The position numbers were made by a program, and so were the translations under genes. 62,797 bases of DNA, taken from Chloroflexota bacterium (lineage in GTDB: Bacteria; Chloroflexota; Anaerolineae; UBA4142). The DNA is taken from contig JACRBM010000002.1 in NCBI GenBank assembly GCA_016219275.1, positions 1 through 62,797 of the forward strand. The letters are read 5' to 3'. Numbering within the stretch: the stretch's first letter is position 1; every line of letters starts with the position of its first letter. Below the pieces are notes generated by a model. The model was not told the DNA's origin. It searched no databases and was given only the letters and a program-made list of their open reading frames with translations. Of this stretch, positions 1 through 62,797 are shown piece after piece.

Positions 1-28
1 GTAGCACCGTTACTGATACGTCGGAAAT

Positions 29-181
29 TTTACCGCCGAGGCGCGGAGCACGCTGAGAACGCAGAGTTCTTTTGATTTTTCTCTGCGCCCTCTGCGTCTC
101 GGCGGTAAACACCAAATTCGCAGTAGCAATGCTACAGTCTCAGATAAACGCGGATTGAATTTTTCTGCGTTCATCCGCGTT
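29..181. repeat. intergenic inverted-repeat words (two hairpins)
   Basis: This is the upstream region of the first gene. Arms TTTACCGCCGAG (about 29-40) and CTCGGCGGTAAA (98-109) are perfect inverted copies and enclose related CGCAGAG/CTCTGCG words. A second pair, AACGCGGAT (147-155) and ATCCGCGTT (173-181), follows. A similar GCGGAT...ATCCGC pair occurs near 6028-6063. It belongs to the dispersed hairpin families seen throughout the window. No promoter could be singled out here. Confidence 0.6.
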
Positions 182-200
182 CTTTTTTTGAGAGGCAAAG

Positions 201-2252
201 ATGGCAACATTGCCACACGATTATCGCGAACGCGTGTATGCCGGCTGGCTCGGCAAATGTATCGGCGTGCGGCTCGGCGCGCCGGTCGAAAATTGGACCG
301 CGAAAGAAATCGCGGACAACTTGGGCGAGGTGAATGATTTTTTGCCACTGCCGCCCGGTAAAATTTTCAAGCCCGACGACGACACCGCGATGCCGATGGT
401 GCTGATTCGCGCGCTCGAAGATTACGGCGTTGATGTCACCGCCGAACAAATCGGCGAAACCGTGCTCAATTATCTCGCCGATCAGCGCGACACGATTTGG
501 TGGGGCGGTTACGGCGTTTCGACCGAACACACGTCGTATTTGAACCTGGCGAACGGCATCGCCGCGCCGCGTTCCGGTTCCATCGCGCAAAACGGAAAAA
601 TGATCGCAGAACAAATTGGCGGACAAATTTTTTCCGACGTCTGGGGGTTAGTCGCGCCGAACGACTCGGGGCTTGCCGCCGACCTTGCCGCGCGCGCGAG
701 CAGTGTCGCGAACGACGGCGAGGGAATCCTGGGAGGACGCTTCATCGCCGCGCTCGTGAGCTGCGCGTTCGGCGAAGCCGATCCCGTGCGTTTGATCGTG
801 TGCGCGCTCAAACAAATTCCACGCGCGAGCGAGTACGCGCGCGTCGTGAATGCGATGCTCGATTTTTATCGCGCGCACCCGGACGATTGGCGCGCGGGCT
901 ACCAATTCCTCGCGCAGAATTTCGGCTACGATAAATATCCCGGCGTCGTGCACATCATTCCGAATGCAGGCGTCGTCGCGATGGCGTTGCTGTATGGCAA
1001 TGGCATTTTCTCGCGCGCCGTCCAAATCGCGACGAACGCGGGCTGGGACACGGATTGCAACGCGGGCAACGTCGGCGCGGTGATGGGCGTCGCGGTCGGG
1101 CTGGATGGCATTGAACGACACTGGCGCGACGCGATGAACGATGTGCTCGTCGGCGCGAGCGTCATCGGCGCGCGCAACGTGATGAATATTCCTGGGTGCG
1201 CGGATGTGCTCGCGCGGCTCGGCGAACAAATCGCACGCGTCGAGTCTGAATCACGCCCGCGTTATCATTTCGATTATCGCGGCTCGACCCAGGGTTTTCT
1301 CGCGCAAGCGCAGTTGGGCGAATTTTTTTTGCAGCCGGCAACGGACAGCGCGTTGCAAATTCATTTGCGCGGCTTGAAGAAAAAAGGCGAGGCGCGCGTG
1401 TTCGTTCGCACCTACTATCGCGCGAACGAGTTGAGCGCGAATTATTACGGCGCGAGTTTTTCGCCGCTCATTTATCCGGGGCAAACACTCACCGCGCGCG
1501 TGTTCATTCCAGCGGACGCGCCGGAGGGATTGATTGCGTCGCTCTTTGCGTGGGACGACAACGCGCGCGTAACACATCAAGAACCCGGCGCAATGCTCAA
1601 AACAGGGCAATGGCAAACCATCGCGTTTACAATTCCGTCGCTCGACAATGCGCTGTTCTCGCAGGTCGGCATCGCGTTTCGCAATATCGGCGAAGCATGG
1701 ACGGGAAATGTTCTGCTCGACGCACTCGATTGGAATGGCGCGCCGAATTTCGCTTGCGATTTCAGTCGCGAACGCAATGAGTACGGCGCGATCAGCGGTT
1801 GGACTTTACTGCGTGGGTTCTGGCGAATCGAAGAGGGCGCGTTTCACGGGAGCGGCGCGGGCATGAGCGAAGCGTACACTGGCGACGTGACCTGGCGCGA
1901 TCTCTCGTACGAAGTTGATCTCGTGCCGGTCGTCGGCGACGATCATCGCGTTCTCGTGCGCGTGCAAGGCGCGCGACGTTCTTACGCGGTCGGGCTGGCA
2001 TCGAACGATCGGTTCGTCATTTACAAGAACGCGGGCGGCTACGCGCCGGTCGCGGAAACTCATTTCGCGTGGACGCTGGGCGCGCGTTATCGTTTGCGTG
2101 TTCAAGCGCGCGGCGCGAACATCGCGGCATCCATCAACAATCAGGTCGCACTAACGTGGACGGATGCCGCGCAACCGTACTGGCATGGACAAGTCGGTCT
2201 GTCGAATTTTGCGGGTCACACGCGATACGAACGATTCAAGATCGCATCGTGA
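201..2252 (+). CDS. ADP-ribosylglycohydrolase family protein with C-terminal lectin-like domain
   Basis: The N-terminal half is an ADP-ribosylglycohydrolase (DraG/ARH) fold. The metal-binding motif DDDT is at residues 59-62 and WDTDCNAG is near 282-289; both are family signatures for the dinuclear Mg site. Residues from about 340 to 500 form a beta-rich linker. The last 150 residues (from about 530, GFWRIEEGAFHGSG) resemble the LamG/3-keto-disaccharide hydrolase-like jelly roll. No signal peptide is visible. The ATG follows the purine-rich AGAGGCAAAG. It converges on the sugar cluster and shares a terminator with it, so a role on a carbohydrate or nucleoside conjugate is possible. The exact substrate cannot be told; many such fusions do not act on ADP-ribosyl proteins. 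Confidence 0.85.
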   Translation: MATLPHDYRERVYAGWLGKCIGVRLGAPVENWTAKEIADNLGEVNDFLPLPPGKIFKPDDDTAMPMVLIRALEDYGVDVTAEQIGETVLNYLADQRDTIWWGGYGVSTEHTSYLNLANGIAAPRSGSIAQNGKMIAEQIGGQIFSDVWGLVAPNDSGLAADLAARASSVANDGEGILGGRFIAALVSCAFGEADPVRLIVCALKQIPRASEYARVVNAMLDFYRAHPDDWRAGYQFLAQNFGYDKYPGVVHIIPNAGVVAMALLYGNGIFSRAVQIATNAGWDTDCNAGNVGAVMGVAVGLDGIERHWRDAMNDVLVGASVIGARNVMNIPGCADVLARLGEQIARVESESRPRYHFDYRGSTQGFLAQAQLGEFFLQPATDSALQIHLRGLKKKGEARVFVRTYYRANELSANYYGASFSPLIYPGQTLTARVFIPADAPEGLIASLFAWDDNARVTHQEPGAMLKTGQWQTIAFTIPSLDNALFSQVGIAFRNIGEAWTGNVLLDALDWNGAPNFACDFSRERNEYGAISGWTLLRGFWRIEEGAFHGSGAGMSEAYTGDVTWRDLSYEVDLVPVVGDDHRVLVRVQGARRSYAVGLASNDRFVIYKNAGGYAPVAETHFAWTLGARYRLRVQARGANIAASINNQVALTWTDAAQPYWHGQVGLSNFAGHTRYERFKIAS

Positions 2253-2267
2253 GTTTGCCCATCCGTT

Positions 2268-2297
2268 GAAAACGCCTGCCAGCTGGCAGGCGTTTTC
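2268..2297. terminator. bidirectional intrinsic terminator
   Basis: A perfect 30-bp palindrome (arm GAAAACGCCTGCCAG) lies between two convergent genes and touches the stop codon of the minus-strand glycosidase. The flanking A and T runs fit termination in both directions. Confidence 0.85.
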
Positions 2298-4008
2298 ATT
2301 TCTGTGTTAGCCAGAGCGCCTGGTACGGTTGTAGCGATAACAAAGTTCCGTCGCCGATCTCCGCGCGCGTAATGAGGTCTATCACGCGTGCAGATTTGTC
2401 GCCGAACGCGCGCGTCCAATCCAGGCGCACGCCGACGACGCGATTGCAAACATTGTACAGCGCGATAACGGTCGCGCCGTTCGATGCGGTACGTTGGACT
2501 GCGAACACCGATGCGCCCAGGTCGAGCACGCGCATCGCGCCGTGCGGATCGAACGCGGGATGTGCGGTGCGCGCGCGCAGCAAGCGCGCATAGCGCGCGA
2601 ATACCTGGGAACGCCGTGACCCAGGATCGCCCAGTTCGCGTTCGAGCGGCGCGCGCTCGAGTTTTTCGCGATTGATCGCGCGCGGGTGCCCCGTCTCGCT
2701 CACACCGGCTTGCCAACCGCGTGAACCGAAAAGACTGTGAAAATAGATTCCTGGCACACCGACAAGCGACAGCATAATCGCCTGCGCCGCGATGAAACGC
2801 TGCATCTGGGTTTCGCGCGATTCGCCCGCGTGCGGATCGTTGAGCGCGTCGAATAGGTTGATGTTTAATTCGTACGGGCTTGTCATACCGTCGGGATCAT
2901 TTTTGTGCGACACCAAACCGTCGTGCATTTGTGTGTGCGCGACGAGCGCATCCAACTCGGCATCGCTCAGAATACCGCGCGCCGGATTCAAGCCGATGCC
3001 GTCGTGCGACGCGAGAAAGTTGAAAAACGTCACATGCGACGAAGGCAACATCAGTGTGTTTGCCCAGCGCGTCAGCGCCGTTGCGTTGCCGGTGTGAAAC
3101 GTGTGGAGCGTGAGCGGCGGTAGCGCAAAGTTGTACACCATCTGCGCTTCGTTCGCGCCGTCACCAAAGTACGCCACGTTGTCCGCATGCGGCACATTCG
3201 TCTCGGTGATCAACACGACGTGCGGCGCGATCTCGTCAAGCACCCCGCGCATGAGTTGAATAACGCGATGTGTTTGCGGCAAGTGCAAGCACGTTGTGCC
3301 AAACTCCTTCCACAAAAATCCAATCGCGTCAAGCCGAATCAATTCTGCGCCGCGCGCGACATACCCCAGCAACACATCCATCATGTCGAGCAGAACATCC
3401 GGGTTGTGATAGTTCAAATCAATTTGATCCGCGCTAAAGGTCGTCCACACGTTCTTTGTACCGCGCGGCGTAGCGAACGGCGTCAACAGCGGTAGCGTGC
3501 GCGGGCGCACCACGCGCGACACATCCGCGCCGTTTGGCGCGACGATAAAGTAATCGCGATAACGCGGCTCGTCGCCGAGAAAACCCTGAAACCACGCGCT
3601 CTGCGCCGAAACGTGATTCGCGACGAGATCGAACGTCAGGCGAAAGTGTCGTCGGAATTGCGCGAGATCGTCCCAGGTTCCCAGGTCTGGGTTGACCGCG
3701 CGATAATCTATCACCGAAAAACCATCATCGGACGAGTACGGAAAAAACGGCAAGAGGTGAACGCCAGTGACCAGATCGCCGAGATAGCGCGCGCAAAATT
3801 CGGCGAGCGTGCGCAACGGCGCTTCGCCCGGCGCACGCACTTGATCGCCATACGTGATGAGAAACGCGTCGCGTTCGGTCAGCTCCGTCGCGCGCGGCGG
3901 CGGAATGCGCGCGCGATAGTGCGCGATGAGCGACGACAAGCGCGCCAGAGTTGGCGGCGCGCTATCCTCGCCGTAAAGCATCGTCACGTGTTCGGCGATT
4001 TTCGTCAT
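2296..4008 (-). CDS. GH13 subfamily 18 sucrose phosphorylase-like enzyme
   Basis: A cytoplasmic alpha-glucan-fold phosphorylase of about 570 residues, the usual size for GH13_18. Visible are DLVANH (128-133), the nucleophile region IRLDAIGF (Asp227), the acid/base ITETNVPH (Glu269) and the transition-state Asp336 in ASHDGIG. The family cleaves sucrose, sucrose 6-phosphate, glucosylglycerol or glucosylglycerate with phosphate to give glucose 1-phosphate; sequence alone does not decide the acceptor. The open frame extends upstream, but the ATG chosen overlaps the alpha-galactosidase stop as ATGA, showing translational coupling. With the GH36 enzyme upstream, a raffinose-type route (galactose removal, then phosphorolysis of sucrose) is plausible. 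Confidence 0.88.
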   Translation of the reverse strand: MTKIAEHVTMLYGEDSAPPTLARLSSLIAHYRARIPPPRATELTERDAFLITYGDQVRAPGEAPLRTLAEFCARYLGDLVTGVHLLPFFPYSSDDGFSVIDYRAVNPDLGTWDDLAQFRRHFRLTFDLVANHVSAQSAWFQGFLGDEPRYRDYFIVAPNGADVSRVVRPRTLPLLTPFATPRGTKNVWTTFSADQIDLNYHNPDVLLDMMDVLLGYVARGAELIRLDAIGFLWKEFGTTCLHLPQTHRVIQLMRGVLDEIAPHVVLITETNVPHADNVAYFGDGANEAQMVYNFALPPLTLHTFHTGNATALTRWANTLMLPSSHVTFFNFLASHDGIGLNPARGILSDAELDALVAHTQMHDGLVSHKNDPDGMTSPYELNINLFDALNDPHAGESRETQMQRFIAAQAIMLSLVGVPGIYFHSLFGSRGWQAGVSETGHPRAINREKLERAPLERELGDPGSRRSQVFARYARLLRARTAHPAFDPHGAMRVLDLGASVFAVQRTASNGATVIALYNVCNRVVGVRLDWTRAFGDKSARVIDLITRAEIGDGTLLSLQPYQALWLTQK

Positions 4009-6011
4009 GGCAGATGCTCTGGCGCAGTTGTGATCGGCGTCGGACTCGTGAACAGCAGCACGCCATCGTGCGGCGCGAGTGTGACCGCGATCTTCGAGGT
4101 CTTGGCGATCTCGAAGGTCTGATTGATCCAATCGTACACGTACTGCGTGCCCGCGATGCCGAGCGCGTCCAGCGAGTACGTGCGTTGCGTCGGAGTTTCA
4201 CCGGTGTTGAAGATAAAAATCGCCGCAACTCCATCCCCGGTTGCGGGGGTTCGCACTTGAACGAGTACCGGGTCGGCGACCGGTTCATGGCGCACGCGTT
4301 GCGAATGTAGATCGCTAGGCAAGCGTTCGTACGTAGTCGGCGATTGAGCCAGGAATGGAAAATGACACGTCGCGCGTGGCGAATTGACCAGGAACTTGCA
4401 CAAGCGCAAACGCTCCGGCGAAAGTTCGTCGAGCGCGTCGCTCGTCATCCGCACACCGCCGGTCATGCCGGCGTACAGCGCGAGCGCGCGCACTTCGGCG
4501 TCGGTGAGATGATGAAAACGGTCGCGCAACAAGATGCAATCGGGGTCGGTCTGCCACAAGATGTGATTCGCAAAATTGCGCGTGGCTTGATCGCGCAACA
4601 ACGATTGCGCCGATAAATGCCCGCGCCACTCCACGCCGACATCGCCGCCGATGCGGACGCCGTCCACCAAGCCGACCGATGCCCAAAGCGGACAGCCGCA
4701 ACCGAGCCAGGTCGCATCGCCGATCTCTTCGCGAATCATTTCCGCGACGCGCCGCCAGATTTCAATGCGCGTCATGCCGGGTGTGTGCCAACGCGCGCGG
4801 TCGGGTCCGTACTCCGCGCCCCAATACATGAAATCCGTTTTGAAATATTCGGACCCCCATTCGCGTCGCCACACGCGAAACACGCGCCGCAAATACTCGA
4901 ACGCGTCCGGGTGGGTCGTATCGAGAATGTAATATTCTTCGCTCCGTTTGTGCCAGCGATTCTCGCCGTACAATTTCCACTGCGCGAGCGGCGCGTCCGT
5001 CGCGCGCTCGCGCACGACCCAGTCCGGATGTTCGCGATACAAACGACTGCGATTGCCGACGACGAACGGTGCGATCCACAACCCAGGGACAAATCCCGCC
5101 GCGCGAATATCGTCGAGCAGCGGTTTTATGCCGCGCGGAAACTGCGGTTTCACGTCGAGCCAGTCGCCCATTTCCGGTGTAAAGCCATCGTCAATCTGAA
5201 ACACGCGCAGCGCCACATTTTCTTCCCGCGCGATTTTTTCTGCGCCGCGCAAATGCGCCAAGATATTTTCTTCGTTGATGTAGCCGTAGAGGTTGTACCA
5301 CGAACACCAACCGGTGATCGGTTCGGCGTGATGCGGTTTTGCGACGATTCCGCTCAACATGTGCGACGCGTCCGCGACAATGCGCGCCCACTCGCGCAAC
5401 GCGTCTTCGATTTCAGGATGCTCGAAGATGACGAGGCGCTCCGATTCATATCGTCCGGTATACGGCTTGCGATCCCACAACGTTTGAATCGTCAACGCCG
5501 TTGGACTAGACCGCGTGTCGAATGTGAACGTGTGTTGAAAACGTTCGTGGCGATCAAAACCCAGGATGACACTGCTCGCACCCGAGCGCGGTACGAGTTG
5601 CGTCATCGCAAAACCGGTTTCGGGACGCGTCTCGTACTCTTCCCAAGCACGCAGCGCGTCCGGCTCGACGTAGAAACTGCCATCCCAACTCGTATAGCCG
5701 TTTCGCAAATACGCGCGCAGATTTTCGATTTGCGCGAAGCGAATGCCGAATGAATCGAGCGCGAAATTTTGCGATGGATTGGCGATCCAGTATCGCAACC
5801 AGACGCGCGATTCGTTTTCGCGCGTGACCTCTACGCCGAACGCGCCATCCGGCAACGAAAAATTCAGTTCGCTGCCGCGCGCGTCATTGTGCACAACTTG
5901 GACCGGCGCATCGTTCAGCGCAACGCCGTTCACCACCGGGCGCAAACCGGAGAGTGAGATGTTGGAAAATTCGATACGAATGGAATGGTCAGGAGTGGGT
6001 GCGATTTTCAT
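4005..6011 (-). CDS. GH36-type alpha-galactosidase
   Basis: A cytoplasmic alpha-galactosidase of 668 residues. The N-terminal beta-sandwich (1-230) precedes the catalytic barrel. Motifs seen are WCSWYNLYG (235-243), DDG (274-276), the nucleophile in KTDFMYW (Asp393) and the acid/base Asp457 in RIGGD after the CGCP segment. The family removes terminal alpha-galactosyl units from melibiose, raffinose and related sugars. It is coupled to the downstream GH13_18 gene by a 4-base overlap and lies 45 bases after the oxidoreductase gene. GH36 also includes alpha-N-acetylgalactosaminidases, so specificity is inferred. Confidence 0.9.
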   Translation of the reverse strand: MKIAPTPDHSIRIEFSNISLSGLRPVVNGVALNDAPVQVVHNDARGSELNFSLPDGAFGVEVTRENESRVWLRYWIANPSQNFALDSFGIRFAQIENLRAYLRNGYTSWDGSFYVEPDALRAWEEYETRPETGFAMTQLVPRSGASSVILGFDRHERFQHTFTFDTRSSPTALTIQTLWDRKPYTGRYESERLVIFEHPEIEDALREWARIVADASHMLSGIVAKPHHAEPITGWCSWYNLYGYINEENILAHLRGAEKIAREENVALRVFQIDDGFTPEMGDWLDVKPQFPRGIKPLLDDIRAAGFVPGLWIAPFVVGNRSRLYREHPDWVVRERATDAPLAQWKLYGENRWHKRSEEYYILDTTHPDAFEYLRRVFRVWRREWGSEYFKTDFMYWGAEYGPDRARWHTPGMTRIEIWRRVAEMIREEIGDATWLGCGCPLWASVGLVDGVRIGGDVGVEWRGHLSAQSLLRDQATRNFANHILWQTDPDCILLRDRFHHLTDAEVRALALYAGMTGGVRMTSDALDELSPERLRLCKFLVNSPRATCHFPFLAQSPTTYERLPSDLHSQRVRHEPVADPVLVQVRTPATGDGVAAIFIFNTGETPTQRTYSLDALGIAGTQYVYDWINQTFEIAKTSKIAVTLAPHDGVLLFTSPTPITTAPEHLP

Positions 6012-6056
6012 AAAGCCAATCTCCGATGGGATGCGGATAAAAATAGAAAGGCGCGT

Positions 6057-7079
6057 TCATCCGCGCGCGGAGGAGTCCGCGTCCAATTTGATTTCACTAT
6101 GCGTCTCCGCCGAACGCGCCGCCGTGAGCACGAGGTCAAGCGATTTTGCGCCTTCGCGCAGCGGCGTGCGCGTGGCGCTATTCGTGCGAATCGCGTTCAC
6201 CAAATCGCGCAGCTGAAGCGCGAACACATCTTGCGCCGAGACGATGCGCTCGGTTTCCAATGGTTGCATGTCCGAACGTGTGAACGTCGCATTGTTCCAA
6301 TCCGCAAATTCCGCGACGAGGTTCTGCGTGACAACGCGCCACTCTTTGATCCACACGCCGGGCAGCGCGCCGTTCGTCGCGTAAATTACACCGAGCGCGC
6401 CATTCGCGAAACTACACACGGTTGCGCTGACATCTTCGATGGTATAGTCCACAAGGTCGCGATGAAACACATTCGCTTGGCGACCATACACCATGGTCGG
6501 CTCACCCAGCAAATAGCGCATCACGTCGAAAAGGTGAATCGCCTGCTCGACCAACTGCCCGCCGGATTTTTCGCGCGCACGCCACCACGGCGCGTGGAGC
6601 GCGTTGCAAAAATAGCGCGCGCTGAACAACCCAGGATCGCCGATCTCGCCGCGCGCGAGTTGCTTTTTCAAGTGCGTCACCGCCGCGCCGAAACGATACA
6701 TGAACCCGACCTGGGTCTTGATCCCCACGCGTTCGGCGGCGTCCACCATGCGCCACGCGTGCGCGGACGTGAGCGCGATCGGTTTCTCGACGAGCAAGTG
6801 AACACCGCGCGCCGCCGCGAGTTCCACTTCATCGCGGTGCGCGAATGGCGGCAAGCAAACGACGAGCAAATCCAAATCCACCTGGTCGAGCATCACGCGA
6901 TAATCGGTAAACGTTTTGGCGCGTCCCGCCGCGTACTGTACCGCGAACGCGCGCGCCTTGAATTCAGTGTGATCGCAAAACGCGACGAGTTCGATTTCAT
7001 CATTCAGCGCGCGCGCGGCTTGCGCGTGCTTTTGCGCGATGCCGCCGCAACCCAGGATTCCTGTTCGTAGTTTTTTCAC
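6057..7079 (-). CDS. Gfo/Idh/MocA family oxidoreductase
   Basis: A sugar or polyol dehydrogenase-like protein of about 340 residues. The Rossmann motif GILGCGGIAQ is at the N-terminus and the VEKP motif with the catalytic-region Lys follows near residue 95. A GTG at 7079 is chosen because the family fold starts at KKLRTGILG. The open frame runs 18 codons further up, but those codons read through repeat words and are unlikely to be translated. It sits in the sugar cluster beside an MDR dehydrogenase, a common pairing for oxidising or epimerising an imported sugar. The substrate is unknown. Confidence 0.85.
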   Translation of the reverse strand: MKKLRTGILGCGGIAQKHAQAARALNDEIELVAFCDHTEFKARAFAVQYAAGRAKTFTDYRVMLDQVDLDLLVVCLPPFAHRDEVELAAARGVHLLVEKPIALTSAHAWRMVDAAERVGIKTQVGFMYRFGAAVTHLKKQLARGEIGDPGLFSARYFCNALHAPWWRAREKSGGQLVEQAIHLFDVMRYLLGEPTMVYGRQANVFHRDLVDYTIEDVSATVCSFANGALGVIYATNGALPGVWIKEWRVVTQNLVAEFADWNNATFTRSDMQPLETERIVSAQDVFALQLRDLVNAIRTNSATRTPLREGAKSLDLVLTAARSAETHSEIKLDADSSARG

Positions 7080-7161
7080 AGTGGTTCTGAAAGTTGGAAA
7101 TTGGAAACTGGAAGTTGGAACTGTGTCCAACATCTATCGTCCAACTTCCAACATCTAATTT
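7080..7161. repeat. intergenic TTGGAAATTGG/CCAACTTCC hairpin repeat
   Basis: Imperfect tandem words of the type TTGGAAATTGGAAACTGG are followed by inverted words CCAACTTCCAACATC. The stop codon of the MDR dehydrogenase (TTTGGAGATTAG on the minus strand) lies inside these words. The same vocabulary recurs at 30151-30252 and 43072-43100. Confidence 0.75.
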
Positions 7162-8205
7162 CTAATCTCCAAATTCAATCATCGCTTGCACGACCTGCTC
7201 CGGCGCGCGGTCGAGCAGTTCGAACAATTCCGTCGCGCGCTCAAACGACGCGGTGTGCGTGATGAGCGGACGCAAATTTAAAATGCCTTCGTGTTGCAAT
7301 CGAATCGCGGTCTGCCACAATCGCAGTTTGTCCCAACGATATTTCGCTTCGGGGTCCACGCCGGAAATTTGCGAGCCGACGAGATTGACACGATTGTGAT
7401 GGAATTCTTCGCCAAGATACAATCCTTTCGCTTCGCCCTGGAAAAATCCCATCGCGACAACGCGCGCCGAGTACGCCGCCGCGCGAATCGCTTCGTTCAG
7501 CGCCGGCGTCGCGCCGGATACTTCGATGCACACATCCGCGCCGCGACCATCGGTCAGGTCTTTGATCGCTTCCGCGATTTTTTCGCGCGCGTTCAACGTG
7601 ACGGGCGCGCCCAACTGTTTTGCCATCGCGAGGCGCGTCTCGTGCAGATCAATGCCAATCACGCGCGCGCCGGATTGCCGCGCCGCTTGTGCGACGATTT
7701 GTCCGAGCGCGCCGAGACCGAACACCGCGACCGTATCGCCGATGCGAAGGTGCGCGTCGTGCACGCCGTTCAGCGCGACCGCGCCGATGTGCGAAAAGAT
7801 GCCGAACACTGGGTCGGCGGCGCGCGGCATCACGCGCGGGCGCACGTAATCGAGATTCGCGACGTGATGCGTACGATGTCCCCAGGTTCCGAACACGCGC
7901 GCGCCAAGCGGCACATCGGTAACCGCCGCGCCAATTTCAATGACCTCGCCGACTTCTTCGTAACCCAGGTTGTGGATCGGATACTCCCAGCTGATTCCTT
8001 CGCCGGGTAGAAACAACCGGCGCGCCTCGTCCCAATGCTTTTGCATGAACGGATTCGTACCGCGATACTGGGTCATCTCCGTTCCCGCGCTGATACCCGA
8101 GTACAGCATCTTGATTCGAACTTGATCCGGTTCCAACACCGCGTCGTCGTCGTACGTTTCGTACTCAAGTTGACGCGGCGCGGTCACGATCAGCGCCTTG
8201 CCCAT
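7162..8205 (-). CDS. zinc-type medium-chain alcohol/polyol dehydrogenase (MDR family)
   Basis: An NAD(P)-dependent dehydrogenase of 347 residues with a GroES-like N-terminal domain and a Rossmann domain showing VFGLGALGQ. The usual cysteine ligands of the catalytic zinc are not obvious (GISAGTEM replaces the common GxCGTD), as in some sugar-alcohol and bacteriochlorophyllide-type MDR members. The ATG directly follows the TGA of the GH63-like gene with no gap, so the two are co-translated. The last residues and stop fall in a dispersed repeat. It probably oxidises a sugar released by the cluster, but the substrate is not determined. Confidence 0.85.
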   Translation of the reverse strand: MGKALIVTAPRQLEYETYDDDAVLEPDQVRIKMLYSGISAGTEMTQYRGTNPFMQKHWDEARRLFLPGEGISWEYPIHNLGYEEVGEVIEIGAAVTDVPLGARVFGTWGHRTHHVANLDYVRPRVMPRAADPVFGIFSHIGAVALNGVHDAHLRIGDTVAVFGLGALGQIVAQAARQSGARVIGIDLHETRLAMAKQLGAPVTLNAREKIAEAIKDLTDGRGADVCIEVSGATPALNEAIRAAAYSARVVAMGFFQGEAKGLYLGEEFHHNRVNLVGSQISGVDPEAKYRWDKLRLWQTAIRLQHEGILNLRPLITHTASFERATELFELLDRAPEQVVQAMIEFGD

Positions 8206-9525
8206 TCAAGCGTTCCTCTCGCGTAACAATTCCAGCGTCAATGCTGCCGACCACGAGAACTCAGTCGCGCCGCAACCGCTTCCGTCGCGCGGATCATAGT
8301 ATTCGCGAAAGCCGCTCTGCTCGATCAATGTGAGACTATCGCGGCGCAGTTGTTCGGCTTGCGCGATGTAACCGTACCGGCGTAATCCTTCGGCGATGAT
8401 CCAATTGATTTGAATCCACGCGGGACCGCACCAGTATCGTCGCGGGGCGTACCCTGGTTCGTCTTTGCTCGCGCTCGGCAACATGTAACGCGAGTCTGCG
8501 CCCGGCGCGTACTCGTGTGGATTCGCGAAATGTTCGTTGACGAGGCGCGCGGCTTGTGCGGGCGACGCCAGCCCGGCGAACAACGGCGCAAACGTTTGAC
8601 ACGCGTTGACGCGAATCGGCGCGCCGGCGCGCGCGTCGTAATCAAAGTACAGACCGCGCGCGTCATCCCAAAAACGTGAATCGAAAACATCGCGCGTGCG
8701 CGCGAGCCAGCCGTCCAGTTCCTGGGTCGGCTCGCCGAGTTCGACTGCGAGCGCGCGCAAATCCTCATCCGCGCGATGCAAGATCGCGCAGAACATCACA
8801 TCCTGGACGAGAAACGGCATTTGCGCGAGAAGCGCGCGCGGTTCCCAGCGCGCGCGCCGACCCAGGTCAATCAAATGCACGAAGCGTTCATAGTCCGGCG
8901 CAAGCGGGCGTTCGTCGGGCGAAACGAACTGTGTATCGCGGCGACGGTACGGCGGCAAATCTACCGGCGTGATTTGGTCGAGCGCGGGCGACCAGCGCGG
9001 CGAATTGTCCGCGCCGGATTCCCAGGGATGGATGATGCACGGCAAGCCGGTGCCGTCTACGTCGCGCGCGGTGTGGAGCCAGCGATGCCAGGCGAGGAGA
9101 CGGGAAAAATCGTAATTCGTAATTCGTAATTCGTTTATCGCCGTGTCTGATTTTGATTCCTTGCGCCATCGGTCAAACAACATCCTCACAACCGTCGCAA
9201 GAATCGGTGGCTGGGTTAGACCCGACGAAGGAATGTCACCCGCGCGTGCGAGATTTTCGGTTTGCCAAAATTCCGGCGGTGGAAAATACTCGGACGCGCC
9301 AGTCGGATAAACGATGTGCGGGACCATTCCGTCGCGCCACTGTGCGGCGAGCAAGGAATGTATTTCGGCGCGCGCGCGCGGCAAATCAAAATGCGCCCAA
9401 CCGAGCGCGACGAGCGCCGAGTCCCAGTTCCATTGATGCGGGTACTGTCCCAGCGAGGGCTTGGTAAAATTGCCGGCGTCGTTGAGGCGCAGGACGCGTT
9501 GTGCGCGTGTAATCAAACCGTCCAT
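8206..9525 (-). CDS. GH63-like (alpha/alpha)6-barrel glycoside hydrolase
   Basis: A cytoplasmic hydrolase of 439 residues. The motif HQWNWDSALVALGW near residues 30-43, HPWESGADNSPRW in the middle and EFSWSAALTLELL at the C-terminus are the pattern of GH63 bacterial members (YgjK and mannosylglycerate/glucosylglycerate hydrolase type). The Asp in SGADNSPRW and the Glu in TEFSWSA are the likely acid and base. About 10 residues (INELRITNYDF, near 9108-9140) are encoded by tandem AATTCGT words of the dispersed repeat type, inserted in frame. It follows the transporter ATPase and precedes the MDR gene without a gap. Confidence 0.8.
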   Translation of the reverse strand: MDGLITRAQRVLRLNDAGNFTKPSLGQYPHQWNWDSALVALGWAHFDLPRARAEIHSLLAAQWRDGMVPHIVYPTGASEYFPPPEFWQTENLARAGDIPSSGLTQPPILATVVRMLFDRWRKESKSDTAINELRITNYDFSRLLAWHRWLHTARDVDGTGLPCIIHPWESGADNSPRWSPALDQITPVDLPPYRRRDTQFVSPDERPLAPDYERFVHLIDLGRRARWEPRALLAQMPFLVQDVMFCAILHRADEDLRALAVELGEPTQELDGWLARTRDVFDSRFWDDARGLYFDYDARAGAPIRVNACQTFAPLFAGLASPAQAARLVNEHFANPHEYAPGADSRYMLPSASKDEPGYAPRRYWCGPAWIQINWIIAEGLRRYGYIAQAEQLRRDSLTLIEQSGFREYYDPRDGSGCGATEFSWSAALTLELLRERNA

Positions 9526-9535
9526 ATTTCAGTGT

Positions 9536-9654
9536 CATGGCGCAATAGTGCAATAGTGCGGTAGTGCAATAGTGCGATAGTTGGCGTAGCGACTAACCAA
9601 CTTTCAGCTATTGCACTATCGAACTATCGCACTATCGCACTATTAAACTAATCG
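9536..9654. repeat. intergenic CAATAGTGC/GCACTATC hairpin repeat
   Basis: Tandem words CAATAGTGC and GATAGTGC on the left are mirrored by GCACTATCG words on the right, giving a long stem. The right end runs into the 3' end of the ATPase gene and supplies its last codons (Ile-Val-Arg-stop). The same words occur at 28750-28777 after another gene. Confidence 0.8.
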
Positions 9655-10723
9655 CTTCTCCAGTCGTCGCGTCCATCCAGCGAATCTTGTCCGCGTCGAA
9701 ATGCAACCACACGTCATCGCCCATCGCGACGGGCTGATCGGGTGCAACGCTTACCTTCGCCATTTCAGAACCGACTTGCATTGTCAGCAGTTTGTGCGAG
9801 CCGAGCGGTTCGACAACCAAGACGTGCCCGCGCAATGTGTTCGGTTGTTGCGCCGCCGCAAGCGCGAGATTTTCCGGGCGCATGCCGAGTAAAATCGCTT
9901 GTCCATTTTTGCCGGCGAGCGCGGACTTGAGCGAATTTGCCGGCGTAATGTGCGATTCGCCGACCATCACGATGCCATCGGCGCGTAGTGTGCCTTTCAG
10001 AAAATTCATCGGCGGCGTGCCAATGAATCCACCGATGAACGTGTTTGCCGGATGATCGTAAATGTTCATCGGCGCGTCGCATTGCACGATGCGTCCGTTC
10101 TGCATCACGGCGATGCGGTCGCCCAGACTCAACGCTTCGATTTGATCGTGCGTCACGTAAATCGTCGTCGCCTTGATTTCCGCGTGCAAGCGTTTCAGTT
10201 CCGCGCGCATTTGCAAACGCAACAACGCGTCGAGATTCGAGAGCGGCTCGTCCATCAACAGCACGGCGGCTTGCATCACAATCGCGCGCGCTACGGCGAC
10301 GCGCTGGCGTTGTCCGCCGGAGAGTTGAGCGGGATAGCGCGCGAGGTAATCGGTGAGTTGCAGCAACTCGGCGCCTTGATGCACGCGCCGTTTGATTTCA
10401 TCGCGCGGACGATTTTGCATCTGGAGTCCGAACGCGATGTTATCAAAGACCGTCAGATGTGGAAAGACCGCGTAGCTTTGAAACACCATCGCGATTTTCC
10501 GGTCGCGCGGCGCAAGGTCGGTCACATCGCGGTCGCCGATCAACACGCGTCCGCCGTCCACGTGTTCCAGTCCGGCGAGACAACGCAGCAACGTCGTCTT
10601 GCCGCACCCCGACGGACCGAGCAAGACCATGAATTCACCGTCTTTGATTTCGAGACTCACGTCGTTTGCGGCAAGCGTCTTGCCGAAGACTTTGCGGACC
10701 GATTGAAAATGAATGCCAGCCAT
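9632..10723 (-). CDS. sugar ABC transporter ATP-binding protein (MalK/UgpC type)
   Basis: The ATPase subunit of the import system, 363 residues. Walker A is GPSGCGKTT (36-44), Q-loop VFQSYAVFPH, signature LSGGQRQR, Walker B VLLMDEP, D-loop SNLDA and the switch His in YVTHDQIEA. The C-terminal 120 residues form the OB-fold regulatory domain typical of MalK-type subunits that serve CUT1 sugar transporters. It lies downstream of the two permease genes. The final three residues and the stop codon come from a dispersed repeat, so the original C-terminus was probably slightly different. Confidence 0.95.
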   Translation of the reverse strand: MAGIHFQSVRKVFGKTLAANDVSLEIKDGEFMVLLGPSGCGKTTLLRCLAGLEHVDGGRVLIGDRDVTDLAPRDRKIAMVFQSYAVFPHLTVFDNIAFGLQMQNRPRDEIKRRVHQGAELLQLTDYLARYPAQLSGGQRQRVAVARAIVMQAAVLLMDEPLSNLDALLRLQMRAELKRLHAEIKATTIYVTHDQIEALSLGDRIAVMQNGRIVQCDAPMNIYDHPANTFIGGFIGTPPMNFLKGTLRADGIVMVGESHITPANSLKSALAGKNGQAILLGMRPENLALAAAQQPNTLRGHVLVVEPLGSHKLLTMQVGSEMAKVSVAPDQPVAMGDDVWLHFDADKIRWMDATTGEAISLIVR

Positions 10724-10730
10724 AGTCGCT

Positions 10731-10797
10731 CCAGTATTCAGTGTGCAGTATTCGGTGTTCAGTCCTGAATACTGAACACCGAATACTGAATACTCAT
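10731..10797. repeat. intergenic CAGTATTCAGTGT/ACACCGAATACTG hairpin repeat
   Basis: Words CAGTATTCAGTGT and CAGTATTCGGTGTTCAG are followed by their inverted copies CTGAATACTGAACACCGAATACTGAATACT, split by a short loop. It lies inside the sugar operon between permease and ATPase genes. Confidence 0.75.
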
Positions 10798-10798
10798 C

Positions 10799-11626
10799 TT
10801 ATCGAGAGATACTTCCCCACAAATTAAGCAGGTATCGGCGGATCAAGAAAATAAAAACCAGCGCGGGCACGATCATGAAAAAACCGCCGGCGTAACGATA
10901 GTACAGCGGCGAGTCGTTCAGCGAACTGAGCACCTGCGCGGGCAAGGTGCGATTGCGCAATGTGAGGATCGTCGCGGCGAACACTTCGTTCCACGAAATC
11001 ACGAATGTAAAGATCGCCGCCGCCGCCAAGCCAGGGAGCGCCAGCGGCATCACGACGCGCAGGAACGCTTGGAGGCGATTGCAACCCATGGTTTGCGCGG
11101 CTTCTTCCAAATCGCGCGGCACGCCGACGAAAATGCCGGCGGTGACGATGATGACGAACGGCAACGCCATCGCGGTATGCACGAGCGCGACGCCCCAGAT
11201 CGAATCGTACAAATCGAGTTGCAGAAACACGACGGCGAGTGGAATCGCGAGAATCGCGGTCGGAAACATTTTGCTGATCAAGAGTCCAAGCGACATGGCT
11301 TCCTTGCCGCGAAAGCGAAAGCGCGCGAGCGCATAGCCGCCCGGCGCGCCCAGCAGCAGACTGCCGACAATCGTCAACAACGCGACGACGACGCTGTTCC
11401 GCACCGAATCGAGCACGCCGCGCGTGTTCACGAAAAACTGCATCGTATCGGTCGAAAAGTCCGTCGGCAACAGGGGCTTGGGCCATTGAAACGTTGCTTG
11501 CCGCGTGCTGAACGCCGCGAGCGCGACCAGGTAGAGCGGTGCAAGCGTCCACAGCGCGAGCAGAATCGCCGCGCCGTAGAGCAATACGCGGTTGAAAATA
11601 TAGCGGCGTGAAAGTGATGATCGCAT
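10799..11626 (-). CDS. carbohydrate ABC transporter permease (MalG/CUT1 type)
   Basis: An integral membrane protein of 275 residues with about six membrane segments. The EAA loop EEAAQTMGCNRLQAFLRVVMPLALPG contacts the ATPase. The start is at MRSSLSRRY, which gives the normal family length; codons upstream of it encode no sensible membrane topology. It is separated from its partner permease by the UroD-like gene, an unusual arrangement. Confidence 0.92.
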   Translation of the reverse strand: MRSSLSRRYIFNRVLLYGAAILLALWTLAPLYLVALAAFSTRQATFQWPKPLLPTDFSTDTMQFFVNTRGVLDSVRNSVVVALLTIVGSLLLGAPGGYALARFRFRGKEAMSLGLLISKMFPTAILAIPLAVVFLQLDLYDSIWGVALVHTAMALPFVIIVTAGIFVGVPRDLEEAAQTMGCNRLQAFLRVVMPLALPGLAAAAIFTFVISWNEVFAATILTLRNRTLPAQVLSSLNDSPLYYRYAGGFFMIVPALVFIFLIRRYLLNLWGSISR

Positions 11627-11646
11627 AGCGAACTGTCCTTTCGTCT

Positions 11647-12738
11647 CTAAGCGTGAAACGTTTCTAGCATTTCGCCAATTATCCGCACCCGTTCGATGTC
11701 GCTGTCGGGTGGCAACTCGTCGGACACTCCCAGGATCAAGCGCGGGTGAAAGAGTTCGATCACGCGTTTGACACAGTCGAGCAGCGTTTCCATCGAGTAA
11801 AGCGGCAAGAAATAGATCGCCGGGATGCCATCGAGGAGAATTCGCTCGCCCAATGCTTGTTTGATTTCTTCCAACGTCACATCGCCTTGCGGTTGAGGGG
11901 TGCATGCTTCAATTGCTTCAAAGGGACTCTCTGCAATCAATCGCCGGAGCGGCTTCATCGAACCATCAATGTGAATGTGCGTAAATTTGCCCGCATCCTT
12001 CAGTTGCTGGTTTCGCTTGGCATAGTACGGCAGGAGATGCTTGCGCCAAATCGCGGGCGGGTCCATGTGCGCGTCAATATTCTCGCCAAAATTCAAGATC
12101 GCAATCGGCGCGTTGCGTAACACTTTGTACATCGCTTCGTCGGCGGCAGTGGCGACCTCAACGTATCGCTCAATCACGTCAGGATGATCTTGCATCAAAT
12201 AGATCGTTCTTTCGAAACCCATGTGCTCGATAAACAAACCCTGAATCGGCGAGCGGCGAAAATAAAATTGGGGTGCGCCGCGTCCATCCACCGCCATGAC
12301 TTCGCGATCATAAATCTCCTGATCCCAGTACCATTCTTCATCTTGCAAGAGCGCTTCGTAAATCCGAAAATCGTCAAGGGTCTTGAGTTTGAATTCACTG
12401 CGATACGAGGTATAGCCATACTCGTCATAGTGAATCACTTCTTGCAAAACACCGTTGGGCGTTTGAAAAGTCTTTTGCAAATGTGTCTGATCCAGCCATT
12501 CTTCAGTCACTTGTGTAGCGCGATAGCATTGTTGCAAAGGACGCACAAAATAGCGGACTGAAGCATGGCAGTAATCATACACGTCAAACAAGGAGAAATT
12601 TCGCATCTGGGACGGCAGTGTGCCGCGGCGTTGGTTGATGTGATACCAATATTCGAGACGCGGTTGCCACAATACACGACCAATGTCCTTGCCTTGAAAA
12701 ACTGCCAGATTCATTTCCGCGAAAGTCGAATCAATCAT
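11647..12738 (-). CDS. uroporphyrinogen decarboxylase-like (UroD/MtaA-type) protein
   Basis: A 363-residue TIM-barrel protein of the UroD superfamily. It shows the family-like C-terminal pattern with HIHIDGS and the LDGIPAIYF barrel strand, but not the N-terminal substrate-binding signature of true HemE. Such proteins are often corrinoid-linked methyltransferases or of unknown role. The start codon overlaps the end of the upstream permease gene by 8 bases, so it is translationally coupled into a sugar import operon and separates the two permease genes. No corrinoid protein gene is nearby. A role in demethylating or sensing the imported sugar is only a guess. Confidence 0.75.
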   Translation of the reverse strand: MIDSTFAEMNLAVFQGKDIGRVLWQPRLEYWYHINQRRGTLPSQMRNFSLFDVYDYCHASVRYFVRPLQQCYRATQVTEEWLDQTHLQKTFQTPNGVLQEVIHYDEYGYTSYRSEFKLKTLDDFRIYEALLQDEEWYWDQEIYDREVMAVDGRGAPQFYFRRSPIQGLFIEHMGFERTIYLMQDHPDVIERYVEVATAADEAMYKVLRNAPIAILNFGENIDAHMDPPAIWRKHLLPYYAKRNQQLKDAGKFTHIHIDGSMKPLRRLIAESPFEAIEACTPQPQGDVTLEEIKQALGERILLDGIPAIYFLPLYSMETLLDCVKRVIELFHPRLILGVSDELPPDSDIERVRIIGEMLETFHA

Positions 12739-13594
12739 ATCCTGCCTCCGCCGGGTTGGTCTTCAACACGCGGAAGTAGACCCAGGTCGCGAGCACGGTG
12801 AAGATGAGCACGAGGACCGCGTACGCCGCGGCGACGCCCGGATTGCGATTCGCCACATACCAGTTGTACGATTCGCCCGCCATCACTGGAATGACGCGTC
12901 CCGCTAATGCGAAGACCACCGCAAACGTTTGAAACGCAAAGATGGTGCGGATGATGAGCGCGTTTTGTAAACTGGGTCGCAGTAACGGCAAGACAACAAA
13001 CAAGGTGCGCTTGAGCGTGGTCGCGCCGAACACGTCCGCGGCTTCAAAGTAATCGCGCGGAATCACTTGCAAGCCCGCGAGCAAAATCGTCATCACGATT
13101 GCCGTCGCGCGCCATGATTCGGCGATGACAATCGTGCCGAACATCGCAGGGAGATTTTGGTACGACAAGAATAGAAAAGGTCTTTCGAGAATGCCGAGTT
13201 GATTCAGAATCGAATTGAGGTAGCCGCGTTCGGTGAAAATGGACAGCCACGCGATGCCGGCGGCAAGATCGGAAATCGCGAGTGGAATCGCGTAGATGTA
13301 CAGAAAAAAAGTGTGTCCCTTGAAGCGCGTGTGAATCAGCAGTGCCATCACGAGCGCGAGGACGACCTGGGCGGGGACGATGAACAGCAACAAGAGAAAC
13401 GTGAACTTGAGCGCATCGGCAAAGCTCGTGTCGCTTGCCATCTTTTGAAAATTAGCCAGCGTCAGCGAACCGTCGGGCGCTTGGAACGCGAGCAAGAATG
13501 CTTGCAGAATCGGAATCACGATCAGCAGCGTGACAAAGATGAGTGTGGGCGCGAGCAGACTGTACGGCAGAACAGATTCTAATTTTGCGCGCAT
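12731..13594 (-). CDS. carbohydrate ABC transporter permease (MalF/CUT1 type)
   Basis: A membrane subunit of 287 residues with six predicted helices. The EAA loop is EAADVFGATTLKRTLFVVLPLLRP. The start at MRAKLESVLPYSLL is preceded by CCGAGGT at a good distance; codons further up come from a repeat. It pairs with the MalG-type permease downstream. It ends with an 8-base overlap with the UroD-like gene. Confidence 0.92.
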   Translation of the reverse strand: MRAKLESVLPYSLLAPTLIFVTLLIVIPILQAFLLAFQAPDGSLTLANFQKMASDTSFADALKFTFLLLLFIVPAQVVLALVMALLIHTRFKGHTFFLYIYAIPLAISDLAAGIAWLSIFTERGYLNSILNQLGILERPFLFLSYQNLPAMFGTIVIAESWRATAIVMTILLAGLQVIPRDYFEAADVFGATTLKRTLFVVLPLLRPSLQNALIIRTIFAFQTFAVVFALAGRVIPVMAGESYNWYVANRNPGVAAAYAVLVLIFTVLATWVYFRVLKTNPAEAGYD

Positions 13595-13603
13595 AAGTAC
13601 CTC

Positions 13604-13692
13604 GGGGAGTAGTAGACAAGTCAACAGGTAGACAAGTAGACAAGTATGCGTGTGGAAACTTGTTTACTTGTTTTCTTGTCTACCTGTCTACC
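13604..13692. repeat. intergenic GTAGACAAGT/ACTTGTCTAC hairpin repeat
   Basis: Words AGTAGACAAG, AGGTAGACAAG and AGTATGCGTG are followed by inverted words ACTTGTTTACTTGT, TCTTGTCTACCTGTCTACC. The same words occur at 22451-22512, where they form the end of the methyltransferase gene. Confidence 0.8.
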
Positions 13693-13703
13693 GATTGCCA
13701 ACC

Positions 13704-15143
13704 CTACTTGGCTAAACACGCGCCAGTGCTGGGTGGATCGGGCGACCAGCAGGGAGCTTTGAGTTCGGTCATCAACGCGTTGAGTTGATTGGCTTGGTCG
13801 TTCAGCACTGTTTTGATGTCTTCGCCTTTCAACACGATGCGCGTCAAGGTGTCTTGCTGAATTTTGTTAAAGTCGCCGCCTTTCGCGCCGAGTCCAATTG
13901 GCAGGAGCGCGACTTTGGCATCTGTCGCTTTCGATTGCTTGACGACGCCATCGGCTTCGAGGCGAACAAAGTCGGGCAAATTCGTCGGCAAGGCGGATTC
14001 GACGATGGGGTAGAAACTGACTTCGCGCAATGTGACGGCTTGCACGGCGGGACGCGTGAGGTACTCGATCACGGCTTCGGCGCCCGCGCGATTTGGCGTG
14101 CCCTTGGGGATACCCAGACCCGCCAGGACGCTCATATAGTAGCGACCTTTGGGACCGGCGGGCGCAGGCGCGCCGACAAAGTCATTCGGCTTGTTCTTGA
14201 ACGCGTTGACCACGCGCGCGGTATGATCAATCGTGACCCAGACTTCTTCGGAGAGCAACGGGTCTTGCATGTTGTTGTAGGTCACCGATTGCGGATTGGT
14301 GTATTCCCAGATCGCTTTGAAATCGGTCCACATCTTGACCGCGTCGTCACTGCGATACGTGGTGACCAGACCGCCGGTGTACGACGGATACAGATAACCC
14401 TGGGTCAAGCGATGCATCAACCCGGAAGGACCGGCGGGAAAACCGATTTTCTTTTCCTTGGTCGCGGCGGTAATGTTCTTGCCCCATTCGGCGAGTTGCG
14501 GGTAGGTGAGCGCATCAATGTTCGCGCCGGCGGGAAGATACTGTAATGCTTTTTTGTTCGCGACCATGATGTACGTCGCTTGCATCCACGGAATGTAATA
14601 CTGTTTGTCCGTGCCCAGCTTGCCCAGCGTCATGAATTCTTTGACGATGGGGCGGTCGCTCAACTTGGCGACGAGCGGGGTCAGGTCTTCCAACGCGTTC
14701 GCGGCGAGCAAGTTGGGGAACGTGCCGTGCAACACGCCGACGGCGCCGACGGCGACCTTGCCGGCTTTTTGTTCTGCCAAGATTCGATCTACGACGACAC
14801 CCTCGGCATCGGAGATGAACTCGACCTTTGCGCCGGTGATGTCCTTGAGAATGGTGTTACGCATCTTTTCTTGTTCTTCGATGGGGGTCAACTGGGTCGA
14901 GAGAAAGACGAGTGGTTGGGCTGGCGCGGCGGTCGGCGCGGTCGTCGGCGCGGGTGGTTTGGTCGGTTCCGGCGCTTTGGTCGCGACGGGCGCGGTCGTG
15001 GGCGGGGGCGCGGCTGTCGGGACCGGCGCTTTGGTCGGTTCGGGCGCTTTAGGCACGGCGGTAGGCGGTACCGGGGTGGGGGCTGGCGCGCACGCGACCA
15101 GGATCACACCCAGCACCAGCGTGAGAATGAGCATTTTCTTCAT
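13704..15143 (-). CDS. ABC transporter solute-binding lipoprotein (extracellular, sugar type)
   Basis: A secreted lipoprotein of 479 residues. The signal peptide ends in the lipobox LVACAP with Cys18. A 60-residue linker of Ala, Pro and Thr blocks, common in Chloroflexota binding proteins, precedes the SBP_bac_1-like domain. A strong GGAGGAGGT ribosome-binding site precedes ATG at 15143; the frame extends upstream but without a signal sequence. The protein collects the substrate for the two permeases downstream. A perfect 20-bp LacI-type operator lies about 90 bases upstream, so expression is likely repressed by the neighbouring regulator. Confidence 0.92.
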   Translation of the reverse strand: MKKMLILTLVLGVILVACAPAPTPVPPTAVPKAPEPTKAPVPTAAPPPTTAPVATKAPEPTKPPAPTTAPTAAPAQPLVFLSTQLTPIEEQEKMRNTILKDITGAKVEFISDAEGVVVDRILAEQKAGKVAVGAVGVLHGTFPNLLAANALEDLTPLVAKLSDRPIVKEFMTLGKLGTDKQYYIPWMQATYIMVANKKALQYLPAGANIDALTYPQLAEWGKNITAATKEKKIGFPAGPSGLMHRLTQGYLYPSYTGGLVTTYRSDDAVKMWTDFKAIWEYTNPQSVTYNNMQDPLLSEEVWVTIDHTARVVNAFKNKPNDFVGAPAPAGPKGRYYMSVLAGLGIPKGTPNRAGAEAVIEYLTRPAVQAVTLREVSFYPIVESALPTNLPDFVRLEADGVVKQSKATDAKVALLPIGLGAKGGDFNKIQQDTLTRIVLKGEDIKTVLNDQANQLNALMTELKAPCWSPDPPSTGACLAK

Positions 15144-15230
15144 CGAGTAAACCTCCTCCTTTGGAAACAAATGGATTCGCAGATTCGTCAGACAAAGGTG
15201 AACGCATTTCAAGATTTTCGACCACCTCCT

Positions 15231-15250
15231 TTCCCAAAACGTTTTGGGAA
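15231..15250. promoter_or_regulatory. LacI-family operator in front of the sugar transport operon
   Basis: The perfect palindrome TTCCCAAAACGTTTTGGGAA has the central CpG dyad typical of LacI-family sites. Its core CCAAAACGTTTTGG recurs in front of the regulator gene at 16317-16332. It lies between the divergent-looking ends of the regulator gene and the start of the binding-protein gene. Confidence 0.85.
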
Positions 15251-15294
15251 GATGTTGCAAATTGAACGGTAAAGTGGAGCCGCGAAACAGAAAT

Positions 15295-16311
15295 CTAGCC
15301 GCCGGTAGATTCGCGTATGATCAATTCGGGTTGCAAGACCACGCGCGGATCGAGCAACTCTTTGCCTTCGATGCGCGCGACGAGCATCTTGACCAAGCGG
15401 CACGCAATGTCGTACACCGGTTGCTTGAGCGTGGTGAGCGGCGGCTGCGTGTGCTCCGAATCTTCGGTGCCGTCGTACCCGGCAATCGCGATATCGCGTC
15501 CGACGATCAAGCCGCGCTCGCGCGCCGCGGACAGCGCGCCGACCGCCGTCAAATCGTTCGCGCCGATGAGCGCGGTGGGGGGCTGCGGCAAAGCGAGTAA
15601 TTGCGTCGCGGCGTGATAGCCGCCGGTGCGCGTGAGATTTCCTTCCGCGACCAACGCGGGGTCGAAAGGAATGCCTGCCGCGACGAGACCGTTCTGATAC
15701 CCAGCGAGCCGATCCGCTTGCAAGGTAAAGCGCGCCGGCGCGCCGATGTAACCGATGCGCCGATAACCCTTATTTACAAGGTGTTTTACGAGGGTTTCGA
15801 AACCGGAGCGCGAGTCAATTTCGATGTACGGGAATTTGAGCGAAAGGAGCGTGTGACCATGCGCGACAAATGGAAAATCGTTTTTGGCGAGATACTTGGC
15901 GCGCCAATCGCGCAGGCGCATGCGACTGACGACGATGCCATCCACGAGGCGACTCTGTACCCAACGCGTATAAATTTCGCGTTCGGCGGCGGTATCGGGC
16001 GCGGCGGTCGAAACGAGTAGATCGAATTTGTGCGAGGTGGCTTCGTCGCCGAGACCGGCGATGAATTCGGAGAAAAAAGGATCGGTAAAGTGAGGACCGC
16101 TCGCCGGCAAAATGTAGCCGATGGCGTCGGCGCGTTGGCGGCGCAGTTGCCGCGCGGCGCGGCTGGGGACATAGCCCATTTCGCGCGCGGTGCGAATGAC
16201 GCGCTGGCGCGTCTTAGCCGCCACGTCGTCGTACCCGTCGAGCGCGCGGGAGACAGTGGTAATGGAGAGTTTCAAGCGTTTTGCGACTTGACGAATCGTC
16301 ACCGGTGACAT
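15295..16311 (-). CDS. LacI family transcriptional regulator
   Basis: A repressor of 338 residues. The N-terminal helix-turn-helix with hinge (TIRQVAKRLKLSITTVSRAL, residues 4-23, then GYDDVAAKTRQRV) is followed by a periplasmic-binding-like ligand domain ending in the usual GYDG(T)ED and LTTLKQPVYD segments. The start at MSPVTIRQ gives a standard LacI length. A palindromic operator overlaps the ribosome-binding region at 16317-16332, indicating autoregulation, and an extended copy precedes the transport operon downstream. The effector is probably the imported sugar or a derivative. Confidence 0.93.
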   Translation of the reverse strand: MSPVTIRQVAKRLKLSITTVSRALDGYDDVAAKTRQRVIRTAREMGYVPSRAARQLRRQRADAIGYILPASGPHFTDPFFSEFIAGLGDEATSHKFDLLVSTAAPDTAAEREIYTRWVQSRLVDGIVVSRMRLRDWRAKYLAKNDFPFVAHGHTLLSLKFPYIEIDSRSGFETLVKHLVNKGYRRIGYIGAPARFTLQADRLAGYQNGLVAAGIPFDPALVAEGNLTRTGGYHAATQLLALPQPPTALIGANDLTAVGALSAARERGLIVGRDIAIAGYDGTEDSEHTQPPLTTLKQPVYDIACRLVKMLVARIEGKELLDPRVVLQPELIIRESTGG

Positions 16312-16316
16312 TTTCT

Positions 16317-16332
16317 TCCAAAACGTTTTGGA
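16317..16332. promoter_or_regulatory. LacI-family operator (autoregulatory)
   Basis: The palindrome TCCAAAACGTTTTGGA begins 5 bases upstream of the regulator start codon. It shares its 14-bp core with the operator at 15231-15250. Confidence 0.82.
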
Positions 16333-16375
16333 TGATGACGCCAGTTTACGACAGTTTAGCCAGGTTGTCAAGACC

Positions 16376-16546
16376 AGTACGCCGGCGATGACCCACACGG
16401 GTCATTGCGAGAGACGGTATTCTACCCCCACCCCAGCCCTCCCCCGTTCGACAAACTGCGTCGAACAGGGGAGGAAGCAAGTTCCCTCCCCTGCGAAAGC
16501 GGGGGAGGGTAAGGGAGGGGGTTCGCTTCGGACTTTTGAAAAGCCC
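16376..16546. repeat. C/G-run hairpin repeat with GACTTTTGAAAAGCC end
   Basis: The region 16333-16589 has no gene. It holds C-rich runs (CCCCACCCCAGCCCTCCCCC), an inverted GTTCGACAAACTGCGTCGAAC, then G-rich runs (GGGGAGGGTAAGGGAGGGGG), ending in GACTTTTGAAAAGCC. The same layout is found at 30712-30817, including the GACTTTTGAAAAGCC end, and a related C-run/G-run hairpin lies at 39264-39346. This resembles a small non-autonomous mobile or repeat unit. Confidence 0.6.
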
Positions 16547-16567
16547 TGACGTAGTCGCCAATCTACT

Positions 16568-16595
16568 TTGGCTTTATCCGTGCCGGTGGTATAAT
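16568..16595 (+). promoter_or_regulatory. promoter with extended -10, possibly leaderless
   Basis: TTGGCT, a 16-nt spacer, then TATAAT preceded by TGG (extended -10). The expected start of transcription is at about 16602-16603, which coincides with the ATG at 16603. Confidence 0.6.
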
Positions 16596-16602
16596 GTGGG
16601 CA

Positions 16603-17706
16603 ATGTCTCTCCATCGGTTGTGGGCAATCGCGCACAAGGAATTCCGCCACATTCAGCGCGACAAACGCACGTTGTTTCTCGTGACGCTTTCGCCGGCGAT
16701 CATGCTCATCGCGTTCGCGTACCTCTTTGCGTTCGAAGTGCAAAGCGTGCGGCTGGGCGTCTGGGATGCGGACCAGTCCGCGCTCTCGCGGCGATACATC
16801 GCCAGTTTGACCGCGAACGGCAAGTTCACGCTCGCGCGTCAAGTGACCGGTTATGTGGCGTTGCGCGAAGCAATGATGAGCAACGCGATTCACCTCGGCA
16901 TTGTGATCCCGCCGGATTTTGAAGCGATGCTCGCGCGCGGCGAATCGGTGGACGTGCAAGTGATCGCCGATGGCAGCGACGCGATTTCATCGGCGGGCGG
17001 CGTGACGCGCTTGCGTCAGCGGACGAGGGAATTCAGCCGCCAGTTCTCCGACAGCGCGTTGCCGCCGCCGATCACAGTGCAAGCGCAAGCGTGGTACAAT
17101 CGCGAACTCAGTTCGACGCTCGCGATGGTGCCAGGGCTGGTGCCCGTCGTCATGATTCTGCCGTCGCTCGCCATCGCGCTCGCGCTCACGCGCGAAAAAG
17201 AACTGGGTAGTTTTGAAACACTTGCCACCACGCCGATTCGCGGGTTCGAATATCTTGCCGGCAAATTATTGCCGTACATCGTCTACGGCATCGTTAGCGC
17301 CAGCGCCGCGTACCTGATGGCGATAATCTGGTTTCGTGTCCCGCTGCGCGGTCCCGCGCTCGATTTGCTCGGGATGACCGGGTTGTATCTGTTCGCGTCG
17401 CTGGGCATGACGTTGTTCTTTTCCTCGTTCCTCGCCAACCAGGGCACGGCGATGCGCGTCGTCCTCTTGATTTTTTTCATTCCCAGTTTTTTTATGGCAG
17501 GCGTGGTCCTGCCGGTGGATACGCGCTCCGGCGCGGCGCAAATCTTTTCGTTCTTTCTGCCGACGACGCATTTGGTGCAAATCACGCGCGGCGTATTTCT
17601 CAAAGGGCTGGGGCTGCCGGATTTGGTTACGCAGTCGTTCAACATGTTCGTCCTGGGTCTCGTACCGTTCATCCTGAGTTTGCTCACGTTTCGTAAGCAG
17701 GTCTGA
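16603..17706 (+). CDS. ABC-2 type transporter permease
   Basis: A membrane protein of about 367 residues. One N-terminal helix (residues 25-43) is followed by a large extracytoplasmic domain (about 45-170) and five C-terminal helices, the layout of YhhJ/DrrB-like ABC-2 exporters. An upstream in-frame ATG at 16594 lies within the -10 box, so the ATG at 16603 is preferred and the message may be leaderless. It overlaps the next permease by one base (TGATG). No ATP-binding subunit gene is adjacent, so the partner ATPase must lie elsewhere. Confidence 0.88.
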   Translation: MSLHRLWAIAHKEFRHIQRDKRTLFLVTLSPAIMLIAFAYLFAFEVQSVRLGVWDADQSALSRRYIASLTANGKFTLARQVTGYVALREAMMSNAIHLGIVIPPDFEAMLARGESVDVQVIADGSDAISSAGGVTRLRQRTREFSRQFSDSALPPPITVQAQAWYNRELSSTLAMVPGLVPVVMILPSLAIALALTREKELGSFETLATTPIRGFEYLAGKLLPYIVYGIVSASAAYLMAIIWFRVPLRGPALDLLGMTGLYLFASLGMTLFFSSFLANQGTAMRVVLLIFFIPSFFMAGVVLPVDTRSGAAQIFSFFLPTTHLVQITRGVFLKGLGLPDLVTQSFNMFVLGLVPFILSLLTFRKQV

Positions 17707-18821
17707 TGCTCAAAACGATTCTCAACCTGGCGTGGAAAGAATTATTACAACTTGTGCGCGACCGGTTGTTGCTGATGTTCTTGATCATCGTTCCAGTCGT
17801 GCAACTCGGGATGATTGCCGAAGCGACCGGCGCGGGGATTCGCAATATCCGTCTCGCCGTGTGGGATCAAGACAAGAGCCAGTTTAGCCAGGACTTGGTC
17901 ACCGCGCTCCAAAACTCCGGCAACTTTAACTTGACGAGTCGCGCGTCCAGTTATGGCGAAGTGCAAGAGTTGATGGCGCACGGCAAGATCGGCGCGGCGG
18001 TGATTATTCCTCCCGGGTTTTCGCGCGATCTGTTCAAGCCCGGCGTTGGCGCAACGGTTCCGGTAATCGTGGATGGCACGAACGCAATCGTCGCGAGCAA
18101 CTTGTTCGGCTCGGTCGAGGGCGCGATTGCCGATCTCTCGCGCCAATTCGTGGGCGCATCGGCGAACACCGCACTCGGCGCGATCAATCTCAAAATCGAA
18201 TTCGCGTTTAATCCCACGTTGAACTTGCGTTGGTCTACGCTCGTGACGCAATTGGGTTTCATCACATACCAACTCGTGCTCATCGTCGCGGCGGTCGGCT
18301 TCGTGCGCGAGCGCGAACTCGGCACGCTCGAGCAACTCGCGGTGACGCCGATTCGTCGGTTCGAATTGTTGCTCGGCAAAGGGTTGTTGGCGCTGCTGAT
18401 CGGACTGGTCAATTTCACGTTGCTCTATCTCGCGTTGGCATACGGTTTTCAAATTCCGATGCGCGGTAGTTTGTTGCTCTTGTTCGCGCTCGGCGTTCTG
18501 TTCATCATCGCCGAGATCGGCGTGGGCACCTTGCTCTCGATCATCACGGCGAGTCAACAGCAAGTGATTTTGATGGTCTTCTTGCTCGCGATGCTCGAAG
18601 TCACGTTTTCCGGTTATCTCGTGCCGACAGAGAATATGCCGTGGTTCATGCAATTCCTCGCGAGTTTTTCGCCGCTGCAACATTTCAGCGCGATTCTGCG
18701 CGCCGTGTACATCAAAGGTTCGTCACTCACAATGGTGTGGCAAAATGTCGTGCCGCTCGTCGCGCTCACTGTGGTGACGGTGAGCACGGGCTGGTATCTG
18801 TTCAGTCGCGCGGAATGGTGA
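17706..18821 (+). CDS. ABC-2 type transporter permease
   Basis: A paralogue of the preceding permease, 371 residues with the same topology: a first helix near residues 20-40, an extracytoplasmic region with LAVWDQDKSQFSQDL, then about five C-terminal helices with the conserved RERELGTLEQLAVTPIRR cytoplasmic loop. The TGATG junction shows coupled translation. Paired permeases of this kind usually form a heterodimeric exporter with a separate ATPase. Confidence 0.9.
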   Translation: MLKTILNLAWKELLQLVRDRLLLMFLIIVPVVQLGMIAEATGAGIRNIRLAVWDQDKSQFSQDLVTALQNSGNFNLTSRASSYGEVQELMAHGKIGAAVIIPPGFSRDLFKPGVGATVPVIVDGTNAIVASNLFGSVEGAIADLSRQFVGASANTALGAINLKIEFAFNPTLNLRWSTLVTQLGFITYQLVLIVAAVGFVRERELGTLEQLAVTPIRRFELLLGKGLLALLIGLVNFTLLYLALAYGFQIPMRGSLLLLFALGVLFIIAEIGVGTLLSIITASQQQVILMVFLLAMLEVTFSGYLVPTENMPWFMQFLASFSPLQHFSAILRAVYIKGSSLTMVWQNVVPLVALTVVTVSTGWYLFSRAEW

Positions 18822-18825
18822 TCCG

Positions 18826-19740
18826 ATGAAACTTGCCGTCAACTATTCCTTGCCGCTCCTAGACCTGGTTCGTACGCAACGCGTCGCGGTGGATTATCTC
18901 AAACTCCCGGCGTGGCGCAACGTCATCGCCGACGCGCAACGCGTGCATCCATCGTTCATCCACTTTCCACTCAGCATCGGTTCCGGCATCGGCGACGCGA
19001 TGAATCATGAAACGCGTCTACGCGCCGATTGGAACGCAATCGAGGCGATGGCGCGCGAAACAACTACGCCGCTCATCAACCTGCATTTCTTTGCGTCCGC
19101 GCGCGATTTTCCGGACATTCCGGTAGACACAGCTGATCCAACGCACATCGCGCGGTTAACCGAGTGCGCGATTCGCGATGTGCGCGCCGTCGTCGCGCGC
19201 TTTGGCGCAGAACGCGTGATCGTCGAGAACGACAACTCGGCAGGTGGGACGACGTTGCGCCCCGTACTGTTGCCTCAAGTGATCGCACGCGTGATCGAAG
19301 AAACGGGATGCGGCTTTCTGCTCGATCTGTCACACGCGCGCATGGCGGCGCAATACCTGGGCATGGACACGCACACGTACATCGCCGCGTTGCCGGTCAA
19401 ACGCATTCGCGAGATTCACATAACCGGCATTCAGGTAATCGAGGGACGCTGGCTGGACGCGCTCGCGCGCGTGGAGGGCAGTCGCGATTTTATCGCGCGC
19501 TATGCCGGACGATGGATGGATCATTTGCCGATGACCGACGCGGACTGGGACGCATTTGCGTGGGCAATCGGCGAGGTGCGCGCGGGACGTTGGGCGGAAC
19601 CCTGGGTCGTGACTTTCGAACACGGCGGGATTAGTCCGTTATGGGAAGCGTTCACCGACGCGGACGCGCTTGCGACCCAGGTGCCGCGTCTCGCGGCGAT
19701 GGTGAATGGGCGAAAAGAAGAGGGAAACGAAAGGAAATGA
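18826..19740 (+). CDS. DUF692-like (MbnB/TglH-type) TIM-barrel protein
   Basis: A 304-residue TIM-barrel protein. The motifs VIVENDNSAGG (near 125-135), LLDLSHAR (near 166-173) and REIHITGI (near 191-198) match the metal-binding pattern of DUF692, the multinuclear iron oxidase group that modifies ribosomal peptides. A xylose-isomerase-like sugar enzyme is the main alternative. It starts 4 bases after the second exporter permease, suggesting one operon. No Cys-rich precursor peptide is visible nearby. The C-terminal tail EEGNERK is encoded by a dispersed repeat that supplies the stop codon. Confidence 0.6.
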   Translation: MKLAVNYSLPLLDLVRTQRVAVDYLKLPAWRNVIADAQRVHPSFIHFPLSIGSGIGDAMNHETRLRADWNAIEAMARETTTPLINLHFFASARDFPDIPVDTADPTHIARLTECAIRDVRAVVARFGAERVIVENDNSAGGTTLRPVLLPQVIARVIEETGCGFLLDLSHARMAAQYLGMDTHTYIAALPVKRIREIHITGIQVIEGRWLDALARVEGSRDFIARYAGRWMDHLPMTDADWDAFAWAIGEVRAGRWAEPWVVTFEHGGISPLWEAFTDADALATQVPRLAAMVNGRKEEGNERK

Positions 19741-19801
19741 AGGAAATATGGAAACGGGTCACTATCTACCCCTCGTTTCCCTTATTTCCTTTACTTCCCG
19801 C
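19719..19801. repeat. intergenic GGAAATGAAGGAAA/TTTCCCTTATTTCC hairpin repeat
   Basis: Words GGGAAACGAAAGGAAATGAAGG are mirrored by CCTCGTTTCCCTTATTTCC after a short loop. It overlaps the 3' end of the preceding gene. Similar words occur at 50383-50465 and 53139-53213. Confidence 0.75.
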
Positions 19802-19827
19802 ACTTGCTTGTTTCTTGAGCGATAACT

Positions 19828-20385
19828 ATGGCTTCGCTAGACGATCTTATCGCGCAGTTACGCGATTTGAATGACGATGAATTACAACGCGTCCGCGCAT
19901 TCATCGAAATGCTGCGCGGCGCGCGCGCGTCCGCCGCGTGGTCGTTCGATTTCCTCGCGCATTTCGACCACGCGGCGAAATCGGCATCCCGCAATCCCGG
20001 CGGCATGGAAATTCGCGTCGCCGACGCGACCTGCGCGAGCATCACGCGTCTCGCGTTGTGGGAACATCCGCCGGTCAGCGGCTCGGCGAGTGTGGGCTAC
20101 CTCGTGCCGATTCCGAACGGACTGCGCGAAATGAAACTAAAATTTTCTGTCGGCATTCGCGATGGTTCGGAATTGCCGCCAGATCGTTTCATTGCGTTTC
20201 GCGTGCTCGTCAATGGGTTCAAGTTTTGGAGCACCGTCAAGAACACGCACGCGTGGGAGGAGCACGCGGTCACGATGCCGCAACTCGGCAGTGATGTTGC
20301 GCGCATTGAATTCGTGACGGATGGCTTGGGCGATAATCGTTGGAATTGGGCGGTGTGGGGTGAGCCGCGACTCGAAGGCGAGTAA
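19828..20385 (+). CDS. hypothetical protein with beta-rich C-terminal domain
   Basis: 185 residues, not recognised. Residues 1-35 are helical (LDDLIAQLRDLNDDELQRVRAFIEML), then about 140 residues are beta-rich with several Trp, resembling a carbohydrate-binding or jelly-roll module (MKLKFSVGIRDGS, FKFWSTVKNTHAWEEHAV, IEFVTDGLGDNRWNWAVWGEP). No signal peptide or membrane segment is visible. It lies between the DUF692-like gene and an acyl-CoA dehydrogenase, with a repeat hairpin in front. Confidence 0.55.
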   Translation: MASLDDLIAQLRDLNDDELQRVRAFIEMLRGARASAAWSFDFLAHFDHAAKSASRNPGGMEIRVADATCASITRLALWEHPPVSGSASVGYLVPIPNGLREMKLKFSVGIRDGSELPPDRFIAFRVLVNGFKFWSTVKNTHAWEEHAVTMPQLGSDVARIEFVTDGLGDNRWNWAVWGEPRLEGE

Positions 20386-20446
20386 CCCCACCTCAACCTT
20401 TCCCCCACATGGGAAGAGTGACAACTTCAATGGCGAAGGAGGAACG

Positions 20447-21595
20447 ATGGATTTTCAGTTGACCGAAGAACAGCGCGCGATCCGGGACATGGTGCGCGAT
20501 TTTGCAGAAAAAGAAATTGCGCCGCGCGCGGCAGAGATTGATCGCACAGACGAATTTCCCGCCGACATTTTTCGTAAGATGGGCGAGCAAGGATTGCTCG
20601 GCTTGCCGTACCCCGAAGAGTACGGCGGCGGCGGCGCAGACACCGTATCGCAGGCGCTCGCGGTCGAAGAAATTTCGCGCGTGTCCGGCTCGGTTGGGTT
20701 GACGTACGCCGCGCATCTCTCGCTCGGCTGCGGTCCATTTTATTTGTTCGGCACGGAAGCGCAAAAGAAAAAATGGCTTGTCCCGCTCGCGCGCGGCGAG
20801 GGACTCGGCGCGCTCGCGCTCACCGAAGCCAAGGGTGGGAGCGACCTTGCCGGTTCGGTTACGACGACCGCCGAATTGCGCGGCAATGAGTGGATCATCA
20901 ACGGCTCGAAAATGTACGTCACGTCCGGCGCGGTCGCGCGCTCGATCACGACCTTGTCCATCACCGACAAAGCGCAAGGACATCGCGGCTTGAGCATGAT
21001 CATCGTCCCGCGCGATGCGCCGGGATTGGTCATCGGCAAGTCGGAAGAAAAGATGGGCTTGCACGGTTCGATGACGACCCAGGTTTTCTTCGAGGATTGC
21101 CGCGTGCCGAAAGAAAATTTGCTCGGCGCATTGGGTACGGGATTCAGGCAAGCGATGCAGACGCTCGACGGCGGGCGCATCGGCATTGGCGCGATGGCGG
21201 TGGGGCTGGGTCAAGCCGCGCTCGACGCGAGCATCAAGTACGCGCAAGAACGTCAGGCATTCGGTAAACCGATCGGGGATTTTCAGGCGATTCAATGGAT
21301 GATCGCGGACATGTCGGTCGAACTTCAAGCCGCGCGATTGATGGTGATGCAAGCCGCCACACTGCGCGACAATAAGCAAGCGTTTGCGACGCAAGCCGCG
21401 ATGGCGAAACTGTTCGCGTCCGAAGCCGCCGACCGTGCGTGTTGGAAAGCGATTCAGATTCACGGCGGCGCGGGGTACTTGCGCGATTTTCCGGTCGAAC
21501 GCTTTTATCGCGACAATCGCTTGACGATGATCGGCGAGGGGACGAGCGAGATTTTGCGGATGGTCATCGCGCGGAATGTTCTCAAGAATCAATAG
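20447..21595 (+). CDS. acyl-CoA dehydrogenase
   Basis: A flavoprotein of 382 residues that oxidises an acyl-CoA to the enoyl-CoA and passes electrons to electron-transfer flavoprotein. The N-terminal helical domain starts DFQLTEEQRAIRDMVRDFA. FAD-binding motifs LTEAKGGSD and TSGAVARS follow. The C-terminal part has QAFGKPIGDFQAIQWMIADM and the end IHGGAGYLRDFPVERFYRDNRLTMIGEGTSEI, with the catalytic Glu expected in the EGTSE segment (isovaleryl- and short-chain types differ here). The start follows a GGAGGAACG site. No other beta-oxidation genes lie nearby. Confidence 0.95.
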   Translation: MDFQLTEEQRAIRDMVRDFAEKEIAPRAAEIDRTDEFPADIFRKMGEQGLLGLPYPEEYGGGGADTVSQALAVEEISRVSGSVGLTYAAHLSLGCGPFYLFGTEAQKKKWLVPLARGEGLGALALTEAKGGSDLAGSVTTTAELRGNEWIINGSKMYVTSGAVARSITTLSITDKAQGHRGLSMIIVPRDAPGLVIGKSEEKMGLHGSMTTQVFFEDCRVPKENLLGALGTGFRQAMQTLDGGRIGIGAMAVGLGQAALDASIKYAQERQAFGKPIGDFQAIQWMIADMSVELQAARLMVMQAATLRDNKQAFATQAAMAKLFASEAADRACWKAIQIHGGAGYLRDFPVERFYRDNRLTMIGEGTSEILRMVIARNVLKNQ

Positions 21596-21607
21596 GCGAG
21601 ATTGAGA

Positions 21608-22441
21608 ATGAATGACGAGTATTCAAAACAAAAACAAAAACTCGAAGAGTTCTTCAGCCCAGCGTACTTAGACACATTGCCCGATCCCTATCATGTATTT
21701 TCCAAAGTTGTCGAGTACCATGCCGGCTTGAGCGAGGATGAGAAAGCCACATTTGAAGATGCAGCGATGGATTGGTTGGATATACAGAGTACGGAATTGA
21801 CAAATGCGGAAAGGCGCCGGCTTTTTAATGGAATGCAAGTGTGTGGCGACCTCAAGCTAACGCGCGCAGTCGAAAAGATTTTGGGAATTGCACGGAGGTT
21901 TGCTCCTCTACGCGATCCTGCTAACGCATACCAGAATGACATTCCGACATCTATCGTAAGTTGTTCCATCGGTATGCTGGAATTGATTGGCGACCTCAGG
22001 GCAATTGATTTCCTGAAAACAGAGGCAAGCCATTGCGGTGACGAAAATCCTACCCGTGCAAGCGTTGCCGCAATTGGTGCTCTGGCCACATTTGATTTGG
22101 ATGCCGCGTTGGATTTCTTGCCTATCGAGGTTATGGGCGATGTACGATACTGGGAGCAACGCACGTGGCAGGATAAGTACAAAAAGTTTGGTGTGTTCCA
22201 TATCACTTTGTTCGATTTGATAGGAACATATGGACGGGACATTGTCCCCAAGATCGCCAACCGTTTACGAGGACTTACATCAGAACAAAAGAGATTTGCA
22301 CTAAACGCATTCAAAGATATGATGCAACGCCCAATCCTTGAGGCGGCTGACGGTAGAATAACACAGGACGAGGAGAAGGCAGCTCTGGTCGAACGATTTG
22401 TGGAGGCACTGGGGTTGACTCTTGGAGAACCACAAAAATAG
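21608..22441 (+). CDS. hypothetical protein, possibly helical repeat
   Basis: 277 residues, not recognised. The sequence is mostly alpha-helical with patterns such as SIGMLELIGDLRAIDFLKTEA and ASVAAIGALATFDLDAALDFL that recall HEAT-type repeats. It has no signal peptide. Codon use is less GC-rich than the flanking genes, which points to recent acquisition. An in-frame TTG lies 6 bases upstream as an alternative start. It converges on the intein-bearing methyltransferase and shares the repeat between them. Confidence 0.6.
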   Translation: MNDEYSKQKQKLEEFFSPAYLDTLPDPYHVFSKVVEYHAGLSEDEKATFEDAAMDWLDIQSTELTNAERRRLFNGMQVCGDLKLTRAVEKILGIARRFAPLRDPANAYQNDIPTSIVSCSIGMLELIGDLRAIDFLKTEASHCGDENPTRASVAAIGALATFDLDAALDFLPIEVMGDVRYWEQRTWQDKYKKFGVFHITLFDLIGTYGRDIVPKIANRLRGLTSEQKRFALNAFKDMMQRPILEAADGRITQDEEKAALVERFVEALGLTLGEPQK

Positions 22442-22450
22442 CAATAGATT

Positions 22451-22512
22451 GATAAACAAAAAACAGGTAGACAAGTAATTACTCCTTGTCTACCTGTTTA
22501 CTTGTCTACTTG
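22451..22512. repeat. intergenic AGGTAGACAAGT/CTTGTCTACCTG hairpin repeat
   Basis: ACAGGTAGACAAGTAA is followed by inverted CTTGTCTACCTGTTTACTTGTCTACTTG. It overlaps the 3' end of the methyltransferase, giving its terminal residues Gln-Val-Asp-Lys and the stop. The vocabulary is the same as at 13604-13692. Confidence 0.8.
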
Positions 22513-24375
22513 TTTCGTTTTGCGCTTGCGCGCGATTCGCTCCTCGACAATGCGCGGCTGACCCAGGTTCGCGATGCGCTCTTCCGCCATCGTGCAGTAC
22601 TCGGGCGTGATTTCGTAGCCGACGTAGTGCCGCTGCGTCATTTTCGCCGCGAGCGCGGTGGTGCCGCTGCCGACGAACGGATCGAGCACGACATCGCCCA
22701 TGTTAGTGTAGAGTAAAATCAAGCGGAGCGGCAGGTCGAGTGGGAACGGCGCGGGATGCGCGGGCGCATGTTTGTTGCGCCGCCGGCTGTGCGTGTCGAA
22801 TTGCCAAATCGAATTTTGCGCGTCCGCGATTTCCTCGTGCGGACTGCGCCACACGCTTTTCGTCCACTCGACAAATTCCAGGTTCTCGATGCCGCTCTCG
22901 TTGCCGTGCGTCACTTGGAGTTTCCAGGTCTCTTTGCAAAACACCAGGATGTACTCGTGCACATCGCGCAGAGTCGGATTCGACGCGCGGGCGAAACTGC
23001 CCCAGGCGGTAGAAATTCCCGCGCTGTTATGACTGACGATGCCATTCGCCAGAACGAACAGATGCGGCGCGTGCGCTAATTCGACATCAAAGAAACGCGC
23101 CTTGCGTTCGGAAATTTCCTTGATCTGAATCGTATCCCAGTTCATCGCATTGTGGTGTGATGATTCGGCAAGATAGAGTTTCCAACGAATGACTTGATAC
23201 CGCTTGCCAGTCTCGTCCGCGGTTGCCCAGCCAGCCGAATGGTGCAAACGATATCCCAAGGAACGCGTCAGCGCGCGCATCACCGGCATAAAACGCAGAT
23301 TCGCGCCGGTGGTATTTCCTTCCCAACAATTGTTTAACGCATCGAAATGTCCATCGCCGTCCAGCCAACCCTGCAAAAACGCGGCGCGCCACTCACGCGG
23401 TGCGCGCAGTACGCTGTCCAAAGGCAACTTGGTGCGCGCCGATGTGCCGGCGATAAACTCGCGGATAATGACGTACGCGATCTGCCCAGAGATGTTGGCT
23501 TTGATTTTATTTTCGACAATCCGATAATTGACCGCGCATCCAAACGACGACCAAACTTGCTCAAGTCGCTCGACGAATTTGATTTCATCTTTGTGGAGCG
23601 TGTAGCTGATTGAACTAACGCCGCGTCCATTGCGATGATTGATGCTTCCCTCGGCAAGATAAAGACCCAGCGCCCATGCCAGTGATTCACTTGCAAACGC
23701 CAGAGGAATCGTACCTTCATACTCCGGCGTCGCGCGTGAACGTTTCAGACAATCGCCGACGTGAAGGTTTTTTGCCAATACCAAGGTCCCGTCAGGACGC
23801 GGAAAACGATGATTCGCGGTGGCAGTGACCGCCGAACCATCGGAGAAAGTCAGTACTCGTCCTGAGAGATGTTTGGTTTCCCAGAGATTGACGATGGGTT
23901 GCCAGCAAGGTCTCCCCGCTTGATCTACGGCTTCGATGTCTACCTTGTGCCACGTGTCATAATCGTGCAAATCGGAGAGCCGACGGCAAGAGACGCTTCC
24001 GGTCTCCCGGTCTCTGACAAAGAACTTGGTGTTGCCGGAGAGGCATGGACCTTTATCCCAGATTATCTCGCCGCGCATCAACAGACCCAGGTCAATCAAC
24101 TGTTTCGCAATGTACGTGTTGAGCGGGACGTACGGCTTTCGCCACGTGTTCGCGATGTTGACTGCAATGCGACCGCCGGGCACAAGGACGCGCGCGCACT
24201 CTTGCCAGATCAATTTGAGATAGCCCAGGTATTCTTCCAGCGCCATCTCGTCATAGTGCGTGGTGTAATCTTTGCCCACGTTGTACGGCGGCGACGTGAC
24301 GATGAGTTGCACCGAGCCATCGTCCACCTCGCGCATCGTTCGGCTATCCGCGCAGTAAATCTTGTCGAGTTCCAC
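22498..24375 (-). CDS. site-specific DNA methyltransferase interrupted by an intein
   Basis: A beta-class amino-methyltransferase (N4-cytosine or N6-adenine). The catalytic motif IV TSPPYN comes first and the AdoMet motif I DPFVGSGTT near the C-terminus. The GTG at 24375 (VELDKIYCADS) is preferred; the frame extends further up to 24447. A 340-residue intein interrupts the motif IIWDKGP | SAGISTAWGSF, which would be rejoined on splicing to a normal 285-309-residue enzyme. No restriction endonuclease gene is adjacent, so it may be an orphan methylase. The C-terminal residues QVDK and the stop come from a dispersed repeat. Confidence 0.9.
   Translation of the reverse strand: MELDKIYCADSRTMREVDDGSVQLIVTSPPYNVGKDYTTHYDEMALEEYLGYLKLIWQECARVLVPGGRIAVNIANTWRKPYVPLNTYIAKQLIDLGLLMRGEIIWDKGPCLSGNTKFFVRDRETGSVSCRRLSDLHDYDTWHKVDIEAVDQAGRPCWQPIVNLWETKHLSGRVLTFSDGSAVTATANHRFPRPDGTLVLAKNLHVGDCLKRSRATPEYEGTIPLAFASESLAWALGLYLAEGSINHRNGRGVSSISYTLHKDEIKFVERLEQVWSSFGCAVNYRIVENKIKANISGQIAYVIIREFIAGTSARTKLPLDSVLRAPREWRAAFLQGWLDGDGHFDALNNCWEGNTTGANLRFMPVMRALTRSLGYRLHHSAGWATADETGKRYQVIRWKLYLAESSHHNAMNWDTIQIKEISERKARFFDVELAHAPHLFVLANGIVSHNSAGISTAWGSFARASNPTLRDVHEYILVFCKETWKLQVTHGNESGIENLEFVEWTKSVWRSPHEEIADAQNSIWQFDTHSRRRNKHAPAHPAPFPLDLPLRLILLYTNMGDVVLDPFVGSGTTALAAKMTQRHYVGYEITPEYCTMAEERIANLGQPRIVEERIARKRKTKQVDK
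23026..24045 (-). mobile_element. intein with LAGLIDADG homing endonuclease
   Basis: An in-frame 1020-bp insertion encoding 340 residues. Block A starts at Cys1 (CLSGNTKFFV). Block B is GSAVTATANHRF with the conserved T-x-x-H. The two dodecapeptides of a LAGLIDADG endonuclease are LGLYLAEGSI (intein residues 127-134) and LQGWLDGDGHF (224-234), with acidic residues retained. Block F is FFDVELAHAPHLFVLANG and block G ends IVSHN, followed by Ser as the +1 extein residue. All splicing residues are present, so it should be active. Confidence 0.92.
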
Positions 24376-24454
24376 GCGCGCTATTGTAACATAACCGCGC
24401 GCGTGAAGCAAAAAGAATCGCACGCACATTCCCGGAAGATAGTCCATGTGGGTA

Positions 24455-24483
24455 TTGACCCACCACGCGAGTTGTTCTATACT
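24455..24483 (+). promoter_or_regulatory. sigma70-type promoter
   Basis: TTGACC, a 17-nt spacer, then TATACT. It is placed correctly for the secreted protein gene that starts at 24551, which has a GAGGGAGAG ribosome-binding site. Confidence 0.7.
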
Positions 24484-24550
24484 AGCCCGCGCGTGTTCGT
24501 TCGACCAACAGAATACAGCGCAAATTTATCCACTATGAGGGAGAGTCTGA

Positions 24551-26176
24551 ATGTTTCAGCGACAAGCACGTTGGGTATTTCGCATCGTTTTGACCGTAGG
24601 GTTTGCATGGGGATTGCTAACTCTGGCTACGACCGCGTTGGCTCAGGGAGCCGTTACCCCGGTCAATTCGGGCTTCGACCCAGCCACTCACGCATTCAGT
24701 TTTGAAAACTACGGCGGCGATTCTGGCTTTACCAATTTGACTCCCATCGAAATGAAACGATTGTTTGGTAACCAGGTATGCGTTAGCGAGGAAGGTGGCA
24801 ACTGTCTTTTATCGCCCGTTGCCAAGCAATGGATGGACGAGACGAACAAGCAAATGAACGGGGGGCACTGTGAAGGGATGGCGGTGCTTGCCGCGCTCTT
24901 TTACACCGGCAAATCCAAGCCCGCCGATTTTGGCGCGCCGCTTGCCAAGGACATGCCGATCATCGGTAATGAACAGTTGCAACGTGAGATTGCCTTTTGG
25001 TGGGCGACGCAAGCCACGATGCCGACGCGCACCGCCGTCATCAAAGCGACACCGAAGGATATTGTGGCGCAACTTGCCGATGCGTTCAAGCCCGGCAAGG
25101 ACGCGTCCGATACATTTTCGATTGGCATCTATAAACGCGATGGCAGTGGCGGACACGCGGTCACGCCCTACGCGATTGTGGACAAGGGCAACGGCATCGC
25201 GAATATTTTGGTGTACGATAACAACTATCCAAACCAGGAACGCGCGATTATCGTGGATGTGAACGCGAACACCTGGCAGTACAAAGCGTCCATCAATCCG
25301 AGCGTCGAAGCCGATTTGTACGAAGGCGATGCGACGACCATGTCGCTTGACCTGACGCCCGCGTCCGCGCGGCTCAGCACTCAACTGTGCACGTTCTGCG
25401 AAGCGAGCGCGAATCGCGTGAACGGTTCTGCCGCGCCGATCACCCAGTACAACGAAATCTACCTTGACGGTGCGGGCGTGCGCGCGCTCATCACGGATGA
25501 CAAAGGGAACAAACTCGGACGCGTGGACAACAAGATCGTCAACGAAATTCCTGGCGCGCTGATTCAACGCTTCAAAGCGGGTGTGGAAACGTGGAGCCAG
25601 GATGAGGAACCCAACTATTTGGTGCCGCTCGGCGTCAAATTCACGATCACGCTCGACGGCACGGCGCTGAAGAAAGAAACACGCGCGGGAATCGCGATGA
25701 TCGGACCAGGTTACAGTCTCGACATCGAAGACATCAAGATCGTTCCCGGGCAAAAAGACACGCTCGATGTGTCGCCGGACGGCAGCAAGTTGTCGTACAA
25801 ACCCGGCAAAGGCGAATCGCCGGACATCGAGCTCGCCATCGAGGGCAAGGACAAGGTGGATTACGATTTTCTCGTCAAAGGATTTGACCTCGAAGAAGGC
25901 GGTGCGGTCAATGTCGCACTCGATGTGAAGAGGGGGCAATTGAGCGTCAACACTATCGGCAACAAAAAAGCCGGGTCGTACGACCTTGCCATCGGTCGTT
26001 ATGATTCAAAAGGCGAGCAGGAATTTGGCAACACGTTCAAGCTCGAACCTGCCGACACGGTATACGTGGATTACGGCAAATGGCAAGGCAACGGCAAGCC
26101 GCTGACCGTCGAGATTGATTACAAGAGTGACGGCACGATTGATGAAACGGTGGAACTCGAAGATTTGCAAAAATAG
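24551..26176 (+). CDS. secreted protein with papain-like/C39-like cysteine peptidase signature
   Basis: 541 residues. A Sec signal peptide (about residues 1-32, cleavage after ALAQ) is followed by a domain with a possible catalytic triad: Cys107 in GGHCEGMAV, His202 in GGHAVTPYAI and Asp223 in VYDNNYP. This spacing and the residues around it resemble papain-like and C39-like peptidases or transglutaminase-like proteins. The C-terminal 250 residues are beta-rich repeats and carry no recognisable domain. The protein is probably exported and free, since no anchor is visible. It has its own promoter; the gene stands alone. Function is inferred from the triad only. Confidence 0.65.
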   Translation: MFQRQARWVFRIVLTVGFAWGLLTLATTALAQGAVTPVNSGFDPATHAFSFENYGGDSGFTNLTPIEMKRLFGNQVCVSEEGGNCLLSPVAKQWMDETNKQMNGGHCEGMAVLAALFYTGKSKPADFGAPLAKDMPIIGNEQLQREIAFWWATQATMPTRTAVIKATPKDIVAQLADAFKPGKDASDTFSIGIYKRDGSGGHAVTPYAIVDKGNGIANILVYDNNYPNQERAIIVDVNANTWQYKASINPSVEADLYEGDATTMSLDLTPASARLSTQLCTFCEASANRVNGSAAPITQYNEIYLDGAGVRALITDDKGNKLGRVDNKIVNEIPGALIQRFKAGVETWSQDEEPNYLVPLGVKFTITLDGTALKKETRAGIAMIGPGYSLDIEDIKIVPGQKDTLDVSPDGSKLSYKPGKGESPDIELAIEGKDKVDYDFLVKGFDLEEGGAVNVALDVKRGQLSVNTIGNKKAGSYDLAIGRYDSKGEQEFGNTFKLEPADTVYVDYGKWQGNGKPLTVEIDYKSDGTIDETVELEDLQK

Positions 26177-26185
26177 TGACTGTTC

Positions 26186-26286
26186 ATCCTTGCGAAGATT
26201 TGAAGGCGCCATTCACCAGGAATCGAATTTGCCGTCGTCGCTCAATTCCTCGGAAAAGTGATTAGTAACCTTCGCAAGGATGGGCT
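26186..26286. repeat. intergenic CATCCTTGCGAAG/CTTCGCAAGGATG inverted repeat
   Basis: CATCCTTGCGAAG near 26187 and CTTCGCAAGGATG near 26271 are inverted copies about 70 bases apart. The same arm occurs as a tight hairpin at 61303-61346 within the cox operon. Confidence 0.7.
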
Positions 26287-26318
26287 GAGTAGATACCAAA
26301 ATTAAAACACTGTGAGGA

Positions 26319-26359
26319 TTGACTCGGCGCGCGTTTAGTGTTATCGTAAGCGCCGAGTC
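26319..26359 (+). promoter_or_regulatory. promoter overlapped by an inverted repeat
   Basis: TTGACT, a 17-nt spacer, then TATCGT. A perfect 10-bp inverted repeat GACTCGGCGC (26321-26330) and GCGCCGAGTC (26350-26359) brackets the spacer and -10, as an operator would. Confidence 0.5.
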
Positions 26360-26491
26360 AGTACAGAGTTTGTTGGCTCATGTGCGAAAAGGGGGTGATC
26401 ACTCAGCGTCGAGTTGTAAACCAAGTTCGTTTCAGGCGGTCGTGTGCGTAGCGTTATTCAAACTCACTTTGATTCCCAAAAGGAGCGTACC

Positions 26492-27031
26492 ATGTTAGAC
26501 CGTATCATGGGTGTGGTCACCCTCAAAGCCCCGACCTATCGCGAGATTGCCGATGATCAAAACGCAACTGGGCAAGCCGCAATCATCGTCGTGGTGATGG
26601 CGTTCTTTTCCGCGATTGTCGGCGCGATCATCCTTGTCGCGACGAGTTCGATGCTTCCACCCGAAGCGGCGGCGTCGGCTGGTTCACCCATCGGCGCCGC
26701 GTTCCGCACCCTCATTAATCAGATTATCGGGTGGTTTGTCGGCGCGTGGGTGATCGCGTTCGTATCCAAAACGTTTTTTGGCGGCAAGACGAACACCGGT
26801 GAAATGTTACGCGTGTTCGGCTACACCCAAGTGTTCGGCATTCTCAATATCATTCCGTGCCTCGGAACCATTGCCGCGCTGGTTCTTTCCTTGGTCGCCG
26901 CAGTGATTGGCATTCGTGAGGCGTCCGAGTTCGACACAACCAAAGCTGTCTTGACCGCGATTGTCGCATTCGTCGTCTTGCTGATCGTCGGCAGTATTAT
27001 TGGACTCGTGTTCGGCTTGGTCGGATTATAG
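26492..27031 (+). CDS. YIP1 family membrane protein
   Basis: 179 residues with about five membrane helices and the YIP1-family layout: a short cytoplasmic N-terminus (LKAPTYREIADDQNATGQ), then hydrophobic segments with GYTQVFGILNIIPCLGT. The start at ATG 26492 follows AGGAG; codons above it are not membrane-like. Bacterial members have no firmly known role. A strong terminator follows, so this is a single-gene unit with the promoter at 26319. Confidence 0.82.
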   Translation: MLDRIMGVVTLKAPTYREIADDQNATGQAAIIVVVMAFFSAIVGAIILVATSSMLPPEAAASAGSPIGAAFRTLINQIIGWFVGAWVIAFVSKTFFGGKTNTGEMLRVFGYTQVFGILNIIPCLGTIAALVLSLVAAVIGIREASEFDTTKAVLTAIVAFVVLLIVGSIIGLVFGLVGL

Positions 27032-27042
27032 ACAGTCGTTCA

Positions 27043-27079
27043 AGCCCCGCAGGTCAATGACCTGCGGGGCTTTGTCTTT
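27043..27079 (+). terminator. intrinsic terminator after the YIP1-like gene
   Basis: A 13-bp perfect stem (AGCCCCGCAGGTC / GACCTGCGGGGCT) with a 3-base loop is followed by a T-rich tail. Confidence 0.92.
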
Positions 27080-27118
27080 TCTTAACCGACTGTTCACCTC
27101 TTCTTTACGCGCGTCGCG

Positions 27119-27146
27119 TTGACGCTTGGGCAAACGGTGGTATAAT
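27119..27146 (+). promoter_or_regulatory. promoter with extended -10
   Basis: TTGACG, a 16-nt spacer, then TATAAT preceded by TGG. It lies about 48 bases before the Ycf45-like gene. The same TGGTATAAT string is found near 16587 and 37768. Confidence 0.7.
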
Positions 27147-27193
27147 TTGGGCGTGGCGCTCACGATATTTGCCGCGAAAGGAAATTTCTGGTT

Positions 27194-28750
27194 TTGACTA
27201 CGCAACCGTCTATGATGGACGACCTGGATTTGTTATTGGATGTTCTGCCGCCGCATGTGCAATCGCATTTGCGCGAGATCAATCGCAACGACGAATTGCT
27301 CGAAGTGATTTTGGATTTGGGACGCGTGCCGGAAGCGCGCTTTGTCGGACAAACGGTCCCGCTCAATTCGCGCGAGGTCAATCACGACGATCTCGATTTT
27401 GTCGTGTCGCGCATCGGCATGTTCACCGACGATAATCGCGCCGGCATTCCGCGCACGTTGCATCGCATCTCGTGCATCCGCAATCGGCAAGGCAAAATCG
27501 TCGGCTTGACCTGCCGCGTCGGGCGCGCGGTCTATGGCACGATCGAGATCATTCGCGATATCGTCGAATCGGGCAAGAGCATTTTGTTGCTCGGTCGCCC
27601 TGGCGTCGGCAAGACGACGATCTTGCGCGAATCGGCGCGCGTGCTCGCGGACATCAAGCGCGTGGTGATCGTGGACACCTCGAACGAAATCGGCGGCGAC
27701 GGCGATATTCCGCATCCCGCCGTCGGCAAGGCGCGGCGAATGCAGGTGCCGACGCCATCGCTCCAACACGAAGTGATGATCGAAGCGGTCGAGAACCACA
27801 TGCCCGAAGTAATCGTGATTGACGAGATCGGGCGCGAACTCGAAGCCGAAGCCGCGCGCACGATCGCCGAACGCGGCGTGCAACTCATCGGCACCGCGCA
27901 CGGTCGCTCGCTCGACAACTTGATGATGAATCCAACGCTCGCCGATTTGATCGGCGGCATTCAATCGGTGACGCTGTCGGATGAAGAGGCGCGCCGGCGC
28001 GGTACGCAAAAATCCATTCTCGAACGCAAAGCGCCGCCGACGTTTGGCGTGCTCATCGAGATTCAGGAACGTAATCGGCTCGCGATACATCACGAAGTTG
28101 CGATGGCGGTGGATTCGCTTTTGCGAGGACGTATGCTGCCGCCGGAAATTCGCACGCGCGGCGACGATGGCAAAGTGAACATCGAGAAACCGATCACCGC
28201 GCGGGTGGGCGTATTGCGCGAAAATTCGCGCGAGCGCGGCGTGCGCGGTGAACCGGCGCCCGCGCGCACCGAACCGTCGCCTTTGCGCGCGATGAAATTG
28301 TTTCCGTACGGGTTGAGCCAAGAACGGCTCGAAGAAGCCGCCAAATCGTTGCGCTTGCCGGTGCAAATCGTTGGCGACATTGGCGGCGCGGACGCGGTGC
28401 TGACGCTGAAGAACTACTACCGCAAACGTCCGCCGATTGTCACCGATGCCGAGCGTCGCGGCGTACCGGTATACGTGTTGCGTTCGAATACGCTCGCGCA
28501 AATGGAAGGCGTGCTCGAAGATTTGTTCGGCGTGGATGGACGCAGCGACCCAGTGGACGACGCGATGCGCGAGACGCAAGCCGCGATTGACCAAGTGTTG
28601 AGCGGTGCGAACTCAGTCGAGCTTGCGCCGCAAACGGCATACGTGCGCCGACAACAGCACGAGCTAGTCAAGCGCGCGAATCTATTCTCGCGCAGTCTCG
28701 GCAAAGAACCGAAACGCCGCGTCCGAATTTATGGGAGTGAAGTGGGATAG
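27194..28750 (+). CDS. Ycf45/SpoIIIAA-like R3H-domain AAA ATPase
   Basis: A soluble ATPase of 518 residues. Walker A is GRPGVGKTT (134-142) and Walker B EVIVIDEIGRELEAEA, as in the SpoIIIAA/Ycf45 group. The C-terminal part carries a nucleic-acid-binding region of the R3H type. The TTG start at 27194 is preferred because AAAGGA lies 9 bases before it; ATG codons at 27212 and 27215 are alternatives. The function of this group in bacteria and plastids is not settled. It ends next to a CGATAGTGC repeat. Confidence 0.85.
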   Translation: MTTQPSMMDDLDLLLDVLPPHVQSHLREINRNDELLEVILDLGRVPEARFVGQTVPLNSREVNHDDLDFVVSRIGMFTDDNRAGIPRTLHRISCIRNRQGKIVGLTCRVGRAVYGTIEIIRDIVESGKSILLLGRPGVGKTTILRESARVLADIKRVVIVDTSNEIGGDGDIPHPAVGKARRMQVPTPSLQHEVMIEAVENHMPEVIVIDEIGRELEAEAARTIAERGVQLIGTAHGRSLDNLMMNPTLADLIGGIQSVTLSDEEARRRGTQKSILERKAPPTFGVLIEIQERNRLAIHHEVAMAVDSLLRGRMLPPEIRTRGDDGKVNIEKPITARVGVLRENSRERGVRGEPAPARTEPSPLRAMKLFPYGLSQERLEEAAKSLRLPVQIVGDIGGADAVLTLKNYYRKRPPIVTDAERRGVPVYVLRSNTLAQMEGVLEDLFGVDGRSDPVDDAMRETQAAIDQVLSGANSVELAPQTAYVRRQQHELVKRANLFSRSLGKEPKRRVRIYGSEVG

Positions 28751-28777
28751 TTCGATAGTGCAATAGTGCGGCAGTGA
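28750..28777. repeat. intergenic GATAGTGCAATAGTGC repeat (partial)
   Basis: The words TTCGATAGTGCAATAGTGCG directly follow the stop codon of the ATPase gene. They match the vocabulary at 9536-9654 but lack a full inverted arm. Confidence 0.6.
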
Positions 28778-28805
28778 ATTAGCGCACTTGCTAGAGAGAT
28801 TGAAC

Positions 28806-29021
28806 ATGGAGACCTATCGCGTAGAAACAATTGTTGCGCCGAATCGCGTGCTGACGATTCGGGGAATTCCTTTCCGCGCGGGTGAAAAAATTGAAGTCAT
28901 CATCCTGAGCCGTTCAACGAAACATACTGACGGAGAGCGTTATCCATTACGCGGTAAACCACTCCGCTTTCACAAGCCGTTCGATAGCGTGGCGGAGCAG
29001 GATTGGGATGCTTTGCGATGA
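28806..29021 (+). CDS. VapB-like antitoxin
   Basis: 71 residues, starting METYRVETIV. The N-terminal beta segment VLTIRGIPFRAGEKIEVIIL resembles AbrB/MazE-type or DUF104-like antitoxins, and the C-terminal half (KPLRFHKPFDSVAEQDWDALR) has the conserved tail that binds PIN toxins. It overlaps the start of a vapC-like frame by ATGA, the usual coupling of such pairs. The partner is truncated, so this antitoxin is orphaned. Confidence 0.65.
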   Translation: METYRVETIVAPNRVLTIRGIPFRAGEKIEVIILSRSTKHTDGERYPLRGKPLRFHKPFDSVAEQDWDALR

Positions 29022-29101
29022 TCGTCCTCGATACGCATACCTGGGTTTGGTGGGTGCACAACAAGATTTTGAATTATCCCCACATCATAACCGTAAAGTA
29101 A
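29018..29101 (+). pseudogene. truncated vapC-type PIN toxin
   Basis: The frame starts MIVLDTHTWVWWVHN, the classical first strand of a PIN-domain toxin with its first catalytic Asp, then runs into unrelated residues and stops after 27 codons; intact VapC has about 130. The remaining three acidic residues are missing. The next gene (tmk) begins 12 bases later, so the toxin has been deleted against it. Confidence 0.75.
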
Positions 29102-29113
29102 AACGAGTCATCC

Positions 29114-29737
29114 TTGTCTCTTTTTATCACTTTCGAAGGTCCCGAGGGAAGCGGCAAGACAACGCAAGCGCGCTTGTTCGCCGAGTATCTGCAAGCGCGC
29201 GGGCGCGCGGTGTTGCTCACCCGCGAGCCGGGCGGCACGGCGATCAGCGAGCAAATTCGCGAAGTGATTCTCTCCACGCGCAACCTCGCGATGCAAAACG
29301 AAACCGAAGCGTTGCTCTTTTCCGCCGCGCGCGCACAAATTGTTGCGGAACTCATTCGTCCCGCGCTTGCCGCCGGCAAGATCGTCGTGTGCGACCGCTA
29401 CGCGGATTCGACGCTGGCATATCAAGGGTACGGGCTGGGTCTTGACCTCGACGCGTTGCGCGCGATCACGCGGTTCGCCACCGGTGGACTCGTGCCCGAT
29501 CGCACATTTTACGTAGACGTGCCGGTCGAAGTGGGCTTGGAGCGGCGGCATCGCGGCGAAACGAATCGGCTCGACCACAAGGCGGTTGCGTATCACACGC
29601 GCGTGCGGGACGGGTTTCTTGCGCTCGTGAAAGCGGAACCGCAACGCTGGATCGTGGTGGACGGCACGCCGGGAATCGAAATCGTTCAACAAGAAATTCA
29701 ACGCCACGCAAAACGCTCTTTCGATTTCGGGTTTTAG
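29114..29737 (+). CDS. tmk: thymidylate kinase
   Basis: A dTMP kinase of 207 residues, making dTDP for DNA synthesis. The P-loop EGPEGSGKTT is at 8-17, the DRY motif in CDRYADSTLAYQG and the LID region with RHRGETNRLD. The start is a TTG (29114), which gives the standard N-terminus SLFITFEG; there is no nearby ATG. It stands just upstream of a cyclic-di-AMP receptor gene, the arrangement also found in Firmicutes (tmk-yaaQ). Confidence 0.95.
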   Translation: MSLFITFEGPEGSGKTTQARLFAEYLQARGRAVLLTREPGGTAISEQIREVILSTRNLAMQNETEALLFSAARAQIVAELIRPALAAGKIVVCDRYADSTLAYQGYGLGLDLDALRAITRFATGGLVPDRTFYVDVPVEVGLERRHRGETNRLDHKAVAYHTRVRDGFLALVKAEPQRWIVVDGTPGIEIVQQEIQRHAKRSFDFGF

Positions 29738-29738
29738 A

Positions 29739-29803
29739 TTTCAGATTGTCTTTTCGCATTAGCGATACAATCTAAAATCATACATCAACAATCTGAAATT
29801 CCC
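29739..29803. repeat. intergenic ATTTCAGATTGT/ACAATCTGAAAT hairpin repeat
   Basis: AGATTTCAGATTGTC on the left is mirrored by ACAATCTAAAATC and ACAATCTGAAATT on the right. It lies between tmk and the receptor gene. Confidence 0.65.
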
Positions 29804-29819
29804 CATGGAGGGAAGCGCG

Positions 29820-30149
29820 ATGAAAATGGTCATGGCGATTGTGCAAAACGACGATTCCGGTGCGCTTGCCAACGCGTTACGCAAAAAGAATTTTGCTTCG
29901 ACGCTGATCAGCACGACCGGCGGATTCTTGCGGGAAGGCAACGCGACTTTTATGATCGGCGTGGAAGAAGCGCGGATGGACGAACTGCTCGCGTTGATTC
30001 GCGATAGTTGTGTGACGCGCACCCAGTTCGTCAACCCGATGCCGCCGGTGATGGAGCCAGGCGAATTGTACCTGGCGCAACCGGTCGAGGTCCAAGTCGG
30101 CGGCGCGACCGTGTTCGTGCTGGGCATCGAACGATTCGAAAAATTTTGA
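29820..30149 (+). CDS. cyclic-di-AMP receptor (PII-like, DarA/PstA family)
   Basis: A small cytoplasmic signal protein of 109 residues with a PII-like trimeric fold. Family features visible are the N-terminal MKMVMAIVQNDDS, the T-loop with STLISTTGGFLREGNATFMIGVEE and the C-terminal VEVQVGGATVFVLGIERFEKF. It binds c-di-AMP and reports on osmotic or cell-wall state. The ATG at 29820 is chosen over one five codons up because it matches the family start. Confidence 0.92.
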   Translation: MKMVMAIVQNDDSGALANALRKKNFASTLISTTGGFLREGNATFMIGVEEARMDELLALIRDSCVTRTQFVNPMPPVMEPGELYLAQPVEVQVGGATVFVLGIERFEKF

Positions 30150-30150
30150 G

Positions 30151-30252
30151 ATTTGGAAGTTAGAAAATAGAAATTGGAGGTTGGAGCGAGTCCGACTTCC
30201 AATTTCTATTTTCTATCCTCTAATTTCCAACATCCAACTTCTAACCTCCAAA
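30151..30252. repeat. intergenic TTGGAAGTTAG/CTAACCTCC hairpin repeat
   Basis: Words GATTTGGAAGTTAGAAAATAG and AAATTGGAGGTTGG are followed by inverted CCAATTTCTATTTTCTATCC, CCAACTTCTAACCTCC. It fills the space between two convergent genes and provides the stop codon of the zinc-ribbon gene. Confidence 0.8.
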
Positions 30253-30636
30253 ATCCATTCCTGGGTCGCCTTCGCCGGCAAGACCGGGCATACTCTTTTC
30301 GATTTCCTCCGGGTTTTCGCCGGACTCGAGCCGATCCACCATCTCGGTGAATTCGGGACCTAAATCCTCTCCCCCCATTTGATCGCCCATCTTACGCATA
30401 AACCGCGCGACACTTTTTGGATCGTTCTCATCCACATCGCCAAAGCTGGACGGATCGGACATGGCTTCGAGCCGCGCATCCTCCGACTTGACGGTGGCGA
30501 CGCGCGAGACGAGACGCGTGAGATGCTCGCCATTGCAATTTGGGCAGTGCGGCGCTTGCTGCGTATCGGCGAACGAACGAAAGAAAACGCTGACGCGGCG
30601 ACGGCAATCGCCGCAACGATATTCATAGATCGGCAT
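30241..30636 (-). CDS. FmdB-like zinc-ribbon regulatory protein
   Basis: 131 residues. The N-terminal zinc ribbon MPIYEYRCGDCRRR ... HCPNCNG (two CxxC pairs) is diagnostic for the FmdB/CxxC_CXXC_SSSS family. The remainder is acidic and helical, as usual. Members have been linked to regulation of amide or formamide use, but most have no known role. The last residues (MDFGG and stop) lie in a dispersed repeat. It is convergent with the c-di-AMP receptor. Confidence 0.88.
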   Translation of the reverse strand: MPIYEYRCGDCRRRVSVFFRSFADTQQAPHCPNCNGEHLTRLVSRVATVKSEDARLEAMSDPSSFGDVDENDPKSVARFMRKMGDQMGGEDLGPEFTEMVDRLESGENPEEIEKSMPGLAGEGDPGMDFGG

Positions 30637-30711
30637 AAGTCATCCTCCGCGCCCGATTATATTGAAAATGAAATGCTTGGCAAGGTGAGGCGCAGTGAAA
30701 CACGGTTTTTC

Positions 30712-30817
30712 AAAAGTCATTTGCAGACCCATCCCCCTGCCCCCTTCCCTATAAGGGAAGGGGGTTGGGGGTTAGGTTGGCAAGTGAGTCAAGCGACTTT
30801 TGAAAAGCCGTGGCGGC
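30712..30817. repeat. C/G-run hairpin repeat with GACTTTTGAAAAGCC end
   Basis: The gap between the zinc-ribbon gene and the nuclease gene (30637-30924) has no CDS. It holds TTTTCAAAAGTC, C-rich runs CCCCCTGCCCCCTTCCC, G-rich runs GGGAAGGGGGTTGGGGG and GACTTTTGAAAAGCC, forming one long imperfect hairpin. The copy at 16376-16546 has the same end. A hairpin AGCAGATTCCGT / ACGGAATCTGCT near 30843-30880 is probably a separate terminator-like element. Confidence 0.6.
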
Positions 30818-30924
30818 GAAAAACCACTGACTTTTTCGCGGAGCAGATTCCGTTTGACTGGGAACGGAATCTGCTTTATAGTTTATTCAGTAAAAAGTAA
30901 TCACAAATCTTTGGAGCGTAACCA

Positions 30925-31620
30925 ATGGACCAGACATCCTTTCGTGGCAAGACATTCACTCACGACGATGTACTAAATGCGATGGAACGTTTTGACAGAG
31001 AATTTCGCGCATCATTCCCGGAAAAGCGTTGGGTAACCTATGCGATTAAGTGCAACGCCAAGATTTACCCACCGAAACAAATCATGCGGCTTGTGACCGG
31101 GCTGAATGATTTGGGTAGCGGAGGAAGACCGGTAAACTCCCGTTTTGAAGATTTGGGATTTACGATTGTCATTTTGGATGAGAACGAATCTATTACGCCA
31201 GATGGTGGACAGGTTGAAGATGCAGAGACGGAAATCGCCTTTTCGCTTGAATATGATCTGGAAAATTCGCTGGTCGCCAATTTATCCCAAATCGAAAAAG
31301 GACTGCGTCTCTACAAAGAAAGAGGGATTGTTGGTCAACAGGTAGACGCACAAGCGGCTGGACGCATTGATCTTTTAGCCATTGATGCCAATAATGACTT
31401 GGTTGTGATCGAACTCAAAGCCGGGGAAGCAGATCGGCAGGTATGCGGGCAAATCCAAGCCTACATGGGTTGGGTGAAGGAGAATTTGGCGGGTGAGAAA
31501 AAAGTGCGGGGGATTATTATTGCAAATGACTTTACAGCAAGGGCAACTTATGCGGCTAAAGTCGTGCCAGACCTCAATCTAAAAAAATACAATATCAGTT
31601 TCAAATTTACAGACATGTAA
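30925..31620 (+). CDS. NucS-like PD-(D/E)XK endonuclease with ScoMcrA-like N-terminal domain
   Basis: 231 residues. The C-terminal domain has the nuclease site: Glu109 region SLEYDLENSLVANLSQIE, Asp149 in GRIDLLAID, Glu163-x-Lys165 in VIELKAG and Gln176, the DUF91/NucS pattern. The N-terminal 90 residues (VTYAIKCNAKIYPPKQIMRLVTGL and NSRFEDLGFTIV) resemble the head domain of ScoMcrA-type modified-DNA restriction enzymes. Lower GC content than its neighbours suggests transfer. It could restrict modified DNA or act in mismatch repair; no partner gene is present. Confidence 0.75.
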   Translation: MDQTSFRGKTFTHDDVLNAMERFDREFRASFPEKRWVTYAIKCNAKIYPPKQIMRLVTGLNDLGSGGRPVNSRFEDLGFTIVILDENESITPDGGQVEDAETEIAFSLEYDLENSLVANLSQIEKGLRLYKERGIVGQQVDAQAAGRIDLLAIDANNDLVVIELKAGEADRQVCGQIQAYMGWVKENLAGEKKVRGIIIANDFTARATYAAKVVPDLNLKKYNISFKFTDM

Positions 31621-31621
31621 A

Positions 31622-32173
31622 GTGTCTACCTACTTTCTCTTCGCCTCCCGCCTCGGCTTCCGCGAATGGCGCGAAACCGACTTCGACCTCGCGCTTGGAC
31701 TCTGGGGCGATTACCAAGTAACCAGGTTGATTGACGCGCGCGGTCAACTGGACGCATCCCAGGTGCGCGAGCGGCTCGCCAAAGAAATCGCGAACGCACA
31801 ACAGTGCGGCGTGCAATACTGGGCGCTCTTTCTTTTGGCGAACGACGAACACATTGGCTGTTGCGGTCTACGACCGTACGATTTGGCGCGCCGCATCTAC
31901 GAAATCGGCTTTCACATTCGCACGCGTCATTGGCGATGCGGGTACGCGTCCGAAGCCGCGCGCGCGGTGATGGCATACGCGTTCGAGCGGCTCGGCGCGT
32001 CGGCGCTCTTTGCCGGACACAATCCCAAGAATGACGAATCGCGCGACCTTTTGCTGAAACTTGGCTTTCGATACACGCACGACGAATTCTATCCGCCGAC
32101 TGGCTTGAATCATCCCTCGTATTTACTGACCGCTGAAGAATTTCACCGCGAGCGGGATGCCAAGACGGAATAA
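31622..32173 (+). CDS. GNAT family N-acetyltransferase (RimJ/RimL-like)
   Basis: 183 residues. It shows the GNAT fold with the acetyl-CoA loop region RTRHWRCGYASEAARAVMAYAFERLG, the pattern of RimJ/RimL-type enzymes that acetylate an N-terminal or side-chain amine. The start is a GTG one base after the stop of the nuclease gene. The target is unknown. Confidence 0.85.
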   Translation: MSTYFLFASRLGFREWRETDFDLALGLWGDYQVTRLIDARGQLDASQVRERLAKEIANAQQCGVQYWALFLLANDEHIGCCGLRPYDLARRIYEIGFHIRTRHWRCGYASEAARAVMAYAFERLGASALFAGHNPKNDESRDLLLKLGFRYTHDEFYPPTGLNHPSYLLTAEEFHRERDAKTE

Positions 32174-32196
32174 GGAACTCGTCCGCTCGCCTCCTC

Positions 32197-32274
32197 TGTG
32201 CACTTTGTACAACCGCGCCCCCCCTGGATTGCCACACCTTGCCCGTAGACGCTCCCGCGCGCTTATCGTATATT
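32197..32274 (+). promoter_or_regulatory. glutamate synthase operon promoter A with upstream dyad
   Basis: A dyad TGTGC-N5-GTACA (32197-32211) is followed 26 nt later by CTTGCCCGTAGACG (32238-32251), whose last six bases TAGACG act as the -35. After a 17-nt spacer comes TATATT (32269-32274). The second glutamate synthase promoter at 39089-39166 has the same elements at identical spacing. The dyad centre lies about 78 bases before the expected transcription start, a typical place for an activator. Confidence 0.75.
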
Positions 32275-32281
32275 CGGCATT

Positions 32282-32395
32282 AGAAATTCGTTAAAGTTGG
32301 GTTCGCGCCAACATGCCGGGGTACGTCCCTGGAGACCGTCGAATCGAATATGTTCGACAGGCAAAAAGACCGCCAGAACCCGGCGGTCTTTTTTA
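32282..32395 (+). ncRNA. structured leader with attenuator-type terminator, glutamate synthase operon A
   Basis: The predicted transcript leader contains the 9-mer GGGTTCGCG (32299-32307) in a GTTGG/CCAAC hairpin, a hairpin GTCGAA/TTCGAC (about 32338-32358) and a terminator with an 8-bp stem AGACCGCC/GGCGGTCT (32367-32389) and a T run. The terminator ends about 22 bases before the first start codon. GGGTTC can pair with GAACCC in the terminator loop. This layout fits transcription attenuation or a riboswitch, but no known class matched by eye. Confidence 0.55.
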
Positions 32396-32416
32396 TCACG
32401 CGGAACGGAGGCAACT

Positions 32417-33532
32417 ATGTGCCGAATGGCGGCGATAAAATCAAAGGAACCGGTACCGCCCGTTTTGCTGTTGCGGATGATGCTCGCGATGCAAAAGGGT
32501 CACGACAATTCCGGTTTCGCGATGGTGATGCAAGACCTCGGCGGCGCGTTCGCCGAGTTTAAAAAATTTCCACTCCTCTCGATGGCATGCACCTCGCAGG
32601 GGCTGGAACGCGCGGAAGAGATTCTCGAAGGGCTGGGCTTTTCGCCCAAGTTCGATTATCAGCCGGACGTGGTTGCGGATGATTCGCTCGATTTCAAGCG
32701 GATGCCGCATTACATCTTTCGCAACTATCGCTACCCGGAACCGCTCAACGTCTATCACGATCAACCGACGCCCGAACAGAAACAACTCTTGCTTACCACG
32801 CGGCTGAAACTGCGCGAGGCGCTCACACACGACAAGCAAGGTTTCATCTATTCGTTCTGGCCCGACGTGTTGACGCTGAAAGAAGTCGGCGATCCGCGCG
32901 ACATTGGCACGTACTTTCAGATGTGGAACGAAGACCACTGGCTCAAGGCGCGCGTCGTCTCCGCGCAGTGTCGCCAAAACACGAATTACAAAATCGTGCG
33001 TTACGCCGCGCATCCGTTCTTCCTCGAAGGATACACCTTGATGGGCAACGGCGAGAACACGTTTTACCAAAAGAACAAGGAATTTCAACAGCGACTCCAT
33101 CCCGCATACATCGGCTTTGAATCCGACACCCAGTGTTTTCTCTACACCCTGCACTATGTCCTCGAAGAATTGCAGTGGCCCCTCCAGTACTACAAGCATG
33201 TGATTACCCCGCTGACGTTTGAAGAAATGCAAACGCGTCCCGACGCGAATGTGTTGATGCGGATTCGCCAATCGCTCATGCACCTCGAAATCAACGGACC
33301 GAACACCGTCGTCTTTGTGATGCCGAACCATCAAATGGGCGTCATTGCCGACGCGAAAAAATTGCGCCCGTACGTCATCGGTCGCGATGGCGATATGGTC
33401 GTGTCCGCGTCCGAAGTGTGCGGCGTCAACATGGTGATTCCGAATCGCGATTACGAACAAGACCTTTATCCCGGCGAACGCGAGACCGTGCTCATCAACA
33501 ACGCGCTGGAGGTGGAACGATGGCAGCAGTAA
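32417..33532 (+). CDS. class II glutamine amidotransferase subunit of split glutamate synthase
   Basis: 371 residues. The mature N-terminus MCRMAAIK gives the catalytic Cys at position 2, the nucleophile of class II (Ntn) amidotransferases that release ammonia from glutamine. The frame extends upstream, but only this ATG, preceded by GGAGG, puts Cys next to the start. It corresponds to the first domain of bacterial GltB, which in archaea and some bacteria is a separate protein. It overlaps the next gene by 13 bases. Confidence 0.85.
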   Translation: MCRMAAIKSKEPVPPVLLLRMMLAMQKGHDNSGFAMVMQDLGGAFAEFKKFPLLSMACTSQGLERAEEILEGLGFSPKFDYQPDVVADDSLDFKRMPHYIFRNYRYPEPLNVYHDQPTPEQKQLLLTTRLKLREALTHDKQGFIYSFWPDVLTLKEVGDPRDIGTYFQMWNEDHWLKARVVSAQCRQNTNYKIVRYAAHPFFLEGYTLMGNGENTFYQKNKEFQQRLHPAYIGFESDTQCFLYTLHYVLEELQWPLQYYKHVITPLTFEEMQTRPDANVLMRIRQSLMHLEINGPNTVVFVMPNHQMGVIADAKKLRPYVIGRDGDMVVSASEVCGVNMVIPNRDYEQDLYPGERETVLINNALEVERWQQ

Positions 33533-35250
33533 ATCTTCCCGTCGTGAATGTGCCCGTGCGTTCGAACGGCAGCCAGCCGAACGGCAATGGCAAGAACGGC
33601 GCGCGCGGCAATCAAATCAAACCAACTTTCGTGCGCGATACGCACCCGATGGATTTTCCGTGGAAGATCGAATGGAATTCCGAGACGTGCATTCGTTGCG
33701 GCTCGTGCGTCGCGACGTGCACGTTCGGCGCGATCAAACCGCAACTGCAACGCAAAAGTCAAACGCTCAGCACCGGTCATCTGCCCAATCCGGTTGAATC
33801 GTCTCAGATCATTATGGCGATCAAGCAGGTGAACGACCCGAAATCCTATTGTCGCGGTTGCTCGATGTGCGAAAAAGTCTGTCCGACGAATTCGATTCGT
33901 CCGATTGAAAATGAACACAATCGCTTTCCACTCGTCGCGCGTCACGGCGCATCGCCGATCAAACGCGGCGGGCGCGGACACGGCATGCCGCATCGCGTTC
34001 TCGATTACATCAAGGTCGGGCGCATCAGCCAGATGACCGATCCCTCGCTCGACGCCGCGCGGCACACGTTCGATATTCTCACGCCGCTCGGACGCGGTTT
34101 GCCGGCGGATGAACTGCCGCTCAAAATCGAAAACGGCAAACTCGTCGCGAATGGTTGGACGCCGCCGATTCGTTGGATCTATCCGGTATTGATCGGCGAT
34201 ATGTCGGTTGGCGCACTATCGTGGCGCATGTGGGAGGCGCTCGCGCTCGCGGTGGCGTACCTCAATGAGGAATGCGGGATGCCAGTGCGAATGAGTTCCG
34301 GCGAAGGCGGGATGCCGTCGCGATTATTGAAATCCGAGTACCTGAAATATTTCATCATTCAAATCGCGAGCGGACACTTTGGCTGGAATCGTATCATCAA
34401 AGCGATGCCGGAGATGGTGACCGATCCCGCCGCGATTCTCATCAAGATCGGGCAAGGCGCGAAACCCGGCGACGGTGGTTTGCTCCCCGCCGAAAAAGTC
34501 GCACCGCACATTCAAGCGATTCGCGGCGTGCCGAAAGCCGACCTGATGAGTCCGCCGAATCATCAAGGTTTGTACAGCATCGAAGAGTCGGTGCAAAAAA
34601 TGTTTCTCAGCATGAACGCGGCATTCAAGTTCCGCGTGCCGGTCGCGATCAAGGTCGCGGCGAGTTCGACGAGCGTCGCCGTGTTCAACAATCTCGTGCG
34701 CGATCCGTACCACATCGTCGGCGGCTTTTTCCTCGACGGTATTCAGGGCGGCACGGGCGCGGCGCACGAAGTCAATCTCGATCACAGCGGTCATCCGATT
34801 CTGAGCAAACTGCGCGATTGTTATCTCGCGGCAGTCGAGCAAGGCAAGCAGGGACAAATTCCGCTGTTCGTCGGCGGCGGGTTTGGCGATAGCGGCGATC
34901 TCGCGGCAGACGCGTTCAAAGCGATTTGTCTCGGCGCGAACGGTGTGTTCTCGGCGAAGATTTGGTTGCAACTTGCCGGGTGTGTCGGCAACGAAAAAGG
35001 TCGTTGCAACGCGTGCAACACCGGGCATTGTCCCGTCGGCATCTGCACCCAGGACCCGCGCCTCGTCGCGCGGCTTGATGTGGATGCAGTCGCGCAAAAT
35101 ATCGTTGACTATTTCCTCGCGCTCGATCAAGAGTTGAAAAAATTGATGGCGCCCATCGGCAACTCGACCTTGCCCGTCGGTCGCAGCGATGCGCTCGTAG
35201 CGATGGACAAGGAAATCGGCGAACGGCTGAACGTCGCGTATGCGTGTTAG
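33520..35250 (+). CDS. FMN-binding glutamate synthase subunit with N-terminal ferredoxin domain
   Basis: 576 residues. Residues 50-130 carry two 4Fe-4S sites: CIRCGSCVATC (Cys57, 60, 63, 67) and CRGCSMCEKVC (Cys111, 114, 117, 121). The rest is the FMN-containing glutamate synthase barrel (SGEGGMPSRLL, KIGQGAKPGDGG, the GGTGAA loop) with a cysteine set GRCNACNTGHCPVGIC for a further iron-sulfur cluster. It combines 2-oxoglutarate with ammonia to form glutamate. The ATG lies inside the end of the preceding gene. This domain order is the archaeal type. Confidence 0.92.
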   Translation: MAAVNLPVVNVPVRSNGSQPNGNGKNGARGNQIKPTFVRDTHPMDFPWKIEWNSETCIRCGSCVATCTFGAIKPQLQRKSQTLSTGHLPNPVESSQIIMAIKQVNDPKSYCRGCSMCEKVCPTNSIRPIENEHNRFPLVARHGASPIKRGGRGHGMPHRVLDYIKVGRISQMTDPSLDAARHTFDILTPLGRGLPADELPLKIENGKLVANGWTPPIRWIYPVLIGDMSVGALSWRMWEALALAVAYLNEECGMPVRMSSGEGGMPSRLLKSEYLKYFIIQIASGHFGWNRIIKAMPEMVTDPAAILIKIGQGAKPGDGGLLPAEKVAPHIQAIRGVPKADLMSPPNHQGLYSIEESVQKMFLSMNAAFKFRVPVAIKVAASSTSVAVFNNLVRDPYHIVGGFFLDGIQGGTGAAHEVNLDHSGHPILSKLRDCYLAAVEQGKQGQIPLFVGGGFGDSGDLAADAFKAICLGANGVFSAKIWLQLAGCVGNEKGRCNACNTGHCPVGICTQDPRLVARLDVDAVAQNIVDYFLALDQELKKLMAPIGNSTLPVGRSDALVAMDKEIGERLNVAYAC

Positions 35251-35296
35251 TTATTGGTAAATGGTAATTACCAATTACTAATTACTATTTACCACC
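35250..35296. repeat. intergenic GGTAAATGGTAATT/AATTACCAATTACT hairpin repeat
   Basis: Words TTATTGGTAAATGG are mirrored by ACCAATTACTAATTACTATTTACC between the two glutamate synthase genes. Confidence 0.7.
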
Positions 35297-35307
35297 GAAG
35301 GCAAACA

Positions 35308-37635
35308 ATGAAACACTTGACCACATACGGTAACAATAAACGCAAATCAACCCAGGTTTTGCTCCAAGAAGTGTACGCCGCGATGGCGGAGGGCGAAACT
35401 GAATTCGAGATTGACGCGTCTGGTCAGCACAACATCGGTGGACCGGTGTGGAGTCTCGACGGCAAGCCGCTTAAATTTCTCGTAACGAATCCAGGTCAGC
35501 GCGTCGGCTCGATGGGTATGCCAGGGACGGAAATTGTCGTCGAAGGTCCGGCGCCGGCGGATGTCGGTTGGCTCAACGCCGGCGCGACGATCACGGTCAA
35601 AGGCGATGGCGGCGACACGACCGGGCACTGTGCGGCGGACGGTGTCATTTACATCGGCGGACGCGCGGGCACGCGCACCGGCTCGTTGATGAAACACGAC
35701 CCGGCGTATGCCGAGCCGCAGTTGTGGATTCTCAAAAATACCGGCTCGTTTCCGTTCGAGTTTATGGGCGGCGGCATCGCCGTCGTGTGCGGATACGACT
35801 CGGAGCAATTCGATTCCGTCATCGGCGACCGCGCGTGCATCGGCATGGTCGGCGGCGCAGTGTTCGTGCGCGGCGCGATCAGCAAACTGCCGAGCAATGT
35901 CAAACTGATCGAATCGCTCGACGATGCGGACTGGGAATTTTTGCGCGCGGGCATGCCGAAATTTTTGCGCTCGATTGAGCGAAATGATTTGGGCGATACG
36001 TTGCTCGTGCGTCACGAGTGGCGCAAGATCATCGCGAAGAGTTATGAGGAACTCAAGCAAGGTAAAAAGCGCACATCGCTCGGCGCGTTCCGCGCGAATC
36101 GCTGGATTCAGGGTGGCTTGTTCGGCGATGTCGTCACCGATCCCGGCGACGTGGTGCCGCTTGTCGCGATGGGCGATTATCGCGCGTATTCGCCGGTGTG
36201 GAACAACGCGGTCTTTGCCGCGCCGTGCGAGTACGCCTGTCCAAGTTACATCCCGACCCAGGATCGCATCAACCTGCTTCGCAAAGGCAAAATCAAAGAC
36301 GCGCTCGAACTCGTGTTGCAGTACAACCCCTTTCCTGGGTCGGTCTGCGGCGCGGCGTGTCCGAACCCGTGCATGGCGTCCTGCACGCGCCAGACGATTG
36401 ACTTTGCCGTGCTCGCCGGTCCGCTCGGCAAGTACTCGATGGACTTGGCTGCCGCGCCGCTCGCGCCGCACAGCGGCAAACGTTTCGCGGTGATCGGCTC
36501 CGGTGTCGCCGGTCTATCGGCGGCGTGGCAACTCGCGTTGCGCGGGCACACCGTCGCAATTTTCGAACGCGATAACGTGCTCGGCGGCAAGATGATGAAC
36601 GCGATCCCGCACAATCGGCTCGAAAAAGAAATCGTGCAAACCGAAATTCGCCGGATTCTGTCGCTCGATGTGCAAGTGAATCTCGGCGCGGAAATCACGC
36701 GCGATTATTTCGAAGAGATTCGCGATTTGTACGACGGCGTGATCATCGCGATTGGCGCGCACAAGGCGCGCATGTTGCCCTTCGCCGGCAACGAACGCGC
36801 GTACACTGCGCTCGATTTTCTGACGAGTGCGAATGCCGGTCGTCCAGTCGCGGATGTCGCCGGCAAATCGGTCGTCGTCGTCGGCGCGGGCGATGTGGGG
36901 ATGGACGCGTGCACGACGGCGTGGCGGCTCGGCGCAGCGAGTGTGATCGCGGTGGACATTCAACAACCGGCGAGTTCCTCGCGCGAGCGCGCGGAGGCGA
37001 TGGCGCTCGGCACCGAGGTGCTTTGGCCCCGCACGGTCGCCGAGTTCAACGACGGGCAGTTGTTCTTCAAGGATGGCGCGCCGCTCAACGCGGATGTTGT
37101 CGTCGTCGCGATCGGCGAAGTGCCGGACGTGGGTTGGGTGCCGGAAAATTACGCGCGCGTCAAAAATAGCTGGCTCGACGCGGACGAGTACGGTCGCACG
37201 CGCGATCCCAAAGTGTTCGCGATCGGCGACGTGGTGAAACCGGGGTTGTTGACGCAGGCGATTGGCATGGGACGCGTCGCCGCGCTCGCGCTGCACGCCC
37301 AAGTGATGGGCGAGACGTTTGTGCTCGAACGCAAAAAGCAAATTCCGGCGGAACGCTTGAACCTGATCTACTTTACACCGCGCGTGAGCCAGTGCCCGAC
37401 CGATCCGCTCAAGGAAGGCGACCGCTGTATCTCGTGCGGCACCTGCCGCGATTGCAACATCTGCGTGACGATCTGCGGGCAGAACGCGATCACGCGGCAC
37501 GAGCATCCGAACGGCGCGTACGAATTTCGCGTGACGGAAGAGTTGTGCATCGGTTGCGGGTTCTGCGCCGCCGCGTGTCCCAGCGGCATCTGGACGATGG
37601 TGCCGAATTTGTTGGAGGAGACGGAGAAGGAGTAA
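35308..37635 (+). CDS. fused glutamate synthase GXGXG domain and GltD-like FAD/NAD(P) oxidoreductase
   Basis: 775 residues. The first 260 residues are the GXGXG beta-helix of GltB (MPGTEIVVEG, GDTTGHCAADGVIYIGGRAG). A GltD-like part follows: cysteines near 306-345 (CEYACP, CGAACPNPCMASC) for 4Fe-4S clusters, FAD motif GSGVAGLSAAW near 394 and NAD(P) motif GAGDVGMDA near 526. Two ferredoxin sites, CISCGTCRDCNIC near 706 and CIGCGFCAAACP near 746, close the protein. It brings electrons from NAD(P)H or ferredoxin to the FMN subunit. Its last 137 bases are duplicated 1048 bp downstream. Confidence 0.92.
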   Translation: MKHLTTYGNNKRKSTQVLLQEVYAAMAEGETEFEIDASGQHNIGGPVWSLDGKPLKFLVTNPGQRVGSMGMPGTEIVVEGPAPADVGWLNAGATITVKGDGGDTTGHCAADGVIYIGGRAGTRTGSLMKHDPAYAEPQLWILKNTGSFPFEFMGGGIAVVCGYDSEQFDSVIGDRACIGMVGGAVFVRGAISKLPSNVKLIESLDDADWEFLRAGMPKFLRSIERNDLGDTLLVRHEWRKIIAKSYEELKQGKKRTSLGAFRANRWIQGGLFGDVVTDPGDVVPLVAMGDYRAYSPVWNNAVFAAPCEYACPSYIPTQDRINLLRKGKIKDALELVLQYNPFPGSVCGAACPNPCMASCTRQTIDFAVLAGPLGKYSMDLAAAPLAPHSGKRFAVIGSGVAGLSAAWQLALRGHTVAIFERDNVLGGKMMNAIPHNRLEKEIVQTEIRRILSLDVQVNLGAEITRDYFEEIRDLYDGVIIAIGAHKARMLPFAGNERAYTALDFLTSANAGRPVADVAGKSVVVVGAGDVGMDACTTAWRLGAASVIAVDIQQPASSSRERAEAMALGTEVLWPRTVAEFNDGQLFFKDGAPLNADVVVVAIGEVPDVGWVPENYARVKNSWLDADEYGRTRDPKVFAIGDVVKPGLLTQAIGMGRVAALALHAQVMGETFVLERKKQIPAERLNLIYFTPRVSQCPTDPLKEGDRCISCGTCRDCNICVTICGQNAITRHEHPNGAYEFRVTEELCIGCGFCAAACPSGIWTMVPNLLEETEKE
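37499..37635. repeat. direct repeat copy 1 (3' end of the GltD-fusion gene)
   Basis: 137 bp, 131 of which match copy 2 at 38547-38683, including 105 bp with no mismatch (37517-37621). Offset between copies is 1048 bp. The two copies bracket a VapBC-like module. Confidence 0.95.
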
Positions 37636-37693
37636 CGGACTGCGTGGTGCGTATCGCGTAAAACGTGATGCGTGAAACGAGATTGTCAATATG

Positions 37694-37737
37694 AACGGAG
37701 CAAGTGTCACGAGGGAGACTTGCTCCGTTTTGTTTTG
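37694..37737 (+). terminator. intrinsic terminator after glutamate synthase operon A
   Basis: A 12-bp stem AACGGAGCAAGT / ACTTGCTCCGTT with a 12-base loop is followed by TTTTGTTTT. Confidence 0.92.
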
Positions 37738-37767
37738 TGATTTGTTTCGCCTGGTGCGTTGGAATCG

Positions 37768-37776
37768 TGGTATAAT
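37768..37776 (+). promoter_or_regulatory. extended -10 promoter of the toxin-antitoxin module
   Basis: TGGTATAAT, 22 bases before the antitoxin start. No good -35 is seen at the proper distance, which is compatible with an extended -10 promoter. Confidence 0.55.
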
Positions 37777-37797
37777 GCAGGCGAAGGAGACGGTGCC

Positions 37798-38064
37798 ATG
37801 ACTCTGACCCGCAAGCCAACCAAACGAACGGTGCGACGCGCAACACGTAAACCGCGCGCGACACTGACAACGCGCCAAGCGATTGTGCGGATTGACGCGA
37901 TGATGCGCGAATTGCAAGTGATGCGGCGAGAATTAACCTTGCCCAAAGCGAAAGCAACAACGAGCATAACCAATGAGTTGTTCGGCGCGTTAGGCAAAGG
38001 CACCATGGACGAATACGATATGGATTTGGATTGGAAGAGATTTAGCGAATGGCATACCCGTTAA
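37798..38064 (+). CDS. antitoxin-like protein of a VapBC-type pair
   Basis: 88 residues, very basic at the N-terminus (TLTRKPTKRTVRRATRKPRATLTTRQ), then a helical segment and an acidic tail (TMDEYDMDLDWKRFSEWHTR) of the type that caps a PIN-domain active site. It overlaps the toxin frame by 16 bases. No named antitoxin family is recognised; the assignment rests on position, size and tail. A ribosome-binding site AAGGAGACGG precedes the ATG. Confidence 0.65.
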   Translation: MTLTRKPTKRTVRRATRKPRATLTTRQAIVRIDAMMRELQVMRRELTLPKAKATTSITNELFGALGKGTMDEYDMDLDWKRFSEWHTR

Positions 38065-38540
38065 AGACTTTTACCGAAGATGCCATTTATCTTGACACGA
38101 TGCTTCCTTACATGCTCGTGCGCGGGATTGACCCTGCTGTCAAGGTGTTCTTCGAAAAGATCGAACACGGGGTGTTGATTGCGTACACTTCAGCGTTGAC
38201 CTTTGACGAGTTGGCGTATCGCTTTTTACTGGCGTTAATCAAAGAGCGACACGCGGGAGCGCCGTTAGATTATCTCCGCGCGAACGAAGAACAAGCCATC
38301 GCAGAATTCGCGCCGCAAATCGTTGTCGAGCTGAATCGCTTACGAACATTGCCTAACTTGACCGTCCTTGACGTTTTTGTATCCGACCTCGACGTGATGA
38401 GCGAGGCAATGACGCAATACCACCTGCGCCCACGCGACGCGTTGCACTTTGCCGCGCTGCAACGCGTCGGTTGTTTTGCGTTGGCAAGTAACGATCCGCA
38501 CTTTGATCGTATTCCCACGATCAAACGGTACACGCTTTGA
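38049..38540 (+). CDS. PIN-domain ribonuclease toxin (VapC-like)
   Basis: 163 residues. The four acidic positions of the PIN site are visible: IYLDTMLP (Asp16), LTFDELAYR (Glu54 region), LRPRDALHFAAL and ALASNDPHFD near the C-terminus. Such toxins cleave RNA, often tRNA, and are held inactive by the upstream antitoxin. The gene is coupled to its neighbours on both sides: 16-base overlap with the antitoxin and TGATG with a short duplicate frame downstream. Confidence 0.85.
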   Translation: MAYPLKTFTEDAIYLDTMLPYMLVRGIDPAVKVFFEKIEHGVLIAYTSALTFDELAYRFLLALIKERHAGAPLDYLRANEEQAIAEFAPQIVVELNRLRTLPNLTVLDVFVSDLDVMSEAMTQYHLRPRDALHFAALQRVGCFALASNDPHFDRIPTIKRYTL

Positions 38541-38683
38541 TGTTTTACGGGCATCCAAACGACACGTACGAATTTCGCGTGACGGAAGAGTTGTGCATCG
38601 GTTGCGGGTTCTGCGCCGCCGCGTGTCCCAGCGGCATCTGGACGATGGTGCCGAATTTGTTGGAGGAGATGGAGAAGGAATAA
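38540..38683 (+). pseudogene. duplicated C-terminal ferredoxin fragment of the GltD-fusion protein
   Basis: A 47-codon frame beginning MFYGHPNDTYEFRVTEEL and carrying one complete 4Fe-4S motif CIGCGFCAAACP, ending LLEEMEKE. It is the translated copy 2 of the direct repeat. The ATG overlaps the toxin stop (TGATG), so it could be translated. The frame and cysteines are intact, but the protein is only the tail of the parent, so it is listed as a remnant. Confidence 0.75.
38547..38683. repeat. direct repeat copy 2
   Basis: The second copy of the 137-bp repeat, differing from copy 1 at six positions, four of them in the first 18 bases. It is followed by its own terminator at 38716-38752. Confidence 0.95.
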
Positions 38684-39088
38684 TCCGCGAATTACGCGAA
38701 TCTCCGCGAATAAAAAATGCGCTGGTCATTGAGCGACCAGCGCATTCTTTTTCTATAGACGTTATCGTTTTCTCAAGGTATATGTATTATGATGAACGGG
38801 AGAAACAAATCGAAACCGTGACTAACGCTGAGGTGGTACGATGCGTTACAACCAAACATGCTTCCCTGTGCTTGGCTCACGCGAATAGAGTATGTTCCGG
38901 TTTGTGGTACTTGCCAGATCAGACGCGACGCTTTGCCGCCGTTGCCATTATCATCCGAAGCAAGTTGCGTAGCACCATCAATCCTACAGACATAACCAGG
39001 TAGCGATTATTCTCGCGATCAAAGATGGCATTATCCATATTCTACCACGCTTTCCCCGCACCAACAAGGATATTTCAACCGCGCTGCT
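38684..39088. other. gene-free stretch with terminator, nothing else recognised
   Basis: After a GCGAATTACGCGAATCTCCGCGAAT repeat and the terminator, about 330 bases contain only a weak 74-codon frame (MYYDEREKQIE, ending at 39003) with no family likeness and codon use unlike its neighbours. I do not call it a gene. Confidence 0.5.
38716..38752 (+). terminator. intrinsic terminator downstream of direct repeat copy 2
   Basis: A 12-bp perfect stem AATGCGCTGGTC / GACCAGCGCATT with loop ATTGAGC is followed by CTTTTTCT. Confidence 0.93.
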
Positions 39089-39166
39089 GTGCAACACGCA
39101 CAACTGGATGCGCTCGCGGGTTGCATACCTTGTCCGTAGACGTGAACGAATCTTGTGTTTATACTG
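39089..39166 (+). promoter_or_regulatory. glutamate synthase operon promoter B with upstream dyad
   Basis: A dyad TGTGC-N5-GCACA (39089-39103), 26 nt, CTTGTCCGTAGACG (39130-39143) including the -35 TAGACG, a 17-nt spacer and TATACT (39161-39166). Every spacing equals that of promoter A at 32197-32274. Confidence 0.75.
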
Positions 39167-39172
39167 CGAACA

Positions 39173-39247
39173 ATTCATCTGGGTTCGCGACGCATTGAGG
39201 CGTACCCGACCATTGTCAAGAACCGCCCAGTCGTGGCGGTTTTTTTG
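39173..39247 (+). ncRNA. leader with attenuator-type terminator, glutamate synthase operon B
   Basis: The predicted leader carries GGGTTCGCG (39181-39189) opening a bulged stem GGGT...ACGC/GCGT...ACCC, followed by a terminator with stem AACCGCC/GGCGGTT (39221-39241) and seven T. GGTTC of the 9-mer could pair with GAACC (39220-39224) at the 5' side of the terminator. About 150 bases, including a repeat hairpin, separate it from the start codon. Confidence 0.55.
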
Positions 39248-39263
39248 TCCCGCGATGGGCACT

Positions 39264-39346
39264 CCAAAGCAATCTACCATTCACCCTCCCTTGTAAGTAC
39301 GGGGGAGGGAAGGGTGGGGGTAGATTGCTTTGTTCGTCTTGTTTGG
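39264..39346. repeat. C/G-run hairpin repeat flanked by GCAATCTACC/GGTAGATTGC
   Basis: AAGCAATCTACCATTCACCCTCCC is mirrored by GGGAGGGAAGGGTGGGGG and TAGATTGCTTTG. It is a compact relative of the C/G-run hairpins at 16376 and 30712, and lies between the leader and the gltB gene. Confidence 0.7.
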
Positions 39347-39398
39347 GTAATTAAAAAATCATAAATCTCTCTTGCGCTGGACGCAAGAAGGAGCACTC

Positions 39399-42300
39399 AT
39401 GCAAACCGACTCCGCCTCTTCCGCGACGAATTGGCACGTGCCCCAGCGCGTTCACATCGCCGCGACCGATTTGCCGGCGACGCTCGCCGAACGCGCGGCG
39501 TGCGGCACCGGATTTATCACGCACCTCTCCGCGCAACCCGCGCACGCGATTGTGCGCGATGCGCTCTCCATCGTGGCGCGGCTCGCGCATCGCGGCGCGG
39601 TCTCTGCCGATGGTCGCACCGGCGACGGCTCCGGCATCCTCACGCAAATTCCCCATACACTTTTTGCGCGCGAATTGGAATCACGCGCGACTAAAATACC
39701 GGCACGCGGCGACCTGGGTGTCGGTATGCTGTTTCTCCCGCGCGATGAATCACACGCGCGCGCGAAATCCATCATCGCCCGCGCGTTTGAATCGCGCGCG
39801 ATTCCCTTGCTCGCATGGCGCGAGGCACCGATTGATCTTGACGCGCTGGGCGAACACGCGCGCAAAACGCGTCCGCAGATCGAGCAGGTCATCGTCGCGC
39901 GACCAGCGCATCTCGACGGCGACGCGTTTGAACGCGCGCTCTTTCTCGCGCGCAAAGAGATCGAGCGACGCGCTCGTGAACAAGAATTGCGCGTCTATGT
40001 GTCGTCGCTCTCCGCGCGTACCATTGTTTACAAAGGTCTTTTCGTCGCGTCACAACTCCCGCGCTTTTATCGCGATCTAGCCGATCCGCTGTACGAATCC
40101 GCGTTCGCGCTCTTCCATCAACGCTACTCGACGAACACCTTCCCGACCTGGGAACGCGCGCAGCCGTTTCGCATGTTGTGCCACAACGGCGAGATCAACA
40201 CCTTGCAAGGCAACCTCGCGTGGATGCGCGCACGCGAACCGTTCCTCGCGTCCGAGATGTGGAGTCATGAATCGCTCGCGCCGATCATTGATACGGACGG
40301 CAGCGACTCAGCAATGCTCGATAACGCGCTCGAATTATTGACGCTGTCCGGGCGCGATGCCGCGCACGCACAAATGATGCTGATGCCTGAAGCATGGGAA
40401 AAAGTTCAAGACATGCCCGCGCACTGGAAAGCGTTCTATCGTTATCACGCGACGTTGATGGAACCCTGGGACGGTCCCGCCGCGGTCGCGTTCTCCGATG
40501 GGCGCGTCGTCGGCATGACGCTCGACCGGAATGGCTTGCGCCCCGCGCGCTACCTCGTCACCGACGATGGTCTCGTCGTCGCGTCGTCCGAAGCGGGTGC
40601 GCTCGAAGTAGACCCAGGACGTGTGATCGAAAAAGGCAAACTCGGTCCAGGTCAAATGATCGTCGCCGATTTAGCGCGCGGCGAGTTGTGGCACAATGAG
40701 CGCGTGAAGGATTTTTACGCGTCGCGCGCGCCGTATGGCGAATGGCTGGATGCGAACATTCGAACCTTGAGTGCAGAGGAGCAGGGGAGCAAGGGTGCAG
40801 AGGAAATAACTTCTCCCCTGCTCCACAGCACTTCTGCCCCCTTGCTGACCCTACATGCCGCATTCGGCTACACCGACGAAGAACTCGGCGTCATCGTCAA
40901 GCCGATGGCGAACGACGGCGCAGAACCAATTGGCTCGATGGGCGACGACACGCCGCACGCGGTCTTGTCCGATTTCGAGCGACCACTCTATCACTTTTTC
41001 CGGCAACGCTTTGCCCAGGTCACGAATCCGCCGATTGATCCACTGCGCGAAGAACTCGTGATGTCGGTGCGCGCGATCCTGGGTGCGCGCGGCAACGTCT
41101 TGACCGAAGCGCCCGCGCACGCGCGCGTGCTCGAACTCGCGTCGCCGATCCTCACCGACGATCAACTCGATACGATTCGCGCGCGGAACGATGCGTTCCC
41201 ACACGCGACGCTCGACGCAACGTTCGACGCGCGCGACCCGGACGCGCTCGAACGCGCGGTCGGGCGCGTGTGCCGCGAGGCGCAACGCGCGGCTGAAAAC
41301 GGCGAAACGATTTTGATTCTCAGCGACCGCGCGATCAGCGCGACGCGCGCGCCGATTCCGATGTTGCTCGCGGTGAGCGCGGTGCATCACCACCTTTTGC
41401 GGATCGGCAAACGCTGGCGCACGAGTTTGATCGCGGAGGTTGGCGATGCGCGCGATGTGCACCAGTTCGCGTGTCTCATCGGTTTTGGCGCGAACGCGCT
41501 CAATCCGTACCTCGCACTCGCCAGCGCGCGCGCGGCGTCGAAAAAAGATTTGGTCGCGGACCGCGCGGAAGAAAATTTCGTCCACGCCGCCGAAAAAGGC
41601 ATTTTGAAAATCATGTCGAAAATGGGTATCGCCACACTTGATGCGTATCACGGCGCGCAAATTTTCGAGATCATCGGGATTGATCACGCGGTTGTCGCGC
41701 GAAATTTTCCGGGCACGCCCGCGCATGTCGGCGGCATCGGTCTGCGCGTCATCGCGCAAAAGGTGTTGGAGCATCACGCGCACGCGTTTCACCGCGCGAG
41801 CACGCACCTCAAGAATTACGGTTTCTTCAAGTACAAAAAAGACGGCGAGCATCACACGTACAATCCGCCGGTCGTGCAGACCTTGCACGCCGCGGTGCGC
41901 ACGCCGGGCGCGCTCAATGGCGGTTTCCGCGAAGCGTTCGCCAAATATCGCGATTACGTTTCCGCCGTGCACACGCGCACGACCGAAATCTCAGATCATC
42001 TTGACATCGCGTTCGGCAATGCGATTCCGATTTCGCGCGTCGAACCGGCGTCCGCAATCATCCAGCGTTTTTCCGCCGCCGCGATGTCGCACGGCGCGCT
42101 CTCGCTCGAAGCGCACATCGCGATGACCGAGGCGTTGAACCGGCTCGGCGCGAAAAGCAACAGCGGCGAAGGCGGCGAAGCGCCCGCGCGTTACAACTCG
42201 TCTGCGAACAGTCGCATCAAGCAAGTGGCGTCGGGGCGCTTCGGCGTGACGCCGGCGTACTTGATGTCGGCGGACGAATTGCAAATCAAAATGGCGCAAG

Positions 42301-43073
42301 GATCGAAACCGGGGGAAGGCGGACAACTGCCGAGCCACAAAGTCACCGCCGAGATCGCGGCGATTCGTTACAGCCAACCTGGGATCGCGTTGATTTCGCC
42401 GCCGCCACATCACGACATTTACAGCATCGAAGACCTGGCGCAGTTGATCTACGATTTGAAGCGCATCAATCCGCGCGCGCGCGTCTCGGTGAAACTTGTC
42501 GCCGAGTCCGGCGTCGGCACGATTGCCGCGGGCGTCGCGAAAGCGTTCGCCGACATTGTGCAGATCAGCGGACATTCCGGCGGCACCGGCGCGTCGCCGC
42601 TCAGTTCGATCAAGCACGTCGGCGCGCCTTGGGAAATCGGACTCGTCGAAACGCAACATGTGCTCGTCGCGAATGATCTGCGCGGGCGCGTGCGGATTCG
42701 CGTGGACGGCGGATTCAAGACCGCGCGGCACGTCATCGTCGCGGCGTTGCTGGGCGCGGACGAATTTTCGTTCGGCACCGCGCCGCTCATCGCGAGCGGA
42801 TGCGTGATGGCGCGCGCGTGTCATCTCAACACCTGTCCGACCGGCATCGCGACGCAAAAAGAGGAACTGCGAAAAAAGTTTCCGAATCAGCCGGAATGGA
42901 TTATGGCGTTCTTCCAATTTCTCGCCGAAGAGACGCGCGAATATCTTGCCGCGCTCGGCGCGCGTTCGCTCGACGAGATCATCGGACGCGTCGAGCGATT
43001 GTCCATCGCGACGCGCCACACTTCGATGCCCGTCGGCGCGCCGAGCGAAATGGCGATGGCGATGGCGGAATAG
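39399..43073 (+). CDS. gltB: glutamate synthase large subunit lacking the GXGXG domain
   Basis: 1224 residues. A 34-residue propeptide precedes Cys35 (AACGTGFITHL), the expected N-terminal nucleophile of the amidotransferase domain. The central domain and the FMN barrel follow (SKPGEGGQLPSHKV, SGHSGGTGASPLSS, VDGGFKTARHV), with the 3Fe-4S cysteines in CVMARACHLNTCPTG. The protein stops where the GXGXG domain would begin; that domain is a separate gene 28 bases downstream. Around residues 455-485 (nt 40765-40850) an in-frame insertion of dispersed-repeat words reads EEQGSKGAEE...LLHSTSAPLL. Confidence 0.93.
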   Translation: MQTDSASSATNWHVPQRVHIAATDLPATLAERAACGTGFITHLSAQPAHAIVRDALSIVARLAHRGAVSADGRTGDGSGILTQIPHTLFARELESRATKIPARGDLGVGMLFLPRDESHARAKSIIARAFESRAIPLLAWREAPIDLDALGEHARKTRPQIEQVIVARPAHLDGDAFERALFLARKEIERRAREQELRVYVSSLSARTIVYKGLFVASQLPRFYRDLADPLYESAFALFHQRYSTNTFPTWERAQPFRMLCHNGEINTLQGNLAWMRAREPFLASEMWSHESLAPIIDTDGSDSAMLDNALELLTLSGRDAAHAQMMLMPEAWEKVQDMPAHWKAFYRYHATLMEPWDGPAAVAFSDGRVVGMTLDRNGLRPARYLVTDDGLVVASSEAGALEVDPGRVIEKGKLGPGQMIVADLARGELWHNERVKDFYASRAPYGEWLDANIRTLSAEEQGSKGAEEITSPLLHSTSAPLLTLHAAFGYTDEELGVIVKPMANDGAEPIGSMGDDTPHAVLSDFERPLYHFFRQRFAQVTNPPIDPLREELVMSVRAILGARGNVLTEAPAHARVLELASPILTDDQLDTIRARNDAFPHATLDATFDARDPDALERAVGRVCREAQRAAENGETILILSDRAISATRAPIPMLLAVSAVHHHLLRIGKRWRTSLIAEVGDARDVHQFACLIGFGANALNPYLALASARAASKKDLVADRAEENFVHAAEKGILKIMSKMGIATLDAYHGAQIFEIIGIDHAVVARNFPGTPAHVGGIGLRVIAQKVLEHHAHAFHRASTHLKNYGFFKYKKDGEHHTYNPPVVQTLHAAVRTPGALNGGFREAFAKYRDYVSAVHTRTTEISDHLDIAFGNAIPISRVEPASAIIQRFSAAAMSHGALSLEAHIAMTEALNRLGAKSNSGEGGEAPARYNSSANSRIKQVASGRFGVTPAYLMSADELQIKMAQGSKPGEGGQLPSHKVTAEIAAIRYSQPGIALISPPPHHDIYSIEDLAQLIYDLKRINPRARVSVKLVAESGVGTIAAGVAKAFADIVQISGHSGGTGASPLSSIKHVGAPWEIGLVETQHVLVANDLRGRVRIRVDGGFKTARHVIVAALLGADEFSFGTAPLIASGCVMARACHLNTCPTGIATQKEELRKKFPNQPEWIMAFFQFLAEETREYLAALGARSLDEIIGRVERLSIATRHTSMPVGAPSEMAMAMAE

Positions 43074-43100
43074 AGGTTGGAAATTGGAGATTGGAAACGC
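43072..43100. repeat. intergenic GGTTGGAAATTGGAGATTGG repeat (partial)
   Basis: Directly after the gltB stop come tandem TTGGAAATTGGAGATTGG words, a half-copy of the hairpin at 7080-7161, ending one base before the next start codon. Confidence 0.7.
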
Positions 43101-43101
43101 G

Positions 43102-43971
43102 ATGTTTGAGATTGAGATGCAAGAACCACGAATGGATTTGACCGGATTACTGAGCGACCCCGACCCGACTGGCGCGCAACCGCGCCGCAACATCTTGGCG
43201 CGCAACGATCCACTGCCGTCCGAGACGCTCGACGACGAATTGTTCGCCGCCGTGTTGCGCACGATCCAGAATCGCGCGTCCATTGCGTTGGAACGCGCGA
43301 TTCGGAATACCGATCGCACGGTTGGCGCGCGCATCGCCGGTGAAATCGCGCGGTCGTACGGCGACCCAGGATTGCCGCGCGATTCGATTCGCGTGACGTT
43401 GCGTGGAAGTGCGGGGCAAAGTTTCGGCGCGTTCTGCATCAACGGTTTGCATCTCACGCTCATCGGCGAGGCGAACGATTACGTCGGCAAAGGCATGGCG
43501 GGCGGCGAGATTGTGATTCGCGTGCCGGAAACCGCGCGGTACGCCTCAAACGAGAACGCGATTCTTGGCAACACAGTGTTGTACGGCGCGACCGGCGGCG
43601 CGTTGTTCGCGGCGGGCGTCGCGGGCGAACGCTTTGCGGTGCGGAACAGCGGCGCGGTCGCCATCGTCGAAGGCGTCGGCGATCACGGGTGCGAGTACAT
43701 GACCGGCGGTGTGGTCGTGGTGTTGGGGCAGACCGGGCGCAATTTTGGTGCGGGGATGTCGGGCGGCATCGCGTACGTGTACGATCACACGCGCACGTTG
43801 GAGAAACGACTCAACGCGCAACTCGTTGCGATGCAACGCGTCACGGACGACGCGCGTCTACGCGAGTTGGTCGCGCAGCACGCGGAGAAAACGGGAAGCG
43901 CGTGGTCGCGCGGCATACTCGAACGGTGGAGCAAATCACTTGAGGAATTTTGGCAGGTGAAGCCAAAGTAA
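43102..43971 (+). CDS. glutamate synthase GXGXG-domain protein
   Basis: 289 residues. The beta-helix repeats with GxGxG-like turns are visible: GEANDYVGKGMAGGEIVIRVPE, GATGGALFAAGVAGERFAVRNSGA, GDHGCEYMTGGVVVVLG and NFGAGMSGGIAYVYD. It supplies the C-terminal structural domain missing from the preceding GltB. The ATG at 43102 is chosen because upstream codons belong to the end of gltB in another frame. A terminator follows directly. Confidence 0.92.
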   Translation: MFEIEMQEPRMDLTGLLSDPDPTGAQPRRNILARNDPLPSETLDDELFAAVLRTIQNRASIALERAIRNTDRTVGARIAGEIARSYGDPGLPRDSIRVTLRGSAGQSFGAFCINGLHLTLIGEANDYVGKGMAGGEIVIRVPETARYASNENAILGNTVLYGATGGALFAAGVAGERFAVRNSGAVAIVEGVGDHGCEYMTGGVVVVLGQTGRNFGAGMSGGIAYVYDHTRTLEKRLNAQLVAMQRVTDDARLRELVAQHAEKTGSAWSRGILERWSKSLEEFWQVKPK

Positions 43972-43975
43972 AATG

Positions 43976-44013
43976 CAACGCGCTGGATGTTGGATCCAGC
44001 GTGTTGTTATTTT
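43976..44013 (+). terminator. intrinsic terminator after glutamate synthase operon B
   Basis: Stem CAACGCGCTGGA / TCCAGCGTGTTG with loop TGTTGGA is followed by TTATTTTTAC. Confidence 0.85.
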
Positions 44014-44032
44014 TACTAGACGGTATTCGGAA

Positions 44033-44103
44033 TAAGCAACCACAGATTTCACGGATTGCACAGATTATTTTTTTTCTGTGAAATCCGTGCAATCCGTGGT
44101 TCA
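44033..44103. repeat. intergenic ACCACAGATTTCACGG/CCGTGCAATCCGTGG hairpin repeat
   Basis: AACCACAGATTTCACGGATTGCACAG is mirrored by CTGTGAAATCCGTGCAATCCGTGGTT around a T run. A further pair, CACAGAGCGCACAG and CTGTGCT, follows at about 44143-44193. It fills the gap before the permease promoter. Confidence 0.8.
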
Positions 44104-44215
44104 ATAGTTGTTCGTTTGTTTTTCCGGATAACGCCTATTTTTCAACACAGAGCGCACAGGTTTTTCTTTTTGCGTCCGCTGCGCCTCTGTGCTAATAACG
44201 CCCTCCACCTTTTCT

Positions 44216-44243
44216 TTGACATTCCCACACATCGTTCTATAAT
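44216..44243 (+). promoter_or_regulatory. consensus promoter, probably leaderless
   Basis: TTGACA, a 16-nt spacer, TATAAT. The predicted start of transcription (about 44250) coincides with the ATG at 44251 and no ribosome-binding site is present. Confidence 0.78.
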
Positions 44244-44250
44244 CGCGCGT

Positions 44251-45237
44251 ATGAACACAATCACCGTATCGTTGCGAAAATTCATCGCGCGACAAAACGC
44301 ACTGGGAACGTTGTCATTTTGGACGTTTGCCGCGCTTGCTTCGCATTCGGCGTGGGGCACGTATCCAGTGTTCACGCGCTATTTGCAGACGATCAGTCGC
44401 GTGCCCAGTTTGTCGCTCAACGGCTTTGCCAACGTCATCGTCCTGTTGTTCTTTGTTATACTTTTCGCGCGACGCATCAACTGGCAAGTGTTTCGCCGTC
44501 GCTCGTTGTGGCTGTTCGCGCTGATCGTCGTGCTGCGCTCGACGACGAATTTGTTTTCGACGCGGTACACGCTCGCGATGTACGTCCAGATCATCACGAT
44601 GACAACGCCGTTCATCATCGCATTGCTCGGCGTGACACTGTTACGCGAGCGACTCGTGCCGTACACCGGGCGCGCACTGATGCTGTCGGTCATCGGCACG
44701 TTGTTGATGGTCGTCGGCGATCCGTTTCACGCGGGTGCAGACCTCGCGCTCAAATCGTCCGACTGGCTGGGCATCGGTCTCGCGTTGGCGAGCGCGTTTT
44801 TTCTCGCGCTGTACATGGTGCTCATTCGCCGTTCCGTTCAACGCGACATCTCGCCCGAATCGTTGTTGGTGATGCAAGCCGGCGCACTCGCGGTGACGAT
44901 GACGATGACGAGCGCGCTTGTTGGCGAGGACTGGTCGCGTTGGCAAACGCTGGCGTGGGGCGACTGGGCAGTGTTCGCCGCGTTCGTGAGTGTGACCATC
45001 ATCGCGGGCAGTGTGTTTCAAATGTCATCACTCAAACATCTCAAGGCGGCGTTCTTCAGCAGTCTGATGCCGTGGCGATTCGTCATCACGTTCTTGCTCG
45101 CGACCGTGATGCTGGGCGAGCGCATCACGTCGGCGTGGCAGGCGCTGGGGATGTTCGTCGTGTTCGCGACGATCACGTGGTACGTGTGGAAGCAGAATAC
45201 GCAAAGCAAGATAAATCACGACGCGCCGGTGGAATGA
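44251..45237 (+). CDS. EamA/DMT superfamily transporter
   Basis: 328 residues with about ten membrane helices in two EamA halves. The first half includes NLFSTRYTLAMYVQIITMTTPFIIALLGVTLLRERL and the second FQMSSLKHLKAAFFSSLMPWRFVITFLLATVMLGERI, the typical helix 4-5 signature seen in each half. Such proteins export or import metabolites such as amino acids or nucleotides. It has its own consensus promoter and converges on the NTPase gene. Confidence 0.9.
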   Translation: MNTITVSLRKFIARQNALGTLSFWTFAALASHSAWGTYPVFTRYLQTISRVPSLSLNGFANVIVLLFFVILFARRINWQVFRRRSLWLFALIVVLRSTTNLFSTRYTLAMYVQIITMTTPFIIALLGVTLLRERLVPYTGRALMLSVIGTLLMVVGDPFHAGADLALKSSDWLGIGLALASAFFLALYMVLIRRSVQRDISPESLLVMQAGALAVTMTMTSALVGEDWSRWQTLAWGDWAVFAAFVSVTIIAGSVFQMSSLKHLKAAFFSSLMPWRFVITFLLATVMLGERITSAWQALGMFVVFATITWYVWKQNTQSKINHDAPVE

Positions 45238-45256
45238 TCGGCGCGTTGTTTGTTTT
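45221..45256. terminator. intrinsic terminator between convergent genes
   Basis: Stem ACGCGCCG / CGGCGCGT with a 10-base loop is followed by TGTTTGTTTTA on the plus strand; it overlaps the 3' end of the permease gene. Confidence 0.75.
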
Positions 45257-46559
45257 ACTTCTTGATCAAACTCTTGAGGAATTCTACCCCTGCTTTGATT
45301 GCACCGGGTGGAATTTTGCTTGCAATGTCTTTTAGTCTTGTGAATTCGTCTTTGGTGATCGGTCCCATAAATTCCCAGCCCTGAATTGAATCAAAGTCCT
45401 TTGTAGTCCGCAATCCGGTTACTACATTCTCCATCAACCAAGTCACGATTCCTGCCGATGCCACGCGCCAATTTTCACCCAGCCACGCTACTGAGTTTGG
45501 TGCCGGTTCTGATTCAACGATACCAAGTTCGCGCAAGTGACGCAATTCAGGTCCGAACCGTTCCAGTTTGCCAAGTTTGCCAATGTCAAATGAGCGACCA
45601 TCCGCGTAGCCGCGATATTCAGCAAGTGCGAGAAGAAACAACGCACGTTTTTCTTCATCGGTGAGGTGTCGCCAGAAGTCGGCAAAGTGTGCTGCGGCGC
45701 GTTGGTGAAAGAGCGCGGTCGTGTTGGCATAACGTGCGTCGCCCACGTCGCCGTTCGCAATCACGTCGTAGAGCGATGCGCCCGCGACCTGGATGAGAAA
45801 CGGCTGTCGTCCTGCAAGCGAAAAGAGCCAATCGAAATCGGTAGACGAAAAACGAATTTTGGCATCGCCGCGTGCGAGTGTCGCTTCGAGCAGTTGTTGC
45901 GCGTCCTCGCGTGCAAATGGAAGCAGGCGAACTTCGATGCTGTTGTTGAAGAATGGCGAACCGAACGGGTTGAGTTCGTGGCTCTTGCGATTCATCTGCG
46001 CGACTGACATGCGGCTTGCGGTGATGATCGCCAAGCCATCGGTACGTGTAGCGAAGGAACGCAACGCGCCAAAAAATTCTGCCTTGTTAAAGTTAGGATG
46101 ATTGAGAAGCGTATCGAACTCGTCAATCAGCAAAACGACACGCCGTTCTTGTTTCGCCAGTAGTTTGAACATCGCTTCGAGCGTGAACGATCCGAAATCG
46201 TTTTGTGCGACGATCTCGCACTGCTGTTTCAACTCGTCGCCGTCGGTAATCTCGCCGACGCGCGTTAGCACAAATTGCCAAAAATCGTTCGGCGTGAAAT
46301 TCGTGGATAGCATTTCGCAATCAATTTCGGTGCATAGTTGTTGCTCCGAAACTTTGCCAAACCACTCACGCCGCACACTTTCCTCGCAGAGATAACGCAG
46401 GAGTGACGATTTGCCGATGTGCGGCTCGCCGACAATCGCGCTACTTTCGCCGTTCGCGAGGCGCGAGAACAGCGTTCGAATTTCGGTGCGCCGACCGATG
46501 TGTTGATTCGATGGAACCGGTTTGCCGTAGAGGAAGGGATTCAATTGATTATTAAACAT
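45255..46559 (-). CDS. STAND/AAA-type NTPase
   Basis: 434 residues. Walker A GEPHIGKSS (44-52) and Walker B VVLLIDEFD, then sensor-like ITASRMS and a winged-helix-like region. The C-terminal tail (from about 390) is a short helical domain. The start at MFNNQLNPFLYGKPV is preferred to one 11 codons up because of a GAGG site and the conserved NPFxYG-type opening. The gene lies 70 bases after the AAA-TPR protein and is probably co-transcribed. Such ATPases act as signal or defence switches, but no effector is recognised. Confidence 0.8.
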   Translation of the reverse strand: MFNNQLNPFLYGKPVPSNQHIGRRTEIRTLFSRLANGESSAIVGEPHIGKSSLLRYLCEESVRREWFGKVSEQQLCTEIDCEMLSTNFTPNDFWQFVLTRVGEITDGDELKQQCEIVAQNDFGSFTLEAMFKLLAKQERRVVLLIDEFDTLLNHPNFNKAEFFGALRSFATRTDGLAIITASRMSVAQMNRKSHELNPFGSPFFNNSIEVRLLPFAREDAQQLLEATLARGDAKIRFSSTDFDWLFSLAGRQPFLIQVAGASLYDVIANGDVGDARYANTTALFHQRAAAHFADFWRHLTDEEKRALFLLALAEYRGYADGRSFDIGKLGKLERFGPELRHLRELGIVESEPAPNSVAWLGENWRVASAGIVTWLMENVVTGLRTTKDFDSIQGWEFMGPITKDEFTRLKDIASKIPPGAIKAGVEFLKSLIKK

Positions 46560-46628
46560 CTTTGCCTCAGCAACAGGATCAACAAGGACCATTGTGTGGG
46601 TAATTGTGTCTGGTAATTTCAGATTCGC

Positions 46629-49130
46629 TTACAGGAACTTGCGAGATTCTGAACCCCATTGAATAATCCATAGAAATGCAACACTGTTTATCAAGCTGAA
46701 TCCAATATAGAACCCAATAGATTGACCAAATACAAGATAAGTCACCAAGCCCATAATTCCTGCTACTGCCATGCTGGCTGATGCAAAAAAGAAAACTATG
46801 AGAAGTAAAATTAGGTTAATAACAAACCAATTGTTTCCATCGTCTAGGAGAGCGCAGTTGCGGGAAGATAGATCGTTTTCGACCAAGAGTATGCCGGACG
46901 AAACGCCAAGGATGCCAAAGAATGCTATACTATTAGAGACTTCAATTGAGGCGAGGTACCAAGAAGAAATGAATCTATCTGCAACGGATGAGAGAACGCC
47001 ACCTGCCAAAGAATAGAAGGCGATATGGAGCATGATAACAATTCCAATTCGCGATAAAGTGCGAGGACGTACCCGCCGACGCCTCTCTGCTTCATGTTTC
47101 TGTGCCAGTTCTTCTAGCTTCAGTTGTTCTTCTCTCTTTCTGTGCTCGATAACCGCGTTTTGTCTTCTTTCAAATTCCTCTTTCTCTTTCGATTGTTCTC
47201 GTGGATCAGACACACCTCTTTCGGACAAGATTGCTTTGGTAAGCATTTGGGCGGCATCTTTGTAGTCAGGACGAACGTAGATAACATTGGCAAAAGCCCG
47301 TTGTGCATCAGATTCCTTGCCTTGTTGCATTGCGCCTAACCCTTCGGAATATTGTCGTGCAATCTCCTGTTCCTGCTTTGATCTTTCCAATCCGTCTTGC
47401 CAACGTTCCTCTTTGGGATCCGCTTCAACAAGCCGCTGATACACGGTAATAGCCGCTTCCCATTCTTCGCCTTGTGTTAGTTTTTCTGCCAATGCGACTT
47501 GTTGCTCAAGTTCGCGTTTCCGCAAAAGTATATCTACCTGAGCAACTCTTTCTATTGCTTTTGCCTCTGTAAAGGCAGTGCGTGCAGTTTCTAGATCAGC
47601 GTCAGCAAGTGCAATTTCACCACGCTGTATCCACATCGCAATGCGACGTTCCATTGCCTCTCTGCTGTTTGGAGAAATAGTTAGGATACGGTCATAATCC
47701 CTCACCGCGTTTTCGAAAAGTTCCCTTGTGGTTGCTCTTTGCAATAGTGCTCGCTCAAGTGCAACACGACTCCCAGCATCATCAATCTTGTACGCTTCTT
47801 CCAATTCCCGCACCGCGTCATCAAACTTGCCTTGCGCGCGATAAATATCGCCAAGCAACAATCGCGCCTTCAAATGATTTGGGTTGACATTGAGCGCGCT
47901 TTGCAATTGTATAATCGCACTTTCCAAATCACTGCGCCGGTAAAATCCGGTTGCGCCTTGGTAAAGTGTTTCCGCAAGCGGCACAACGCGATCCAACTCA
48001 TCTTTTACCTTGGGCAATGGCTTTCGCTCAACGACCCACCGTCGCAACAACTCGACAAAGAACTTGGAGCCACCATCGATCTGTTTGAGCATCTCCCGCT
48101 CGACGAGCGTTTTCGGCGCGAGTTCCAATTCGCGGATCAGAATGCGAATGCCTTGCGTTTGCAAAATCGAGGTCAACCGGTCATCGGTGATAACGGTTTG
48201 CTCGTCCGTGCCGGACGCAATCACGGAAAAGATGACGCGTTCAGCGGGCGGCAAGCCATCCCAAATCCATTCGAAAATATTCTCGCCGGCTTCCAACACC
48301 TTTGGCACAATCTCGTCCACATCAGCGGGCGTGATTTCAACGCGTAGCGGTTCGTTCGCGTACGCGCGCTCGAACAAAAGTTGGCAAATCAATTGTGTAA
48401 AGTACGGATGCCGCGCGGTCAAGTCTAACACACGTGTTACCGCGGCGTTGGTGAAATACAACAGGTGATCGCGCTCAGCGGTGCGAACAAGTGCACGCGC
48501 AGCTTCATTGTCCAAAACGGAAACGCGATAAAACCGCGATGCTTTGAATGCCGACTTGAACTCGATGCTCAATTCTTCTGCCTTGCGTCCGACAACGAAC
48601 ACAAAAGCCAGTCGCGGTTCATTTGTCATCAAATCACGCAGATATGGAAAGAACGCAAACGCGGCAGAGGTCGGCGCAAGTTTTTCTTCCGCACCAACGT
48701 TTAACACATCGAATTCATCGAATAGTAGAACCAAGCGGTTATCGCCGAGCGTGGTGTAGACCGTCGGCAAAAATTTGTCGCGAAAGCCACGCCCTTCGTT
48801 GTCAAAATCGGTGCGCGCAAGTTGGGGTAAACGCAATTCTTGTGCGATCGTCGCGGCAAGCTCAAACGAAACTTCCGCGAGCGATTTACGCGCGCGATCC
48901 ATCAAATCGAAATAAACGGGAACGAAATGGGAGGAAGCCAGGCGCGAACGAAGGTTGAGCAGGATAGACGTCTTGCCAATACGTCGCTGACCAAAGAGGA
49001 CAACCGAATTTTGGTCAGGTGAGGAAAGCACAGTTTCGACGACGCGGAATACATCCTCGCGTCCGAAGAAACCGCGCGGGTCGCCAAGTGCTTTACCGGC
49101 AATGTACGGATTGCGGGGTGGGGTAGGCAT
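46629..49130 (-). CDS. STAND/AAA-type NTPase with TPR repeats and C-terminal membrane domain
   Basis: 833 residues. Walker A GQRRIGKTS (47-55) and Walker B LVLLFDEFD (133-141) define the NTPase. TPR-like repeats run from about 390 to 640 (LESAIIQLQSALNVNPNHLKARLLLGDIYRAQGKFDDA is typical), followed by a charged coiled coil (about 650-700) and about four membrane helices in the last 120 residues. This suggests a membrane-bound sensor or scaffold. The 3' part has lower GC than the rest. Its first 67 bases are repeated at 54366-54432. Confidence 0.85.
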   Translation of the reverse strand: MPTPPRNPYIAGKALGDPRGFFGREDVFRVVETVLSSPDQNSVVLFGQRRIGKTSILLNLRSRLASSHFVPVYFDLMDRARKSLAEVSFELAATIAQELRLPQLARTDFDNEGRGFRDKFLPTVYTTLGDNRLVLLFDEFDVLNVGAEEKLAPTSAAFAFFPYLRDLMTNEPRLAFVFVVGRKAEELSIEFKSAFKASRFYRVSVLDNEAARALVRTAERDHLLYFTNAAVTRVLDLTARHPYFTQLICQLLFERAYANEPLRVEITPADVDEIVPKVLEAGENIFEWIWDGLPPAERVIFSVIASGTDEQTVITDDRLTSILQTQGIRILIRELELAPKTLVEREMLKQIDGGSKFFVELLRRWVVERKPLPKVKDELDRVVPLAETLYQGATGFYRRSDLESAIIQLQSALNVNPNHLKARLLLGDIYRAQGKFDDAVRELEEAYKIDDAGSRVALERALLQRATTRELFENAVRDYDRILTISPNSREAMERRIAMWIQRGEIALADADLETARTAFTEAKAIERVAQVDILLRKRELEQQVALAEKLTQGEEWEAAITVYQRLVEADPKEERWQDGLERSKQEQEIARQYSEGLGAMQQGKESDAQRAFANVIYVRPDYKDAAQMLTKAILSERGVSDPREQSKEKEEFERRQNAVIEHRKREEQLKLEELAQKHEAERRRRVRPRTLSRIGIVIMLHIAFYSLAGGVLSSVADRFISSWYLASIEVSNSIAFFGILGVSSGILLVENDLSSRNCALLDDGNNWFVINLILLLIVFFFASASMAVAGIMGLVTYLVFGQSIGFYIGFSLINSVAFLWIIQWGSESRKFL

Positions 49131-49178
49131 TCTTGCTTCAACTCCAATCCGAGTTTGAGAGCGAGCTAACCTAAACCT

Positions 49179-49213
49179 ATTTTACCACGTTTCTTGTGCC
49201 AAAACAAAAGACC
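49179..49213 (-). promoter_or_regulatory. promoter of the AAA-TPR gene, shared with the DUF433 gene
   Basis: Read on the minus strand the block contains TTGTTT, about 17 nt, then TGGTAAAAT (extended -10). The same 35-bp block, with three differences, lies at 54880-54914 in front of the DUF433 gene. Confidence 0.55.
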
Positions 49214-49239
49214 CTTGAAGAAAAATCTCCAAAGGTCTT
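49208..49239 (-). terminator. intrinsic terminator after the M20 peptidase gene
   Basis: The inverted words AAGACC and GGTCTT enclose an A-rich loop, with an A run (T run on the minus strand) at the distal end, immediately after the peptidase stop codon. Confidence 0.6.
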
Positions 49240-49240
49240 G

Positions 49241-50401
49241 TCACCGTATCGCCGCGCGAATCAATTCCCGATACGCGCGTTCTCCCATCGCCAATTCCTC
49301 CACTGCGATCCATTCATCCACGATGTGCGCTTGCTCGATGGAGCCAGGTCCGAGAATGAACGTGGGGATGCCACACGCCGCGCTCGCGGACGCGTTTGTG
49401 CCGAATGGCGCGGCGAATGTTTCGCCGGGCAATCCTGCCGCGCGCAACGCGTCGCACAGCTTGCCGACCCAGGTTTCATTCGCGCGCCAGCCCGCGATGA
49501 AATCCAACGTGGCAAGCATCGCGCCGGTGTAACACCTCTGCGCGAGCTCGTCGAATTCCCAAGTGATACCCGCGATTCCGGCAACGATGTCGTTCCACTG
49601 CGCGCCGATGTGTTCGCGCGATGCTTCGGGGAGCATTCGCTCGACGAAGCGCGCGTGGCACGCGTGCGGCACAAACCCGGCGCCGGGAAGCGGCTCGGAT
49701 ACGATTTCGGTCAACTCGATGATGCTACGTCCGAGTTGGGGATCGCTTGGCAACTCTAACGCGCGCACGCGATTAACGACCTCAAGCATTTTGTAGACCG
49801 CGTTGTCACCCAGTTCCGGACGCGACGTATGTGCGCTCTTACCGCGCGCGTGAACGACGATACCCGCGCGTCCTTTTTGCGCGACGCCAAGTTTCAGTTC
49901 GGTCGGTTCGCCGACGATGACGAAATCGGCGGGGTGTTGATCGAGAATGTGCGCGAACGCCGCGCCAGTGAGATTTTCTTCGCACACGGATGCGGAGACG
50001 ATGATTTGTCCGGCGAGTTCAGCGCGTGGGATGCTTGCCGCCGCGCAAATCATCGCAGCGAGTGGTCCCTTGTCGTCGCACGCACCGCGTCCCCAAACTT
50101 TTCCGTCGGCGAGTTCACCGCTGAACGGATCGCGCGTCCACTCATCGCGATTCGTCACCGGGACGACATCGAGATGCGCGTCGAGCAAGATCGTTTTGCC
50201 GGGACGCGCGCCGCGTCGAATGGCAATCACATTGCCGTACGTGTCGGCGCGAACGTCGTCGAAACCCAGGTCGCGCAGCGCGCGTGCGGCAATGTCCGCC
50301 GCGAGTTTCTCATCGCCGGAAAAACTGGGGACGCGGACAAGTTGCTGGCAGAGGGAGAGAACAGAGGGCGCGAGTTTCTTCATTTTCTTCATTTCCTTCA
50401 T
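49241..50401 (-). CDS. M20 family metallopeptidase/deacylase
   Basis: 386 residues. The dinuclear zinc site is visible in LLDAHLDVVPV (first His and Asp), WGRGACDDKGPLAAM (bridging Asp) and the general base pair CEEN; a dimerisation domain lies in the middle and the last His is in AHIVDEW. Relatives include acetylornithine deacetylase, succinyl-diaminopimelate desuccinylase and YgeY-type hydrolases; specificity is open. The first residues (MKEMKKMKK) are encoded by a dispersed repeat, so the true start may be any of three ATGs. It precedes a peptide transporter. Confidence 0.88.
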   Translation of the reverse strand: MKEMKKMKKLAPSVLSLCQQLVRVPSFSGDEKLAADIAARALRDLGFDDVRADTYGNVIAIRRGARPGKTILLDAHLDVVPVTNRDEWTRDPFSGELADGKVWGRGACDDKGPLAAMICAAASIPRAELAGQIIVSASVCEENLTGAAFAHILDQHPADFVIVGEPTELKLGVAQKGRAGIVVHARGKSAHTSRPELGDNAVYKMLEVVNRVRALELPSDPQLGRSIIELTEIVSEPLPGAGFVPHACHARFVERMLPEASREHIGAQWNDIVAGIAGITWEFDELAQRCYTGAMLATLDFIAGWRANETWVGKLCDALRAAGLPGETFAAPFGTNASASAACGIPTFILGPGSIEQAHIVDEWIAVEELAMGERAYRELIRAAIR

Positions 50402-50465
50402 TTCCCTCGCGTGTGATGAAAAGGAAATCAGGGAAATGATGGAAACGAGGGAAAGGGGAAACGGC
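50383..50465. repeat. intergenic TTTCCTTCATTTCCC/GGGAAATGATGG hairpin repeat
   Basis: Words TTCATTTTCTTCATTTCCTTC are mirrored by GGAAATCAGGGAAATGATGG. It provides the start region of the M20 gene and lies next to the permease stop codon. Confidence 0.75.
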
Positions 50466-51355
50466 TAGAGATTTTTCAAACGCGGATCAAGCACATCGCG
50501 CAAGCCGTCGCCGAGGAGATTGAAACCGAGGACGGTCAACGAAATCGCCAAGCCGGGGAACACCACGGTGTGCGGCGACGCTTCCATATACTTGCGCCCA
50601 TCGTTCAGCATCACGCCCCAACTAGCGGCGGGTGGCGGCACACCCAGACCCAGGAAGCTGAGCGACGCCTCGACGACAATCGCGGTGGCAAAGTACGTCG
50701 TCGTCACGACGATGAGCGGCGCAAGCGTGTTCGGCAAAATGTGTTTGAACAGAATCCACACCGGATTCACGCCGATGCACTGCGCGGCTTGCACGTACTC
50801 TTTCTCGCGTTCGGTAAGCACCGAGCCGCGCACCGTGCGCGCAAAAATCGGAATACGCACGATCGCGATTGCGGTCATCACGGTGACCAGACTAGCGCCG
50901 AACGCGGCGATGAGCGCGAGCGCGAGCAGAATCGCGGGGAACGCATAGATCGCGTCCATCAAACCCATAATCACCGTGTCTACACGTTTGCCGATATAGC
51001 CCGCCGCCGCGCCGGCGATCAAGCCGACGACCGAACCCAGGAACACGGCGACGAGACCGACCTGCAACGAAATTTGCGCGCCGAACAACACACGCGTGAA
51101 AATATCGCGACCCAGGTGATCGGTGCCGAACCAGTGCGCGGCGCTCGGCGCTTGCAAGCGATCGCGAATGTTGAGTTGCAATGGATCGTACGGCGCGACC
51201 CAGGGCGCGATGAACGCGATGACGATGACCACCGCGGTGATCATGATGCCGACGAGCGCCAGCCGATTCTTCAGCAAGCGCACCGGCAAATCCCAGATGC
51301 CGCGTTCTTTGCGGGGAGTCAGGTTGGTTGAGGTTGCCGTCGTTAAAGTAGACAT
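50465..51355 (-). CDS. peptide/opine ABC transporter permease (DppC/OppC type)
   Basis: 296 residues with six helices. The N-terminal OppC segment (NRLALVGIMITAVVIVIAFIAPWVAPYDP, HWFGTDHLGRDIFTRVLFGAQ) and the EAA loop EYVQAAQCIGVNPVWILFKHILPNT are typical. The ATG at 51355 gives the standard N-terminus. It partners the DppB-type permease downstream of the binding protein; no ATP-binding subunits lie in the cluster. Confidence 0.93.
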   Translation of the reverse strand: MSTLTTATSTNLTPRKERGIWDLPVRLLKNRLALVGIMITAVVIVIAFIAPWVAPYDPLQLNIRDRLQAPSAAHWFGTDHLGRDIFTRVLFGAQISLQVGLVAVFLGSVVGLIAGAAAGYIGKRVDTVIMGLMDAIYAFPAILLALALIAAFGASLVTVMTAIAIVRIPIFARTVRGSVLTEREKEYVQAAQCIGVNPVWILFKHILPNTLAPLIVVTTTYFATAIVVEASLSFLGLGVPPPAASWGVMLNDGRKYMEASPHTVVFPGLAISLTVLGFNLLGDGLRDVLDPRLKNL

Positions 51356-51360
51356 GCTAT

Positions 51361-51413
51361 TCAAAGGATGAAGGATGAAAAAATCATCCTTCATCCTTTT
51401 GCCTTCAGCCTTT
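51361..51413. repeat. intergenic AAAGGATGAAGGATGA/TCATCCTTCATCCTTT hairpin repeat
   Basis: AAAGGATGAAGGATGA and TCATCCTTCATCCTTT are perfect inverted copies separated by AAAAAA. It is placed between the binding-protein gene and the permease and could act as a transcription-processing hairpin. Confidence 0.8.
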
Positions 51414-53106
51414 ACTTGTCGAGCCAGGTTACGTTCAGCCCATCCGATGCATCCATCATCATCAGCGCGGGCGACGTGCCGGGTTGATAACCCTTGACCG
51501 TGTTGCGCCATGCTTCCGACCACGGCAAGCCGGCGACATAGATCGTCGCGGCATCGTCTTGGACGAGTTGCACGACTTGCTTGTAGAGCGCTTTGCGTTT
51601 TTCGATATCCGTCTCGGCGCGACCCTTGGCGAGCAGGTCTGCCATCTGCGGCGTATCGTAGCCGCCGACGAGCCAGTTGCCGCCGCTCGCTTTTTCGAGA
51701 TAGCCGTACGGACGATCGGGGTCGAAGATGCCGGTCATCGTGCCGATCAAAATGTCGTAATCGTACGCCGGACCTTTTTTGTTCCACGCCGCCGAATCCA
51801 CCATGTCAAATTCGACGGTAAAGCCAATCTGTCCCAGCATTGCCTGCAACAGTTCAGTGCGATCTTTTTGACTTGCCATCAGCATCACTTTGATCTTGGT
51901 ACCCTGGGCAAGCTTGGAAGCGGCGAAATACTCTTTTGCTTTGGCGAGGTCCACCTTCGGCATCGGCACATCGAGATACCACAAATTGTCTTTCATGAAC
52001 GGCTGGTTGTGAACCTGACCCAGCCCGAAGAAAATCGCGTCGTTGTACAGCGCGCGGTCGAACACGGCTTGGACAGCGAGGCGCGCGTTCTTGTTCGAGA
52101 ACGGCTCGCGCTTGGTGTTCAACACAAAGCGTTCGCCGGAGTTGATGTAGTACACCTTGGTCGTAAAGTTCGCGTCTTGCTTCTCGACCAATTTTTTGAC
52201 ATCGGCGATGGGCAGTTCTTCGGTCATGTCCACTTCGCCGGTGCGAATCGCGTTGAGACGCACGTTCGGATCGGTGATGACTTTGAGCACAACGCCGTCG
52301 AGCAGGGGTTCGCCTTTCTTCCAATAGTCCGGGAATTTCTTGAGCGTGTACGTATCGCCCGGCTTGCTCGTGTCCATCATAAACGGACCGGTGCCAATGA
52401 TTTTGGAGACAGTGCCATCCGCGTTGTACGAACTCTTGTGAATGATCGCGGCGCGATTCAACAGCGCAAGGTACGAGAGGAACGGACCGCTGCCACTCGT
52501 GATCGTAAACTTGACGGTAGACTTGTCCACGACTTCGGTTTTCAAGCCGATGCCATTCAGCGTCGAGCGCAGCGCCGCGCCGGCTTTTTCGTCGAGGATA
52601 CGATCAAAGATGAATTTCACATCATCGGCGGTGAGTTCCTGCCCATTGTGAAACTTGACGCCCTTGCGCAGCGCGAACGTCCAGGTCTTGCCATCGGCGG
52701 ACGCGTCCCATTTTTCGGCGAGCACGCCGACGAATTTGCCCGCGCGGTCAGGCGCGACGAGCGGTTGTGCGACCAGAATGTTCAAGCGAATGTCGCCGTA
52801 CTGAATCGCTTTGAGCGGATCCATCGAAGTCACATCTTCGCGCATCGCGAAGGTCAGCGTGCCGCCCGATTTGGGCGTGCCCGCCGCCGGTTTCGTCGCG
52901 ACTGGTGCGGTGGTTGCCGCCGGCGCCTTGGTCGGTTCGGCTTTTGGCGCGGCAGTGGGCGCGGTGGTTGCCGCGACCGGCGCCTTGGTCGGTTCAGCGG
53001 CTGGCGCTTTCGTCGGCGGCGCAGACGTGGGCGCGGCGGTCGGCGCGGCGCACGCGGCGACGAGCGCCACCACGACCAACAATGCAAAGACCAATGTTCG
53101 TTTCAT
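51412..53106 (-). CDS. peptide ABC transporter substrate-binding lipoprotein (SBP family 5)
   Basis: 564 residues. Signal peptide with lipobox LVAACA (Cys19), then a 55-residue Ala/Pro/Thr linker and an SBP_bac_5 domain (GGTLTFAMREDVTSMDPLKA, KWDASADGKTWTFALRKGVKFHNGQELTADDVKF). The family binds oligopeptides, nickel or glycosides. The ATG at 53106 has GGAGGAGAT in front. It lies between the two permease genes. Confidence 0.94.
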   Translation of the reverse strand: MKRTLVFALLVVVALVAACAAPTAAPTSAPPTKAPAAEPTKAPVAATTAPTAAPKAEPTKAPAATTAPVATKPAAGTPKSGGTLTFAMREDVTSMDPLKAIQYGDIRLNILVAQPLVAPDRAGKFVGVLAEKWDASADGKTWTFALRKGVKFHNGQELTADDVKFIFDRILDEKAGAALRSTLNGIGLKTEVVDKSTVKFTITSGSGPFLSYLALLNRAAIIHKSSYNADGTVSKIIGTGPFMMDTSKPGDTYTLKKFPDYWKKGEPLLDGVVLKVITDPNVRLNAIRTGEVDMTEELPIADVKKLVEKQDANFTTKVYYINSGERFVLNTKREPFSNKNARLAVQAVFDRALYNDAIFFGLGQVHNQPFMKDNLWYLDVPMPKVDLAKAKEYFAASKLAQGTKIKVMLMASQKDRTELLQAMLGQIGFTVEFDMVDSAAWNKKGPAYDYDILIGTMTGIFDPDRPYGYLEKASGGNWLVGGYDTPQMADLLAKGRAETDIEKRKALYKQVVQLVQDDAATIYVAGLPWSEAWRNTVKGYQPGTSPALMMMDASDGLNVTWLDK

Positions 53107-53138
53107 ACATCTCCTCCGTATCAAATTTTCTGATTTCC

Positions 53139-53213
53139 TAGAGTTCCTTCATTTCCCTCCATTCCTTTTTGGCGAGGAAGAAAGGGAAATGAAGGAACTA
53201 CGGAAATTGAATC
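53139..53213. repeat. intergenic AGTTCCTTCATTTCCC/GGGAAATGAAGGAACT hairpin repeat
   Basis: AGTTCCTTCATTTCCCT and AGGGAAATGAAGGAACT are inverted copies flanking CCTTTTTGGCGAGG. The vocabulary matches 19719-19801 and 50383-50465. Confidence 0.8.
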
Positions 53214-54159
53214 AACCCAAGCGAATCCTGGGATCGAGAATCGTATAAATCACATCTACCGTCAGATTGACAAAGACAACCATCACCGCGATGACGAGAA
53301 TCACGCCTTGCACAACCGGGTAATCGCGCCCGAAAATACTATCCACGACGAGCAAGCCAATGCCGGGCCACGCGAAAATCGTTTCGACGACGACCGCGCC
53401 GCCGAAGAGAAAACCGAGTTGCAAGCCGACCATCGTTACGGTTGGAATGAGCGCGTTGCGGAGCGCGTGACCGATCAACACGGCTTTTTCCGCGAGACCT
53501 TTGCCGCGCGCGGTACGCACGTAATCCTTGCCCAGCTCTTCGAGCATCGTCGAACGTGTGAGGCGGCTCGTTGTCCCGGCGAGCGACCAACCCAGGGTGA
53601 TGGCGGGCAGGATCAAGTGTTGAAGTGATTTGCCGAAATCGGCGAACGGCGACACGTACCCGATCGAAGGGAGCCAACGGAGATAAACCGCAAAGATGAG
53701 CGCGAGCATAATGCCCGCCCAGAAATTCGGCAGCGAGATGCCGAAAATCGCGAACGTCATCGCACCGAAATCTACCCAGGTGTTGCGGCGCACCGCGGCG
53801 ATCACGCCGAGCGGCAAGGCGATGACGAGCGAAAAGAGCAGCGCGGCGAACGAGAGGTACAAGGTTGCGGGCAAACGCTGACCGATCAATTCCGTCACCG
53901 CCATCTGCGCTTTGTACGAGCGACCCAGGTCGCCGGTGATCGCGCGCCCGATCCACTTGACGTACTGCACGACGATGGACTCGTCAAGCCCCAGTTGCGC
54001 CCGCAGAGCCGCGCGGCGAATTTCGTCCATTCCTTCACTGCCGTACATCACGTCAATCGGATCGCCGGGCACGAGGCGAATCAATGCAAAGGCAATGATG
54101 GACATGAGCAGGAGAATCGGCAACAGGGAGAGCGCGCGGCGAGCAAGATAAGCAAACAT
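53212..54159 (-). CDS. peptide/opine ABC transporter permease (DppB/OppB type)
   Basis: 315 residues with six helices. The first helix (SLLPILLLMSIIAFALIRLVPGDP) and EAA loop (LTRSTMLEELGKDYVRTARGKGL) are classical OppB features. It is the first gene of the transporter operon. The 150 bases upstream show no recognisable promoter. Confidence 0.94.
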   Translation of the reverse strand: MFAYLARRALSLLPILLLMSIIAFALIRLVPGDPIDVMYGSEGMDEIRRAALRAQLGLDESIVVQYVKWIGRAITGDLGRSYKAQMAVTELIGQRLPATLYLSFAALLFSLVIALPLGVIAAVRRNTWVDFGAMTFAIFGISLPNFWAGIMLALIFAVYLRWLPSIGYVSPFADFGKSLQHLILPAITLGWSLAGTTSRLTRSTMLEELGKDYVRTARGKGLAEKAVLIGHALRNALIPTVTMVGLQLGFLFGGAVVVETIFAWPGIGLLVVDSIFGRDYPVVQGVILVIAVMVVFVNLTVDVIYTILDPRIRLG

Positions 54160-54306
54160 GGTGTTTCAAAAACGGGCACAAATCAGTCAACACAGCGAAC
54201 ATCGGTACCGGTTAGCAATTGCATCGTAGCACCTCTGAGTCAAATTGCGGTCAAAAACAAGTCGCAGGTCAGCGCGTTGTTGATCCCAAAATCTGAGGAA
54301 ATTTTT

Positions 54307-54432
54307 CTATTGGACTTGCAAGTTCGGACGAAACTTGCCCAAGCGATTTGTACGCGCGGTCTGTTCGAAGAAACCGCGCGGGTCGCCTAGTGCTTTACCG
54401 GCAATGTACGGATTGCGGGGTGGGGTAGGCAT
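54307..54432 (-). pseudogene. truncated 5' copy of the AAA-TPR NTPase gene
   Basis: A 41-codon frame, MPTPPRNPYIAGKALGDPRGFF, then unrelated residues to a stop at 54307. The first 67 bases (54366-54432) match the start of the NTPase gene (49064-49130) with a single, silent difference. It follows the DUF433 gene by 3 bases. This is a broken member of the same gene family or a fragment left by a rearrangement. Confidence 0.85.
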
Positions 54433-54435
54433 GGA

Positions 54436-54879
54436 TTATCCCTCCGCGAACTCACCGAGGTTTTTCTGGTTGTTTCGTGCCGCGGTAATTCGCTTCGATA
54501 ATTCGATCGCGCGGATGAGTGTGGCATTATTCTCTGCGATAATCTGCTCGATCTCCTCCGTGTGATCGTAATAGTAACTGAGCGCGTCGTAAACTTCGGC
54601 GAGTGTAAGCGGAGGATGCCCCTCGACAAGTTCTTGCGGCGTCGTGCCAAGCCGCGTCTGCTCGACTATCGTTCGCACGGTGACGTACCCATTACGCGTG
54701 ATTGGCTCGCCGCCTTGATAACCTTCCATCTTCACAATGTACGGATGCGCCGTTTGAACGACCTGGTATTGCGTCACCGTCTCCCGGAGTTGCTTGAGTT
54801 CCTGTTTGATGTTGGCAATCTCGGAATAAAGTTGCTCGTTCGTGATTTCGCTCGTACGTTCTCCTTTCGGTACGACCAC
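54436..54879 (-). CDS. DUF433 domain protein, antitoxin-like
   Basis: 147 residues. The N-terminal 40 form a coiled coil (NEQLYSEIANIKQELKQLRETVTQY). The DUF433 part follows: HPYIVKMEGYQGGEPITRNGYVTVRTIVEQTRLGTTPQELVEGHPPLTLAEVYDALSYYYDH, a winged-helix antitoxin fold usually paired with a DUF5615/PIN-like toxin. No toxin is adjacent; a truncated NTPase frame takes that place. The GTG start lies right against the predicted -10 and an AAAGGAG sits downstream of it, so the true start is uncertain. Confidence 0.8.
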   Translation of the reverse strand: MVVPKGERTSEITNEQLYSEIANIKQELKQLRETVTQYQVVQTAHPYIVKMEGYQGGEPITRNGYVTVRTIVEQTRLGTTPQELVEGHPPLTLAEVYDALSYYYDHTEEIEQIIAENNATLIRAIELSKRITAARNNQKNLGEFAEG

Positions 54880-54914
54880 ATTTTACCACGTTTCCCGCGC
54901 CAAAACAAAAGACC
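54880..54914 (-). promoter_or_regulatory. promoter block of the DUF433 gene
   Basis: 32 of 35 bases match the block in front of the AAA-TPR gene (49179-49213), including TGGTAAAAT on the minus strand. Confidence 0.55.
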
Positions 54915-54940
54915 TGGGAGATTTTTCTCTCAGGTCTTTT
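54907..54940. terminator. intrinsic terminator downstream of the cox operon
   Basis: Stem AAAAGACCTG / CAGGTCTTTT extended by GGAGA/TCTCT with a TTTT loop. T runs on either strand suit the minus-strand HAD gene, which ends 24 bases away. Confidence 0.88.
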
Positions 54941-54963
54941 CGGGTGTTCCTCTCCGCGCGCGC

Positions 54964-55674
54964 TCACACCGCGCTTTGCAACACCTCGGCTAACTCGGTC
55001 AGGCGGCGCACGCGCGGCACAACGCGATAGTCGGGATACCAATTATCGCGATCGAGCAGGATCGCGTCCCAGCCCGCGCCGCGCGCGCCGTCCACATCCG
55101 TGTGCAAACCATCGCCGACGTAGACCAATTCGCGCGGGTCGCGTTGCGCGAGTTGCGCGGCGTGATCGAAAATTGCGCGCGCCGGCTTTTCGACGCGGAC
55201 GAGTGCGGAAACGACGATGTGCGCGAAATAACGCTTGAGTCCGAGCGTCTCCAACACCTCCGCGCAGTTCGGCGTAAAGTTGGAGATGACGCCGAGTGTC
55301 ACGCCGCGCGCCTGGAGCGCGTCGAGCGCAGGACGCGCATCGTCGAACGCGCGATTGAACGCGCCGCGCCGGAACTCGCGATAAAAATGCGCGATAGCGG
55401 CATCATCGCGCACGAGCGCGAGCCGCGACCACCCATCGGCGAACAGCGTTTTCCAAAACGTTTCGCCGGCGCGTTCGTCGAGACTAAGCGGCGGCGCTAG
55501 ACGCGCGCGCGCCGGAATCTCGTCGTCGAGCGCGGCGACCATCGCGCGCACGGCGGCGAAATCGAGCGTGACGCGGCGCGACCGCGCCAGCGCGACATAC
55601 TCGCGCGCGACGCGGTCGCGGTCCATGCTCATCAACACTCCACCCACATCGAAAAAAATCGCGTGATACTTCAT
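54964..55674 (-). CDS. HAD superfamily hydrolase
   Basis: 236 residues. Motif I is FFDVGGVLMSMD, with the second acidic residue of the classical DxDGT replaced by Gly as in many HAD relatives; motif II SNF, motif III Lys in VEKPARAIF and motif IV GDGLHTDVDGA. The cap domain lies between residues 20 and 110. It hydrolyses a phosphate ester or related bond, substrate unknown. Its ATG overlaps the SURF1 stop (ATGA), so it is the last gene of the cox operon. Confidence 0.88.
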   Translation of the reverse strand: MKYHAIFFDVGGVLMSMDRDRVAREYVALARSRRVTLDFAAVRAMVAALDDEIPARARLAPPLSLDERAGETFWKTLFADGWSRLALVRDDAAIAHFYREFRRGAFNRAFDDARPALDALQARGVTLGVISNFTPNCAEVLETLGLKRYFAHIVVSALVRVEKPARAIFDHAAQLAQRDPRELVYVGDGLHTDVDGARGAGWDAILLDRDNWYPDYRVVPRVRRLTELAEVLQSAV

Positions 55675-56459
55675 GGCTGAATTTGCTCACTGTGTTGACG
55701 TTTTCGTTCTTGATAACGAATAAAGTACGGATAACCGGCAACGGTAATGATCGCAAAGAGAAACCATTGCGTCGCATACGCGATATTCGAACCGTCGCTC
55801 AATGCCAATTCCGGCGCGGTGCGAATCGGCAACGCGGGCTGGATGCCGGGGACAGGTTTGGGCGCGGCGCGGTCGGGCGATTGTTGGATGTACACCGGCA
55901 AAATCGGGTAGGGCATTTGCGCGCCGATCTGCGTCAGGATGAGCGTGTCCCACAACTTGAACGGCGTAGATGCGTTGGGCGTACTCCCAGCTTGCGTTTG
56001 ACTTTGCGAAATGCGAATGATGCCGCTGACCTGCACGACACCTGGCTCGTCGAATTTTTTCCAATTGTCCGGCGCGGCTTCGTTCAACGGAACCCAGCCG
56101 CGATCAATCAACACCGCTTGCCGCGTGCCGCTGATGACGAGCGGCGTCAACAAGCGAATGCCAATCGCGTTTTCGTTCCACACTTGGTTGCGCCAACCGA
56201 TTTGATTCGCGTGATCGTACATGCCCGATACCATCACCGCGCGATATTCCAATTTGATCAGGTCGCCACTTTGCAGCTCTGGCGTCAGCGCAACGGGCGG
56301 CGCGCTGAGCGAATCGGTGATGCGTTTGTCGGACGCGATGCGCTGTGCGTTGCGATCAATCTGCCAGATTCCCAAACGGATGAATACGCCAAACAAGATG
56401 ACGACGAACAGCGTGACCCAGCGCCAACCCGGACCGAGCATTGTTCTGAGCATGGACAT
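55671..56459 (-). CDS. SURF1 family cytochrome oxidase assembly protein (copy 1)
   Basis: About 262 residues with an N-terminal helix ending FIRLGIWQIDRNAQR, a SURF1 signature, a soluble domain (YDHANQIGWRNQVWNENAIGIRLLTPLV, VLIDRGWVPLNEA) and a C-terminal helix after YATQWFLFAI. The family inserts heme a into subunit I. The ATG at 56459 is followed by two other in-frame ATGs. It is a paralogue of the next gene upstream, separated by a repeat hairpin. Confidence 0.9.
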   Translation of the reverse strand: MSMLRTMLGPGWRWVTLFVVILFGVFIRLGIWQIDRNAQRIASDKRITDSLSAPPVALTPELQSGDLIKLEYRAVMVSGMYDHANQIGWRNQVWNENAIGIRLLTPLVISGTRQAVLIDRGWVPLNEAAPDNWKKFDEPGVVQVSGIIRISQSQTQAGSTPNASTPFKLWDTLILTQIGAQMPYPILPVYIQQSPDRAAPKPVPGIQPALPIRTAPELALSDGSNIAYATQWFLFAIITVAGYPYFIRYQERKRQHSEQIQP

Positions 56460-56472
56460 TATTTTTGTGATC

Positions 56473-56553
56473 CTCAACAATTTTTGCCCACGAAGGACAC
56501 GAAAATTTCTTGCATTTCTTTGTGAACTTGGTGTCCTTCGTGGGCAAAGTTTT
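56473..56553. repeat. intergenic GCCCACGAAGGACAC/GTGTCCTTCGTGGGC hairpin repeat
   Basis: TTTGCCCACGAAGGACACGAA and TTGGTGTCCTTCGTGGGCAAA are inverted copies around a stem-loop of TTTCTTGCATTTC words. It lies between the two SURF1 genes. Confidence 0.8.
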
Positions 56554-56582
56554 CGACTCGAATGGCGTCTAATGAATTTCTG

Positions 56583-57395
56583 CTAAACCTGGGATTGATT
56601 GTTCGGACGATCACGGCGAAGAACGATACGCGGATAACCGATCGCGACGATTGCCGCGAACAAGAACCATTGCAGCGCGTACGGCAGATGCGACCCTTCG
56701 CTCAAATCCAATTCCACTGGCATGCGTTGCGGAACGGCGCTCGCTATCGGCGCGGTTTGACCTGGGATGTTGACCAGACTCATGGACGTATCCGCGAGAA
56801 TCGTTGCGCTGCCATTGGGGGTCTGTTGAATGTAGATCGGCAAAAGCGGGTAAGGCAGTTGCTCCGCGATGCGACTAACGTTCGCGAGATTCCACACTTG
56901 GTGCGCGCCGGGCGAATCGTTGATGCCGCCAAAATCCGGTTGCGTCTGCGCGCGTCGAATCACACCGCGCACTTGGGCGATCCCAGGTTCAGCGTAGCGA
57001 CTCCATTTGTCCGGCGCGGCATCGTCGAATGGAATCCAGCCGCGATTGACGAGCACGGCTTGTTGGGTGCCGCTGATGATGAGCGGCGTGAGCAACGTCA
57101 CGCCGACCTGGTTTTTGTACGCTTGATTTCGCAACGCGACTTGATGCGCCTCATCGTACTTGCCGACGACATGCACCGCGCGGTACTCCACATTCGTCAG
57201 ATCGGTTTCGAGCGCCGCGCCAGACAATTCGAGCGATGGTGCGGTCACGTGCCCGCTGACGCGCGCGTTGAACGCGCGCCGCTGTTGCAAACGATCGAGT
57301 TGCCACACCCCTAGCCCGAGCATCACCGCGACCGCGACGAACGCGAGCAAGGTCGTCCGCACACGCTTGCGGCTGAAAAAAATCCGCAGGATCAC
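56583..57395 (-). CDS. SURF1 family cytochrome oxidase assembly protein (copy 2)
   Basis: 270 residues. N-terminal helix with MLGLGVWQLDRLQQRR, soluble domain with VALRNQAYKNQVGVTLLTPLI and VLVNRGWIPFDDA, C-terminal helix after YALQWFLFAAIVAIGYP. It starts with a GTG overlapping the stop of the cupredoxin-like gene (GTGA). Two SURF1 genes in one operon point to a duplication; they may serve different oxidases or act together. Confidence 0.92.
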   Translation of the reverse strand: MILRIFFSRKRVRTTLLAFVAVAVMLGLGVWQLDRLQQRRAFNARVSGHVTAPSLELSGAALETDLTNVEYRAVHVVGKYDEAHQVALRNQAYKNQVGVTLLTPLIISGTQQAVLVNRGWIPFDDAAPDKWSRYAEPGIAQVRGVIRRAQTQPDFGGINDSPGAHQVWNLANVSRIAEQLPYPLLPIYIQQTPNGSATILADTSMSLVNIPGQTAPIASAVPQRMPVELDLSEGSHLPYALQWFLFAAIVAIGYPRIVLRRDRPNNQSQV

Positions 57396-57907
57396 GCGCG
57401 CTCCGGTTTTTTGCGCGGCGTGAGGGGCACCATCACCAAACTGTACAGCAAGATCAATGCCGCCATCGGCGGACCGGCGAGAAAGATCGCTTGAAAGCGC
57501 GTGAACGCGGTCACGCGCGGACGCACATCCACACCCAGGTTACGCGTCGGCTGGAACGAACAGGCGTACGAGTATTCGTTCGCTTCGTTCAGGTTCAGCG
57601 TCGCGCTCGCGCCGGGCGGGACGAAGGTCGGTCCCAGTTGGTGGCTCGCCGAGTCTTGATTGATCACAACGAGCACATCGCCGACGACAAAGTTCATCTC
57701 TTTGGGGAGCGCTGGCACGGCTTGACCGGCGGCAACGCGTTCCGCCGTGCCGGCGGGAATCACTAATTCGATGCGTTGCGGATCGCGGTCGAGATTGTTC
57801 TTGACGACGAGGAACGCGCTTTCACTGAGCACGAACGCAAGCAGGCAACCGAGCGCGAGCGAAAAGAGGATTCGTCCGAAGAGTGAGCGTTTGAAATAAT
57901 CTATCAC
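57392..57907 (-). CDS. membrane-anchored cupredoxin-like protein
   Basis: 171 residues: an N-terminal helix (10-36), a beta-sandwich domain and a C-terminal helix (about 138-160). The segment VVGDVLVVINQDSASHQLGPTFVPPGASATL ... YACSFQ is a cupredoxin core with His89 and Cys116. The second His and the Met that normally complete a type 1 copper site (CxxxHxxM) are missing (CSFQPTRNLGV). It may bind copper differently during CuA or CuB assembly. It lies between SCO and SURF1 genes with overlap on one side. Confidence 0.75.
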   Translation of the reverse strand: MIDYFKRSLFGRILFSLALGCLLAFVLSESAFLVVKNNLDRDPQRIELVIPAGTAERVAAGQAVPALPKEMNFVVGDVLVVINQDSASHQLGPTFVPPGASATLNLNEANEYSYACSFQPTRNLGVDVRPRVTAFTRFQAIFLAGPPMAALILLYSLVMVPLTPRKKPERA

Positions 57908-57909
57908 GT

Positions 57910-58515
57910 TCAGTTCCTTGTTTCGGCGAGCAGCTGTTTGATGTCCTGGGTCATGTTGTCGGCGGTCTCGCCGAAAGCAAAAGTCACGCGCAAATTGCCG
58001 CGCCCATCAATCGCGTAAAGTTGCGCGCTGTGGTCCATCAAATAACCGAGCGCGCTTTCCGAGGGTTGCTTGGCGCGATACACGCCAAAGGCGCGCCAGA
58101 CTGGCGCGAGTTCGGTTGCCGTGCCGGTCAATCCGATAAACGACGGATCGAAACTGGGCACATATCCGCGCAAGCGTTCGAGTGTATCGCGCTCTGGATC
58201 AATCGTGATGAAAATGAATTGCACGCGGTCGGCGTGTTGTTTCAATTGCGCGCGGACGCGTTTCAGTTCCACGAGCGTCGTCGGACACACGTCGGGACAC
58301 GTGGTGTAGCCGAAATACACGACGACGACCTTGCCGGTCAAATCGCTCAACCGAAACGGTTTGCCATTGTGCGCGGTCAATGTGAAATCCGCCGCGCGCA
58401 TGGGCGGTTCGATCACCGAGCCGTGAAAAGCATAGGGCTGGGTCGCCATCCACAACCCTGCCGCCATCATCAGCACGATTGTAAGCCCCAGCCCCAGGAC
58501 GAGTTTCGTTTTCAT
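57910..58515 (-). CDS. SCO family copper chaperone
   Basis: 201 residues, anchored by one helix (residues 5-24) with a thioredoxin-like domain outside. Copper-binding residues are Cys73 and Cys77 in TTCPDVCPT and His162 in MDHSAQLY. The family delivers copper to the CuA centre of subunit II. The ATG at 58515 is chosen as it directly precedes the membrane anchor; codons further up lie in a repeat hairpin. Confidence 0.93.
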   Translation of the reverse strand: MKTKLVLGLGLTIVLMMAAGLWMATQPYAFHGSVIEPPMRAADFTLTAHNGKPFRLSDLTGKVVVVYFGYTTCPDVCPTTLVELKRVRAQLKQHADRVQFIFITIDPERDTLERLRGYVPSFDPSFIGLTGTATELAPVWRAFGVYRAKQPSESALGYLMDHSAQLYAIDGRGNLRVTFAFGETADNMTQDIKQLLAETRN

Positions 58516-58523
58516 TTGTAGGT

Positions 58524-58557
58524 ACGTGACGGGTGACGATGCGTCACCCGTCACACG
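58524..58557. repeat. intergenic GTGACGGGTGAC/GTCACCCGTCAC hairpin repeat
   Basis: GTGACGGGTGACG and CGTCACCCGTCAC are inverted copies with an AT loop. The hairpin lies between coxC and sco and ends at the coxC stop. Confidence 0.8.
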
Positions 58558-59136
58558 TTATTTCACTGCAACGGTTCCAATGAGATAGAGTGCGGGATAA
58601 AAGAATTGCCACACGACATCCACAAAGTGCCAGTAGTTCGTGCACGCTTCGACCGCCCAGTGTCGCTCTGCGGAATAACGTCCGCGCAGTCCATTGCGGA
58701 GAACGACGCCGATGAACAACACGCCGGTCAGAACGTGAAACGCGTGCATCCCGGTCATCATGTAAAACACCGCGCCTTCCGCGCTATCGCTCGGACCGAA
58801 CGGCGCGATGCGCCACTCGACGCCGACGACGCCGGCGAGAAAGACCAAGCCGAGGAACATCGTCATCCCCGCGCTGATCGCGAACCCGCGACGGTCGCCG
58901 TGCACCATGTACGTTTCGGCGCGATTCATAAAGAAACTACTGACCAACAGAATCGCGGTCACACCCAGACCCAGGTATTGGTTGAGTTCCGGACGATGAT
59001 CGCCGAGCAAGTAAAATCGCGTGACGAGCAAGCCGGCGAACATGAACGAATCGGAGATGATAAAGAGCCACAACCCGAGGCGATTGTTCGCGAGTTTTTT
59101 GTGATACGCATCCACGTGCGTCGCTTCGGCGGTCAT
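58558..59136 (-). CDS. coxC: cytochrome c oxidase subunit III
   Basis: 192 residues with five predicted helices, the short prokaryotic form. Typical stretches are LGLWLFIISDSFMFAGLLVTRFYL, MTGMHAFHVLTGVLFIGVVL and ACTNYWHFVDVVWQFFYPALYL. It stabilises subunit I and may guide oxygen and protons. The ATG overlaps the stop of the upstream subunit IV gene (TAATG). Confidence 0.95.
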   Translation of the reverse strand: MTAEATHVDAYHKKLANNRLGLWLFIISDSFMFAGLLVTRFYLLGDHRPELNQYLGLGVTAILLVSSFFMNRAETYMVHGDRRGFAISAGMTMFLGLVFLAGVVGVEWRIAPFGPSDSAEGAVFYMMTGMHAFHVLTGVLFIGVVLRNGLRGRYSAERHWAVEACTNYWHFVDVVWQFFYPALYLIGTVAVK

Positions 59137-59354
59137 TAGTGTCCCCCTTCGTCATCCAACGCGAACAAGCGCGGCAGGTGCATATAGTATTCCAAGATCA
59201 ACGCGATGTCAATTAACGCCAGCAAGATCATCGTAAACACCATCACCGGGTACGCCGTAATCGCAGTGGCGAACCAGAATTCGAGCGCGTTCACGACGAC
59301 GAGAATGACGCCGATGGTTTCGCCGAGTCGGAGGTCGGCTTTTTTCTTGTCCAT
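59136..59354 (-). CDS. coxD: cytochrome c oxidase subunit IV
   Basis: 72 residues with two helices (LGETIGVILVVVNALEFWFATAI and VFTMILLALIDIALILEYYMHLPRLF), the prokaryotic small subunit fold. The start at MDKKKADL is preferred over one five codons up. It lies 30 bases after coxA. Confidence 0.88.
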   Translation of the reverse strand: MDKKKADLRLGETIGVILVVVNALEFWFATAITAYPVMVFTMILLALIDIALILEYYMHLPRLFALDDEGGH

Positions 59355-59384
59355 GAATCGAATCTCCAAAATGAATTCCCAGGA

Positions 59385-61274
<1,890 letters not shown>

Positions 61275-61302
61275 ACACTTGCTCCTTGATAATTCCTAGT
61301 GC

Positions 61303-61346
61303 CGGCTCATCCTTGCGAAGGTTACAAACCTTCGCAAGGATAGGTT
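61303..61346. repeat. intergenic ATCCTTGCGAAGGTT/AACCTTCGCAAGGAT hairpin repeat
   Basis: CATCCTTGCGAAGGTT and AACCTTCGCAAGGATA are inverted copies with an ACA loop. The same arm sequence occurs at 26186-26286. Confidence 0.85.
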
Positions 61347-61349
61347 GCA

Positions 61350-62354
61350 TTACTTGAGTGATTTTATATATTCGAGAAGGTCGTTGATTTGTTCTGGCTT
61401 GATGGTTTGCCCAAAATTCGCCGGCATCACGTTGGGTAGAAATCCTTTGCTTTGTTTGGCGTTCGGATTGAGGATAGACTCTTTCAAGTACGCGTCGTCC
61501 GCCGTAGCCGATGTGCCATCGGCAAACTCAACCTTGGAATTGTACAAGCCTTTCCAGGTAGGACCCACGAGCGTTTTGCCGTCAACCGAGTGACACGCCG
61601 CGCAGCCGAATTGCGCCGACCAACGCTTGCCACGTTCGACCGGACTCGCCGCCATCGCTTTTTGTTGGTCCGTCACCCACGCTTGAAAATCCGCGTCTGA
61701 TTGCACGATGGCGGATTGTTCCATCAACGCGTGCGACGTGCCGCAAATCACCGAACAGCGCACCTTGTACTCGCCCAGGCGAATCGGCGTCACGCGCATC
61801 TCGCGCATCATCCCCGGCAACACGTCTTGCTTGACGCGAAATTCCGGCACCCAGAAACCGTGAATCACATCCTGGGACTCGACCTGGAACAACACTTGCT
61901 TGTTCACCGGCAGATTGAGCGTGGTCGAAGCGATGTCGTACTGCGGGTACTCGAACAGCCACGACCACTGACGCGCGGTCACTTTGACGACCATCGCTTG
62001 CGGGTCCACGCGCCGCGTCTCCGCGAGCGATTGCGCGCCGAGGTACGAAAGATAGAGCACGATCGCGAGCGGCATCGCGGTCCAGAAAAGCTCTAGTCCA
62101 GTATGCCCTTCGATGTGTTTGGCATCGCTCATATCGCCGGGCTTGCGCTTGAAGACGACGACGCTGTAGAGCATAAACACCATGATGAGCGAAAACAAAA
62201 AGGCGATCAGCTTGAAATGCAAATCCAACAATTGATCAATCGAAACGGCTTGCTGACTCGCGCCGACGGGCAACAGCCCGATGTTGTCCAACAACGCGCT
62301 CGTTAGAATGGTCGCGACGACGACCAGGATTGCGACGGTAATGATGTGCTTCAT
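61350..62354 (-). CDS. coxB: cytochrome c oxidase subunit II with C-terminal cytochrome c domain
   Basis: 334 residues. Two N-terminal helices, then the CuA domain with His165, CSVICGTSHALM giving Cys200, Cys204, His208 and Met211. A fused cytochrome c domain follows: CAACH heme motif (251-255) and Met310 as the likely distal ligand (FLPNVM). Such caa3-type subunits take electrons from soluble cytochrome c or directly from the bc-type complex. It is the first gene of the operon, preceded by a 250-base leader. Confidence 0.95.
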   Translation of the reverse strand: MKHIITVAILVVVATILTSALLDNIGLLPVGASQQAVSIDQLLDLHFKLIAFLFSLIMVFMLYSVVVFKRKPGDMSDAKHIEGHTGLELFWTAMPLAIVLYLSYLGAQSLAETRRVDPQAMVVKVTARQWSWLFEYPQYDIASTTLNLPVNKQVLFQVESQDVIHGFWVPEFRVKQDVLPGMMREMRVTPIRLGEYKVRCSVICGTSHALMEQSAIVQSDADFQAWVTDQQKAMAASPVERGKRWSAQFGCAACHSVDGKTLVGPTWKGLYNSKVEFADGTSATADDAYLKESILNPNAKQSKGFLPNVMPANFGQTIKPEQINDLLEYIKSLK

Positions 62355-62612
62355 ATGCCTCTCTCACTGCCACGAGAATTTTGAGAAATAAAAATACCGC
62401 CCCTCGCGCGGCGGAAGATTTCGGTACGTAAAAAATTTACAAGAGTGTGAACCGTACACCAAGCGGGAGACGGACAGCGAAATAGTCTGTCCGTGGGTTG
62501 AAGCAACAACCTGACCCCAAACGGATGTGTTCATCACTCAATTTCCATCATCAGAAGTGCGGAGCGACTCCATCTAGCCGCGCGGCAACTTTACCGCGCG
62601 AAAGCGAGGCGC
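62355..62612 (-). ncRNA. untranslated leader of the cox operon with hairpins
   Basis: On the minus strand the leader holds GGACAG/CTGTCC near 62468-62492, a long stem-rich start (GCGCGGTAAAGTTGCCGCGC), and a CCGCC/GGCGG hairpin with TATTTTTATTT near 62387-62415, which looks like an attenuator terminator about 35 bases before the coxB start codon. No known riboswitch class was recognised. Confidence 0.45.
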
Positions 62613-62641
62613 ATTCTATTCTAATTGAATATGCGTGTCAA
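62613..62641 (-). promoter_or_regulatory. consensus promoter of the cox operon
   Basis: On the minus strand: TTGACA, a 17-nt spacer, TAGAAT. It is about 260 bases before coxB. Confidence 0.8.
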
Positions 62642-62743
62642 GCCCCCCTGTGCAATTGGGTGTGCGTCAGATTTTCGGGTAGATGACATTGACGGTATTT
62701 TCGGGTAAGATGGGGCATCCGCTCTTTCCGAAAGGACCTGCCC

Positions 62744-62797
62744 ATGCCTACTCTCGATGAACTTGAAGCGCGCTGGCAACCTCTGAGCCAGGCCGCA
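62744..62797 (+). CDS. start of an unidentified gene, cut by the window end
   Basis: An ATG preceded by AAAGGACC begins a frame reading MPTLDELEARWQPLSQAA to the window end. ATTTTCGGGTA occurs twice in the 75 bases before it. The 18 residues are too few to name; a transposase is possible. Confidence 0.35.
   Translation, partial: MPTLDELEARWQPLSQAA

Follow-up and report, generated by a model that had tools for sequence, protein, structure and literature searches.

A DNA methyltransferase gene of a Chloroflexota bacterium is, with high confidence, interrupted by a full-length class-1 LAGLIDADG intein with two dodecapeptide (DOD) motifs, which would excise itself from an apparently orphan, chromosomally encoded enzyme, would be able to home, and probably came from a phage-type pool of inteins. 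The gene lies on the minus strand of the window, i.e. the whole stretch of 62,797 nucleotides that we analysed (contig JACRBM010000002.1), and its features are collected in Table 1. Slashes in the sequences below mark the insertion point or the splice junction.

Table 1. Positions in the window of the interrupted methyltransferase gene, its parts and its putative promoter
Feature	Position	Strand	Remarks
Intein-interrupted N6/N4 DNA methyltransferase gene	22498..24375	-	Probable GTG start to stop; predicted 625-aa precursor, 285 aa once spliced
N-extein	24046..24375	-	Motif IV TSPPYN, then up to IIWDKGP; Pfam PF01555 positions 1-82
Intein, 340 aa	23026..24045	-	C1 ... H339-N340, +1 Ser
N-terminal splicing (HINT) half, blocks A and B	23734..24045	-	C1, T76-x-x-H79; assigned from motifs, invariants and fold; boundary approximate
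LAGLIDADG homing endonuclease domain	23146..23733	-	PF14528, acidic E132 and D231, I-DmoI match; boundary approximate
C-terminal splicing half, blocks F and G	23026..23145	-	D320, H328, H339-N340; TIGR01443 above cut-off
C-extein	22498..23025	-	SAGISTAWGSFARASNP..., HEY motif, SAM-binding DPFVGSGT, stop; PF01555 positions 88-221
Probable promoter TTGCTT-N17-TACAAT	24383..24411	-	Second hexamer ends 7 nt ahead of the GTG

Anatomy and predicted fold of the intein

The intein occupies 1020 nt, or 340 codons, free of stops within a single ORF (22498-24447), which in its longest form opens at an ATG (24447) and encodes 649 aa. It begins with CLSGNTKFFV and ends with IVSHN/S, block B reads T76-A-N-H79, and block F supplies D320 and H328; the class-1 residue set, i.e. 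Cys1, the T-x-x-H of block B, the C-terminal His-Asn and the +1 Ser, is complete. The two DOD motifs are LAWALGLYLAEG and FLQGWLDGDG, and their acidic residues, E132 and D231, are invariant across seven relatives. A sequence-only reading had proposed a complete LAGLIDADG intein at this position without stating its strand: the coordinates proved exact, and blocks A, B, F and G, both dodecapeptides and the four splicing signatures that it listed are all present in the translated ORF. In profile searches, the precursor ORF matched the Pfam families N6_N4_Mtase (1e-44), LAGLIDADG_3 (2.9e-7, above its cut-off) and Intein_splicing (2.5e-4); with the intein alone, Intein_splicing reached 4e-5, which is under its curated cut-off, and the NCBIfam model intein_Cterm (TIGR01443) scored above its own cut-off.

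An AlphaFold model of the intein, built from seven sequences (pLDDT 82.5, pTM 0.80), matched whole LAGLIDADG inteins in Foldseek (E 1.6e-15). The predicted structure aligns with the TliVMA intein (7qss/7qsu) over 315 residues with a VIA-align Z of 27.5, and with PI-PkoII (2cw7), PI-PfuI (1dq3) and PI-SceI (1vde) with Z of 26.8, 23.4 and 22.6, respectively. Its modelled HINT fold gives Z of 17-18 against the splicing domains of RecA, DnaB and DnaE inteins, and I-DmoI superposes on intein residues 115-295.

The host methyltransferase and its locus

Read jointly, the exteins form one N6_N4 methyltransferase (PF01555) in which TSPPY precedes DPFVGSGT, the beta-class order, and the nearest solved chains are 2zie, 8urk, 8s9m and MboIIA. 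By these motifs the host is a beta-class N6/N4 methyltransferase, the SPPY motif alone leaving the choice between N4-cytosine and N6-adenine undecided. As a model of the intein-free enzyme was poor (pLDDT 42.5) and was set aside, the insertion was placed by Pfam columns and not on a structure: the PF01555 profile resumes at position 88 after position 82. The earlier proposal that the insertion falls in a conserved methyltransferase segment is supported.

Translation probably begins at the GTG at 24375 rather than at the first ATG, since homologues have GTG or ATG at the equivalent position, and the spliced enzyme of 285 aa that this predicts is near the ~32 kDa anticipated from the sequence. 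The promoter listed in Table 1 went uncalled in a consensus scan; in a by-eye reading, its TAcAAT element is kept in five aligned relatives a short distance before the start, and this proximity suggests that the methyltransferase mRNA may be leaderless.

The gene is convergent with an acyl-CoA dehydrogenase gene (20321-21595), a single ORF of no recognised family lying between them, and its immediate neighbours are this dehydrogenase and proteins without family assignment. In three intein-free homologues (L003, L004 and L007), an acyl-CoA dehydrogenase frame, identified by eye from its start MDFQL[TS]EEQRAI, also faces the methyltransferase. From this shared neighbour, the locus looks like a chromosomal one inherited with the family and not like a phage remnant; a search of phage records gave no match to the locus DNA. 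Among the ORFs scanned from 16594 to 33532, no restriction family was found apart from a NucS/PDDEXK-like gene 6.5 kb away, and with no recognisable restriction gene adjoining it, the methyltransferase may still be called solitary, as it had been described.

Among the other genes of the window, 30925-31620 (plus strand) encodes a NucS_C/PDDEXK-like nuclease that matches the PADLOC candidate defence models PDC-S02, and 18826-19740 (plus strand) encodes an MbnB/TglH/ChrH-like enzyme, of a family that modifies RiPP precursors, adjoining two ABC-2 transporter permeases. The genome itself carries at least three more inteins, with hosts named by eye: one in a ribonucleotide reductase (L130; contig 52 of G000, this genome), one in RtcB (L131/L132; contig 43) and one in a UvrD/PcrA-like helicase (L133; contig 53).

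Empty sites, a second carrier and selection

In eighteen homologues, drawn from the same family, order and class, the insert is missing and the alignment is gap-free through the join. Residues, domains, fold and empty sites taken together lie far outside what chance would produce. The usual sequence is WDKG[AP] ahead of the join, followed by S or T; the variants are WDKSA/T (L010-L015), WDKNA/S (L018) and a Gly at +1 (L019 and L020), the last being sites at which an intein of the window's class would be unable to splice. The same intein is found at the same junction, 74% identical, in a groundwater Chloroflexi MAG (G008; JACQGS010000209.1), where the gene is broken by contig ends and what remains of the C-extein starts at the end of another contig.

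Between the window and G008, intein and exteins have diverged about equally (74% identity each), which counts against claiming recent homing. The dN/dS for this pair is 0.08-0.14 over intein and exteins, and ~0.08-0.09 in the splicing and endonuclease parts of the intein, with dS near saturation. All catalytic residues being kept, a dN/dS of ~0.1 indicates that splicing, and probably homing as well, is still under selection. The intein has a GC3 of 0.59 and the exteins have 0.71 and 0.77, a difference in the direction expected for an acquired element.

Within the family, two of 14 genomes have the intein, and seven have the methyltransferase uninterrupted. On the extein tree, G008 groups with an intein-free enzyme, and vertical inheritance in sister carriers, i.e. 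a grouping of the window's methyltransferase with that of G008, was rejected by the AU test (p = 0.009), a value to be read with the incompleteness of the G008 methyltransferase (286 aa, on two contigs) in mind; the pair was chosen before the tree was inspected, solely for its common intein. As the carriers are not sister methyltransferases, the distribution of the intein is sporadic, and the element would either be old in the family and several times lost, or have moved within it.

Proposed cycle and alternative readings

In the scheme that we propose, one precursor of ~625 aa would be translated and the intein would leave it after translation, by a Cys1 thioester, transfer to Ser+1 and cyclisation of Asn340, so that IIWDKGP is joined to SAGISTAW in an uninterrupted methyltransferase of 285 aa. 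The endonuclease would most likely cut intein-free alleles at the IIWDKGP/SAGIS codons, and repair of the cut allele would copy the intein in. The element would probably have been acquired from a pool of methyltransferase inteins found mostly in phages, then kept or spread sporadically in the family.

Other readings of the 340 residues are possible in principle. That they are a normal inserted domain of a methyltransferase subfamily, or an assembly artefact, has practically no chance of being right. A continuous ORF is all that speaks for it, and carries no weight; every splicing residue is present, the fold match runs over residues 1-340, and both versions are ruled out by the 18 gap-free empty sites and by the same insert in G008. 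Intein-free homologues carrying these residues as an ordinary domain had been named at the outset as a finding that would refute the intein, and the alignment shows 18 that lack them. A decaying intein, with splicing kept for the host's need of the enzyme and an endonuclease dead or dying, is a more serious contender, which we nevertheless consider unlikely. No very recent copies were found, and the long branch of the intein (see below), together with its Pro at position -1, could mark an old and static element; however, E132 and D231 are invariant, and constraint on the endonuclease region equals that on the splicing region.

The same proline bears on the proposal that splicing gates methylation, made in the sequence-only reading, and in a stronger form on a regulatory intein, whose slow or conditional splicing (in response to redox, temperature or stress) would control the methyltransferase. 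The -1 residue is Pro in the window, and Ala in G008 and in many empty homologues. A Pro at -1 slows the first splicing step in several inteins and could do so here; our literature search, conducted largely outside subscription journals, found no support for this effect. The insert parts motif IV from the SAM-binding motif, so that the enzyme would presumably gain activity only after splicing. Against regulation stand the presence of the intein in so few family genomes and the intein-free relatives that manage without it in a similar genomic neighbourhood; moreover, a selfish element explains the observations equally well, and we recognised no regulatory feature. We regard regulation as highly improbable, methylation being gated, if at all, just trivially, by the need of the precursor to splice, and we retain the self-excising, homing intein as the best explanation.

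Distant relatives and a recurrent insertion loop

Searches with the intein sequence only, leaving out the exteins, returned ~30 strong relatives on IMG/VR viral contigs and a few in Chloroflexota genomes. When 396 genomes of the class were searched with a profile, four scored below 1e-128 and the next best match came at 1e-14, a clean gap. The intein was unmatched in plasmids and had only weak and partial matches in phage GenBank records. The window intein shares ~30% identity with the group over 340 aa, with an alignment score z of ~50 against shuffles. The host ORF is an N6_N4 methyltransferase for 27 of the 30 best viral relatives and for all three distant cellular relatives that match the full length of the intein, the other three of these 33 being two terminases (by eye) and one glycosyltransferase. 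Since these distant, mostly phage relatives use the same loop, the window element probably comes from that pool.

We also note that the inteins L071 and L076 lie in apparent phage terminases and L090 in a glycosyltransferase, an unusual intein host. In L058 (2686-4506), a viral methyltransferase ORF, the C-terminal part of an intein looks intact and block A is absent, the N-extein and intein N-terminus being apparently truncated or deleted.

On the unrooted intein tree, the window intein sits on a branch of ~2.8 changes per site, and it groups with inteins of terminases no less readily than with those of methyltransferases. The grouping with terminase inteins drew a long-branch warning from the tree program and persists after the most distant rows are dropped. 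With such a long branch, the exact position of the window intein among phage-type inteins is unsure.

In methyltransferase hosts with a readable N-junction, the insertion comes just after a conserved [LM]R.[DE]I[IV]W or its equivalent, in one of three registers counted from the Trp: 0 (IIW/[SC]KPNPMPES), 2 (WHK/SNPMPES and WHK/TNPPP) or 4 (WQKPN/CMPES and, in the window, WDKGP/SAGIS), the last being common to the window and just four viral inteins. Inteins in different registers can be close relatives: L089 (register 4) and L079 (register 0) are 65% identical, L052 (register 2) and L070 (register 0) 63%, and L087 (register 2) and L079 61%, all five, from viral contigs and GSL.Bin35, having Ser or Cys at +1. 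Six register changes were counted on the tree, where the minimum possible is two and several forks are weak. We put forward, tentatively and at slightly less than even confidence, that a single intein lineage repeatedly shifted its register after IIW (0, 2 or 4), with an endonuclease that would follow the loop across phage and bacterial methyltransferases, the chromosomal one of the window among them, rather than one allele. In a search largely outside subscription journals, we found no paper that describes such a shift, or this intein group outside actinophages.

Taken by itself, the window intein is a bacterial chromosomal addition to the known methylase inteins. Together with its relatives, it suggests that a single loop of beta-class methyltransferases has repeatedly received inteins, from two or more unalignable lineages and in several neighbouring registers. 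How homing endonucleases and splicing junctions pass from one site to another could be studied in such a natural series, and the relatives supply new inteins whose empty alleles are known.

Comparison with known inteins

Judged by its sequence, the window intein is genuine and belongs to an already known kind. Inteins in N6_N4_Mtase proteins of mycobacteriophages (DNMT-1 and DNMT-2) were reported in 2016 (PMC5050341), and actinophage methylase inteins, including Dorothy_75, were studied in 2023 (PMC9957025); with these publications, and with N6_N4 methyltransferases in 30 of the 33 ORFs that host the relatives, the earlier description of the host as uncommon does not hold. The relatives on viral contigs and in other Chloroflexota (L056, L057, L070, L079, L089, L052, L022, L135 and others) match the window intein end to end at ~30% with the same loop and motifs; they differ from it in being mostly at register 0 and in a different methyltransferase subfamily. 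Like the window intein, DNMT-1 and DNMT-2 are full-length LAGLIDADG inteins in an N6_N4 DNA methylase, but the mycobacteriophage cases belong to actinophage hosts and to a different methylase subfamily. The Dorothy_75 intein is placed in the same loop (IAWLYG/SGFPKS; Pfam column ~83, against ~84 in the window), three residues after the Trp instead of four, and ends in Gly-Asn; the two intein sequences are unalignable above chance (z = 1.4), which indicates that at least two intein lineages have used this loop. In predicted structure, finally, the window intein resembles TliVMA, PI-PkoII, PI-PfuI and PI-SceI, all of which combine HINT and LAGLIDADG parts as it does over its 340 residues (Z 21-27), whereas their host proteins are different and their sequence identity to it is 14-19%.
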